Shown: one piece after another, positions 1-64,000 of the stretch
Numbering within the stretch: the first letter of the stretch is position 1
Layout of the letters: every line of letters begins with the position of its first letter
Source: Cheilinus undulatus
Taxonomy: Eukaryota > Chordata > Actinopteri > Labriformes > Labridae
Direction: 5' to 3'
NCBI RefSeq assembly: GCF_018320785.1
Contig: NC_054885.1
Span: 7,638,921 to 7,702,920 of the forward strand
DNA length: 64,000 nt
Notes under the pieces: model-generated
The model's database searches: none
What the model was told of the DNA's origin: nothing
Seen by the model: only the letters and a program-made list of their open reading frames with translations
Translations under genes and position numbers: made by a program

Positions 1-420
1 TCTGCTGCAGAAATTGCAGGAGGGAAACCATCCACTTTGCCGAATGTTGTCAAAATATTTTTGCAATTTAGACTTAGCTCCCTCTTCCTTTCACAGCTCT
101 CTTTTTCTCTCAATTAAACAAAATTGTCGTGAACAATACCACCCACTTCACCACATGTTCTCAACATATTTGTGCAATTTAAACTTGGCTCTCTCTTTCT
201 GTCTCTATTGCACAAAAATTGATGAGAACAAAACCCACTCAGTTTGCCAAATGTTGCCAACTTATTTTGACAATTACACTTAGCCCTCTTTCTGTCTCTA
301 TTGCATAGCATTGCTGGTAACTAAACCCACCTATGTGTACAGATGTTATCAACACATTTGGTCAATTAACTGAGCACTCTCTTTCAGTCACAGCTTTTTA
401 TTTGAGTCTATTTAAAATGC
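1..420. repeat. Degenerate tandem repeat upstream of xpnpep3
   Basis: About four diverged copies of a roughly 110-bp unit lie head to tail. Each copy carries a run like TTTGTGCAATTTAGAC followed by a CTCTCTTTCTGTCTC-type pyrimidine stretch and an AACCCAC block. Related single copies recur elsewhere in the window (near 1040-1090, 1150-1180, 10950 and 17400-17440), so it belongs to a dispersed family. No coding potential is apparent; the short frames across it are repeat-derived. Confidence 0.7.
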
Positions 421-832
421 TGGGGACAAAAACCGTGCAACCATGCCTGATGTTTGATGATGCAATAATTTTCTGTTAAAATTTCTTTCCTTTTCTACAG
501 CCATTATTTGTTATTACAAAGAGAAGGGGGCAGGATTGTAATCTCTGCCTGACAGACTAAACTCAGGGAGAAACTCCCTCCAGAACCAGTAAAGGGTCCT
601 GTTAACAAACATGGGGACGGCAAGCTAGCAGGCTAACAGGCTAAATGTCATTAGAGGTAAAATAAGAGAAAAATAATGAGACGGTGATGTTAGTGAGCTA
701 GTTTATGATAAAAAAATACTCGCAGTTAGCGCTTTTAATTACACTGTTTGAACCTTTTATGTATGAATATATTTACATGATAGGACAGGACATGCTGTGA
801 CTCCAGATCAGTGTCAAACAGTTGCAGCAACA
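421..832 (+). promoter_or_regulatory. Upstream region and possible 5' UTR of xpnpep3
   Basis: This AT-rich stretch lies between the tandem repeat and the first xpnpep3 ATG. It should contain the promoter and the 5' UTR, but I see no TATA box, CpG island or other clear core element, and the transcription start cannot be placed. A second in-frame ATG at 797 could extend the protein by 12 residues. The start at 833 is preferred because it immediately begins a basic presequence. Confidence 0.35.
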
Positions 833-3800
833 ATGTTGCCCTCAACCAGCAACTTAATGAGGAGTGCTGTGAGGCTGCTACCTCGGAGTACCTGGAGGCC
901 AGGTGAGCCAATGTTGATCTATTTAGGAACTATTTATTACACACCTGTTGTACTGCATGCAAACTCGTGCACATTGCATAAATTGTTAAAATAAGTTGGC
1001 AACGTTTGGAAAAGTGGGTGGAACCCTCCCTTCCTGCCAAGCCCACCTGTCCAAACATTGTCAACTTATTTGTGCAAAATAGACCGTGCTCTCTGTTCAG
1101 CTTGGAGCTTTTGGTGAATATCTGACAGAAAGTATGTCATTTCTTAAGCTTGTAAATGTTGCCAATGTTTTTGTGCAATTTAGACAGAATCACTAATCTT
1201 CTACTTATCTGTCTTAGACTGATGTAGTTTTAAAGTTTTGGTCATTTGTGATCATATTGCTTATTAAATTGCACATACTGTACCATGTTTAAAGATGCTG
1301 AAAACCTAAGTTTGGAAAGCTGTTGTGTATTTATTATTGCATTAATACAGAGTTTTGATACTAATTAGTACAAACTTTATTAAATGTTTTATATTGTTGT
1401 ATAAAACACATGTACCTTTAAAGTTAAGGTCTAACATTGATTCTCTATCAGATTTTTAAAACTGGGACATTTTCTGTTAAAAGATTAACTTTTATTGCTG
1501 ATATTTCTGTTATGGAATTTTATTTTAATAGGCAACTGTCAGCCTTACTGCACTTAACTTTGATTCATATATTAACATGTAAATGAGCTCAAATGATCTC
1601 TACACTCTCTCTTCTTCATTGCAGATAAGACTGTTAATTGTTAATGCAGATGGTTGTAAATTCATACGTCAAGTTAATTTAATTGAATTTAATTCAAAAC
1701 TTTATTACAGGGCTCTTGGTGCAGATAAAAGACAACACATAGGGAGACACTGTTATGCATTAAAATGAAAAAAAGGACAATAAATGTTACAGTGTTATGA
1801 ATATGATTGAGTTGGTCAGCCTTCATTGACCACACATAGCTAAATCATCGGCATGTCCTTGTTTATAAGGCTTATTATTATAAGGCTTTACTTCATCTCT
1901 TAATAGTCTATTTTTTTTTTTTTTAACAAATAATTTTTTTGTCTATGTTGCAGGATGTGTGTGGTGTCTCTGCAGAAACATTTCAGTGAAACCTGGAGGT
2001 CTAAAACCAAAAACTGTCCCACCTCGATACCTGGGTCAGCCCAGTCCTTTCACCCACCCACACCTTATTAAACCAGGTGAGTCCTGTCAGCTGTTTAATA
2101 ATCATTAAACACAATGTGTTGAAAGTGTGTGATTTATACCCACTTAATAATAATAATAATAATCAGAAACATAATCAATGAAAATAGAGAGGATCAGGAG
2201 AGCCACATCCATTTCCTGAGTTCGTTCTGAGCCGGGCTTGAAACAGAGGGGTTTTTAGACATGCAAAATCCAGTACTGGAGTGTTTTTTTTTTTGTTTTT
2301 GTTTTTTTTCAAACTTCACAGGCATGTTTTCAGGAACTCTGAGACTAATATAAACTTGTCTTAAAAGGGTGAAACGTGTGACCTTTAATGGTATATAATT
2401 AAACCTTGAAAAAATCTCTAGGTATGCCTATTAAGTTTATATAATTCTGATACTATTGAACATTAGATTAAAAGACATATTATTTTTTTAAAACATATAT
2501 TGGATAATCAAACACTGACAGCCATCCTGTTAAATCCCTGATCTCTCGTGTGTGTTCTCCTCAGGTGAGGTGACTCCAGGTGTGACCCAAACTGAGTTCG
2601 AGCTCCGCAGACACAGACTGGCCTCTCTCATCGAAGTCCAGGCTGATAGATTTGGACCATCCATCTCCTCAGGGACTCACGTGGTCGTCATTCTGTCTCA
2701 CCCGACACGCTACATGACCAATGACATCCCCTACCACTTCCACCAAAACCAGGTGAGACTCTCTCCTTTTTTTTAAACATTTTTAAAAGAGAACAGGTAA
2801 CAGATTAACACACTTGAAGAAGACGTTGGCTATAGTTTTGTTTATATGTAGACATTTTTGTTGTAGTTTCTTCAATATCATAACTAATCTGATGTAAATG
2901 TTTCTCTAGGACTTCCTGTACCTGAGTGGTTTTCTGGAGCCCGACAGCGCTCTGGTTCTTTACGGTAAAGGTCGACCAGACCAGGCGGCGCTGTTCGTCC
3001 CTCGCAGAGACCCGGGGAGGGAACTGTGGGACGGAGCACGCTCAGGGAAGGATGGGGCGTCTGCTCTGACTGGCATAGACAGGGTTCACTGCACAGATGA
3101 GCTGGGGATGGTGCTCAAGAGCCTGAAAGGTGAGTGGAAGTGGCTATTTTATTTTTGTTACCGTCTCGCCTGTCAGAGCCTTTGATAGACGTCTTTAGCC
3201 TTTACTCTGACTCTCTTTCAGGGACTTTGCTTTGGTATGACAGCTCACAGCCCGCTCACCCTCGCCTTCATCAGACCCACCTGGCACCTGTCCTGGAGGC
3301 GGGGCCAATGCCACGTTCGGTCCGACCCCTCATTCACTCTCTGAGGGCCCTGAAGAGTTCAGCAGAGGTGGAGCTGATGCAAGCAGCTGGTCACATCACA
3401 GCTCAGGTGAGTGTTGAATAATACAAGCGTGAATGAATTTAGTTTTAAATTTGATCCAGTTTTAATGTCGTATGTATAAAAATCACTAGTTAAAGACAGT
3501 TTAAAAATATGCTTCTCTTTTATTTTCCAGGCATTTAGGAGGACGATGTCTTTCTCTCGTGGAGACGTGGACGAGGCTGTTCTCTTTGCTGTGGTAACTG
3601 AAAATATTGAAAGAAGAGACTTGGTGTTCTTTATGATCAAAAAAAAAAAATTTATCAATCAGTTTTGATGTCATTTAGATGTAAACATGAACTGTCGTTC
3701 CAGTTTGATTTCGAGAATCGTCTCCATGGTGCAAACTTCCTGGCCTATCCTCCGGTCGTTGCTGGAGGGAATCGAGCGAACACTCTCCACTACATCAACA

Positions 3801-6800
3801 ACAATCAGATCATCAAGGTGAGGAAGGGTTAAATCAGGGTGTCCAAACTTTTTTGGATGAGGGCCACATACAGAAATACATAAGGATGTTGGGGCCACTT
3901 TAATATCCACTGGTTGAGACATATGAAAGTTTGTAAAACCAATATAATGTAGGTTAAGATGTGCTTAGTGATTGAGTATGCCTATATGGCTAGCTCAGTC
4001 AGGACCACATTTTCAAGAAACTCATGATTTGCAGCCATAAATATTTCTTTATCAGCCGTAAATATTTCTTTATCAGCCATTATTAACGAGCACTTACTGC
4101 TGTTATTCATGTTTTAGGGTGTGGCTGCTCTAGGATCTCCCTGCCCTTCCATTAACTTACGTGGAAAGTATCAAGCCCCCGTTGCTGCTCTTCCTATGCT
4201 GATAAGAAAAGCCTAAAGCAGGGAGAGAAGCAGGAAAAAACCCAGAGCAGAGCAGGCATCAATGACAACTGAATGACACTGATGAAGTCAGAAGCAGAAT
4301 GAAGGAGGAGCTGGGGTGGAGGAGGGTTGCAAGAGCAGGTTGTGGAGAGAGTGGCGTAGCATGGCCAGGATAGAGCAGTCAAAATAAGGCAGCATGAGAG
4401 CAATTAGCCAATAGCATCCTTAAAGCAAATCAGCTTGCCATCAGTTGATTCCTATTATAGCAGCAGATGAACCAACACCAAATGCTTGATTTAATGGCTG
4501 ACAAGTCAAATAGATAATTATTTCCAGGTTTTAGGGGATGCCAGTCAGATTTCAGGGGGCCATGTTTAGCCCTAGCCACCACTGGCTCCGCCCCTGGAAT
4601 GTCATTTCTATATATTCCTGTAATCATCAGGGAGTAGAAAAACAAGATTCTGTTATCATTTTGGTTGCCAATATGTTTACCATACAGTGTTGCCTCAGTT
4701 TAATCACAAAAAAACACATCATTAATTGTTCTCGTCAAGATTTTTGTTTACAGAATTAGCATGGCAGCACTACCTTGTAACGAAACTATGAAGTACAGAC
4801 CAGTCAAGCACACACTTCATGTTCAAATGTGGGCCAAATTTAATCTTACTTCTGGAATTTTCTGCGGGCCAATCAAAACTGAAATGCGGGCCACATATGG
4901 CCCCCAAGCCATAGTTTGGACACCTCTGCATTAAATGTAAATGATTATGTCTGCATAATAATGACTGAGTGCGTGTTATTCTCCATCAGGATGGTGAGAT
5001 GGTGCTGCTGGACGGGGGTTGTGAATATTTTGGCTATGTCAGTGATATCACCCGCACATGGCCCGTCAACGGAAGGTAAGTCCAACATAATAACCTTCAG
5101 CTGTGAGTTTTACTTCTCAAAGCTTTATTTTAAAGCCGATTCCTAAACGTTTTTAACTTCGTCCTCACTTTCACATCTGTACAGGTTCTCTCCGGCTCAG
5201 GCCGAGCTGTACGAAGCCGTCCTGGAGGTGCAGCGCTCCTGTTTGTCACTGTGCTCACCTGGTGTCAGTCTGGATCACATCTACAGCACAATGCTGGCTC
5301 TGATTGGGCGACAGCTCCGGAGGCTAGGCATCATCCCATCCAGCTCTAGTGATGCTGAGCTATTAAAGGTAATAAAATGCTAACAATAATCAGAGAAATA
5401 GGAGAAGAAAGGGACAATATCTCTGTTGATACTTGAAGCTTTCTAAACCCTAAACGTAGCTATTGGCTTAATACAAAAGGCATAAAGTCTCTCTGTTTTA
5501 CACCAATGAAAATATGCATTATAAAAGTAAAAGTATTAAATATTTTTATCTGTCAAATGCCGATTCAAGTCTCTATAAATGCATTATACAGTGCATAGAA
5601 ATAAAGAAATATATCAAGACAAATAGCTAACTGGAGATATAATCACTTCATATTAAAGGCAATGCTTCTTTGTAAACTAACTGTGTGCTCATCCTCAGGC
5701 TGCTCGAAGATACTGCCCTCATCATGTTGGACATTACCTGGGCATGGACGTCCACGACACACCTGAGCTGTCCCGCTCACAACCTCTGCAGCCGGGAATG
5801 GCCATCACCATCGAACCAGGTCAGCACTATTTATATAGAGACAGTTTTTCTAGCCATTCTCAAACTTAATCTCAATAATCAGCCATTCTTAAGTTATGGT
5901 GCTTTACCGGTACTGGCTCAAAACATCTCAACCTATACCCTTTTTTAAAATGTTCCGATAGGGATAGTACCTGGAACCTGGTACTTGCTTGGTATCAATT
6001 CTGTCAACCACTGAGTGTTCAGAGCATCATCACCACATTTGATTTCTGTATCCAACATAAATTTCGAACCCCTCTAATTGCCAGCTTTGCACAGCTACAG
6101 TGCCTATAAGAGATACTCAGCCCCTTGGATGTTTAACCCTTTTATTGATTGTATAAAACAATGAAACAAACTAAAAAAAACTCTTTAATATCAAAATGAA
6201 AACAGATTTCTACAAAGTAATGTTAATTAAATAAAAATATGTAAAGTAAGTGCAACTTTACGCCATTCTTCTTTGCCAAACTGCTCAAGCTCTGTCAGGT
6301 TGTACAGGGATCAGGTGTGAACATCCCTTTTCAAGTCCAGACACAAATTCTCCATTGGATTGAGGTCCGGGCTTTGACTCAGCTACTCCAGAACATTCAC
6401 CTTGTTGTCTTTAAACCATTTCTGTGTAGCTTTAGCTGTATGCTTAAGGTCTTTATACTACTGGAAATTAAATCTTCTCCCGTAGCCGTAGTTCTCTTAC
6501 AGACTGATTAGAATGTCCTCCAGGATTTTGCTGCATTCATTTTACCCTCTACCTTTACAAGGGGCGACTGCTTAGAAGCATCCCCACAGAATGATGCTGC
6601 CACCACTGTGCTTCACAGTGGGGATGGTGTGTTTGTGGCGTCTCCTTTCTTCCTCTTGACCATGGAGTCTCCCACATGCCTTTTGGTGAACTCTAGTCCA
6701 GATTTAATCTGAGTTTTCTTCAACAGTGACTCTCCCATAAAGCTTTGACTGGTGAAGAACCCGGCCAATGGTTGTTGTCTGCAGAGCTGCTGAAGATTGG

Positions 6801-7450
6801 AACTCCTTCAGTGTAGTCATGGGTGTCTTGGTGGCCTCTCTCACTAGTCTCCTTCTTGCCCGCTCACTCAGTTTGTGAGGACGGCCTGATCTAGGCAGAT
6901 TTACACGTGTTGCATGCCTTCATTTCTTGATGATGGCTTTAACTGAACTCTGAGGGATGTTCAGAGCCTTGGAAATGTTTTTGTCTCCATCCCCCGACTT
7001 ATACTTTTTAATAACCTTTTCTTTGCGTGTTTTTTTTTTTACTTCATGGTGTAATGGTAGCCAGGAAAACTGATTAAGCAGTGGACCTTTCAGACACAGG
7101 TGTCTTTATACTCCACTCACTTAAGACACATTCTCTGCACTCAGGTGATCCCCATTTCAGCTATCAAAACCAAGTAAAGCTGAGCCAGTACCATGTAGAG
7201 AAATGCACCCTCCTTCATCCTGCATCATTTACCCTAAAAACTCTATGTTGAATGTCATTCCCATTCTCCTGCTGCTGTCTCAGGGTTGTACATAAGCGAG
7301 GACAATGAAGAGGCTCCAAAGCGTTTCCGTGGTCTGGGCGTGAGGATCGAGGACGACGTGGTGATCCGGGCTGAAGGAGGTCCACTCATATTGTCCTCTG
7401 AAGCTCCAAAGACCATTGCTGATGTGGAGAAAGCCTGCGCTCACAGATAG
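833..7450 (+). CDS. xpnpep3: Xaa-Pro aminopeptidase 3 (mitochondrial aminopeptidase P3)
   Basis: Removes N-terminal residues that precede proline, and acts in mitochondria. Eleven coding exons: 833-902, 1954-2076, 2565-2752, 2910-3129, 3222-3406, 3531-3593, 3704-3817, 4990-5075, 5185-5368, 5699-5819, 7284-7450. They sum to 1521 nt (506 residues plus stop), essentially the length of human XPNPEP3 (507). All introns are GT-AG and all phases agree. The N-terminus ([18 protein letters not shown]) is basic and lacks acidic residues, as a mitochondrial presequence should. The aminopeptidase-P N domain follows ([14 protein letters not shown] at about 45-58), then the pita-bread M24 metalloprotease fold. 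All five expected metal ligands are visible: D329 (LLDGG), D340 (VSDITRTW), H423 ([10 protein letters not shown]), E450 (ITIEPG) and E474 (VRIEDD). Introns 7 and 10 are enlarged by transposons. The gene looks intact. The alternative start at 797 is possible. Confidence 0.96.
2192..2391 (+). mobile_element. MITE fragment (right half), xpnpep3 intron 2
   Basis: This matches the right half of the family described at 7718-8210: the GAGCCACATCCATTTCCTGAG block, the CAGTACTGGAGTGTTTTTTT block, CTTCACAGGCATGTTTT, and an end resembling GTGTGACCTTTAA. The left half is missing. It contains a T-rich slippage tract. Confidence 0.75.
3835..4928. mobile_element. hAT-like non-autonomous element in xpnpep3 intron 7
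   Basis: It opens with CAGGGTGTCCAAACTTTTTT and closes with AGTTTGGACACCTCTG, giving terminal inverted repeats. The ends continue as GAGGGCCACATAC on one side and GGGCCACATATGGCCC on the other. The flanks are GGTTAAAT (3827-3834) and CATTAAAT (4929-4936), six of eight bases alike, consistent with a decayed 8-bp target duplication of hAT type. The centre has no transposase. A related element lies at 58762-59583. Confidence 0.7.
6096..7165 (-). mobile_element. Decayed Tc1-like transposon in xpnpep3 intron 10
   Basis: The left end, ACAGTGCCTATAAGAGATAC, resembles the fish Tc1 inverted-repeat end seen at 62511. On the minus strand, 6590-6630 reads as the Tc1 transposase block around a KHSGGSIMLWGCF-like sequence, and other stretches match the copy at 62511-63410 in order. 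The frame is broken by many substitutions and indels, and the right inverted repeat is not recognisable, so it is an inactive truncated copy. Inferred family: Tc1/mariner. Confidence 0.8.
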
Positions 7451-7717
7451 GACAGGTGCACAGGTGAGCCACAGCACCCAGCGTCTTTGTGGTGATGACT
7501 TCATCATGCTCAGCGCTCAGGTACAAGAAAGGTGGGACGCTGTAGGACTCTGATCCAGTCTGCACATAAAGAATCGACATGATAAAGATCAACCTGCTGA
7601 GACATCATAGAGAACAAACCAGATCATTGAACAAGTTGCTGTCCTTCATAAAATACCTCTAAAACCTACACACCTGAGGGGTTTACCATAAGGTGAGCTC
7701 AAAATACCCACCCTTTC

Positions 7718-8210
7718 TTAAAGGTCACATATCATGCAAAATTCAGTTTTTAGGTTTTCTGGCTATAATATGTGCCCCTGGCCTGTCTGCAATCCCCCCA
7801 AGAACCAGAACTCCCCTCTCTTTCTCCACCTTTCTGAAAATGTGTGCTAAAACAAGCTGTTCTCAGATTTTCCCCTCATGACGTCATTTGGGGAGTTAGC
7901 CACGCCCCCAGGTTCAGTGTGCCCTTCCCACATGGAAGAAAGTTCTGCCCTCCTCTCCTTATCCTCCTCTTAAGCCACACCCATTTCAGGAGAGGGGTGG
8001 AGTCAGGGGCAGAGCCAGACAGCTCATTAACATTTAAAGCCATAGACACAGAAATGGCTCTTTCTAAGCTGAGCTGAAACAGAGCGTTTTTAGACATGCT
8101 AAAATCCAGTACTGAAGTGTTTTTTTCAGCAACAAACTTCACAGGCATGTTTTGGGGACCTCTCAGACCAACAAAACTTGTCTTAAAGTGGCAAAATATG
8201 TGACCTTTAA
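7718..8210 (+). mobile_element. Full-length MITE with TTAA ends
   Basis: It starts TTAAAGGTCACATATCATGC and ends AAAATATGTGACCTTTAA, so the termini are inverted repeats bounded by TTAA. It is about 490 bp long with no coding capacity. It carries the internal landmarks used to recognise the other copies: TCAGATTTTCCCCTCATGA, a CACGCCCCCAGGTTCAG block, AGACAGCTCATTAACATTTA and CTTCACAGGCATGTTTTGGG. Other copies are at 2192, 23322/24631 (split), 49927 and 50570. The TTAA boundaries would fit a piggyBac-type target, but I could not assign the superfamily. Confidence 0.82.
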
Positions 8211-9308
8211 CAAAATAAGCTCAATAAAGCCAAAGCTTCGGTCAGAGAGTTCAAGCATCATAAAGATTGGTTTTCTGTTTCATGGAAAAGATGTTATTAA
8301 GCACGTCATTTCATGCTTCTTCTACACAAAAAAAATTACAATAACTGGCCGTCTGCTTCCGTCAGAGTGAAATACTAGAAGAGACAATGTATGTAGCAAA
8401 AGTTGCTGCTGTAAAAATGTCAAGAAAGAATAGAAAAACCTGCAATATTATTAATTAGCTGATCTCGCCATTTGACAGTCAGTGCTTCTTACTTGTTTCT
8501 AAACAAAACTTCACACTGTACAGCTTTTGAACTTTAACAATAATATTCATGATTCTAGCAGTATAACCTGGAGCTGTGATTAGATCTGATAGACTTTCAT
8601 GCTATTAAAAGATAAGTGGAAACACAAAGTCAAATGACTCTATTAAAATTATTTAAAACATTGTGATACCTGAAGACTTATCTTTTTATTATCTGTGTTT
8701 TTGCTTTTAAACCAGGTATTTTCATGATATTATGACCAAATATAAAACACTAGTTTCTTAAGATGCTTTGTTGCCATTGTCCTCTACTGTAAAGATGATC
8801 TACTGAAATTAAACGTGAATACAAACCATAAAAACAAGAGTGGTGTGTACAGTATGAGTTACTGTAATTGTACGGCTTCACTAAACGTAATATTACGATT
8901 CTAAAAGTTTCCATAAACATATTCCTGATGATCATTTTTGCATGCAGAGAACATTCCCAGGTATTAATACATTTTAAAACCATACAGCCACAACTCCGAC
9001 TTTAAGTCCTACAAACCAGCCTTACCCATAGTGTTAAACCCCTCAGGTTTGTCTTACACTCAAATCAGGATGTTGCATAAAAACAAGCAGATGAGCATTG
9101 ATCTGTCCTGTGATGATCAGATAAGCGGACCTTCATGTTTGTGTTTAAATCTGATGAATAAAGATAAATCTGTCATAAAGAGAGGATATTTAAACATGGA
9201 TGATGAAAGATAAGACTGAGACTGCAGAGAAGTTTGTGTGATGTTGTTTGGGAATTTCCTCCTTCCAGAACAATGTGATGTCTCTTATAGAAAATATGTT
9301 TGTATATG

Positions 9309-9340
9309 TATATAAATATATATATATATATATATATAAA
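9309..9340. repeat. (TA)n microsatellite
   Basis: An uninterrupted TA dinucleotide run lies just upstream of the probable xpnpep3 poly(A) signal. Confidence 0.9.
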
Positions 9341-9358
9341 AATACTTCTTTCATAATG

Positions 9359-9364
9359 AATAAA
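9359..9364 (+). terminator. xpnpep3: Candidate poly(A) signal of xpnpep3
   Basis: Perfect AATAAA followed within about 30 bases by a GT/T-rich stretch (GTTGACGGTTTTATTTG). It is the last good hexamer before the ep300 promoter block. Confidence 0.5.
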
Positions 9365-9558
9365 CAGTTTAATTTGACATAAGGCTTGTTGACGGTTTTA
9401 TTTGAAACGAGGTTATTATCCTCAAATTAGTTGCACAAAAGAAAAAGGAAATAAAAAAGAGGAAGGAGGCAGAATGAGGGTAAAGCAACCCCTCATAAAG
9501 TTTTTTTTCAAGAGGTGAGTTCACACAGTGGTTAAGTTGATGGCTTAAAGGCTTTCAG

Positions 9559-9680
9559 GACTTGAAGAAAGCAGGGATAGAGAGCAAGATGGAGGTGATG
9601 GAGGAGAAGGCATGGAGAAAGAGCAAGATGAGGATGATGGAGGAGAAGAAAGCAGGGACAGAGAGCAAGATGTGTATGAT
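9559..9680. repeat. Short GA-rich tandem duplication
   Basis: Two to three copies of a roughly 45-60-bp purine-rich unit: GAAAGCAGGGATAGAGAGCAAG, then a diverged middle copy, then GAAAGCAGGGACAGAGAGCAAG. A few frames run through it, but nothing suggests a gene. Confidence 0.65.
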
Positions 9681-9959
9681 GCCATGTTATTGCATGGTGA
9701 GTGTATTCTGTTTATCTTTAATTATCTGGGTATTTATTTAGCCAAACAAAAATGCAACTCAAAATAAACAAAGACTTCATGAAATAAATCTAAGTTACAT
9801 AAAACATGTTTGTAATATTTTTTATATAGTTCATTTATCTATTTTTATATTCTGTTTTTCTTCTGTTATCTAGATATTGATTTGTTCAGCACAAATACAA
9901 TTAAACAAATAAAAAATACATTATTTTACATTTAATTAAATAAAATCTCTCCTGCTCCT

Positions 9960-10560
9960 TTCGTTGCCGTCGGTCTGATTCGTGGAGCTCTTTCGCCCCC
10001 TGCTGGCAGAAATCACGGCCAAAGCTCGGTTCCTGCTTCCGAATAATCCCGAACACTTCCGAAGACAGCCACTCCGCTCCTTCCCTCCCACCCTCCTCCC
10101 TCCTTTCACGCCTAATGTTGCTGTACCTCCACCCCCACCCCCCCATCAGAGGAGCAGAAACAACAAGCCGCCATTTTGTTTGTACGGACGGACCGTCAGA
10201 AACGGGAGGAAGGAGAACCGAGGGGAGCGACTCGAACCGACTGTTGCCGCTCTGAGAGTCACAGAGAGCGGGGAGAGGGAGGACGGACTGCCGGTGTTAC
10301 CGGGAGAGAGAGAGGAAGCATCAATACCGTGAGGAGACACCGGAGGAGGAGACAGAGGAGGTGATATGAGGAGGAAATACTCCGACAAGGAGCGGAGACA
10401 CCGAGGAGGAGACGGAGGGAGATATTTTATCTAACGAGGGGAAAACGGATAGAGAAAAATATTTTTAAAAAAAAAAGATGAAACGTGAGGAAGAGGAAGG
10501 AGAGAGTCCGCAGAGACGGGAATAAAGATAGAGAGGTGGAAACCATCAACGCAGAGAGTT
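9960..10560 (+). promoter_or_regulatory. ep300: GC/CpG-rich ep300 promoter and leader block
   Basis: Base composition changes sharply from AT-rich to GC-rich with many CpGs. Visible elements are ETS-like ACTTCCGAAG near 10046, a perfect YY1-type site at 10167-10178, and then a purine-rich leader (GGAGGAGAC-type repeats) typical of a GC-rich vertebrate 5' UTR. There is no TATA box. It lies 1.7-2.3 kb upstream of the ep300 ATG. Whether it is joined to exon 1 directly or by a spliced non-coding exon cannot be told. Confidence 0.6.
10167..10178 (-). promoter_or_regulatory. YY1-type site (CAAAATGGCGGC on minus strand)
   Basis: GCCGCCATTTTG on the plus strand is the reverse complement of the extended YY1 consensus, often found close to the start site of TATA-less promoters. 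It sits inside the ep300 GC-rich block. Confidence 0.55.
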
Positions 10561-12288
10561 TATCCATCATCAAGAGTCAGTGTGAAGATTTTCGAAGGTT
10601 TTCTTTTTCTCCTACATGACCAAAACATCAAACCGAGACTGGCATGTTTTTGTTTTAAACATTTTAAACACTCTCTCTGAGATTTAAAGTGTTGAAAACA
10701 GGAGGAACCCGGAGGATGTACTGTGGCTGAAGTCCCCCACAGATCAGGATCAGTCTGACTGAACGATGACTGACACTTCATGCTGAGATTTCCTCCAATA
10801 AAGTCTGCATCCTGGAGCTGATTTTTGATTACATTTTTTTCCAACCTTTACCAGCCCTTCTGCCTGCTAAAGGCACATTGCATAGAGGAGGTTGCAGCAA
10901 ACAAATGTGCAATACTCGTCCCATGTCTGTGACCAAGTGCCTTGCATGGTTACACACTTTGTGCACAATTTAGACAACATGCAGACAACTTCTGCATGCA
11001 GGATAAACATGTGTTAGGCTTTAGGAAGTTTTTGGCTGCTGTGTTTTACTCCTTTTGCAACTGTTGGATTTCTACAGCAACTTTGAAGCCAGTGTTGCGC
11101 TTGAGTGTTGGACAAATGGTATTTTAAACCATCTGCTGGTGATCAAACGCCACCAGTCTGCTGCTTTTTACTCTTAGAAACCGTCTTCACACATGCGCCA
11201 AACTTAGGAAAAATTCCCCTTTTTTTCTGAAGGAGCTGCAATCAAACAGCTAGATTTTTCATAAATGCACAAAAGTCATATTCTTTTGCTTGTGTGAATG
11301 CAAACCATCAAATTTTCAGTTCAAGGCCTATTCACACATGTGCCAAACTTAGGAAAAAATCCAGAATATTTCCAGGTAAGCTGCATGTGTGAATGCATAC
11401 AACACATTTTATTTTACCCTTGTATTTACCCCTCTCTTGCTGATGCTGCAGCAACACCAATAATTTACAGCTAAAGTTAGCTGACCAGTGTCTGCACAGA
11501 GATAGCCTACCTGCACAGGTGAGACCAATCTCAACTGCTGCATGAGAGCCCATCATTCAGAGGCTCACTAAGGACTGCGGCTGCTCCATTTGTATCATTA
11601 ATTGTTTTCCAATCCTGACAAAGATTGTGCTCAGGTTTATGAGGTTAGAAACAAATTCTTTGCAGACCATGGAGGAGAGGAGAGAGAGCAACCTGGAGGA
11701 TGGACGGCATTTAATCACAATTATACATCACTATGTGCATGAATTTGAAAAAGAATAGTTGTTTTGTTGCCTTGAAGAGCAGCAATAAATTCTGGAAGTT
11801 ATTTTGCTTTTTCTATAAGTCCAACATTTTTCTGCTCCTCACTTAAATTAAAGTGAGAGCTGTTTTGGTGGGAGGGGCCAAGCAACGGCTTCATTTACCA
11901 CACATGAGAAAACCTATGGACAAATCCAACACAACAGTTATCATTTAATCTGGATTACCTTGTTTTCACGGTAGTGGGAAGTCTAAACTGAAACTAATCA
12001 CTCAGCACAAGTGAGGAGGCTACATGAAGGAGTCCCAGCACCTCCTCCCCGTGTCACCTCCTCCTCCGCCTCCTGTGTGAATCAGTGCAGAGGGTAAATG
12101 TGGGACAGAGAGGAGGCTGATAACCACACAGACACACACTCCATCACTGCTGCCTTCCCCCTGCCGTCCCCCGCACGGTGGGGGAGTCATCAGGAGCGTT
12201 TTAAAGGGACAAAGAGACTAAAATAAGACAAAAAACATTTTTCCTTAAGTGGATATTTACAGAATTTATTTTTAATTTTTTATAAAAT
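10561..12288 (+). other. Gap between ep300 promoter block and start codon
   Basis: No coding signal. 11189-11215 and 11331-11357 share a TTCACACATG-GCCAAACTTAGGAAAAA motif 142 bases apart, a diverged repeat pair. From 12000 to 12190 there is a second GC-rich patch (CACCTCCTCCTCCGCCTCC, CCCCGCACGGTGGGGGAG) that could be the true 5' UTR or a second promoter. The rest is AT-rich with nothing recognisable. Confidence 0.4.
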
Positions 12289-15200
12289 ATGGCTGATAAT
12301 GTCCTGGAGTCCTGTCCGCCTTCGGCCAAGAGGCCAAAACTATCACCTCCACCTCTGTCTGATGGAAACGGTGAGTCTACTTTTATTATTACTATTATAG
12401 TCATTATAATGTTAAATCTAAAACTACGGCCAAAGCTTCTCCTGTATGCTTGTGTTTCTGCTCGGACCCGAAGAGTTAAGCAGTGTCTTATATGTTGTTT
12501 TACAGATGTTTAACATCATAAATCTACCTCAAAGCTTGTTTAATACAACTTAAGCCTGAAAATAAAGTGATTTTAAGCTAATAGGTGATTCTGTACTGAA
12601 GCGGGATAAACTTTCCTTCGGGATGTTTTGGTGTGTTAGCCACATCAGGCTAAGTAGCTCACACTCCAAACAATGGAAGAGTAGAGTCACCCCAGGTCTC
12701 TTCGGACTGTTTGGTTTGATTAGAAGTTAGAAATGCGGAAATGTGAAAACACAGAGGCTTAACGTTACAGCCTGTGTAGATTTTGTTCAAATAAAAAGGC
12801 ATATAGCTGTTTCGTGGCCAGCTTTAGCAGAAAGTAACGGTAACGAAAAGGGCTAGCTTACTAGCCCGGCTGATTACCCTACCGGCTGGTGTTATGATGT
12901 AAAGAGCGACCGTGTTCACTGGTGACCTTGTAACTACAACAGATGTTGAGGAAGAAAATGGGAACTAACTTGAACATTCGGTTTATATTTACTTAAAAAT
13001 ATCACTGATATGATTTTTTTTACATTTTAATGTATACGGAATAAACTAAAAGAACTCGTTAGGGCGATTTACATCGTCAACATCTGCTTTAGCTACGACA
13101 ATCACAGACGTATTCGATTAAAAGTCATTAGCAAACACGATCGCTTTTTAGAACGTAACACCGGCTCAGCTGAGCTCAGCAGCTGTTAGCTCGAAAATAA
13201 CTAATTGACTAGTGGTTAAATGTAATTTTTAGATGATAAAAAGTCGTATTATGCCGTTTATCCCGACTTTAGCCGCGCCTCTAACGTTTGGTGCGTAATA
13301 TAAGGAACTATCCGTGTTGTTAGCATGAACTCTGTTTTCAGTGGATTGTGTGAAGGCTAACTGTCCCATTGTTCGGATCTGAAGGAAAGTTGCTCAGAGG
13401 GTTGCTGCTTTGTAGATATTTTTCTATTTGTGTTTTTTGACTTTTGAACTAGTTCCACGTTGAATGAGCTCACCAGAATTGCCAGTGTGTTTGAGAAGTC
13501 TCCTTTTAAATGGTTTGTTTTAGTCCGTAGTTCTTCATTTGTAGTACCGGAGAGGGGCTCTTTCAGTCATCCGTCCATTGTTCGCCCTCTCGGTGAATTG
13601 GAGCTCATCTTTGTTCACATTATTCTACGAACAATTTAACACTTATCTCAACAAGGACGCTTAAATCTTTCACTTTGATGGATGCATAGACTCTTATTTT
13701 CAACTGGGTGGTTTTAATAGATGAAAAATGGATCTGTAAAGTCACCAGCTCGTCTCTAATGAGACTGAACCACTATGATGAGATTCACCGAACAGATTTT
13801 TTTATTGTCAGTTAAACAACACAAGAATATCATTAAGCTCTGCTGGTTTGGGCATCTTGGCCAGAGAGCCCCATCTGTTTTTTGTTGTTGTTTTTTTTTT
13901 TTTTCTGAATAGCAATACAGTTTTTTTTTCTTAAGTCAGATTTTCACCAGAGAGGCGGGACTGTCAAAACTGCACAAAACTTTGACAACTTTTTAAAAAG
14001 TGAGTGAAAATGAATGAAACTGGGTTCTCATTCTTTTCCAGCTTTGCTTACTTTTCCAAAAGTTTCCAATGGTTTTGCAAATTTTAACAGATTGTAAAGA
14101 TTTGAGCCGTACTTGCCAGTTTGTTTGCAACAGGGCTGAACAATTTAAGGAAACTATCTTATTGCATTTTTTAAGTTCCTAGTCTTATAACTATGGCTGT
14201 CAAAAGATAACATGTTTTAATCATGATTATACCCAGGATTTCTTCAATTAATCAACATTAATTGACATGTTATATCCCATTTTTTATATTCCATTAATTT
14301 GCATTTAAAATTGTTCTTGCGTCATTCCTTTTCCAAGGTTGTAAACGAAAGGTAGTTGACTTCCTGTTTAGAATCAGCCCAGCTCGTATAAAGGGTTGGG
14401 TATCAATTAAATTTTTTCTGATACTGGTGCTAAATCATAGGGATGGGAATCAAGAACTGGTTCCAATTGGTTCAATCTATCATTGTCAACCAATCCATTA
14501 TTGATGTCTTTCTTCTACTTGCATTGAAAACAGCAGTTAGCGCAAATATGAACAGAAAAGTTGAGGAAGTAAACATGGCGGACAGTCACAAAAATGATCA
14601 AATGTTTGGCTTCAATTCTAAAAAAAAAAGAAGACATGAAAAATGCAACATGCAGCATTTATCAAACAGTGATTTCATGCACATCATGCAGTTTTTTGCA
14701 CAGTAAATGTTAATTTTTTTTTTTTCAAGATTTCAACTTATTTTTATTCATCCAGATTTCTAGGATCCAGAGACTAGTTTTTATATTATTTAAAGGTTTC
14801 ATCTTTTAAAGAAAATGTATGATGATTATTTACTAGTGTCCTTCTTTTAGATGCCTCAGATTGTTTGTTGTACAACCAGAAATATATGAAGCCTATGGTT
14901 TGCTACATAGATGTCAGACAGCAGGTGCTGAGTTCTTACAGTGAAGTAATTTTGTACAACCAAAGGTTGATGTATGATGAACAGACTGTCAAGATTATGT
15001 AATTTTTTTATTTTTTTATTTTTTTTGCAGGGAAGTGATTTTTTTTTTTTTTAATTCTGTTAGAGATAGATAAAATGAAATGAAACTGCATTCTGTACAG
15101 GGTGTAACATCCCTGCCAAAAAGTTTTAAACTTGTATTTTGACAAATGTCAGATTGAGGAAATATAGCTCTTTCTGTGATTTTAAAATTGCGATTTAATC

Positions 15201-18200
15201 TAAATTTTGATCAAGTGCCAAGCTCTAAATTTGAATACTGCTTAGTTTTTTCAATTTTGTTGACTAAAGACAATGACAGAGAGTTTTGAATGTTGCTCAT
15301 GCTTTTGTGCAATTCTAACATAGTTCAGAAGTTTGAAATATTGCCATTTTTGGGGCTATATCAACAGTGTTGAAGTTAGCCTGCAATTTCTGATGATCAA
15401 AAAGAAGAAGAACTACTGATATATGTGTCTAGAACAAGTTCTTGTGCTGTGGTATCAACCAAATATGGATACAGTTTTATTTTACTAAAATTGGTGTTTA
15501 AATGAAATGACAGCCCACAATCTGACATTGGAATAAAATCTACCTAAATATTTTTGTCACAGTGGAAATGACTTCTTATAGCTTTTCCTCCACCACCATA
15601 GCTGTACAGAAATGTTGTTTACACACCTGTTTGTCGAGTTTACCTGCCGGTGGTTTCTCACTCAGACCCGGCTGGACTCTCTTCATGTTTGGCTCTCCAT
15701 CAAACCACAAACAGGCGCTCAGGAGAGACTGAGGCTGCCCCGAGAACCTGTTAGCTGTAGATCCGGGGTTTTCTAACTGGTGTGAGAACTGTACAATAGC
15801 TAAATGGCTGCAAAATGGAACTTTACCGTAACCAAAATCTTACATTCTTCGTGAACTCTCCCCAAAATCTGAAATAACCATAACAGACTTGAAAAGTTAT
15901 TTTGTGCAATAAAGCAATGCTTTCTAGCTCAGCATTTGCATACCCTCACACACATTTTTAATTCAAGTGAAGTTGAAGTTAGTAGAGCTATCTTCAGAGT
16001 AATTATTGCAAATTTTGTGCTTAAAGTGTATTATTATGAGTTTGGATTTATAAGAAACATGTTTAAAACAGCTATGGCTAAAAGCTGAAACAGATTCTTA
16101 AATATTTGATTACTTATACCACTTCATAATGTCATCAAACATTGGGCGTATAAGAAAAAAATAAACTTTTAGCCCAAACTAATTAAACCATGATTGGTTC
16201 ATAATGCAGTGGTTTGTGGTTCCACAATCAAAAGATGGAAAAGGTACCAAATACCCGATCCGTTCTGTCCTACTTTACTGGGACCCTACTCCTGGGGAAC
16301 AAGGCCGATCTGACCCTGAAGGTTGGAGTTAGATCCACTGCAGTCCACTGATTGGTCAAAACAAACTTCACTTCCCATGCAAAAGCAGTTGTAATGGACA
16401 AACACAAATTGTGCCAATGTTTTCTCTTAAACATACCTATGAGTTAGATTGAAATGACTACTCTATCAAGATGACAAGTTACAAACTTGTGTTGTTTGCA
16501 AATGAGCCGGTTATATGAGCAAATAGCTGTTTGAGAGGCTGTTCCCATTTTCAGTTTTGTCGGCATTTAAAAGACATATAAAAAAGCCGATGAGGAGCAT
16601 TTGGGAGCCAAAAGACTGGCCTTTATTACTGAGCTGAGCCAAATGATCTGGATCTTTTAACAGAGCTGAAATCTCCCGTCACTTCAGGCAAGGCTGGATG
16701 AGGATAGACTGGTAACATGAGCAACATCAGGGTCAAATGAACCAAACTAGACCACTTGATTTAAAAATGCACCAAAGGATTAAACAAAAATACACAGAAA
16801 TACTGCACATTTAAACTTTTTGGGTGACATGAATGCACACTGGACTTGATCTTTTCTGCTTGCAAGTGCACTCTGTTTGTCTTATAGTCCTTTAGGTGCA
16901 CAACAACTTAATCCATGACATACCTGCACATCTGTATAACTTTTCTATTGCACCTTTGTACATAGTTTTTGTGTTCTTTATATCCTGTTTTAATCCGTTT
17001 ATATGTATTTTCTATTTAAATGTCTGGCTGTTTTATAGACTCTGGTTCTTTTTTTCTTCAATATGTATTTTTTTTTTGTTCAAACATAGCAATAAAACTC
17101 AAATTTGATTCTGAAATAGTTTCCAGGAAACTCACAGTTTTACTTTGAAGCAACTTCCTGTATTTTTGGTATGACAACAAACAGTATGTGGCAGGAGGTG
17201 AAGAGATTGCAATGTCACGTTTCTAATAACAGTCAGCCCCACTAGGTGCCAGATATTGGCTTATTACTTGTCTTTAATGGTTAACGATTGCAATAAAACT
17301 CCTACACATGGACTAAAGTTCACAAATATGCTGGCAACTTTTGTGAAAGTGGTTGGAAATGGCAAGTAGCAAGGGAAACCCTAATTTCTTGCCAGTTCTA
17401 CCCACTTGTACAAACATTGTCCCACATATTTGTGCAATTCTCTCATTCTTTTTTGGTTTAAAATTTAAAAGAAGAGCTGAAACAGAGTTATAACCAGTTT
17501 GAGACCTCAGCAACAAAATAGAAGCCCTAGACACCCAATGTTTGGTGATTTATAGTTAATAATCAGCAAAAATCACAGGCATATTACACTAACCTGCCAA
17601 GACATGCAATTAGACTGTGTGCAGGAATTTGCCTGCAGCACAGTTGTCCTAGGAAATAAAAAGTTTTCTAAAGATTTAGTTCTTTTTGATGCTAATTAAC
17701 ATGAGTTAACAAAAATGTATTTTAATATGTGGTATTTCTGTGTTACCCTTCAGCCCCGTTTTTTTATCCTGATTTCAAATATTTCTGTCTTTTCCTTTGT
17801 GTTTAGATTTTGGTTCCCTGTTCGACTTGGAGCACGACCTTCCAGACGAGCTCATCAGCTCCTCGGACTTTGGCTTGACCAATGGCGGGGACGTTAATCT
17901 GCTCCAAACCGGGCTGGTAGGGGGGCAGGATGCCGCTGTTAAACACAAACAGCTGTCTGAGCTGCTGAGGACCACCGCTCCGGCTCCGCAGGGTGGGCCT
18001 GGGTCCAACAGCACACCTGGTGGCCTGATGGGGGGCCCTCAGGTCCTAGCCCCGCCTCAGCAGCAGGGTGGGATGGGCGGGGGGCCTCTGAATCGAGTAG
18101 CCATGATGGGTACTCAGAAGGTGAACAGCGGACTGCAGCAAGGGCTGATGGGGGGTCAGATAATGAACGGCTCGCCTCGGCTTGGTTACCCCGGAGGTGC

Positions 18201-19189
18201 AGGGATGGTTAACAGTAATATGTCACCTGATGGCATGCAGCCAATCAGAGCACAGCAACCTGCAGCACTGAACAAGGTGAGCCCATGACTCACAGAGTTG
18301 GATAACCGCTGTTTACATTTGCATTAAAGATGTGTTTTATTTTGGACACCTAATGACTTCAGGATGTAGATCCACACTGTTTATTACGGTTACATCCCCA
18401 GTGATGACCTGATATCAGCCTTTTTTTTTCCTGCCTTTTCGTGCAAACAGCAGCCCATGCATCATTTCTGTGGCTCTCTTACTGTTGCGAAGTATCAGCC
18501 CAGGTGGATGGGTGCAGTGAGGCCAATCGCGGTGCAAATAGGGGCAAGTTAACCATTTGTGTAGAGGCTAACACTGCCTCCTAAATTGCTTTTCTCCCTC
18601 ATTTTGTCATAAACATGCTTTCAAAGCAGTGGTTCTTCACTGGTGGGCACTAGGTAGGGATTACGACAAAGGTGGTCATGGTTTAAAACGGGAATATATT
18701 ACGGTACATAATAATTTTTTTCCTCACCAAAACCCTGCTGATTTTGGGGGTATTAATTTAGTCAGTTTGCAGGAATTTTCCAGCACTTTTTGGCAATTAG
18801 AAACAATAAATTACCCAGTACTGGTTTCCTAAGAATTCTACTTTCATTCCTAGAAAGGCATCAGTATTGTTTGACTCTTTATTAGAATCATAAATAAATG
18901 ATTGCACATGTAACTCCCCCATGTTTTTACTTTCTAGTCTGAAAATCTGCTGCATAAATCAGGGTCTTTTTTACTATTAGTCATTAAATATATTGGTTTA
19001 TTATTCCCCTCTGTCCAGATGAATATGATGTCCAATGCTGGCCCCTATGGTGGTCCTTATGGTCAGTCTGGGCTCTCAGGGCCTCCAGGAGCTGGGCTGG
19101 GCCCTCAGCTTCAGAATCAAACCAACATGGCCGCCCAGTTCAACATGGACAAGAAGACGGCGGCGCAAGGCCAGAGCATGACTGGGACG
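12289..19189 (+). CDS. ep300: ep300 exons 1-3: N-terminus with nuclear signal and receptor-interaction motif
   Basis: Exons 12289-12370, 17807-18276 and 19019-19189 encode residues 1-241. Exon 1 holds the basic nuclear signal SAKRPKLS. Exon 2 opens with [17 protein letters not shown] and contains HKQLSELLR, an LXXLL-type motif at about 77-81 that matches the nuclear-receptor interaction motif of p300/CBP. The rest is low-complexity G/M/Q sequence. The exon 1 ATG is the only in-frame start giving the family N-terminus. Intron 1 is 5.4 kb, the longest in the gene. Confidence 0.95.
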
Positions 19190-22100
19190 GTACGAACTAT
19201 TTGGTTCTATTCTGTAGAAAACTCCCAAACATTGCTGGTGATAAATTTAAAAAAAATCAGAAATAATGAATTAAAAGGAACTGATAAATAATCTAATTAG
19301 CTTTTGTTTGTGATAGATTACTGATTGAGCACTGGGAAATGGATTAAAATGTGGATTTTTTTATGGTCCCATTTTATTTTTAAATACAAGCTTAGTTTGT
19401 TTTTGAACAAATAATCCTCTCACCTTGATAAGCTGCTTTTTATCTTAAAATGAAATTAAGTACTGATCTGATTACAAAATATTAGTTAATTAAACTTTTA
19501 TGCAGTTATTATAAATTATTTGAAAAATTCTGATACTCTTATTGTCTCAATAGAAACCTTTACAGACTTTTTAATTGGTTAACCTACTGTCTATACATGG
19601 GCATAGCACAGGGGGGACTGATTAATGGGGCCCACAGTAGGAAGGGGCCCTTGGGAAGCCTGCAATGAAAAGTGAGTTTTTATTTATTTATTCCTAGAAA
19701 TTAGTGTCATTGTTGAATCAGAAGCGACTAAATTAATTGGTCAGCTGAAATTTGTATCATAAAGAGTGAAATAAAATAGTGGGGGGCCCTGCTCCTCCCT
19801 TGAAAATGTCCAAATGGTATCATCCGGCGCTGCAAAATAATGCATGTAAATTTTATCTAACCCTAGTAAACATATTGCTCATACATCGGCAAATTATGGT
19901 TCAAAAGTACATTTCAATGCATGGATATCTGCAAAAACATTTGATGCTTGGATAGCCGGTTAAGGGGGGGCATGTGCAGTATTCTTTCTGGGGGCCCAAA
20001 ATCTCTAGCTACACCCCTGTGTCTCTTTCTCCTTTGCTCCATATGGCTAGGCTGAAATCTGCTCTAAGCGAGGAGTTATGATTTGATGTGTTAATTAACA
20101 AAAATACATATTTGATCTGCACTCATTGTCTCATGTTTTGATGCATCTTTTATCATTTTCCTCTCTGTCCTCAGGGGTCTCAGCTCGGAGCGCTCACAGG
20201 TGTGTCTCTCAGCGGTCCGGTGGGTGGGGCCCAGATGGGTCTGAACTCTGTGGGTGCGTGTCCCGGCACCGCGCCCCCTGCCGCAGAGCCGGAAAAACGT
20301 AAGCTGATCCAGCAGCAGCTGGTCCTGCTGCTTCATGCTCATAAGTGTCAGCGCCGAGAGCAGGCCAACGGAGAGATGAGGACGTGTAACCTGCCGCACT
20401 GTCGCACCATGAAGAACGTCCTGAATCACATGACCCACTGCCAGGCTGGAAAGACCTGCCAGGGTGAGTCTGAATAACAATGAATCCATCTTCATAGTGG
20501 ATAAATGACTGATAAAAGCATGGTTTTAAATACACAAGGCCAGTGGTTCTCAAGTGGAAGGGATCAGGAAGAGAAATTGCGACCCAATTTTTTTTTTTTT
20601 ACTTCATTACAGAGTGACATGCATGCATATGTCTTATTTTTTACCTGAAGCAGCATGGAAATTTAGTAATTTCTCAAGGAATTTCCTCTTTATCTTGGGG
20701 AAACCAGCTATGTTATCCAAAGAAAAGGAGAAAAATAATTTGAAATATTGACAGAAACACTGAAATTTACTAATTTAACCTGAAAAATACATGTATTAAT
20801 TACTGTATATCCACTAAGGGCTTCCACATATGCACTTTATGCCACTTTTTTTTTTTCCTGGCTCACATTTACACCCCACAGGCAAGAGCTTTCTGACCCA
20901 CCAGCTGAGAACTACTGCACTAAGCTAACAAGGCTTCAATATACCAGGACATTTTTTCATGTGAAGAAATAGCACAATACTAGAATTAAAGCTTTGATAT
21001 GACTCTACCATCCATCCATCTAGCTTCTCCCACTTATCCGAGCCGGGTCATGGGGGTTAGCATGGTTAGGCAAGTCCACCCAGACGTCCCTTTCCCCAGC
21101 GACACTTTCCAACTCCTGCTTGGGGATCCCGAGTCATTTCCAGACCAGACAGGATATGTAATCCGTCTAGTGCATTCTGGGTCTTCCCCAAGGGCTCCCA
21201 GCCCAGGTGTGCCTAGAAGACTTCCACGGGGAGGTGACCTCGGGATTCCTGATTAGATGCCCGAACCACCTCAATTGGCTCCTTTTGATGCGAAGCAGCA
21301 GTAGCTCTACACATAGCTCCCTCCGGATGTCTGAATTCCTCACCCTATCTCTAAGGCTGAGCCCAGCCTCTGGAGGAAACTCATTTCGGCCGCTTGTATC
21401 TGCAATCTTATTCTTTCGGTCATTACCCAGAGTTCATAGCCATTGATGAGGAATGGAGCTCCCTCTTCACCACAAAGGTCCAGCACAACGCCCTCAGTAC
21501 AGCTGATGCTGCGTCAGTTCGCCTGTCAATCTCACACTCCCTTTTACCCTCACTCGTGAACAAGATACTTGAACTCCTTCACTCGGGGCAAAGACTCACT
21601 CTCCATCTGGAGGGAGCAATCCACCGTTTTCCGGCAGGGAAAATGATTTAACTCTAATTAAAAAAAAATAGTGAAGGCAACATTTCTGTATATTGAGGTT
21701 GGAAAATGTTTAAATCTGCTTTATTTTAATGATGCTGGTATCAAAATGTACAGAAACTTCATCAGCTCACTGGAGAGCCCTGTCATAGTTCTACAAAAAA
21801 GTTGATAAAATTTTGATAAGTAGAACTGGCAAGTAGCAAGGGAAACCCTTGCTGCAAATGTATTTGTGAAACTTAGATGATGTGAAGGAGTTATCCTGCC
21901 ATTTTTGATGATTAAAAATGATTATTATCCCAGTCCTGAGAGTTTAGGACATGCATTTCTTATCAATTAGGTATCAACATCCCCAGTGTTTTTACTAGTA
22001 ATATATAAAATGAAAAAAAAGAAATACAACGATGATTCCTTATTAAGAATAAAGTTTTCAAATGCTCAGTAAGCCCATTACTGTTGGTGACTTTTACAGT

Positions 22101-25100
22101 AAACAGACTTTTTACTGAGCATTAGGACTGGCATCTTGTTTTCTGTAAATGTTGTTGATATAAACAATATCATTTCACCTGATGTCTCATTTGAAAATAA
22201 TTCAATCTGTCTTTAAAGCTTTGATTTAATGTCCAGCCTGAGTTTAAAGATTAGGCACCAAAGAAACAAAAAGTGGTCAAAATGAACCCAAAGTTTAAGT
22301 GTAATGTCTCTTTTCTTAACATTAGTTTAATCAGACTGACTCAAACCAAGTTTATCAGTTTATCCTACCCTTTTCTCTTAATTTCCTTGTCTTTAATTCT
22401 TTTCCAAACCTCCCTCCTGTTATGTTTTTTTTATCCTCTAGTGGCTCACTGCGCGTCGTCCAGACAGATCATCTCTCACTGGAAAAACTGTACGAGACAC
22501 GACTGTCCGGTGTGTTTGCCGCTGAAAAACGCTGGAGACAAGAGGAGCCAGCAGTGTGAGTGTCAGAGCTCAGAGTCTGAGTTTTCATTCTTTAGATATA
22601 ATGAAAGTAAAATGCATGAGTTTAATTAAAGGGAGACTCACTCTCTGCCCTCACTCGTCTTCTTCACAGCTCTCTTGAACAGCGCCGGTTTGATGAACTC
22701 TTTAGGTCCGGGCGGTCCTGGCGGTCAGTCCACCACCCCCACCCTTAACCCTCCTAACCAGATCGACCCTGGTTCAATAGAGAGAGCCTACGCTGCGCTT
22801 GGCCTTACCTACCAGGGGAATCAGAGCCCCCAGAACAACCTGCAGAACCTGCAGAGCCCACCAGGGGTCAGGACGCTCAGCAACATGGGTCAGTACTGGT
22901 TTTTATTTGAGTTAAGAGCTCTAAATGTCAGAATTTTTACAGATTTAAGAACACTTCATAGAGACTGGAGTGAGCACAGAGCCTGTGTATAGAAATTAGA
23001 GAACCATGGTTAATATCATACAATACAAACAGTTAATTTCTTTCAAATCCATCATGGTGGTAAATAGAAGCAAATAATTATTGTATTATATTTTTAGTTT
23101 ATCTTTGCTTTTGTATTAACAGACAAACTTTAAACTTGTTTTTATTTCTACAGGAGGAAACTCAATGAACGGTGGAGTGAACGTTCAGTCAAACCAGACG
23201 TCCAACCTGCTGCCAAACAACATGATGCACAACAACATGAACACGCACAGGTAGGACTATTGGTTTAAAAATAAAGATGCTGCTTCATACTGTATTTATC
23301 TTTAAAAAAATACAATCTCTACTACAAGCTATTCTCAGATTTTCCCCTCATGATGTCATGTGGGGAGGTTAGCCCTCTGACCTCCTTAATAATGAAATAA
23401 TTTGAAAAATTGATCATAAACGAAATATTAAACAGGACTGAACATCTGCTTGATCCTTTGCAATTTGCTTACAGAACTAAGAGGGGTGTCCAAGATGCCA
23501 CATTAACTTTGCTTAATTACATTTGTCGTCACCTTGAAAGCTCTAGCACTCATGCTAGGTTATTATTTGTAGATTTCTCCTCAGCCTTCAGCACTATCCA
23601 GCCTCATCTGCATGTCAGGAAACTTACTGACCAGTTCGGCCTTGATAATAGGATTGCTGGTTGGATTTTGGATTTTCTTATGTTCAGGACTCAGAGTGTG
23701 AGAGTAAATGGAAAACTTTCTGGTTTGTCTGTAACATCCACTGGGTCTCCCCAAGGATGTGTTCTATCTCCTCTCCTTTATATCGTGTATACGAATGACT
23801 GCAGGAGCACATATGAAAACCGCCATATTTTAAAGTTTGTTAGCTTGTTGAACAGTTAGGAACTCTCTCATGGTCCCTTTATTGATTATTTTACAACCTG
23901 GTGTCAAGACAAAAGACATGCTGAATGATTTCAGAAACTCCCCTCCTTCTCCTGTCAGCACGGTAATCAACGGACAGAACATTGAAATGGTGGAGTCCTA
24001 TAAGTACTAAGGCACTATAATCGATAAGAAACTGACTTTTGAGCATCATACTAATGCAGTGAATAAGAAAAGTCAGCAGCGCCTCTTCTGTCTCAGAAAG
24101 CTTGCTAAATTCCAGGTTGACAGGTCCTTGTTAAATATGTTTTATTGTTCCTTTATTGAGCCAGTGCTCACCTTTTCTTTTATCTGTTGGTTTCAATCCC
24201 TAAACATTAAAAAAAAAAATGTCCTTTCGAGAGTAGTTAGAGTCTGCAGTAAAATAATTGGTGTGACTCAGGAACCCCTTCAGGATTTGTACAACAAAAG
24301 GGTGTACAACATGGCCAAGTCTATCTTGTCAGATAGCTCGCATCCATTACATCTACAATTTGAGCCTCTCCCACCAGGTTCCCTTCTCAGACTTCCACCA
24401 ACAAAACCAACAGATACAAACACTCCTTTATTCCTACTGCCATCTCCCTTCTTAACTCCAGTAGGAGGAGATAGTCTTTGGACTTTTGCACCTTGTGACA
24501 GCCAGTGTGATAAATTCAATTGATCAATTTCCTTGTTGGATTTTAAATGTTTCTCTTGTTTTATGTTACTTTGTGCTTTAATGGGAATCACCCCTACTGG
24601 GGACAAATAAAGTTCTTGATTGATTGATTGAGCCCTGCTCCCAGGTTAGGCTGGCCCTCCCTGCTTAGAGGAAAGTTCCGTCCTCCTCTCCTGATCCTGA
24701 GAGGAGGATCAGGAGAGCCACATTTATTTCCTGAGAGGGGCAGAGTCAGACAGCTCATTACAGTTAAAAGCCACAGTGACAGAAACAGCTCGTTCTGAGC
24801 AGGACTGAAACAGAGGGGTTTGTAGACATGCAAAAATCCAATACTGGAGTGTTTTTTCAGCAACAAATTTCACAGGCATGTTTTGGGAACCTCTGAGACC
24901 AACATAAACTTGTCCTAACAGGGTAAAATATGTCATCTTTAAGTCTTGTTATCATGGTATCAAACCTTTTGATTCTTACTCGAATCATATGGGAGCTATT
25001 AGGGATAGGTATTAGTGGTATTATATTTGTTAAGGTATAAATGAGATCAGTTTCTTAATTGTCCTCTCTCCTCGTTTCAGCCTGATGAACGATGGTTTGG

Positions 25101-28100
25101 GGTCTCAGGGCTCGCTGCCCACAGCAGCTCCTCCATCTGCAGACATGAGGAAGTCGTGGCACGAAGACATCACGCAGGATCTCCGAAACCACCTCGTACA
25201 CAAACTGTGAGTCGATACAAGAAAAAAGCTGATAAAAACTTTGATATCAGATCATTTTCTTCGGTGTTTGGTTTCATTAAAGCATCTCTGTCTACATGTG
25301 AATGGTAGCTCTGAGTCTTTGTGTAAATGTGTGTTTTTATGTGTGTATGAGCAGTGTGCAGGCAATCTTCCCCACCCCTGATCCAGCTGCCCTGAAGGAT
25401 CGGAGGATGGAGAATCTGGTAGCCTACGCCAGAAAGGTGGAGGGAGACATGTACGAGTCAGCCAACAGCAGGGTAAGACATCAGCAGATACACTTTAGAG
25501 TATTTTTAATGGGGTGGCCAAAAGATTTGTTTTTCCAAAATTACTATGCATTATGCATTTGAGTTAGTTTGCATTTAAAACATGCATTTTAGCTCCATAT
25601 TGACAGTGTGAAGCTAATCATATATAAAATCAAAGAGATGTGTTTATAATGTTGATTTTAGATTCATAATTTTATTAAGTGCTGCAATGCTGCACCAATT
25701 TGCTCTAAAACTATTATTTAGAGCTAGCACACATCTTAGAAGTGCTTATTCTGACAAATGCACTGTTTAACACTGTTATAACTTAAAAGCTATGCGGGAG
25801 TGCATGTATAAAATGACTCACTGAAGTCAGGTGATTCCTGGTTGATGTGGCATTATTTACACTTTTCAGATATTCCACATTTAGATGCTTTCTTACCCAG
25901 TTAAAGTAGAGAGATTGTATTATCTTTCTGTTTGGATAAAAACCTGGTTTTATTCTGAAAGAAAATGAGACAATTCCGGGAAATTGAAGCTACATCATTA
26001 GCTTAACCACAGAAAAAAATAATTTGGTAGTAAATAAAAGGTGAAAAAGTGAAATATTTACTATCAGAGCAGTCTTCTCTCCTCTGTTCAGCTCTGACAT
26101 GTCCTGTCCCGTGTTTTAGGCGGAGTATTACCACCTGCTGGCGGAAAAGATCTACAAGATCCAGAAGGAGCTGGAGGAGAAGAGGAAGACACGGCTGCAG
26201 AAACAGGGCGGGATGCCGGGACAGCCTGGCATCTCCTCCCCCCCTCTGGGCATGGGACAGCCTCCCATTCTCCCGGGACAGCCTCCATTTAACTCAGGAC
26301 AGCCCCCCAGTAAGACCTCAGTTTCACTGATTTGGGATTAACTGTCGGTAGTCCAGGCAGATATTTTGGGGACTTGGCTTTCGAGGACTCTTGTTTACCT
26401 TCCAAATAACATTAAAAATGAATTCATACCACTTACTACCCCGTTATATATTTTTAGTCCCTACAGTGACATCAGCATTGCAAGGAAAGTGTTTGTTTTG
26501 GTGTCACAGATTTTAAAGCGAGAAATAATCAAAGATAACATTTGGTGACAGTGTAAATAACGGTTCAAAATGAAGCAAACAGCTCTGACCTGCTAAGAAA
26601 ATGGAGAATGTTTTTGTTCAGTATCACTGCAGTAATTAATCTGATGGATTTGGGAATATTTGTATGCAAATGCAGACTGAAACAAACAGTCTGAGTGATG
26701 GTTTAAGCACAGCTTGTAAGGGTTTAGGGACATATTAGCCCTGCTACCTCCTCTTTGATTGAAGGCAAAATGTACATACCTCCAGCCAACATGGAGTCTG
26801 GATTATCAGGGCTTAACCATCCTGTTTAAACCGTTAAATTTATGAATTTATTTGACCTCGGAGACTATTGGAAATATCTGAAATAATGCAATAACTCAAC
26901 TCAAAAACAAAAACAGAGATTTTGTGGGGTTTTTTTAAGTATTTAAACATTTTAGTGTGAAAACTCTAAATATTGTACCTTTAAATGTCTGTAAGCCTTA
27001 TTTATTGAATAAAGCTGCTGGATTCTTATAACTCTGTTCTTTCTGTCAGATGGTCCTCACATCGATCCGTCCATGGTCCGACCAGCTGGAGCCAATCAGG
27101 TGCTTAACAGGATGCAGAGCCCTACAGGTATGACTCCTTCCTCTAATGTAAATAACATTATGACCAGATTCAAAAAGACATTTCTTTAGTTCTATCGTGT
27201 ACTAATTTTTAAGTACATTTATTGAAGGTATTTCTGAGTTAAAGGCTACAACCCTGACTGCTTTATCCTATAAAACTTGAAACCTTGTATCAAAATAGTT
27301 AACACTCTCTGCCTTTAGGGGGCAGTAGTGTAGTATCAATAAATATGAAGGTTCATAGAGTATGAGTTTTAAGTCTGACATGTTTGAACACTCTGACTTT
27401 TACAGATTTTTAGCTTTATCTCTGTTTACAGTGTAAATCCATGCTATTGGGCAGAGTGAATATTAAATCTTATTTTAATATTTTTAAATGAATTGGGATA
27501 TGTAGTGTGTGTATACAGCAGTGATCATCAACTGGCAGCCCTGGGGCCATATCAGTCCTGCTAAAGCTCCCTATCTGGCCCTCAAAAGACTATTAAACTC
27601 AGAAAATGTGATGAGGAAAAAATATTTTGTATCCTCATTGTTATTGCCCTACTCTACCAGGTAATGATCATCATGTTTACTCGAATTCTAACCTGTTGTG
27701 TCGTGTCTGTCCTTACCTGTTAGTTTAGGGTCTATAGTGTGAACACGGGGTGATCATCATATTCTCTCTTATTCTGACCTAATGTGTCTTTTTTTCTCCC
27801 TCACCTTAAGGACTGAATCATTTTGGTCAGGTGGGCGTTCAGAGGATGACTCCTCCACTTCCTCCTAACACTCAGATCAACCAGGTGAGTTCAACCTTCT
27901 TCTCTAACCCTGGTCAGATTAACTCCATCATTAACAGCCTTGCTTTGTGATGGAGGTTTAATTCTCCCAGTGTGCAGTGCCTTGGTTAACTACCTATACC
28001 CGATGATACAGTTATACATTTTGTTGATATTTAAGGCTGACGTATACGTATGGTTGATATATTGGCTGTAAATATCAGCTAAAATGTTCATATCTGCCAG

Positions 28101-31100
28101 TACCATGTATCATGCATTCTTAATCTCTATGTAAGACCACAAAAAATAATTCAGTAACAGTGTAAATGACTGAAATGTTCCCTAATTTGACAGTATTGTC
28201 ACAACATTAGTGTTGATTTCAAATGAAGGGATAATTAAAAAGTATTCTTAAGTCTTAAATGCTACTCTAAGATGTATATCCTGTATGCAAATGTATATAA
28301 GTTTTCTTCTCCTTCTGACCTCTCTGTGTTCCCTACAGATGAACCATGTGTCCACGCCGCCCCCCCTCCCAGCCTGTGGCCCTGCAGCTCTGTCCTCCCT
28401 GGCTCCGGGCCCTGGAGCTCCTGCAGGCTGCGGGTTGCCTGATGTAGCAAATATTGCTGGGCCTCCATCCTCCACCCAGACCACCTCGCTCTCTCACAGT
28501 CTCCCTGTTAGAACAAACTCGCCCTCACCCGCTCACAGTTCGACATCTCAACCACACCAAACTCCGCCCACGTTACCAAGGAGTCTGACCCCGCACACCC
28601 CCTCCACCCCACAGCAACCACCGGCTCCTCCCTCTCAGCAGGAGGCGTCGGGGGAGACAGGGAGCTCTGAACAGGCCAGTCAGCTTCCTCAGCAGATGCA
28701 TGGAAGTGCAGATTCCTTGACTCCCCAGACAGGTCAGGTACCTACCCAGAATGCTTCAGTGCCTCTGCAGCGGCCACAGACGCCGGTGAGTAACTCCTCT
28801 TGTTTTACTTTAGTTTTAAGCAACAGTTTTATCTCAACATCATTCTTTTGTAAAGTCTGATTTAGAGATGTTCTTTGTTTGCTTCTATTTGACTCAGTCC
28901 ATTTTCCACATTCTGACTCAGTGAGGTCTCTGAAGAGTCATGTAAACAGATACAAACAAATCTGTATTTTTTATCCACATCACATTCTTAAGTCTCCAAT
29001 GTGCAGTTATGCCTGGGAAAAAAATCCTTTAATCCATCTCAATATGTTTTGGATGTATAGAATCTCTGCATGTCTTCATCTCTGTCTTTCTATCTCTGCA
29101 GCTGTCACCCAAACCCTCGGGGTCCGCAGACGCTTCGGTGTCCTCTCCAGTATCTCCCAACAGCTCAGATCCCGCTCCGATCCAGGAGGATGTAAAGATG
29201 GAGGTGAAGAAGCAGGAGGAGGAGCATGAGGAGGAGCATGAGGAGGAGAGAGGAGAGAGCCAAGAGGGGAAAGGAAAGATGGAAAAAGGTCACTCTGATG
29301 TGAAGAAAGAGGAGGAAGCAGAGGTGAGACTTTTACAAGGATGTCTGAAAATCATGGACAATATTTAAAATTTCTTAAATTCTGCTTTTATTTCATTAAG
29401 ACCAAGTTTTAGGAATATTTACAGTCTTGAAGGGGATATTAACTTAAAGGGACAGCCAGAGAAAGTGCTGAGCTAAAGCTGTAAGAGGGGGGTTTATGTC
29501 AGACCTGTGTTGATTCTGGTTCATTCTTAATGAAGATTTATTATTCCAATGTCTGAATCTCCATCTCAGGTGAAGACGGAGGAGCCATCAAGTGAAGGGT
29601 GTAAAAGTGAGCCCATGGACACGTCCTCTGTGTCTTCGTCAGTATCTACAGGTGACGACAAGAAGGAGGTGAAGAAGGAGCCAAAAGAGGAGGAAGAGGA
29701 GGAGAAGGGGGAGGAGGAGGGGTCAGGGTCCACAGCCGTCACTCCGAGCAAAAAGAAAAGTACGTTTTTATTGTTTGCTGTGTTTAATAATATGATAATG
29801 CCTACTAGCTGAAAAAACTGTTGGTGAAATAATTAACACACTGGGAGAAATAAAAATGGGATAATAATTTCCCATTTAAATTTAATCAATGTGATGGTTT
29901 TATATTGAGGTCTTATTTGATGAAGTCTGACATAAATATTTTATGAAACCACTTTTGTTAGTAAGAAATGCAGCAACTAATCAACTCCAGAAATGCATTA
30001 ATAGTAGATCAGAATTAATGCATGTCCATTGTGGTTAAGTCTCTGGTTTCTGCTGCTAAGAGACTCACGCTGTGCTCTGTAGTGCCATTATATAAGATAA
30101 CTGAACTACCACACAGTGATATAAGGAACATCAGCACAGTGAATCAGACTGAACTGAAAAGCCGAGTCTTTGACTGTTTGCACAGGAAAAACCTCAGTCC
30201 TCACCTTGTCTGAAAAGCTCTTTTAAGCCCATAGCAGCCAATGACACAGAGGTATTCTTTGCAGCATGAGATGGTGCATTGTCATGCATGAAGATAATTT
30301 TGCTACGGAAGGCACAGTTCTTCTTTGTGTACCATGGAAGAAAGTAGTCAGTGAAACTATATATACTTTGCTGAGGCCATTTTCACACCTTCAGGGGCCC
30401 TAAAGGGGCCTACCAGCTCTCTCCCCATGATTCAGGCCCAAAACATGACTCTTCCACCTCCTTGCTGACGTCACAGCCCTGTTGGGACATTATGGTCATC
30501 CACCAACCGTCCACTACTCCTCCATCTGCATCATCAAGGGTTGCACGGCACTCATCAGTAAACAAGACTGCCTTGCACATGTGTTTAAGTAGTAACCGCT
30601 GCACCAAACTTTGAAATACCTGCCGAAATACCAACAGAAGAAGAAGAAACTGTGAAGTAGAAGGAATGGCCAACTCTTGGAACAAATCAGTGCTTACTTA
30701 AGTGCAACCAGGGTTGTGGTAGAAAAGCAAATCTTCTGGTGCGCTGGGCTGGCGTGCAGTCAAACCAAGGAGAGCCAAGCCGCTCAGTGTAACGGAAAAG
30801 CCCCATTATTTGTGCAGTGTTGCTCAGGTAACTAGAGGGGTGCCAGTTCCCTTCCTGATTACTGCCTTGGGCAAGGCACTAAACCCCCAATGGCTCAGGT
30901 GCAGCAGCCCCTCACGCTGACATCTTCATTATTGCATGTCCGTAGAATCCTGTTGGTGCATGTGCACATAGTATCAGCCCCTCCATGTGAAACATGCACA
31001 AGTGTAAGAACTGAATTTCCCCTTGTCGGAATAATTGAGGAGTTCTCTTCTTCATGATCATATTCTCTCTCTGCTGCTGTTTATCTGTTGAATTTGTCCT

Positions 31101-34100
31101 CTGCTGTCTAAAATCATATAGCTGAAAATCTGATTCTGTCCTCCATGTTTTATTCTCCTCCTCTCTCATTAATCTCTCACTCTTCCTGCCTCCTGTAGTC
31201 TTTAAGCCGGAGGAGCTGCGTCAGGCTCTCATGCCGACCCTGGAGGCGTTGTACCGGCAGGACCCTGAGTCCCTCCCTTTCCGTCAGCCGGTGGACCCGC
31301 AGTTACTGGGAATACCCGTACGTATTCGAACTAGTAACAAAACTAACCTGGTAAGGGACTGCACTGGCTGCCATTTTACTTCAACTCTTCTCGACAAGTA
31401 GATTTTATTTTTGATTTTTCATCAGTAATATTTGTTTCCGATTCTTCATTCATGCCATAATTTCTAGATTTGTTTTGTACTTCTGCTGCTTTTAGATGCT
31501 CTTGCTTTTACTGCACGTCAGAAGTTGAAATGTTTGTCTCAGAGTGTTTTCATGTGTTTATTTTTGTTGTTTAAATCAAAGCAATCTCTCTTATGGACCT
31601 TTATCTTTACTTTTAACGCAGTTGTTTACATTTTTATGTTGTTGATTTTAATATGAATCAACTCCAAAGCTTAAAAAATTACACATACACCCAGTGATCA
31701 CTTAATTAGGTACACCTTTTCAGGTGCTAATAAAAATAAAAATCGTATTAGCCCACCAGATGAGTCCATTTGACGATAAAAGACATGAGACAGTTGCTTT
31801 CATTTATTATTGATTAAACATTTTTCATCCCATTTTAGGACTTTGTAGTCTCCATCCTCATGTTTCATCTCTAGCTCTTTAGTCCAGCCTCACCTGTTCA
31901 GGTGTGCAAGGAGGGGAGGATATTTTAACCCTGATTTAGTCATAATAAGGAGGACAAAGAGATCATAACAGCACAACAGAGAAATAATAAGCTCAGTTCT
32001 GCAGTGTCATAATCCCGTCTCTGCAGGTTGCCATGGTGATAAGCATCACTGTGGGTCCATTTGGAGATCAGGTTGTTTCCTCCCTCTTGTTGCCATGGTG
32101 ACACTGAGATGGACTCTGCTCTCTGACACAAACACCTACCTCCATGTTTATTGACTTTAAATCAGATTATTTTTTTGGTTAAAGACTCTTTTGTTTTTCA
32201 TTAATAGTGTTTAAAATAAAAAGAAGCAGAAAAAGAAGGTGGAGATTCATTCATCAATAAAAGTATTTATAGACTTAACAGCTGTTAAATATCCTTCCCT
32301 CTCACAAACATCACCTAAGAACTGTTGGCTCAAACTCTGCTTCTTCCCATTTTGTTGGCTGTGTTTACAGTGAATGTTGCTATAATGCTAACTGCTATCA
32401 ATGCTAACAGCTGTACTAACGCATTAATGCTGACTGCCTTGATAATGCTAACTGCTGCATTAATGCTAACAGCTGTGTTAATGCCAGGGGTGGAAAGTAA
32501 CAGATTACATTTACTCATGAAGGTTTTTTCCTCTATATAAAATTACCAGGCGACTGCCTCCAGCAAATTTCATGCTGCCTCCAACACGAACTGTTATTTA
32601 AAGACAAGCATTTCACCAAGTGGATGTCATTTTAACTGCAATTATGGTGTTACGCTAATGTGGCGGTGCTGTATCAGCCACAGCGCAAAAGGTGTTGCTG
32701 CAAAAACTGCCAAAGAGGAAGAAAAGAATGAGTTTCTTAGGGGTATGAGGTATGATGTGAGCCTGATACACTCTCTACAGTGTGGCTAACATTAAAAGCT
32801 AGCTCTGCCAGAGTGTTCCTTTTTGCAGATTAATATCATGCTTAGATATGTGGCCTCTTTTCACTTTGGTTGAATAGTTATACGTGAGTTTGACCCTTGA
32901 CAGCCTACATACCACTTTATTAACTACTTAAAAAAACTGTCATACCTTGCTGTTCCTACTACACGTCGCTAAGCTACTGCTGAGCTTCTCATGTTTATGT
33001 CCAGTGAAGTACAGTGGAAAAGCTCAGACAGGAAGGCAGTGGCCATTAACTGAAGCTACAGTGGCCTCTAGTGGCCAGAGGTTCATTAAAATTTAAAAGA
33101 ACATTATAGACTAGGATTTCAAGCCCATTTAAGAAATTAAAGGTAATAAGTTTAACCAACTCGTACATCTCACACCGGCTAAGTTGATGAATTAGTTTAT
33201 TGACCTATTTATCATCCCATTTATCTATCGACCTATCTATCTGTCAGTCTATTTATCTATCAACCTATCGACCAATCTATCGACCTATCTATTGACCTAT
33301 CTGTCAACTTATTTATCTGTCTATTGACCTATCTATCAACCTATCTATCTACCAACCTATCTATCTACAGACCTATCTACCTACCTACTGACCTATCTAT
33401 CTACCAACCCACCTACTGACCAACCTCCCAATCTACAGACCTATCAACCTACCTTCCTATCTATTGACCTATCTATTGACTAAACCTAACATTAGTTGCC
33501 TTTTACTTTGATAGATTTATACATCAGCCAATTTCTTTTAACCCAAGTAAATTTAAATTAAAGTGTCTGTCCTTTTTTTTTTTTTTTTTTCGGTAAATTC
33601 TGTTAATTGAATTTTTAACAGAACAGTGTAAACACACAAACAAACTAGAAAGCACTCAGAGAGCGCAGACCTCCGCCATTAGCCCTATCTCCCGATAGTG
33701 AAGAATCCTTTAAAACATTCCTGGATCCAGACGGTGATCCGGATCACTCCCAAAATCTAACCCGCCGATTACTCCCTCCCCGTTGGGGTGGAGACACGGT
33801 GGGGCAAAGCATTGACTTCGCTACGTGTGGACTGTCATGGCGGAAGCACCCATGGTCTCACCAGACAACTAAAAGTCATGGCAGAGGGTGCATGTTCCTC
33901 TATTCCTCCCAGCATTGTGAATATTCTCACTACAATTCACTGCCTTTCTCTCTGTTACGCTCCGACCCGTGTCCTCGACCAGGCGTGCATCTTTCAAACT
34001 CTATAAACTCCGAAACTTTGAATAGAAACACACCAAAAACATGCTGCTGGGATTGAAGTTACTCATGTCCGTCATCTCCTGGTGTAAAGTGGTAACAGCA

Positions 34101-37100
34101 CAGACCTTTGCCATTAGCTCTATCTCCCAATAGTACAGAATCCTTTAAAAAATTCCTGAATCCAGACGGTGAACCGGATCAGTCCCAAAATCTAATCAGT
34201 TCTTCCTTATGCCATTTCTGACATTTCCTGGAAATTTCATGAAAACCCATCCATGACTTTTTGAGTTATGTTGCTAACAAACTAATGAACAAACCCACCC
34301 GATCACATAACCTCCTTGGACTGGATAATCTGTAAACTAAGACGTTTTGTGACATAAATAAGAAAATCAGACAAGACACTGTACTTGCAAAGAAACCAAC
34401 ATTGTGGGGTTCAGATGCTCTCATGTCCATTATTCAAAATCCAAAAATGCTATTATTGTCCGCTAAATCGTTTATTAAGGTCCAAATTATAGTCGAGTCC
34501 CCACCGTTCCAGTGGCTTCTTCCATTTCTGCAGAAAAAGATGAGTCCTTCCAACAACACAGTGTCCAAGCTTTACCAGTGTAACAACCTCTGAGATCAGA
34601 GACTTCCACATAGTAACAGTTGGAGGGTCATCCATAATCCATTTCACCATTATTGCTTTGAAGTGTCTGTTCTTTTACATGAGTAAAATAGTCTTGTACT
34701 TTCCACCCCTAGTTAACACAAACAGCTCTGCCAATGCTAACTACTATATTAATGTCACATTAACTGCTGCGTTAATGCCAACTGTTGCGTTAATGCTAAC
34801 TGCTGTGCTAATACTAACTGCTGTGTTGATGCCAACTTCCACATTCAACTCTAAATGCTTTGTTGATGCCAACAGCTGCACTAATGCTAACAGCTGCATT
34901 AACGCTAATTGCTGTGCTTGTACTAACAGCTGTGCTAATGCTAACAGCTGCAACCCAATTGCAGTGAATCCGTCTGTTATCATTACTGCTTGGTTTTGCA
35001 CCTTGATGCTTCCTCAGCATGAAGCTCAGCTTGTTTCCAGTCTTTGGCAGAATTTTAGTCTCTTATTGACTCTGTTGATCAATATTAGTTACTAGTCAGG
35101 TTTGTTTTTCAGCTCTGTGTCGTGGTTTGCACCCCGGTTGTGCACATCTTCTCTGCAAGATGTAGACTGACTTGGTCCTAATCACTGTGTGCCTTGCGCG
35201 TTAGAAAGTGTGCTTTGGGCTGTTAAGATAGGGCCATGGGGTTAGTTTTCTCAGGGTTATCTTTCTAGAAGATGAAAGGGTTGATTTTGTGTGTTAAAGC
35301 TGATATATTTCAAGGCTAACTTTTTTTAGAATAGATAATATAAGGGTTGATTTTTGAAGTGTAGATTGTGTATTTGAGGGATAATTTTCTTGTTAAAGAT
35401 GGCAAATTTTAGGGTTACATTTCAGAGTTCAGATAGTGAATCAAAGGATTTTCTTTAGAGGAGATGATGCTAGGGTGCAGTTGTAGAGCTGGAGGGCAGA
35501 AGTTGTCATGTCTCTCTGTTTGCACACAAACTTTTTCTCTGCAGCGCTCAACATCATTGTCCCTGCACCTTCTTCTCTCCCTAATCCGGTCCACCTGGTC
35601 GACTCTTACCCTTACCTGTTCTCATCCTGGTTGATGGGATTACACCACCTTCCTCTGACCCTCCTTATATCCGGACCATCCCAAACAGGACTACTTTGAC
35701 ATCGTGAAGAACCCGATGGACTTGTCCACCATTAAGAGGAAACTGGACACGGGTCAGTACCAGGAGCCCTGGCAGTACGTTGAGGATGTCTGGCTGATGT
35801 TTAACAACGCCTGGCTATACAACCGCAAAACATCCCGAGTCTACAAATACTGCTCCAAACTCGCAGAGGTTTTCGAGTCGGAGATCGACCCGGTCATGCA
35901 GGACCTGGGATACTGCTGCGGGAGGAAGGTGAGATTAGAAGTGTTTCAGTGATTTTTAATTCAAGAGATGAGTAAATACTGCATCTGCAGGACTTCTAAT
36001 TTTGTTGCTGTGGTATCAAACATGTATGTATTGTTTCTACTAAAAGCCTTTTAAATTTTGAAATCCTGTTAATGTGACCATCTGTTTATTTAGTAGAACA
36101 ATTCAGTGGTATTGTCTCTTTATTTCTACAGTTTGAGTTTTCTCCACAAACTCTGTGCTGCTATGGAAAACAGTTATGCACCATCCAACGAGACGCCACA
36201 TACTTCAGCTACCAGAACAGGTGAGAGATATTCACAGTCTAAAGACAAAAGCATCACTTTTTGATGCTGTATTAAATATTTTTATCAGTTTGATCACCGA
36301 TATGTTAAATTTGGCTTCCTCTTGTTATCATGGCAACACCTCCTCATCCATAACTCACCTTTAATTTCCTTTGTGACCTCATTCATAAAGGGAGCTCCCT
36401 CTTCAGGACACAGACAGTTTCACATCATAATTTAAACCATGAAATATCAAATTGTTGATAAAACTAGAACCCCCCCTGGCAGTAATATGCCTTCAGAAGG
36501 AAGTGCTTGTAGGTCAAGCAGGTATAGCTCCCTAGAAGCTACAATACAGTTATTGCAGCCTCCCATTATGTAAGATTGCAATGACAGTTGTCTTAAAAGT
36601 CAAGTGTAGGTTCATGCCAATTTGATGAAATAACTCAATATATTTCTGAAATACTGTGCTCACAATATCTGAGGTTTTACCTCCAAAATCTCCCCAGTTC
36701 ATCCTACATTCAGATTAGACATTCATGCATAGTTTGTTGGAAATCTCAAAGCGTTCTTGAGATGTTCACAAGCGAATGGTGAACACGAACCCTAAAAGCC
36801 TTGAGGCTTTTTTTGAAGATTTGACCTTCAAAGTCTAACCAGTTCATCCTTAGGTCAGAGTGAACATTTATGCGAAGTTTGAAGACAACACTCTAAGAGA
36901 TGTCATATATACAAGTAAGAGGTGATAGTGAGGCTAGATTGTCTATAATCTTTGAACTATGAACTCCTCAAACCTAGCCTTTTTGATTCTTGAGACAAAT
37001 GGATATTGGTACAGGGTTAAAAGAGAGTATCTCAAAGCATTGTTGAGATATTGTGTTTACAAGAAAGGGATGAACATAAGGCCTAATGACCTTAACCTTT

Positions 37101-40100
37101 GACATGTCACTTTTATAATATACATTTTTTTGTCCTTGAGTCAAGTTGAACATGTTTGAAAAGTTTAGAGATATCATATTCACAAGCAGGGCATGATCAT
37201 ATGGCCCAGTGGCCTTGACCCTTAATCTTCCATCAGTTCATCCTTGAGTGAAAGTGGATATTTGTGCAAAGTCTGAAGGAAATCCCTTGAACTATTCTTA
37301 AGATTTCATGTTCTCAAACAAGGGAGGAACATGAGGCCCAGTGATTGGAACCCTTCATCTTTCACTTGAGCTATCTGATCCGTTCATATTTGAGTCAAAG
37401 TGGATATTTGTGCAAAGTCTGAAGAAAATCTCTTGAGTTATTCTTGAGATATGTTCTCAAAAAAGGGAGGAACATGAGGCCCAGTGGTCTTTACCTTCTG
37501 ATTTGGTTGTTCAGTCTGTTTATCTTTGGGCCAAAGTGGACAAAGTTTTAAGAGCGTCCCTTGAACTGTTAAGTTATCATGTTGTCAAACATGGTATGAA
37601 CATGAGGCTGATAGCCCTTTACCTTTAACCTTAGTTATCTAATCTGTCCAACCTTCAGTTAAGGTGGATATTTATCTAAAAATGTTGTTGGTTCTTAAGT
37701 TATGTTCTTATGCAGTGAACCTCAAAGCGTTCCTACAATATCACTTCCCAGGCCCAGTGACCTTGAACTAGAATACAAAACTTTTAACTGTTCATCCTTG
37801 AGTCAAAGTGATATTTTTGCTTAATGGGATGAAAATCCCTTAAGCTATACTCTTTGTTTTTTTTTTTTATTCTTAAAAAAGGTATGAACATGAGGCACAC
37901 TGACCTTGAACTTTAATCTGCTTTCATCTGATCTGTTCACCCTTGATTTAAATTGGATATTAGTGCAAAGTTTGAAGAAAATTCCTGAGAGCATTCCTAA
38001 GATATCATATTCCTAAGAATGGTATGAACATGATGCCCATTGACCTTGAACTTTAACCCTCTGCTTTCATCATTTGATCTGTTCACCCTTGATTTATAGT
38101 GGATATTTGAACAAAGTTTAAAGAAGAAACATTAAATCCATTTTGATACAATTTTCTCAAACAAGGGATGAATATAAGGCCCAATAGCCTTTAACTTTAA
38201 CCTTCAGTTTCATTGTCTAATCTGGTCATCCTTGAGTCAAAGTGGCTATTTGTGAAAAGGTAGAAGAAAATTACTGAAAGCATTCCTTAGATATCATATT
38301 CTTGAGAAAGGAAAGAACATAAGACCCAATGACAAAGACCTTTAACCTATTACTCTCAAATCTAATCTATGCATCCTTGAGTTGAAATTGATATTTGTGC
38401 AAATTTTTAAGTATATCCCTCAAAGAATTCTGAAGGCATCAAGCAGAGAATTTAGCATACAGCCCAATGACTTTAACCTGTGATCTCAAAAATGTCATCA
38501 ATTCTTTCTTTGGTCTGAGTGAAAATATGTACAGGGTTTGAAGAAATCCTTCAAAGCATGAACATGAGGCCCAAATGATCTTATTACTTATCAATTCCAA
38601 AAGTTAATCAGTTTAATATGAGGCCCAGTGTCCTTTACTTTTTTATAACGCGAAATTCCGCTCTGTTCATCCTTGATTTAGACTAGATGTTTCAAAAAGT
38701 TTTATGTCCTAAGGCAAAGGATGCAAATCCAATCAATACATAGTTGAGTCAAAAAGGATGTTTTTCCAAAGTTGGAAAATCATGTTGGATGATACAGGAT
38801 GACACAGAGCCAGTGACCCTAACCTTTGAGCTTATAGCTCCTATCATTTTATCCTTGAGTCAGAGTGGACCTCTGTTCAAAGTTTAATGAAAATTCATCA
38901 AGATGTTCTTTGGATATCTTGTTCAAAAGCAATAGATGAACACAAGATCTCAACCCTTTGACAGAAATTTAGTCAAAGTAGACTTTTTGCAAAGTCTGAA
39001 GTAAACCCTTCAGAGAGTCCCTGGCTGTGTAAGACTTGGAGGCCTAATCAATAAGTCTCAGCTGATAGATTTAATGATTAAATATTAGATAGATGTGTAA
39101 TAACTAATATAATATGAAGTTGTTGTTGGTGGAGTCTATATCATTTATGACCAGAAGAGAGTTTCTCACTTTATGAATGAGCTCAGAGGATAATGTCGCT
39201 CTCTGTTGCTTTATGTTCTCCATGTTGGAGACCCCCGACCCCCTCCCCATGTTGTTGTTGTTGTTGTTGTTGTTGTTTACCTCTGGATGTCTGACGCTAA
39301 TCTTTGCTTTGCCTCGGCTCTCTGTCCTCTGTTGGTTGTTCTTCACAATCATCCTCCATGCCCTCCACCTCCCTTCTGTAACGTTTTTTTTCTCCCATGC
39401 TTTCCTTCAATATTCATTTGACCTCCCTCTCTCTCCCCCATCCTCCCCCCTTTCTAACACGTGCTGTCTGCATTCGCCTGTTTCCTTGTGTCCAATGATC
39501 CACTCCCAAATTTACGCTCAAAATCAAACGCTTCGCCCACTCTAAACCCCTGCATCATGATTGGCTGCTTCCTCCTGGCGACGACCTTCCCCGCCTTCTG
39601 CTTCCTCCTGTGTCTCCGTCCCTGGCCTGTCCTGCTGTGCCCTGATTGGCGGCTGCTTCTCGGTGCCCTGTCTGTGATTGGCTGTGCTGAACGGTGTAGT
39701 TCACCAAAATATGGGCTTCTCGCTGACAGGTACCACTTCTGTGAGAAGTGTTTCAGCGAGATCCAGAGCGAGAGCGTTTCCCTGGGAGACGACCCCTCGC
39801 AGCCTCAGACGTGAGTACAACCGCACCACTGCATCCTCCCAGAAACACACTACAGTTAACTCTGATACTTTTAATGAAACACAGAAGAAATCTATGAAGC
39901 ACAACAATATTTCATGACATGCAGAAATGAGCTGAACTCTTCTTATGACACTTTTCTTTCCATAACTTCAGATATAAGAACCTCCTCTCTGGGTTTTTTT
40001 CTCTGATGGTGTTCTGCAGAAGCCGTTTTTGCCCACTAGGGGGCGTTTCCTTAACTTAACATGAAAGCTATGAATAAAGAGTAAAGTTTTAAATAACCCT

Positions 40101-43100
40101 GTTGTGTGTAACAGTGGTTTATTTTCTGTTTCTGCAGGTCCATCAATAAAGATCAGTTTGAACGGAAGAAGAACGACACGCTAGACCCTGAACTGTACGT
40201 CTGCACCATTCATTCATTTAAATTAAAGGATGATTTCACAGAATCTCTGATACATTTAATTGTTTATAAAGGTTTATCATGATATTGGACACATAATCTC
40301 TATTTAACTCTCAAATTAAATGCCTCATAAGTTTTTTTGTAGTATTTTTAAGCGTGAATTTAAAAGTGACAATGATTTATCTTTTATTCTGTGTCTCTCT
40401 GTGTTTGTTCGTCAGCCTTGTTGAATGTTTGGACTGTGGACGTAAAATGCATCAGATCTGTGTCCTTCACAATGAAACCATTTGGCCTTCAGGGTGAGAC
40501 TTCACTTACACATGCACACTTTTACCTGAGCTGAGAATGTCTTTGTATTTTTTTAGTAATAGAAAACTTTATTGAAATATTCGAATCATTACTAGGTTGC
40601 ACATTATCTAGACCTGTTAGTCCAGCTTTTTAAATTTGATTCAGTATGGTTTTAATTTGAAGAACATGCATTTTAAAAGTCCAGTTTTAGTCTTACTAAT
40701 ATAATAATTTGTCTCTTAACTGAGTGTAAATGCACTGATTGGGAAATCAGGCATATCATTGATGATTATTACCTGTAAATTTGTTTAATATTGACTCTCT
40801 GTTCACAGCTTCGTTTGTGACGGCTGCCTCAAACAATCCAACAAGTCACGGAAAGAGAACAAATACGCCGCCAAGAGTGAGAGGATTATTATAAATATGT
40901 TAATATTACTTTGATTTTGTCAGACAGGCTGTTTTCATTTAAATACATTCATAATTAAATACAGCTGCATCTCAAAACATTAGAATATCATGAAAAAGTG
41001 CCTTTTGTGCTGCTTTAGAGTCATCTCCTTCAAAGTGAAACATTTCTGTATTGTTTTATTTGAATGTTGATGCTTTTGGCTGAAAATCCACTATTTCAAA
41101 ATATTAGAATATTACAAAACAACAGCCAAAAACAAAATATATTAATTAATTATTAAAGAAAGAAAAAGTTTAAAAGAACCTCAAAAGACATAGATGGTCT
41201 AGTGGTGAGGTAGCATCAAGTTTGCAGAAGTTGATCTTCCAAGTTAGCCACCTGGGTTCAAGTCAAACCTGTGGCTTCTTTCCCACATGTTGTTCCCTAC
41301 TCTCTCTTCCTGGTTTCCTACTGCCCCGTCCTCTTCAAATAAAGGCAAAAATAACCCAATTTAAAAAGAAAAACACAGACAAATAAATTGATGTAAAAAT
41401 TTTAATTCTTGTGGTCAAAGTATTTATCCAAAAAGATTACTGAGTCAGTTAAGTAGAGTCTCCTTGAGTAGATTGTTCCAGAGCGGTAATAAATCTTTGT
41501 TCTTCCTCTCTTTGTCCCCTTCTCCTTCTCTTCTTCGTTGGTTCTTGTGATGTTTTGCAGGACTTCCTCAGACAAAGTTGGGGAACTTTTTGGAGACGAG
41601 AGTGAACGACTTTTTGAAGCGTCAGAATCACCCCGAGTGTGGAGAGGTGACCATCAGGGTGGTGCACGTCTCTGATAAGGTGGTGGAGGTAAAACCGGGC
41701 ATGAAGGCCAGGTAGGAGGTTTAATTTGTCAGCTATTGAAGATCTTAAAGATGAATCTATAACAATGACTTTCTGCTGATTTTATAATATAAATATAAAG
41801 ACCAAATCTTCTGTCATCTTAAAAATATTAAATGTGTATTTGATGCACAGGATTTGAAGTCACACTGCCAAGTTTGATGTTTCTAGTAAAGTCCATCTTT
41901 CATGAATCTGAGAGTTGAATCTGTTGTGTTTTATTTCTCAGGTTTGTGGACAGCGGAGAGATGGCCGAGTCCTTCCCTTACAGAACAAAAGCTCTGTTTG
42001 CATTTGAAGAAATTGACGGAGCAGATGTCTGCTTTTTCGGCATGCACGTCCAAGAGTACGGCTCTGACTGCCCACCACCCAATCAGAGACGAGTTTACAT
42101 CTCTTACCTGGACAGCGTGCACTTCTTCAAACCTCGACACATGAGGACGTCTGTGTACTACGAGATCCTGCTGGGTTATCTTGAGTACGCAAAGAGACAG
42201 GGGTAAGAGACGGTGTAGACTTCTTTAGCGTGATACCTGTGACGGACTCACAGCTCTGTGCGATCTGTACATGCCGGAGGGATTAAAAGTTTACAAATAT
42301 GGCTTTAAACTGCATGAAAATCTCTCGTATGAATAATAAACCTTTGTGTTCCCTGTTGTCAGGTTCACAACCGGTCATATCTGGGCGTGTCCACCTAGCG
42401 AGGGAGACGATTACATCTTCCACTGTCACCCAACCGACCAGAAGATCCCCAAACCTAAACGCCTGCAGGAGTGGTACAGAAAGATGCTGGACAAGGCCGT
42501 GTCAGAACGCATCGTTCATGATTATAAAGTGAGACATGTTACATTTATTGCATCGTTTTTAATATTTTATTGTTAATAATGCAAACTTGTGATTTAAACC
42601 CCCAATGGCAAGATCAATAATTGATTATTATTCTCATCAGGACGTCTTCAAACAAGCAACAGAGGACCGTCTGACCAGTGCCAAAGAGCTGCCATACTTC
42701 GAGGGCGACTTCTGGCCCAACATGCTGGAGGAGAGCATCAAGGAGCTGGAGCAGGAGGAGGAGGAACGGAAGAGGGAGGAGAACAGCACCTCCAATGAGA
42801 GCACAGACGTAAGGATATTGTAGCAGTGTATGCATAGTATTGTCATTACATAGAACTGCCATTGAAAACATTTACCCTTAATGACCTACAGGCCTCGAAC
42901 GGTGACAGCAAGAATGACAAAAAGAAGAACAACAAAAAGACGAGTAAGAACAAGAGCAGTCTGAGCCGAGCCAACAAGAAGAAACCGGGGATGCCAAATG
43001 TTTCCAATGACCTCTCCCAGAAACTGTACGCCACCATGGAGAAACACAAAGAGGTACGATTACCAGCGTTATAAAAGAGGTCTCTGCGCTAAGTGTGCAA

Positions 43101-46100
43101 TTAAAAGTGACATTTGTAATCAGATATCAGGTTAGCTACAAACTAAACATTTTACTATAATAGCAGTAGTGAATAATTGTGTTTTTTTTTTAAACACACT
43201 CCTGACTCTGCTTTCTGCTCTGGTGGAGAATAATTAATTTCAGTATATCAATAATAAATACATCATTGCACTCTGCACAGTGTTTGCATAGTAAGACAGA
43301 AACCCAAGGCACAACTAGACTTGCCTTTGGCAGGCAGGAACCTAGAGTACAACAGGACTCATGTTGAAAAGGAAGCAACCTAGAGCAGAAACAGATTCCT
43401 GTTGAACAATCAGAAACCTCAGGCAGAACCAAGGCAGAAACCTGGGACTGACCCAAAATCGTCGAACAAAGACAACTCTTTTGCAGAACCAGGCTAACTG
43501 TTGGCAGGCAGATACCACAATGAAATCCAGAGTCATGATCAACTGGCAGAAACCTTGAACAGAACCAGACATTTGTTTAATAAGCAGAAATTTTTCTAGA
43601 ACCAGACTGATGTTGGACAGGCAGGAACCTTGAGCAGAACCAGATTCCAGTTGAATAGGTGAAATCATCAAACAACTGCATTTCTGTTAACCATGCAGAC
43701 ACTTTCGGGAGAGACAGAAAAATCGAGAAACCAAACAAAACTAGGCATATACTGAACTGACAGAAACGTCTAGCAGAACCTGGTTCAACAGGTAGAAACC
43801 TTTGGGGAAAAAACTGTTATGTTGAACAGACAGAAACTTTGAACAGAACCAGTCTAATCTTGTACAGGCAGAAACATGGGACAAAAAACTGTCATGTTGA
43901 ACAGAGTTCTCCAGAGACTCTCTCAACCTTGAGCAGAACCAGATTCCTGTTGAACAGGCAGAAACCTTAAGCAGAACCAGACTCATTTTGAACAGGCAGA
44001 AACCTTGAGCAGAACCAGACTCATGTAAGTGGCAGAAACCCTGATTGAATCAGGCTCATGTTGAACAGGCAGAAACGATTAGCAAAAACCTCATGTTAGA
44101 GCAGAGTTCTCCAGAGACCCTCTGGGTACACACACAAGTAACACCACTTGTTCACCTTGTTCTTCCTCATTCCTAGGTGTTCTTTGTCATCCGCCTCATT
44201 GCTGTACCCACTGCCAACTCGCTGCCCCCAATTGTTGACCCTGATTCCCTAATGGCATGTGACCTGATGGATGGGCGAGACGCCTTCCTGACGCTGGCAA
44301 GAGACAAACACCTTGAATTTAGCTCTCTACGGAGGACCAAGTGGAGCTCCATGTGTATGCTGGTGGAGCTGCACAACCAGAGCCAGGACCGCTTCGTCTA
44401 TACCTGCAACGAGTGTAAACATCATGTGGAGACACGCTTCCACTGCACTGTCTGCGAGGTGAGAATTAAGTTCAAATTTTTTTATTCTACTACATAACAT
44501 TCAGTGTATTAAAATACTCTAATTTTCTTTTCATCATCACTTAACCTAATGAAATAAAATGTTTAATTTTGCATGTTTCAATTGCAGAAGTATTGAATAT
44601 TATGTTCTCCTATCTCTGCAGGACTACGACCTGTGCATCACATGCTACAACACCAAAGGTCACGAGCATAAGATGGACAAACTGGGACTTGGACTGGATG
44701 ACGACAGCAGCAACCAGGCCGCAGCAGGAACTCAGAGTCCTGGGGATTCTCGCCGCCTCAGTATCCAGCGCTGCATTCAGTCTCTGGTCCATGCATGTCA
44801 GTGCCGCAACGCCAACTGCTCCCTGCCATCATGCCAGAAGATGAAGCGTGTCGTTCAGCACACCAAGAGCTGCAAGCGAAAAACAAACGGGGGCTGTCCC
44901 ATCTGCAAGCAGCTCATTGCTCTGTGCTGCTACCATGCCAAACACTGTCAGGAGAACAAATGTCCAGTCCCCTTCTGCCTCAACATCAAACAGAAGCTTC
45001 GTCAGCAGCAGCTGCAGCACCGCCTTCAGCAGGCCCAGATGTTACGGAGGAGGATGGCCAGCATGCAGCGGGTGGGACAACCTGGGGGACCTGTCATGGG
45101 GCTTCCATCACCCAATGGGACAACTGCACCAAGTACCCCAACATCAGCAGGAACCCAACCCTCAACACCCCAGACCCCAACCCAGACTATGCCTCCACAG
45201 CAGCCTCTGGGTCCTGGTTCTGGAGTCCAGCAGCAGCAACCAGGTGGGATGCACCCTCAACAACCCCACCATCCTCAGTTCCATCAAATGGCTGTTGGAG
45301 GAAGTGGGGTCGGGGGATTAATGAGCTCTCCTCAACATCAGCAGCAGCAGCAAGGTGGATCAAACACTCAGCAGCTCCAGCAGAACCCCAACAATCTGCC
45401 TCTGTACACCAGCAGACTTCCAGGTTCGTCCCCCATCCATCAGTCCCAGGGAAAACCAATCCTTGGCTCTGCAACGCCCCCACGGCAGCAGCAGTTGGGT
45501 GGAGCAGGAGGTGTTGGAGGGCAACAAAATCCCAGCCAAACCCCCCTACCTCAGCAGCAGCATCAGCCACAATCCGGTCCACCCCCTGCAGCTGTAGAAA
45601 TAGCAATGAAGATCCAGCAGGTGGCCGATGCTCAGAGGAAGATGGCTCTACAGAGGCAAACCACGCCAGGAATGATCCCCCCACACCCTCACCATCAGCA
45701 GGGTGCAGGTCAGCAGATGGGCATGGGACACCCAGGGGGTCCAGGGACTATGGGAAACCAAGGAATTCCCCCCCAGAACCCGGGGGCCATAGCAGCAGCC
45801 CGAGGTCACATGGATCCACAACCAGTAGCTTCATCAGGGATGATGGTCGGTGCAGGTGGTCCCATGCAGAAGGCCCCACAACAGGGCAACCTCCCCCCTG
45901 GTCAGCTCCCCTCTCAGGTCCAGCTTCAACAGCAAAGGATGGGGGCTCCACACCAAAACTCTCAGCAGCAGCAGTGGGGGGGTCAGGGGATGCCCCCCCA
46001 GCAGAGACAGGCCATGATGAACCAGATGAACAATCAAGCCATGATGGCAGCTCAGCAACATGGGGCTCAGCAACATGGGGCACACCAACAGACTCAGGGC

Positions 46101-47795
46101 CACACAGCCTTAATGAACATGGGACAGCAACAGGGTGCAGGTGGAGGGGTCCCAGCGGGAGCAATCCCTGGTGCTGCTGGTGGGAACATCCCCCAGGCTG
46201 CCTTGCAGGAGCTGTTACGAACTCTCCGTTCACCTAGCTCCCCGCTGCAACAGCAGCAAGTCCTTAACATCCTGCACTCAAACCCACAACTCATGGCGGC
46301 TTTTATCAAGCAGAGGGCTGCAAAGTACAAAGGGGGGGTGGGAGGACAGGCTGGTCCCCCTGGAAATGTGCCAGGAAGTGTTCCAGGAGGTCCTGGTGCG
46401 ACCGCAGGTCCTGGATTTAACATGGCTGGAGGGGGTCCACAGGTGAACATGAATGCTCCAGGGCAGGGGATGCACATGGGGGGCCAAGGGGGATCCAATG
46501 TTACCATGGCAACTATTGCTCAGCTTCAGCAAGTACAGCAGCAACAGCAATTACAACAACAACAACTGCAACAGCAGCAACAACAGCAACATTTGCAGCA
46601 GCAGCAGAGGCCGTTGCCTAATACTGTACAGCAGCAAGGGGTAGCGCAGATGGGAAATCTCAACAATCCCCAGTTCAAAGAGATTCTCATGAGACAACAT
46701 CTCCAGCAACAACAGCAGAGACAACAACAGCAGCAGCAAATGGCGGTAGGTCCAGGTCAGATGGGCGTAGGTCCTGGTCAGATGGTGGGAGGTCCTGGTC
46801 AGATGGTGGGAGGTCCTGGTCAGATGGCAGGAGGTCCTGGCCACCTGGGGGTAGGTCCTGGTCAGATGGGAGTAGGTCCTGGTCAGATGGGTGTAGGTCC
46901 AGGTCAGATGGGGGCAGGTTCCGGTCAGATGGGGGTAGGTCCCGGTCAGATGCGGGCAGGTCCCGGTCAGATGGGGGTAGGTCCTGGTCAAATGGGCGTA
47001 GGTCCCAGTCAGATGTCAGGAGGTCCCAGTCAGATGGGTGTAGGTCCTGGTCAGATGGGTGTAGGTCCTGGTCAGATGGGCGTGGGTCATGGTCAGTTCC
47101 AACAACCTCCTCAGGTTCAGAACTATGGCGGTCCCTCTGGCATACCGCCCAATGCAGGAGGCCAAGGTCCCCACTCAGACACTCCCGTACAGCCCCAAAT
47201 GGGTCAGCAGGGTTCAGGCTTTCCTTCAGCCCTGCAGCAGCAGCAGAGGCTCCACCCCCACATGCATCTTCAAGGGGTTGAGGGGGGGCCAGGTGGAGGA
47301 GGTCCCCTACAGCCCCCTCAGAGTGGCCCCCCAACCTCTCAAGCTCTCCTCCATCAGGCGCTTCACCAGAGACTGCTGCAGCAGCAGCATCTGGGTTCAG
47401 GGGGGTCTCCAGGCCAGCACAGTGGTGCCATGAGCCCTCAGCAGGTGGCCCAGTCCCCCCACCACCACCTGCAGGGTCAGACTCTGCCCCCCTCCCTTGC
47501 CAACCAGGTCCGATCCCCACAGCCTTCACCCAGACCTCAGTCCCAACCACCTCACTCTAGCCCTTCCCCTCGCCTGCAGCCCCAGCCCTCTCCGCATCAC
47601 ATCTCCCCCCAGGTGCAGACGGGGTCACCTCACCTGAACCAGCACCACCCAGGCCTGGTGCCCCCCCAACAGCAGAACTCTCTGGACCAGTTTGGACCAG
47701 ATCAGAGCGCCATGCTGTCTCAGATGGGCACCATGGGTGGTCTACACGGTCCTGGGGGGCCAGGTCAGGACACTCTGCGACAGACTCTGAATTAG
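12289..47795 (+). CDS. ep300: Histone/lysine acetyltransferase p300 (full gene)
   Basis: A nuclear transcriptional coactivator that acetylates histones (including H3K27 and H3K18) and many factors, and scaffolds activator-bound enhancers. Twenty-nine coding exons sum to 7983 nt, 2660 residues plus stop; human EP300 is 2414, and much of the excess lies in the Q/G-rich C-terminus. Every intron is GT-AG and every phase agrees. Domain order is the family's: N-terminal LSELL motif, TAZ1, KIX, bromodomain, RING/PHD, HAT, ZZ, TAZ2, NCBD. It is p300 rather than CREBBP because of PSAKRPKLS and [12 protein letters not shown] at the N-terminus and the acidic, SUMO-motif stretch before the bromodomain. 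Teleosts keep two paralogues (ep300a, ep300b); which one this is cannot be settled here. Exon groups are described separately. The reading frame is intact throughout. Confidence 0.97.
12371..17806 (+). other. ep300: ep300 intron 1
   Basis: The first 1.2 kb after exon 1 keeps a moderately CpG-containing, promoter-proximal composition; the rest is AT-rich. Contents: short homopolymer T tracts (13880-13910, 15000-15050), a diverged copy of the TTGTGCAATT dispersed repeat at about 15300 and another at 17340-17440. No coding exon, RNA gene or intact transposon is recognisable. Confidence 0.6.
19609..20019. mobile_element. hAT-like MITE in ep300 intron 3
   Basis: The ends form inverted repeats, CAGGGGGGACTG at the left and TAGCTACACCCCTG at the right. 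GGGGCCC and GGGGGCCC blocks sit just inside each end. It is about 410 bp with no transposase. The CAGGGG end is typical of hAT-derived elements. The exact target duplication is eroded. Confidence 0.6.
20175..22555 (+). CDS. ep300: ep300 exons 4-5: TAZ1 (CH1) zinc-binding domain
   Basis: Exons 20175-20463 and 22442-22555 encode residues 242-375. The TAZ1 fold runs from about 280 ([20 protein letters not shown]) to about 366 and binds activators such as HIF1A, CITED2 and STAT2 in the family. All zinc-ligand clusters are visible: [43 protein letters not shown] and CPVC. The intron between the exons splits the codon in CQVAHC, and it carries a hAT-like MITE and a LINE fragment without harming the splice sites. 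Confidence 0.95.
20541..20917. mobile_element. hAT-like MITE with CAGTGGTTCTCA ends, ep300 intron 4
   Basis: Left end CAGTGGTTCTCAAGTGG and right end CCACCAGCTGAGAACTACTG are inverted repeats of the widespread hAT CAGTGGTTCTCAA class. Flanks CACAAGGC and CACTAAGC match at six of eight positions, as expected of an old 8-bp target duplication. No coding capacity. Confidence 0.75.
20999..21650 (-). mobile_element. LINE fragment (reverse-transcriptase C-terminal part), minus strand
   Basis: The stretch starts with a CCATCCATCC tail and, read on the minus strand, resembles the 3' end of a common fish non-LTR retrotransposon: a TCACTCGGGG-type YLGV region, then a block equivalent to tyr-gly-his-glu-leu-trp and an arg-rich LRRV region, ending at a GGATAAG-like terminus. 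Frames are broken by substitutions and small indels, so it is dead. The clade was not determined. Confidence 0.7.
22670..23250 (+). CDS. ep300: ep300 exons 6-7: linker between TAZ1 and KIX
   Basis: Exons 22670-22888 and 23154-23250 encode about residues 376-481. The sequence is rich in Asn, Pro, Gly and Gln and contains the family-conserved [18 protein letters not shown] segment. No folded domain is expected here. Exon 7 ends in phase AG, completed by the first base of exon 8. Confidence 0.93.
23322..23376 (+). mobile_element. Left remnant of a MITE split by a LINE
   Basis: CAGATTTTCCCCTCATGATG and TGTGGGGAGGTTAGCCCT match the internal left part of the MITE family at 7718-8210 and 49927-50403. 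The sequence breaks off at AGCCCT (23371-23376), where the LINE begins, and resumes after the same hexamer at 24631-24636. Confidence 0.8.
23377..24630 (+). mobile_element. Truncated LINE (non-LTR retrotransposon) in ep300 intron 7
   Basis: The plus-strand frame at 23410-23859 encodes reverse-transcriptase blocks: [15 protein letters not shown] (motif A) and [20 protein letters not shown] (motif B). The catalytic FADD box expected after ILKF is absent: the frame reads [10 protein letters not shown] and stops. A second open stretch, 24059-24523, carries the C-terminal part ([20 protein letters not shown]). The 3' end is AATAAAGTTCTTGATTGATTG. It resembles the CR1/L2/Rex1 group of fish LINEs. 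It is flanked by AGCCCT on both sides, a plausible target duplication. 5'-truncated and inactive. Confidence 0.85.
24631..24942 (+). mobile_element. Right remnant of the split MITE
   Basis: Continues the MITE from AGCCCTGCTCCCAGG through GAGAGCCACATTTATTTCCTG, AATACTGGAGTGTTTTTTCA and CACAGGCATGTTTTGGG to its right end (AAAATATGTCATCTTTAA). It abuts unique ep300 intron sequence 138 bases before exon 8. The same junction is found at 50403/50404. Confidence 0.85.
25081..26309 (+). CDS. ep300: ep300 exons 8-10: KIX domain
   Basis: Exons 25081-25206, 25355-25472 and 26120-26309 encode about residues 481-626. The KIX three-helix bundle (about 504-590) reads [20 protein letters not shown], then [20 protein letters not shown], then the long helix [20 protein letters not shown]. 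In the family it binds phosphorylated CREB, MYB and MLL transactivation segments. Junction codons (CT+T for Leu, AGG complete) agree. The start of exon 8 and its upstream intron have a diverged duplicate at 50404-50567. Confidence 0.95.
27050..29759 (+). CDS. ep300: ep300 exons 11-15: proline-rich linker and acidic SUMO-motif region
   Basis: Exons 27050-27127, 27811-27884, 28339-28785, 29102-29323 and 29570-29759 encode about residues 626-962. The first part is Pro/Gln/Ser-rich and presumably disordered. Exons 14-15 are strongly Glu/Lys-rich with sumoylation-type sites ([17 protein letters not shown]), the position of the CRD1 repression region of p300. The acidic purine-rich exons are simple in sequence (GAGGAGGAG runs) and may vary in length between individuals. 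Confidence 0.92.
30230..30700 (-). mobile_element. Tc1/mariner-like transposase fragment in ep300 intron 15
   Basis: The minus strand reads [18 protein letters not shown], the segment around the second catalytic Asp of Tc1/mariner-type DDE transposases, with further degenerate homology downstream (VVDGWWMT). Stops and indels interrupt the rest. Neither terminal repeat is clear. An immobile remnant. Confidence 0.6.
30770..31040. repeat. Dispersed fish-type repeat in ep300 intron 15
   Basis: The block contains CCTTGGGCAAGGCACTAAACCCCCAATGGCTC and a TGAATTTCCCCTTG end, a combination I recognise as a common interspersed repeat in fish genomes. No intact coding region. The class is not determined. 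Confidence 0.45.
31199..35928 (+). CDS. ep300: ep300 exons 16-17: bromodomain
   Basis: Exons 31199-31317 and 35689-35928 encode about residues 963-1082. The acetyl-lysine-binding bundle begins [20 protein letters not shown] and continues through [22 protein letters not shown] to [19 protein letters not shown], whose Asn in LYNRKT is the conserved acetyl-lysine contact. The exon 16/17 junction falls in the ZA loop. A 4.4-kb repeat-filled intron separates the exons. The intron begins with an in-frame stretch ending in a second donor (see 31318-31350). Confidence 0.95.
31318..31350 (+). other. ep300: Possible alternative 3' extension of ep300 exon 16
   Basis: Directly after the expected donor (CCC/GTACGT) there are 33 in-frame bases encoding [11 protein letters not shown], followed by another donor, CTG/GTAAGG. 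Use of the second site would insert 11 residues in the ZA loop without shifting the frame. Only transcript evidence could show whether it is used. Confidence 0.35.
32370..32484 (+). repeat. Minisatellite, left arm (AATGCTAACAGCTG unit)
   Basis: Tandem 15-18-bp units such as AATGCTAACTGCTGC and AATGCTAACAGCTGTGTT. The same unit resumes at 34713 beyond an inserted element, so the two arms were once a single array. Confidence 0.85.
32485..34712. mobile_element. hAT-like element inserted in the minisatellite, ep300 intron 16
   Basis: Left end CAGGGGTGGAAAGTAACAG and right end GTACTTTCCACCCCTAG are inverted repeats of the fish hAT GGTGGAAAGTA class. The flanks are GTTAATGC on the left and TTAACAC on the right. 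The 2.2-kb interior holds no intact transposase. It contains a CTAT-type microsatellite (33190-33480) and two copies of a repeat with CCAGACGGTGATCCGGATCA at about 33725 and 34160. It may be composite. Confidence 0.65.
33190..33480. repeat. Degenerate CTAT/CTACC-type microsatellite
   Basis: Runs of CTATCTAT, ATCGACCTATC and CTACCTACTGACC units, imperfect throughout. Lies inside the hAT-like element. Confidence 0.85.
34713..34960 (+). repeat. Minisatellite, right arm
   Basis: Continues the AATGCTAACAGCTG-type units (TTAATGCTAACTGCTGTG, GCTAATGCTAACAGCTGC) after the inserted element. Open frames across it on both strands are by-products of a repeat length close to a multiple of three. Confidence 0.85.
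36132..40876 (+). CDS. ep300: ep300 exons 18-22: RING/PHD module
   Basis: Exons 36132-36220, 39730-39810, 40138-40194, 40416-40493 and 40809-40876 encode about residues 1083-1206. The discontinuous CH2 module contains [40 protein letters not shown] and FVCDGCLKQ, providing paired Cys/His zinc ligands. In p300 this module packs against the HAT and restrains it. All junction codons agree. Intron 18 (3.5 kb) is almost entirely a tandem repeat. Confidence 0.95.
36600..39060 (+). repeat. Degenerate ~145-bp tandem repeat filling ep300 intron 18
   Basis: About fifteen diverged copies. Each carries a GTTCATCCTTGAGTCAAAGT block, then GGATATTTGTGCAAAGT, GAAGAAAAT, a GAGATATCATGTTC segment and AACATGAGGCCCAGTGACC. 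The GGATATTTGTGCAAAG block recurs at about 37255, 37400, 37950, 38100, 38245 and 38390, giving a period near 145 bp. Not coding. Confidence 0.8.
39251..39277. repeat. (TTG)n microsatellite
   Basis: An uninterrupted GTT/TTG trinucleotide run in ep300 intron 18. Confidence 0.92.
40961..41150. mobile_element. Tc1/mariner-type MITE end in ep300 intron 22
   Basis: Begins ACAGCTGCATCTCAAAACAT, then TAGAATATCATGAAAAAGT, the start of a Tc1/mariner-derived repeat common in fish. An inverted AATATTAGAATATTAC segment follows 120 bases later. No coding part remains. Confidence 0.6.
41185..41350 (+). mobile_element. tRNA-derived SINE in ep300 intron 22
   Basis: A-box-like TGGTCTAGTGGTGAGG is followed by a B-box-like GGTTCAAGTC at 41255-41264, then the body CTTTCCCACATGTTGTTCCC, CTCTCTTCCTGGTTTCCTAC and an AATAAAGGCAAAAA tail. 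The same family occurs at 63487-63640. The promoter boxes are degenerate, so it is an old copy. Confidence 0.7.
41561..44458 (+). CDS. ep300: ep300 exons 23-28: acetyltransferase (HAT/KAT11) domain and first half of ZZ
   Basis: Exons 41561-41711, 41942-42202, 42363-42528, 42641-42808, 42892-43053 and 44177-44458 encode about residues 1207-1603. Residues linked to acetyl-CoA and lysine handling in human p300 are present: [11 protein letters not shown] (Asp/Ser), [13 protein letters not shown] (Trp) and [14 protein letters not shown] (Trp-Tyr pair, the general-acid Tyr). The basic autoacetylation loop ([20 protein letters not shown]) is in exon 27. Exon 28 ends within the ZZ finger ([18 protein letters not shown]). 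The domain looks catalytically intact. Intron 27 contains a satellite array. Confidence 0.96.
43265..44140 (+). repeat. ~38-bp degenerate satellite in ep300 intron 27
   Basis: About twenty imperfect copies of a unit like GAACAGGCAGAAACCTTGAG followed by CAGAACCAGACTCATGTT. The array ends about 35 bases before exon 28. Its reverse complement makes up a similar array in cbx7 intron 5 (52510-53880). Open frames across it are repeat artefacts. Confidence 0.88.
44622..47795 (+). CDS. ep300: ep300 exon 29: ZZ end, TAZ2, NCBD and Q/G-rich C-terminus
   Basis: The last exon encodes residues 1604-2660. It completes the ZZ finger ([18 protein letters not shown]), then TAZ2 (about 1643-1735; [58 protein letters not shown]), which binds p53, E1A-type and other activators in the family. 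The NCBD, which pairs with nuclear-receptor coactivators and IRF3, lies at about 2126-2175 ([34 protein letters not shown]). The remainder is Gln/Pro/Gly/Met-rich, with a CAG/CAA polyglutamine stretch and a 21-bp coding minisatellite. The stop is at 47793-47795. The C-terminus ends DTLRQTLN. Confidence 0.96.
46530..46612 (+). repeat. ep300: Coding polyglutamine (CAG/CAA) tract in ep300
   Basis: Mixed CAG and CAA codons encode glutamine runs broken by Leu and His ([20 protein letters not shown]). A second shorter tract lies at about 46700-46740. Such tracts are common in p300 and liable to length change. Confidence 0.9.
46749..47099 (+). repeat. ep300: Coding 21-bp minisatellite (GPGQMGV heptapeptide) in ep300
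   Basis: Sixteen full 21-bp units (46749-47084) plus a partial seventeenth encode GPGQMGV and variants such as [28 protein letters not shown] and GHGQFQQ. All units stay in frame. The region lies downstream of the NCBD. The length of the array explains about 115 residues of the size difference from human p300. Confidence 0.95.
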
Positions 47796-47948
47796 AACCC
47801 TTTAGACCTGATGTGACTGTGTCAAAGTCTCACCTGGATGTATTGTTCACCTGGAGAAGCCACTCAACTGGAGGGATCCCTCACCTGGAGGAGTCGCTCA
47901 CCTGGACAGTGTTACGGTTTCTTTTAGATGTTATTTAAAATGTTTTTG

Positions 47949-47954
47949 AATAAA
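47949..47954 (+). terminator. ep300: Proximal candidate poly(A) signal of ep300
   Basis: AATAAA followed by a T-rich stretch, 154 bases after the stop codon. A second AATAAA follows at 47989-47994. Confidence 0.5.
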
Positions 47955-48894
47955 GTTTTTTTGAATGAGCTTCCTATGGGAGATGAACAATAAATCAAAC
48001 AGTCAGTATATAATTTAGAATCAAATTAATCTAATTTATTGCTGTTAATATATTTTTTTCGTGGATGGGTTGTGGTGGGTTTCCCTCCCTCACCTCCACC
48101 TCTCAGAGAAAGGAGATATTTTCGGGGTAAAGCGAATTAAATATGTTTTGTATTAAGTCTTTAAGATTTAAAAGTGTTAGAGAATGAAAGAGATGATTTA
48201 ATGTAATGACCTTTTTATTTTTTATCATTTTTATTTCCCATCATGCAGTCTGTTTTTTTCTGCAGTGTGATGTGGATTATTCAAACATGAAGCATCTCTT
48301 CTACTCTGTGTTTTTGATTGATTTATTTATTCTCTGTGGGAGGATAATGTACCCTGAGACTGCTACGGTTCATATAGAAATATATTTTTGTTATTGTCTG
48401 TTAAGGTGTCGGCTGGGTCGGTGGATTATAATTCTTTAGCTGTGCGTGTTCAGGCAGAATAATTAAAGCTCAGTGTTTTTTCTCAGCTGTTTTCTGACTT
48501 TCTGATCGAACCCTCCTCCCTCGAATGTGTGCGCTCTCTCTCCTTTAAAGACACTTCACATGGAGCAGCATGGGGAGGGGGTGCTCACCTGTGTGCCTCA
48601 CACCTGGGATTTGAAACAAGGGGGCGGGGCTTCTGTTAGTGTTAGTAGGCTTCTTCTGTTCAGAGTTAACTGAAGATTTTTGATCCAAATGAACTGTTGC
48701 ACAGAAACGAGGAGAGCAGATGTCTGAACACTTGGTGTCTGTTTTTCCTCCTCGTCACCTTTGCTGCTTCCTCGGAACTTTAAGTACCCCCTGCTCTCCC
48801 TCCCTCAGACTCCTTCCTGTTTATCTTTCCGCCATTATTGGGAGTTTAATTTAATATTTTTTACTGTACAGAGGAAACTTCAATAGTTTTTTAT

Positions 48895-48900
48895 AATAAA
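48895..48900 (+). terminator. ep300: Distal candidate poly(A) signal of ep300
   Basis: AATAAA in TTATAATAAAATG, followed by a GTTGGTTCC stretch. It would give a 3' UTR near the length usual for vertebrate ep300. Confidence 0.5.
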
Positions 48901-48920
48901 ATGAAAATTACCATCACTGT

Positions 48921-49926
48921 TGGTTCCTGAATGTCTTTTTTCAGTTGCCCATGAGTAAGAAAAACAAATACATGAATTCTGATTCTTTCAAAAAACACTT
49001 GCTTGGTTGGCTCTTTTCATTTATGTATGCATGTGTTTATTTAAATTAACTTTACTGAATACATTCACAGTAAAGTTTAATTGGATTACAACTGCCCATC
49101 ATTGATTGGCAGTGATGCCTTTTCTAAGAGCAATGCGCCCTCTAGTGGGGACAAGTAACATTACAACCTTTTTCATCAAGGCAGAAATACTGGATGGATC
49201 TCCACACTTCCCCCCTCATCACAAGAGTGTTTCAGAGGGAATTTTTGCCCATTCATTCCGCAGAGTATTTATCCTAAATAAATTCAGGATTAAAATGATG
49301 GTTAAGTTTTATATAGCTGTGCATTAAACATGAACATTGTGGACCTTCTTTTGAGTTTACTTCTTGAGTTTTAAGCATGTTTTATCTATACACTATATGC
49401 CAAAGTTTCTGGACATTTTGATAATTATTGAGTTAAGGTGTCTAAAATCACCTAGCCATGCACTCTCTGTTTACAAACATGAGTGGTACTACATGGGTTG
49501 TTCTGAGAGCTCAGTGACTTCAAGTGGGGAAAAATACACGACTATTGGACTCAGGTAAAAGTACAGTTACTCTGGTTAAATTTTACTAAAGTACTGGTCA
49601 ATAAATCTACTCAAGTAAAAGTATTTGACTGGCAACTGAGGAGTCGATCTTTCCTTATTGGCAGGAACAACAAGAGAATGTTCAGGTACAATCACACCTC
49701 TATAATAAAGTAAAATACACAGCAAAATTGAAATTAAACACATTGAGTTGAATTTATAAAGTGGTTAGATCGGTCCGAAAGTGTTACATATTTTACATTA
49801 TGACAGAGCTGCAGTAATTCTTGAAAATTTTTGGTAAGGTGGGTCACCTCTGACAAGAACAAGAGTCAACCTCAAAGCAGCAAAGCAAGGCAATATATAC
49901 AGAAAGAATATGCACATTGGAGCACC
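48921..49926. other. ep300-cbx7 intergenic region, left part
   Basis: No gene. 49524-49650 contains GTAAAAGTACAGTTACTC and CTACTCAAGTAAAAGTATTT, the interior of a fish hAT MITE, here without recognisable ends. The remainder is AT-rich unique sequence. Confidence 0.5.
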
Positions 49927-50403
49927 TTAAAGGTCACATATTATGCAAAATACACATTATCAGGCTGTTTTATCAAAAATATGTGCCCTTGGTCTGTCGA
50001 ATCCCCCATGAATCAGAGCCCCCCCACCACCTTCCAGAAAATGTGTGCTGAAACAGACCGTACTCAGATTTCCCCCTCATGATGTCATGTGGGGAGTTAG
50101 CCCCGCCCCCAGGTTCAGTTGGCCATCCCCACTTGGACGAAAGTTCCGTCCTCCTCTCTGATCCTCCACTCAGCTGGCCAAACCCCACCAAACCCCATCC
50201 ATTAAGCCACATCTATTTTCTGAGAAGGGCAGAGTCAGGGGGCGGAGTTAACATTTAAAGCCACGTACACAGAAACAGCTCGTTCTCAGCAGGGCTTTTG
50301 CTAGACATGCAAAAATCAAATACTGGAGTGTCTTTTCAGCAACAAACTTCACAGGCATGTTTAAGGGACCTTGTCTTAAAAGGGTAAAATATGTGACCTT
50401 TAA
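49927..50403 (+). mobile_element. Full-length MITE with TTAA ends, ep300-cbx7 intergenic region
   Basis: Starts TTAAAGGTCACATATTATGC and ends AAAATATGTGACCTTTAA; same family as 7718-8210. Unlike the ep300 intron 7 copy it is not interrupted by a LINE. Its right end is followed by a duplicate of ep300 intron 7 sequence. Confidence 0.85.
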
Positions 50404-50567
50404 GACTTGTTGTCATGGTATCAAACCTTTGATTCTTACTCGAATCATATGGGAGCTAAAAAAAATGGGATAGCTATTAGTGCTGTGGTATAAATGGCAG
50501 GTCAGTTTCTTAATTGTCCTCTCTCCTCATTTTAGCCTGATGAATGATGGTTTGTTGTCTCAGAGCT
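50404..50567 (+). pseudogene. Duplicated fragment of ep300 intron 7/exon 8
   Basis: The block closely matches 24943-25112: CATGGTATCAAACCTTTGAT, TTACTCGAATCATATGGGAG, GTCAGTTTCTTAATTGTCC, a polypyrimidine tract with an ATTTTAG acceptor, then 32 bases of exon 8 (CCTGATGAATGATGGTTTG, from 50536). The homology stops there and a MITE right half follows. It differs from the parent by several substitutions and a short A-rich insertion. It lacks a donor site and the rest of the exon, so it is a non-functional scrap. Confidence 0.88.
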
Positions 50568-50804
50568 ACATCCTTTAAGGCACATCCATTTCCTGAGAGG
50601 GGCGGAGTCAGACAGCTCAGAGACTTTTAAAGCCACAAACACAGAAACAGCTCATTCTAAGCAGGGCTGAAACAGAAGCATTTCAGACATGGAAAAATCC
50701 AATACTGGAGTGTTTTTTTCAAGAACAAACTTCACAGGCATGTTTTGGGGACTTCTGAGACCGATATAAACTCCTCTTATAGCTGTAACTTATGTGACCT
50801 TTAA
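50568..50804 (+). mobile_element. MITE fragment (right half)
   Basis: Begins near CTTTAAGGCACATCCATTTC and runs through AATACTGGAGTGTTTTTTTC and CACAGGCATGTTTTGGGG to TTATGTGACCTTTAA. It directly follows the ep300 exon 8 scrap, so that scrap is enclosed by MITE sequence on both sides. Confidence 0.82.
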
Positions 50805-51099
50805 AGTACATGTATTTGAATGTAATAGCCAGGCGGCCGAAAACTTTTGTCTATATTGTGTACCTCCCCAGTTTGGTTGGTTGTTAATTGCCTGATATCA
50901 GCTTTGAAATGATAAGGTGGAGTCCAGTTTTAAAAGTATAAGCGTATTTGGTATTATAGAGATAGAGAATTTACTCCATCTGTGAGGTGCTAAATGAGCA
51001 AGAAATTGTGTAAGAGCTTAAATTTGACCATGGAAAAGATATAAGACCCATGTGAATTAACACAATAAACAAACATTGTAAAAAAGCTCCAGAACGCAG

Positions 51100-51931
51100 A
51101 TTATTTTGTACATGTTTATTGGAAATGCACTAAAATAAAACTTCATGTGTTTAAAGAGAATATAGCTTAACAGGCTTTAGAAATAGACACTCTTGGAGTT
51201 AATCTTGTACGTGTGACATGCATTAAGTAAAAGCTCATCACAGTCTAACATTAAACAGCAGAACAGCAGCAGAGTAAACTGATATCAGCGCTTTAAAAAA
51301 GCACAAAGTGCGAGAAAGAGAGAGACGATCAGCTGGTTATACAAAAATAGAACCAGGAAGAACATCAAACCCAGAAACAGACAGAAACATCACTGTGAAC
51401 TTCGTTTCGTTTTGTTCTTCCTCTAAAAGCAGAACATCACCAGAGCATCAGACGTTAATTCTTTCTGTTTTTTTATCCTTTAGCGACAGAAATAAACATC
51501 TTTAACAAACCACAAGACGGCCCTTTGTGGACGGACTGACGGCATGCAGTGAGCGCCGTGGAAGTGCTGAAAAAAAGTACAAACTGTAAGAAAGACTGAA
51601 CGGATCTGAGCACCTAGGACGACGAGATAAATATCTGCACGGAAGTACAAATGTGGAGTGTTAGTGTCAGACTGCAGCATGTTTGTCTCAGCAGCATCAG
51701 CTCAGATCCATCAGTACAGACGCTTTATGGAAGGTTTTATGGATGGTTTGAGCTGGTTTGTGGTCCTCGGGATTATATCGCCTCATTCATGAGCCATAAA
51801 GAAGCCCGCTCATTTTATTAAAGGCGATGATGTCTTCATTGAACTTTGTAGAAACGAGTGAGGCTTGTAAACGTGAATTATTTTACAAACATAAATATTT
51901 ACATGTATAAAATAAGAGATGACTACATCCT
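51100..51931 (-). other. cbx7: Probable 3' UTR of cbx7
   Basis: Non-coding sequence downstream of the cbx7 stop on the minus strand. The first good poly(A) hexamer, AATAAA, lies at 51120-51115 (minus), giving about 0.8 kb of 3' UTR. Purine-rich AGAGAGAG runs at 51315 are the only notable content. Confidence 0.55.
51115..51120 (-). terminator. cbx7: Candidate poly(A) signal of cbx7
   Basis: TTTATT on the plus strand is AATAAA on the minus strand, in CCAATAAACATG. Confidence 0.5.
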
Positions 51932-54900
51932 TTAAAATCCCTTAAAGAACCCTTCAGCCATCATTGCTTCTTTAAAAATCACCGTCAGCGAGTCGATTGT
52001 CACTTTGGTCACGATCACCTTCCCAGCATGCTCTGCTGATGTGGGAGGAGCCTGGGCCGGTGTCGCGATGGTGACATTCTCATTGTCATCTTTCTCCTGA
52101 ACGTTCGCCACCACCGAGGTCGTGTCTTCGATTCTCTCTAACGTCGGACACTCTGACTCCACCTCCTCCTCGCCGTCGCTCCAGTACGACCCGTCCCCAT
52201 TCGTCGCAGCATCTCCTGAGCACGCCTCTGGCGCAGAGATGCTGTCCTCTGATTGGTCACACACATATGATTGCATCTTTGTTGCTTCTGCACTGTCAGT
52301 CCACGTCTGTGTGCCTCCACCTGTTAGATGATCCACCTTCTCCTCCATCACTTCGTCCTGGACGTCCTGTCGCTCCAGCAGGGGTGGCGAGCTGCACTCT
52401 GATTGACCTGAAAGAGAGAGAGAGAGGTAGATGACTTTCCAGGTAATCAGAATAATACATACAGAATATTTACAATATAAAAGTTTAAAACACAAAATCG
52501 TTTCAGCAGATGGCTGTGCAACATGAGTCTGGTTCTGCCCAAGGTTTCTGCCTGTACCACATGAGTCTGGTTCTGCATGAGGCTTCTACTTGTCCCACAT
52601 GAGTCTGGTTCTGCATGAGGCTTCTACTTGTCCCACATGAGTCTGGTTCTGCAGAACGTTCTGTCTGTTCAATATGAGGATGGTTCTGATTAAGATTTCT
52701 GCCTTTTTAATGTGAGTGCTCTTCTGCTGCAGGTTTCCGCCTGTTAAGCATGAGTGTGGTTCCCCCCAAATTTTAGCCTGCATAAGTTTCTGTCTGTTGA
52801 ATATCAATCTGGTTATGTCAAAGGTTTCTGTCTGTTCAACATGAGTCTGGTTCTGTTTGAGGTTTCTGCCTGTTTAATGTGAGTCCTGTTCTGTTTTGGG
52901 TTTCTGCCCATTGAATATCTGCTGGTTCTTTCTGAGGTTTCTTCCTTCTTTAAGATTATATTTGAGTCTTTTTGTCTTTTTTTTAGACAGGAAAGGTGGA
53001 CAGAGAGAAGATATGGGGAAAGAAAGTGGCGAGAAGATGTGCATCAAACAGTGCCCAATCCTGTTTCTGCCTTTAACCTGAGTCTGGTTCTGCTTTAGTT
53101 TTCTGCCTGTTAAATGGGAGTCTGGGACTGTTTGGATTTTTTGCTCAATCAACATGGGTCTGGTTCCATTCGAGATTTCTTCCTGTTGAATAAAAGTGGT
53201 TTTGTTTGTTTTGTTCTGAGTCTACAAGTTCAACGTGACTGCTCAAGGTTTCTGCCTGTTGAATGTAAGTCTGGTTCTGCTAGAGGTTTCTGCCTGTTCA
53301 ACGTGACTTTGGTCATGCTCAAGATTGAGGCGTACTGAACATGAATCTGGTTCTGGCCACGTTTCTGCAAGTTCAACATGACTGATTCTGCTTGAGGTTT
53401 CTGCCTAATCAACATCAGTCTTGTTCCGCTTCAGCTTCTGCCTCTTGTATAGGAGTCAGATTCCATTCAACTTTCTGCCTGTTCATTAGAAGTATGGTTC
53501 CACTTGAGTTTTCTGTCTGTTTAACTGTAGTCTGGACTGCTCAAGGTTTCTGTTTAACAATAGTTTGATTCTATCAGAGGTTTCTGCCTTTAACATGAAT
53601 CTGGTTCTGCCCCAGGTTTCTGCCTGTTTAACATGACTAGTTCAACAGTAATCTGGTCTGCTTACGGTTTCTGCTGGTTAACCATTAGTCTGGTTCTGCT
53701 TAAGGTTTCTGTCTGTTCTACATGAGCTTTGTTTGAGATTTGAGCCTGTTTCACATGAGTCTACTTCTGCCTAAGGTCTCTGTCAATTCAAATAGAATCT
53801 GTTCTTCTTGAGATGTCCATCTTTTCCATATGAATGTGGTTCTACTTGGGGTTTCTGTCTGTTCAGCTTAAATCTCAACAGGACATCATGCAGTGTCTGA
53901 CACTAAAATTCAGTTATTTTGAACTTTTCACAGTCATTTTGATTTAAAAATAGTACATTTTAGTCTTTTTTCTTAATCTAACCGTATTCGCTGTCTTCTC
54001 GTCTCTCCTCCATAACGCTTTCAGTCTCCTGCTTCTCATTTTCAATGGTGCCACTCCACTTGTCCTCTATACTCTCCTCCTTCTTCTTTGGTGGTAGTCG
54101 GAGAGCTCTGAGCTGTGGTCCCCTCTTCCTCAGTTTGTTTCTCTGCCAGGTGTGCCGGCGGTACATGCCCGCTCGCTCGCCCTCCTCCACATCTGTGCTC
54201 ATGGAACGGGTGAGGGACAGACGCAGCCGAGGGGGAGGCTTCACTGCCACCTTGTGGGCGCTGCGGAGGTCCATGGCAAAGACATTCTGGACAGGAAAGG
54301 TGACAGTGAAACTTAGCTTTACAGGATATCAAGACTTGAGAACACCAGATTTAAACTGATGGTGCACCTGTAAAGTGACACAAAGTAAACTTTGACAAAA
54401 GGTAAGGCGTCTTTACCCGCAGGACCAGTTTCCTCGGTCGGAGCCCTTTTCTACGATAGGCCAGAGCTCTGATTTTTTCCTGACTGCGAGAGAAAAGAGG
54501 CAAAACAGAGTATTAAGCACAGAGTAAAGATGGAGAGAAACGGAGGGTGAGCTAGAAAACAAAAGTCATCCGTAAAATTGAGAATAAACACTAAATAGTA
54601 AAATAATAATTAATCAAATAACAATGAGTCACCTCTCTTCATAGGCGATGACCAGCCGAGGGTCTAAAATGTTATCCTCCGGTTCCCAGGTGCTGTACCT
54701 GCACACACAAACATGCACACACATTAAAATGTGATCTGCCACAGTTTATACAGAGGTGATGATCTCACCAGGCGATGACTTCAGCATTACTCACTTTTGT
54801 GGCCATCCCTGCCACTTCAGGAGATACTCAACGTTACCCTGAGGGGAGGGAGAAAGAGACAGGGTGGAGTCAGAGACGTCAGAGAAAGCCTGAACATTTC

Positions 54901-55873
54901 TACTGCAGAATACATGCAGTATTTCTCTACAGTGGCAATATATACTCTCCTATCTGTACAGTATATGCTGTATATTTAAATAAATGTAAGCTACCCCTTC
55001 CTTATACAGTATTTTATCTACTGAGGGGGAAGAAAAACACTATTTGAAAGTCACATATAACAAAATTCAAAGATTAAAATACATTTACCAGGAGGTAGTT
55101 ATGCATTTGTTAGCTCAATGCTAACACATAATAGAAAATAGCTAGGATAACTGCTAGCATCCTGACGGTTATCTCGTTTAAGTGCTGAAAGGTGAGTCAA
55201 ACTTTTCTTGAGTTCTAATGTTAAAATTATTCATTCATGATTTTTTTTTAACTTGCAACACATTTTTTAGCCAATCCTTTTTGCCCCTTTTGACATATTT
55301 GTGCCACTTTTAACCCATTTTGTAACATCTTGCCTATTTTTGCCATCCTTTTCCACATCTAATCGATTTTTGCCGTTTTTTGCCCTTTATTGCAAGAGTA
55401 GCTGGATGCAGGACCTCAACTTCATTACAGAAGTCAGATGAGAGCCGCCACATCTCATCTTCTAATACGGGAAGTCACTTGAACTAAGTGAGAGCACGGG
55501 TGTCTGTGGAAACGCAAAATATTTTGGGGTTTGGCGTACCAAACCATACCAAACCGAACTGAATCAAACCGGACCCGCTGATGGAAACACGGCTTAAATG
55601 TGTTCTTCGTTGTTTTCTTCATGCGTCGCCGCCATATTAATAGAGGCAGGTCTGCCATATAAGGAAATACAAGTAGATGAAAAAACATGAGTTTCTGGAC
55701 TAGAAAGCATGCCGATTATGGTAAATTTATTTCATTGAATCAATTTATGATCCAAATTCATGTATCAGACATAATATGCAATGGCAAAATGACTGGCTGG
55801 CCGGACGTTGGCGTTGCTGCTACGTATCGCAATACAAGTAGACAAGGAATACTTACGTTTTTTAGAATAAGCT

Positions 55874-55912
<39 letters not shown>

Positions 55913-58062
55913 GCATGATCAACACAATAAACGATGATATGTGTATAGTTATGTTTTATTTCAAACATATATATATATAGAATATAATATATATATGTAA
56001 ATTAATTGTGTTTCCTTGTATCACATTACATACTGGACCTGCCTCCGGCAACATGGCAGCAATGGAGACATCTGGCCAGCCAGTCAATCTGCCATCGTAT
56101 ATTATGTCTGTGCACAGTGATACCTGAATTTGGATCATAAATAGATTAATCAAAATAAATGTAATGTAATCTTTTCAAAATAAGTAATTTTTTCCATTAA
56201 AGTTTTCTCAGTTTCTTTATTTCCTGATATCCTGATGTTTGTGCACCTCATCGCTTAGCTTTGAAGTCTGACATTACTTTTTTTTTTCATTGTGCCCAGC
56301 CACATTGTCCAATCAAAAGATCATTCTGCTCCAAGAAAAAGGGTTTACATTTTGAAAAAGGCTATTTTGTAAAACAGCATAAATAATTGAAACTTTATGC
56401 ATTTATTTTGTTGCTTTGATAAGAGAGGATATTAATTAGGGCTGGAAAAATAATCTTACAGCTTTACATTTTCAACAATATTGCACCTGCAATTTAATAT
56501 GCAATTATTTTTTAAGCTCCTCATCTTACGTATTTCTCAAGAAACAAGCAATTAATCATTCTCTGTAATAAAAAACAATATTTGGTAGATTAAACTAAGG
56601 CTAAACAATTTTGAAAAAATATCTAGTTACAATTATTTTGATTCTGCAAATTTGATGACTTGTTGTATTGAAGGGAATGATGATTTGGGGTCTTTCTCAT
56701 CTTTAATAACACAAACAAGTACAGAAACAAGGAAAGCAGGATTTTTGCAAATTGTTCTCGAAAAAAAAATGAGACCGTTGTAATGTTTGCATGATGTGTA
56801 AGGCAAAACATGTCTGCCTCAAAAAATGTTATTTTGAAACACAAAAGAAATATTTTTACCTTAAGCGGTTTTAATCTAAATTTCGAATAATTGCCCAGCC
56901 CTAGCATAAATCAAGTTAAGAATAAAATACGGTTATCACAGCTTAACTTAACCACAATGGGCCCCCCATTTAGCAGAAAGCTCTCCCCTTTACCCCCCCC
57001 TCATGGGCAGCCCTGGTTGTAAGATGACAATAAAGTCTTTCTAATAAATTCAACCTGCTCAGGTGTGTTTCCTGAAAGTCTAGGGGAGGGAGAGAAAGAG
57101 AGAGAGAGAGAGACTGTCACTTTAAACTGTGGGTTGGTGAAGGGGGGGGTTTGTGGGTGTTGGGGTCAGTGTTGTCCATTCTAATGGTGCCCCCCCACCT
57201 CCCAGCATGACGTCATTGACAGCGGGGCCTCAAACAGCAGCTGTTTCTCTCGCAGCGGTGACGTCAACGCACACGAGCAGACTTCAACCGTGCACGCGAT
57301 CTTTCTGGAACATCACATCAAGGGGCGGGGACACGAGAGCATGTAAACAACGGCGAGTTGCGCAATTATTTAACCTGCAACGGTTCCCACATGCACACAC
57401 GCATAACACTACACCACAACAACAACTACAACCCGTCAGATAATTATTATTTTTATTATTATTTTAAAAAACATGGAGGAAAGTACTGTGTTTACGAGGA
57501 CAAAGGGTAGCTTTTCACTACAAATCATAATAAACCTAATAATTTCCGACTTTATATGATAAAGGTGACGTGTTAAAGTTATTTTAAAGTAAAACATGCT
57601 GCGTCACATTATTATCTTAATGGTTACTACTTTAATTCAAACCCCCTCTGCTGTAATTCATCAGCTCACCGTTACACAGCAGCAGGAACATTACGCAGCA
57701 CAACCCGCTGCTCCACACATACACTACTACAGCTGCGTGGGCTCCTTATAAACACGGTCACACCTGAGCTTTACACGGTGGGCTCCGGGATCAGACTGTA
57801 CAGAAAACTTGGACGCAGTTATTTTAAAGAATACGTCACTCCGCATCTTTGTTTTACGTACCGAGAGAGGAACATGCGTAGCCTAGTTTTTGTTGCGCGA
57901 GTACAGAGTGTGACACGGTGAGAATAACACCCCGTGACGTCACAAAACATTGAAAAATAAGTTATAAAGTGTAAAAACAGTCACAAATCTTACCTTTCTC
58001 ACCCTCTTCTTCGTTATTGACTCCACAGCGAACACCTGGTCACCTATTGATGACAGCTCCAT
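51932..58062 (-). CDS. cbx7: Chromobox protein 7 (Polycomb PRC1 reader)
   Basis: A nuclear reader of H3K27me3 that tethers PRC1 to chromatin. Six coding exons on the minus strand: 58062-57994, 54838-54795, 54698-54633, 54483-54417, 54286-53983 and 52407-51932; 1026 nt, 341 residues plus stop. All introns are GT-AG and phases agree. The chromodomain spans about 7-60: [20 protein letters not shown], with the aromatic cage F11, W32 and W35 ([18 protein letters not shown]). A basic stretch ([10 protein letters not shown]) follows at 69-78, then [10 protein letters not shown], a family landmark. The C-terminal Pc box, which binds RING1 proteins, is [18 protein letters not shown] with AEGFF near the end, closer to CBX7 than to CBX2/4/6/8. 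It is longer than human CBX7 (251) because of an acidic middle region. Teleosts have cbx7a and cbx7b; the paralogue is not resolved. Confidence 0.94.
52510..53880 (-). repeat. ~38-bp degenerate satellite in cbx7 intron 5
   Basis: Thirty or more imperfect copies of CATGAGTCTGGTTCTGC followed by AAGGTTTCTGCCTGTTCAA. This is the reverse complement of the ep300 intron 27 array (43265-44140). It ends about 100 bases from both neighbouring exons. A SINE-tail fragment interrupts it near 52975-53050. Confidence 0.88.
52975..53050 (-). mobile_element. Probable SINE 3'-tail fragment
   Basis: TTTTTTTTAGACAGGAAAGG, then GGACAGAGAGAAGATATGGGG, is the reverse complement of the CTCTCTTCC...TATCCACTGTCC tail of the tRNA-derived SINE seen at 63487-63640. 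No promoter boxes remain. Confidence 0.45.
55714..56168. mobile_element. Palindromic (foldback) element in cbx7 intron 1
   Basis: Two arms of about 200 bases are inverted copies of each other. CAATTTATGATCCAAATTCA and GACTGGCTGGCCGGACG on the left correspond to TGAATTTGGATCATAAATAG and CATCTGGCCAGCCAGTC on the right. The loop is a TA-rich microsatellite (55878-55990). No coding capacity. It probably moved as a foldback MITE. Confidence 0.7.
57208..57215. promoter_or_regulatory. CRE palindrome TGACGTCA
   Basis: A perfect full CRE in a CpG-containing patch of cbx7 intron 1, about 0.85 kb inside the gene. The sequence is shown; occupancy by CREB/ATF is inferred. Confidence 0.5.
57259..57266. 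promoter_or_regulatory. CRE palindrome TGACGTCA
   Basis: A second perfect full CRE, 51 bases from the one at 57208. Confidence 0.5.
57935..57942. promoter_or_regulatory. CRE palindrome TGACGTCA
   Basis: A third perfect full CRE, 52 bases inside cbx7 intron 1, close to the exon 1 donor. A one-off variant TACGTCA lies at 57832-57838. Confidence 0.5.
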
Positions 58063-58440
58063 GTCCTGCACGCGCTCAAAATAAGCTGACCTGATAATGG
58101 TACTGTTAAAGAGCAGGCAGCCGATAAAAACAGCAGGTAAATAAACAGCAATGAAACACCTAGGAGGTAAATACGCAGGTAGAGGGGGTGGAAGAGGAGG
58201 GGTGAGTGCCTGTCTCCCCCTTGAAGAAACTCCTGCTCTCTCCCTCTCTCACTTTTTAAATCTGCGACACACATACAGCACCGCGCTGCTCTGACGGGCG
58301 CGCCCCCTTTCATTACGTAGGGCCGAGCCCCCAACGTGCGTGCTCGCGCTGGCGAGACCGCGCACGCAAATTAGAGCAGAGTGCAGAGGAGGGACAGGAG
58401 GAGGAGGGGGGAGAATAACAAGGTCAATATGTGAAACTGC
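58063..58440 (-). promoter_or_regulatory. cbx7: cbx7 5' UTR and promoter region
   Basis: CpG-containing sequence directly upstream of the cbx7 ATG, GC-richest at 58290-58370 (GGGCGCGCCCCC, GTGCGTGCTCGCGCTGGCG), followed by a purine-rich GAGGAGGAGGGGGGAG stretch. There is no TATA box. The transcription start cannot be fixed. Confidence 0.5.
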
Positions 58441-58761
58441 AGTTTGAAACACATAACACTACAGTAGACTTACTTCACTGATAACTCCCACTCATTGTTT
58501 CTTTAACAAGAATATTAATACTGTCCATGTTAGAAGAAAAAGAGCCTTTTGTCTTCAGGTTAACACAACATTATATCTCTGCATGGTGTTTTGGTTTGTT
58601 ATAAAACAGCAGTTTTTGAGTTGTTTGCCAGCACATGATCCTGAATCTATGTTGGGGGTCAGGAAGAAGGAGAAAAACAATGAGGAATGAATGGGAACAG
58701 AGGAATGTTCACTACTTTTCAGTACTTTTAAGTGCTATTTAAAGCTATAGCCTTAATTAAA

Positions 58762-59583
58762 GGGATGTCCAAACTCTCCCCACTGAGGGCCAAATACAGA
58801 TATGTGAGAACTGCTTGTCCCTTTACTATTGTTTCATCTTCTGCTACTGTTTTTTTCTTCCACAACTATTTCTGCTTCTTTTTATGCTACTTCTACTTTA
58901 TTTCTACTGCTACTCTGCTTCTCCTGCTGTTACCGTTCTACTAGCCTGCTGTTTCTGCTTCTTCTACTAGCCTACTGTTTCTGCTTCTTCTACTAGCCTA
59001 CTGTTTCTTCTTCTTCTACTAGCCTGCTGTTTCTGCTTCTTTTTTTCCTCTACTGTTTGTGCATATTCTTCTGCCACTGTTTCTGCTTTTTCTTCTGCTA
59101 CTGTTTATTCTACTACTACTGTTTCTGTTTCTTTTTCTGCTTCTTCTTCTGCTGCCGTTCTTCTACTAGCCTGTTTCCGCTTCTTCTACTGAAACCACTA
59201 GTTTCTTCTAGTAGCCTACTATTTCTGCTTATTCCTCTGCTACTTTAGCTCTGTATCTTGATTAATATTTCTGCAACTTCTGCTACACCTGCTCTCTTAT
59301 CTTTTGTCTACAATGGTTTCTGCTTCTTTTCCTGCTAGTTCTGCTCAGTATCTTCTTCATGACTATTTCTTCTCCTGCTGCTTCTGAGTCAGCATTGTAT
59401 CCTTCTACTTTTTCCTAACGTTTAATTTTTCTGCTACCTCTTTTTCATCTTATGATTATATTTTTATACCTTTTCAGCTATTAACATTTCAGCATTTTTT
59501 TCCACTGCATTTCAGCTCTAAGCATGCCCACTCTTTGTATGTAAGAAAAAAAAAACACAAAAGCCATAGTTTAGACACCCCTG
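58762..59583. mobile_element. hAT-like element with GTCCAAACT ends carrying a microsatellite
   Basis: The left end GGGATGTCCAAACTCTCC with GAGGGCCAAATACAG, and the right end AGCCATAGTTTAGACACCCC, match the ends of 3835-4928. The interior (58830-59480) is a degenerate tandem repeat with units like TACTGTTTCTGCTTCTTCTAC and AGCCTACTG, unrelated to the interior of the other copy. Confidence 0.65.
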
Positions 59584-60194
59584 CCTTAAACAAACCTCTA
59601 CGCTGCAATTATCATCATAAAATTGAAAACTATCCCTACACATCCAATTTCCACAGGGTGCATGGTGACCTGCTTTTAGCCTTATCTAACTGAGGTAAGT
59701 TTTGCAGTTTCATCACAAGAAGTGTGTACAGATTTACAGCACTAGTTCATACACCGACCTTCAGCTAAAAAGAAGCCAGTGAGCCATCTCAGTGCTGTTT
59801 GATACCATGGCTGAGACAACGAGACAGGAGAGGTATGTGACTGATGAACCTAAGAAAAGGAGAGTGACCACTGGACAAGAGGAAGGATTGGACTGATGTT
59901 AAGATGTTGGCAGGGCCATTCTGGCTATACAAACAGTTTGAAAACAAGCTGTACATGCTGGCAGAGTCATTTCTGTACAAAATCCATCACTTGACATGTT
60001 TTTTGGCTTCTCTGAGACTCTTCTCCGAGTCTATACTAGCTCTGAAAATGTCATTATCAGATATTTGACTTGTATAGTGTCTATGGGGGAGGAATAGCAG
60101 CACTATGAAGCACAGTTCCAGTCAGAAACCACAACAAAAGAAATACGTTCACTAAAGGGAATTCCAGCATGTTCAGTGAGATAGTTCCTCTGTT
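59584..60194. other. Unique sequence, no gene seen
   Basis: AT-rich, without long frames, splice-supported exons or recognisable repeats. Confidence 0.5.
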
Positions 60195-61610
60195 TGCATC
60201 TTTCTTTTCTCTCATTTTGCAGCTCCCTACCTTCTCTCCATCTGCATCTCCCTCTTTTCTCTTGTTGCATCTCACTACTTTATTTCTGCATCTCCCTCCT
60301 TTCTCTTTCTGCATCTTCCTCTTCTCTCTATCTGCAGTTCCCTCTTCTTTTCTTTCATCTCTCTCTCTCTCATTCTGCATCTTCCTCTCCTCTCCTTTCA
60401 TCTCCCTCTTCTCTCTGCATTTCCCTCTTCTTTTCTTTCATCTCTCTTCTCTCTTTCTGCATCTTCCTCTACTCTCCTTGCATCTTCCTCTTCTCTCCAT
60501 CTGCATCTCCTTTTTCTCTCTCTCTCTGCATCTCCCTCTTCTCTCTTTCTGCATCTCCCTCTCCTCTCCTTTCATCTTTCCCTCTTCTCTCTTTCTGCCT
60601 CTCTCTGTCTTCTCTCCTTGCATCTCCCTCTTGTCTTTCTCTACATCTCCCTCTTCTTTCTGCATCTCCTTCTCTCTTTCTGCATTTCCCTCTTTTCCCC
60701 TTTCATCTCTTTTTTCTCTCTTTCTGCATCTCCCTCTACTCTCCTTGCATCTCCCTCTTCTCCCTACATGTCCCTCATCTTTTCCTTCATCTCTCTCTTC
60801 TCTCTCTGCACCTTCCCCTTCTCTCTCTGCATCTCCCTCTTCTCTCTCTCTGCATCTCCCTATTCTCTCTTTCTGCATCTCCCTCTACTCTCCTTGCATC
60901 TTCCTCTTGTCTCTGCATTTCCCTCTTTTCTTTCATCTCTCTTCTCTCTTTCTGCATCTTCCTCTACTCTCCTTGCATCTTCCTCTTCTCTCCATCTGCA
61001 TCTCCTTTTTCTCTCTCTCTCTGCATCTCCCTCTTCTCTCTTTCTGCATCTCCCTCTCCTCTCCTTTCATCTTTCCCTCTTCTCTCTTTCTGCCTCTCTC
61101 TGTCTTCTCTCCTTGCATCTCCCTCTTGTCTCTCTCTGCATCTCCCTCTTCTTTCTGCATCTCCTTCTCTCTTCCTGCATCTCCCTCTTCTCTCTGCATG
61201 TCCCTCATCTTTTCCTTCATCTCCCTCTCCTCTCCTTTCATCTCTCTCTTCTCTCTTTCTGTATCTCCCTCTACTCTCCTTGCATCTCCCTCTTCCTTCT
61301 TTCTGCATCTCCCTCTTGTCTCTATATCCACCCTTGTTCTCTTTCTGCATCTGTCTTCTCTCTTTCTGCATCTCTGTCTTCTCCCTTTCATCTCGCTCTT
61401 CTCTCTTTTTGCTTCCTTCTTCCCTCTCCTTTTGCACCTTCCTCTTTTCTCTCTCATTGCTTCTTTTAGTCTTTCTGCATCTCCCTCTCCCCTTCTATTT
61501 CTGCACTGATCTCCTTTCTCTGTATGAATCTTCCTCTTTTCTCTTCCTTCCAAATCTCATTTTATCTTTCAGCATCTCCCTCTTCATTTTTTCAACATTT
61601 CTCTTCACCC
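60195..61610. repeat. 1.4-kb polypyrimidine satellite with higher-order structure
   Basis: Nearly pure CT sequence made of units such as TCTCTCTTTCTGCATCTCCC and CTCCTTGCATCTTCCTC. A block at about 60434-60640 recurs almost unchanged at about 60929-61135, an offset of 495 bases, so there is a higher-order repeat. Frames of up to 484 codons on the plus strand, and long Glu/Arg/Lys frames on the minus strand, arise because stop codons are rare in such sequence. No gene is supported. Confidence 0.92.
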
Positions 61611-62510
61611 CTTTACAACTCGAATACAACTTTATCAATGCTTGTTAAACAAGAGTCTGGTTCTCTGCCCATTAGAAATCTTCCTTGTCACTGGTGTCCC
61701 CTGAACTCCAAACCTTCTTATGTATTGTACAGAACAACGTGAGTTAAATGCAAACCACAAATACAACAAGTATAGCAACTTTTCTGTCTTCTGTGGATAA
61801 AAAAACTGTTTAATAAAGTGCAGCCTGAACACGAGTATGTGTGCTGGATTTTTATGTAACAGAAGAAAAAGAAGAAAAAGGAGCAAAGATCAAAATCTGA
61901 AATGGAAATGAAGCACACCCCCCTCCTCCTCCTCCAGGCCTGTTTGAGACAAATGTGAAACTAAACTGATAAAAACACACACTGAACATCTTCACATGCT
62001 AAAGACACTGCAGAGCAGAGGAACAGGGTTATTTATATCGGACTGGAGTATGTTGTTCAAAACTCTCCTAGTGTAGTTACACAATCTTACTGACACTAGT
62101 TGAACTTTCACCTGTCAGACTAACTTTTGAGAGACCCCCCTTTTCAAAAGAAGAAGTCTGCAGCCAAGTTCTCTTTCCATCATTAAGACTTTAGTGTTTA
62201 AATGTACAGATTAATTAATTCACTTCATGATCTCACGGCATCTGGAACACTTGCATCACTTACAGGCACTGGATGTCATGGCAACCGTTTCTACTGAGAG
62301 GGCTGTAAAGCTGATGATGCTGCTGCTGCTGATGAGTTTGTGACAGCAGGCCCACCCGTGACGTCACAGTCAAGGTTGGAAGCTCAAATGATGTTTATCA
62401 TACAGACGTAAGCGGTTTTACCATTAGAGGAAGGGGACTGAGGCCAAATACTCTGAGCCGCCTTTAAAATGTAGCCATTATAGATCAGCCAATACACTGA
62501 GTTTTTAAGA
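61611..62510. other. Unique sequence, no gene seen
   Basis: No coding or repeat signal apart from a short GCTGCTGCTGCTGATGA run at 62318 and a single CRE palindrome at 62359-62366. Confidence 0.5.
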
Positions 62511-63410
62511 TACAGTGGCTATAAAAAGTATTCCCCCACTTTTAAGTGATTTTATCAATCAAACATGGTCAATGTCATTTGGCGTAAACAGCCCTTTTCA
62601 AACCCAGCCACAAATTCTCTCTTGGATTGAGGTCTGGGCTTTGACTAGGCCACTCCAGAACATTCCCCTTTTGTTATTTTTAAAACATTTCTGTGTAGCT
62701 TTCTCCGTTACTTCACATCATAGTCTTGCTGGAAAATTAATCTTCTCCCAGGATTGTCCTGTCGATATTCTACCACATTCATTTTCCCCTCTACCTTGAT
62801 AAGCCTTCCAGTGCTGGCTGCTGAGAAGCATCCCCACAGCATGATGCTGCCACCACTGTGCTTCACAGTGGGGATGGTGTGTTTGTGGTGATGTGCAGTG
62901 TTTGGCATCTTGTCTGATGGCCAAAAAGCTCCATTTTGGTCTCATCAGACCAAAGAACTTTCTTTCCCCTTAAACTCTAGGGGATGTTCAGTGCCTTGGA
63001 AATGTTTTTGTATCCATCTCCTGACTTTGCTTAGAGTGTTCTTTTGTCTTCATAGTGTAATGGTAGCCAGGAATACTATTTAACCAGTGACTGGAGCATC
63101 CAGACACTTTTGTCGTTATATCACAATCACTTGAGACACATTCACTGCACTTGGGTGATTTCACTAACAGTGAGACTATTAGCACAAATTGGCTTGACCT
63201 CTGTAGAATTAGGTCAGTCACTTTAAAGGGCGTGAATATTTATGCAGTCACTTAATTTGACATTATTTAAATTTGTTTAATCAACATTACATTGTAGAAA
63301 TCAGTTTTCATTTTGACATTAAAGAGTTTTTCTAGTCTTTTTTATATTAAAAAAATCCAAATTATATTGATTGAAACATACGAGGGGTGAATATCTTTTA
63401 TAAGCACTGT
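62511..63410 (-). mobile_element. Internally deleted Tc1-like transposon
   Basis: The left end TACAGTGGCTATAAAAAGTA and the right end GAATATCTTTTATAAGCACTGT are the inverted terminal repeats. On the minus strand, 62708-62945 encodes a recognisable Tc1 transposase segment ([29 protein letters not shown]) split between frames. At 900 bp it is well short of a full Tc1 element (about 1.6 kb), so part of the gene is deleted. Inactive. Confidence 0.88.
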
Positions 63411-63486
63411 CTTAATAACTTTTCAATTGAGATGTTGGGCAATGAGAATATTTGTTTTGACACACTGACCATCAAATTGCACTGAA

Positions 63487-63640
63487 GGGTTGTGCACATG
63501 GTTGAGTGGTTTAAGGTGCTACCCATGGACGTGGGCGGCCCAGGTTCGAATCCAGCCTGAGGCCCTTTACTCCCTGCTCTCTTCCCTGTTTCTGAGTCTA
63601 TCCACTGTCCTTCCTCTGTCAAATGATGGCATTAAACAAA
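63487..63640 (+). mobile_element. tRNA-derived SINE
   Basis: A-box-like TGGTTGAGTGGTTTAAGG and a perfect B box GGTTCGAATCC (63543-63553), followed by CCTTTACTCCCTGCTCTC, TATCCACTGTCC and a short A-rich end (CATTAAACAAAAAC). Same family as 41185-41350, better preserved. It is not a functional tRNA: no clover leaf closes around the boxes. Confidence 0.75.
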
Positions 63641-64000
63641 AACTTGCAAATTCTGATTGTTTTCTTTGAGATTTATCCTGTTATCTTGGATGGAAATATT
63701 TTCAAGAAAGTTAGTTTCATAAGATAATTTGTAAATCTATTGTCACCTTTAAAAAAAAAAACAACCGAAATGTGTTATAATGGTAAAAGTGAAATTAAAT
63801 ATTAGCATGCATGTCCTTCCAAAGTATTAGAAAGTTTGTTCAGCTTTTTGTGGTGTTCCTTCCAAGGTCCACATTTCCACATTTTTCTGTTGAATTAATT
63901 TCATAAAAATCAGAAATGTGGGTCCCTACTTTGCTGGATAAGTTGAAAACCCTGGACTAGAGACATGTTAATTCATGAGCTCCTACAGTTGGGCATTTAC
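63641..64000. other. Unique sequence to window end, no gene seen
   Basis: AT-rich, no frames or repeats of note. Confidence 0.45.

Follow-up and report, generated by a model that had tools for sequence, protein, structure and literature searches.

A decayed copy of an ep300 splice acceptor enclosed by MITE sequence downstream of the gene, possibly left by error-prone break repair

Results

Gene neighborhood and composite structure

The gene on the + strand of the window (the whole 64-kb stretch of DNA that was analyzed) is ep300. The first 136 residues of its last-exon open reading frame (ORF) scored 233 bits against a p300 chain and 210 bits against a CREB-binding protein chain in the PDB, and the same ORF carries the domains Creb_binding and zf-TAZ; ZZ falls slightly below the cut-off. 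The stop codon lies at 47795, and the numbering of intron 7 and exon 8 used here is that of the first-pass annotation. Downstream of the gene we found a composite of 878 bp (49927-50804) that consists, in order, of TTAA, a whole MITE, TTAA, a piece of ep300, the right half of a MITE and TTAA. Because a minus-strand ORF at 51932-52585 has a CBX7_C motif near its end, ep300 and the cbx-like ORF seem, from the sequence, to converge, with the composite between their 3′ ends. The features on which the analysis draws are as follows.

7718-8210, + strand: reference MITE outside the composite, 493 bp, with TTAA at both ends (sequence comparison)
23318-24630, + strand: left remnant of the ep300 MITE (about 23318-23376) and the LINE that splits this element (about 23377-24630) (sequence comparison)
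24631-24942, + strand: right part of the MITE in ep300 intron 7, the putative donor end, with TTAA at 24939-24942
24943-25112, + strand: donor flank matching the copied block, comprising the end of ep300 intron 7 and the start of exon 8, an exon that encodes the start of the KIX domain
49927-49930, no strand assigned: left outer TTAA of the composite, a putative target-site duplication with partner TTAA at 50801-50804
49931-50403, + strand: MITE A, with both termini (AGGTCACATA.../...TATGTGACCT) and some internal deletions, 70% to 7718-8210
50404-50535, + strand: copy of the last part of ep300 intron 7, including the pyrimidine tract and the AG acceptor, 9/125 mismatches to 24943-25080 in the global alignment
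50536-50567, + strand: copy of the opening 32 bases of ep300 exon 8, 4/32 mismatches to 25081-25112 in the global alignment
50568-50804, + strand: MITE B, present as a 3′ half alone, closed by the right outer TTAA (50801-50804), 81% to 24716-24942

Two minisatellites were seen in the same neighborhood. One is coding and lies within the last ep300 exon (46740-47096), where about 17 copies of a 21-base unit give in-frame repeats like MGVGPGQ. The other has a 38-base unit and occurs at 43332-44076, upstream of the last ep300 exon, and as its reverse complement at 52514-53867, by the cbx-like ORF; related arrays therefore flank the composite on both sides.

The block is a duplicate of the ep300 intron 7/exon 8 boundary

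The claim of the first-pass annotation that 50404-50567 duplicates 24943-25112 holds. Global alignment of the two intervals gave 144 matches and 13 mismatches over 157 aligned bases, with 20 gap columns, and blastn of the block against the window matched it to 24945-25112 with 81.1% identity, gaps counted, and an E-value of 4.4e-44. The boundaries given for the exon were also correct, the first copied exon base being 50536 and the copied exon part being 32 bases long (source 25081-25112). Both the pyrimidine tract and the acceptor AG are preserved, the acceptor reading CAG in ep300 and TAG in the copy. The exon whose first bases were copied encodes, when the start of the following exon is added, the start of the KIX domain (Pfam E = 1.9e-14).

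The two trivial causes that the annotation had named for such a match, low complexity and a dispersed repeat, were each considered. Searches were run with an E limit of 1e-3 with dust off and of 1e-5 with dust on, and the block match was the same with the low-complexity filter on or off; low complexity was accordingly rejected as its cause. These searches returned only the two copies, with no third in the 64-kb window, and on the donor side lies an exon that codes for KIX sequence; within the window we thus also rejected a dispersed repeat as the source of the block. For scale, of 500 164-mers drawn at random from the window, 37 had a second copy at E ≤ 1e-20, some of them falling in the block and the MITEs themselves and the rest in tandem arrays or in other pairs of repeats. 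Repetition by itself is commonplace in the window, and what makes this pair distinctive is its exon content and its exact junction with a MITE.

The block is fused to the same MITE end at both loci

Alignment of the two loci, which had been proposed with the original claim, matched the MITE end as well as the flank. The junction between them falls at the same base in both (24942/24943 and 50403/50404), right after TTAA, as the annotation had described, and a word that spans MITE end and flank, CTTTAAG[AT]CTTGTT, has just two + strand occurrences in the window, at 24937 and 50398. Given this shared junction, joint copying of MITE end and flank is well supported. The sequence before MITE A (49800-49925) had no blastn match in the window at E ≤ 1e-3, and the copied segment therefore starts inside MITE sequence. 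At the far side, ep300 homology ends at 50567 and is followed directly by MITE B, the second MITE fragment of the annotation; judged by eye, donor and MITE have about 1 base in common at most at this junction (50567/50568). The shared junction and the outer MITE termini with their TTAA bear out the view that an ep300 piece was copied with a MITE end and is enclosed by MITE sequence. The block, its ep300 source, its same-base fusion to a MITE end, the outer termini with TTAA and the second MITE half can all be read directly at the locus.

The MITE family

The reference copy (7718-8210) has TTAAAGGTCACATAT at one end and the reverse complement at the other. It and the composite (49927-50804) are both flanked by TTAA with nothing further duplicated, as in TTAA-target (piggyBac-like) MITEs, a provisional grouping made on the target site. 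MITE A closes with TTAA at 50400-50403 and, together with the left outer TTAA, spans 49927-50403 (477 bp, as against 493 bp in the reference, which is a single copy and not a family consensus). It overlaps MITE B by more than 200 bp of the element. A further MITE right end, D2, lies at about 2189-2388. The LINE inside the ep300 intron MITE has a reverse transcriptase domain and the end TTGATTGATTG, and AGCCCT is common to both of its edges. The left terminus of the ep300 MITE was not recognizable; a search allowing up to 2 mismatches found no left-terminus word nearby. Beyond the window, one exact MITE 23-mer was absent from viral_contigs and another from genome_contigs, and blastn of the copy at 7717-8212 found none in phages or plasmids; these are non-animal collections, in which absence says little. 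Exact MITE-end words were not found in the open-licence literature.

Origin of the right end of MITE A

The sequences are compatible with descent of the right end of MITE A from the ep300 MITE. Over the last 134 aligned bases the two differ at 15 positions, the lowest count of 10 pairs, and 15/134 in the MITE against 13/157 in the flank fits descent because descent predicts equality. Over the whole right half the divergences are about equal, all near 11% (MITE A/ep300 21/193, MITE A/D2 16/147, ep300/D2 18/164), and the closeness of MITE A to the ep300 MITE over that length is therefore not special. Against descent, a GGGGGCGGAG stretch near 50240 in MITE A is missing from the ep300 MITE.

A tree of five MITE right ends was a star, with all 15 topologies within 0.45 log units and two topologies lacking a MITE A/ep300 pairing within 0.0001 of the best. 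The tree has no power here and was rejected as a demonstration of an ep300-MITE origin for MITE A. We also ran a mosaic test, looking within MITE A for a change from B-like to ep300-like sequence; its permutation p-value was 0.19 with all sites and 0.06 without two poorly aligned stretches, and, not being significant overall, the test was likewise rejected as a demonstration of a switch. Split-point tests of MITE A with those parents gave p = 0.03 in 1 of 6 cases and 0.10-0.73 in the others. With the 7.7-kb MITE used as a parent, p was 0.56 and 0.65. An earlier split-point table, in which p ranged from below 0.001 to 0.10 for MITE A versus ep300 and was also small for pairs without MITE A, proved unreliable, since D2 and the stretch at about 50239-50250 are misplaced in the automatic alignment, and was dropped.

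Discussion

With a confidence only a little above even, we read the composite as a decayed, non-coding duplication produced by error-prone break repair. A MITE would have existed first downstream of ep300, between the outer TTAA sites, and a double-strand break or stalled fork would have hit its right half. Ectopic repair would then have taken as its template the related element in intron 7 of ep300, some 25 kb off, and copying would have overrun the end of the template MITE into 164 bases of ep300 intron and exon before the new strand was released and joined to the broken MITE's right half with little or no homology. We infer the break, the direction of copying, the derivation of the MITE A right end from the ep300 MITE and the absence of any part for a transposase. 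In favor of repair, donor and acceptor lie in cis, and the copy includes intron, so that it is not a processed retrocopy. Against it, the distance between them is long, at 25.3 kb, and the MITE right half occurs twice, an outcome not expected of simple break repair; for this the half would first have had to be copied from the sister molecule, ahead of the switch, unless a second MITE was involved. The first-pass annotation had offered recombination between MITEs or their aberrant excision as mechanisms. Repair or recombination through MITE homology fits the anatomy better and aberrant excision fits it worse, neither being proven; repair is our best guess for the route, and aberrant transposition is a possible alternative.

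The event is of a known kind, a repair-mediated duplication or Pack-TIR, with a layout unlike the cases accepted by the published screens. Pace et al. (2009; PMC2671141) describe captures in interrupted TEs, with 80 cases in zebrafish and, in human, 824 of 1,136 captured pieces having a donor within 5 kb, the distant ones not being confidently repair events; mean captured length is 162 bp in the <5 kb class and 302 bp in the distant one, and Table 2 of that paper includes repair duplications with partial exon/intron donors. The ep300 composite is like these in being a short piece from the same chromosome captured in a TE, with an exon/intron donor of a type known there. The composite differs in that its donor is 25 kb away, outside the confident <5 kb class, and in that what was captured includes another copy of the end of the TE itself. 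That screen asks for an inserted sequence with one other place of occurrence only; within the window, the block has one other copy. By a further rule of that paper, the two pieces of the TE must meet to within 30 bp on the consensus and neither exceeds 95% of it, whereas here MITE A is full to its end and MITE B begins at about mid-element. With a second TE end present, the first TE piece reaches the end of the element and overlaps the second, so the 30-bp rule would drop the composite.

Animal Pack-TIRs were surveyed by Tan et al. (2021; PMC8277862), who favor gap filling for single-copy cases and report donor and acceptor in cis in 59.8% of 281 Pack-TIRs and within 15 kb in 160 of the 281. 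Set against this figure and the 824/1,136 within 5 kb of PMC2671141, a donor distance of 25.3 kb is long for the class. As in a Pack-TIR, non-TE sequence with an identifiable parent in cis (ep300 24943-25112) lies between two pieces of one TIR element, here between the left terminus of MITE A (49927) and the right terminus of MITE B (50804). Unlike the accepted Pack-TIRs, this parent has an element of the same TIR family right beside it; parents with a TE within 100 bp were excluded from the screen, whose authors say that such cases may be missed. A layout of whole TE, donor flank and TE half would thus be lost in both screens as they are described, owing to the rule on TE-adjacent parents in one (PMC8277862) and the 30-bp rule in the other (PMC2671141). 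Among the open-licence titles listed, none reports this locus.

Other histories of the composite deserve consideration. In end bypass (transduction), the then-complete ep300 MITE would have transposed together with its right flank by use of a later end, into or beside MITE B. Fusion of MITE end and flank at the same base in both loci is what this would leave, and PMC8277862 describes such a model for P elements, in which TE end and flank are likewise copied together, alongside the authors' remark on missed cases. The copied flank, however, ends against the middle of MITE B, a TE half and not a terminus or terminus-like sequence; the left half of MITE B would also need to have been lost, the left outer neighbor matches neither MITE nor ep300 in the window, and the left terminus of the ep300 MITE is unrecognizable now, though possibly present then. 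We regard end bypass as unlikely. Somewhat less probable still is that the composite was built elsewhere and arrived as one transposing Pack-MITE between its outer TTAA ends, with further copies in existence: the outer ends are indeed intact MITE termini with TTAA, but the 64-kb window holds no other copy of the composite, and nearness to the donor favors local capture. The same orientation and the position 25 kb downstream of the donor might instead point to the remnant of a larger tandem or segmental ep300 duplication, later eroded and invaded by MITEs. This we think improbable, as the block and the MITE are the only links between 47796-51931 and the rest of the window (self-comparison at E ≤ 1e-10, dust on), and both edges of the block lie in sequence of one MITE family.

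The first-pass annotation had also suggested that the copy could serve as a cryptic terminal exon of ep300, and a role as a regulatory element of that gene may be weighed with it; we give either very little credence. The sequence would allow such an exon to the extent that the acceptor AG and pyrimidine tract are kept and an AATAAA lies at 51064, 528 bases downstream. Speaking against it, eleven AATAAA or ATTAAA hexamers come earlier (47949-49733), between the ep300 stop and the block, that at 51064 being the next after the block. The penultimate ep300 exon apparently ends on a whole codon (TGCGAG before GTGAGA), and joined to 50536 it would read Pro-Asp-Glu-stop; taken in the exon 7 phase, the copy gives SLMNDGLLSQSYIL-stop. 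Conservation is no higher in the exon scrap than in the intron part, the numbers being small. We saw no sign of selection on the copy in these comparisons, and the composite is likely to be without function.

Error-prone repair, if it was the route, left here a readable fossil of one event, in which the junction base marks both the end of the element and the onward copying. We tentatively suggest that ectopic repair could use dispersed MITEs as homology landing pads and overrun the end of the element into its flank. If so, such overrun would move splice sites and exon starts of host genes to other MITE sites, and the frequency of the layout of whole TE, donor flank and TE half may be underestimated because the filters of both published screens would drop it. 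Should the layout be common, short gene pieces with splice acceptors would be spread in MITE-rich genomes and filtered out by current screens. The present case is a single locus, and no effect is shown for it.

Other repeats in the window

Three further repeats were recorded apart from the composite. The intervals 33662-33760 and 34097-34195 form a direct duplication of 99 bases with 89% identity, and 6097-7149 and 62581-63410 contain pieces of a dispersed repeat that are 73-77% identical and partly inverted. The stretch 55714-56171 has a 67% match to its own reverse complement and may be a palindromic element.
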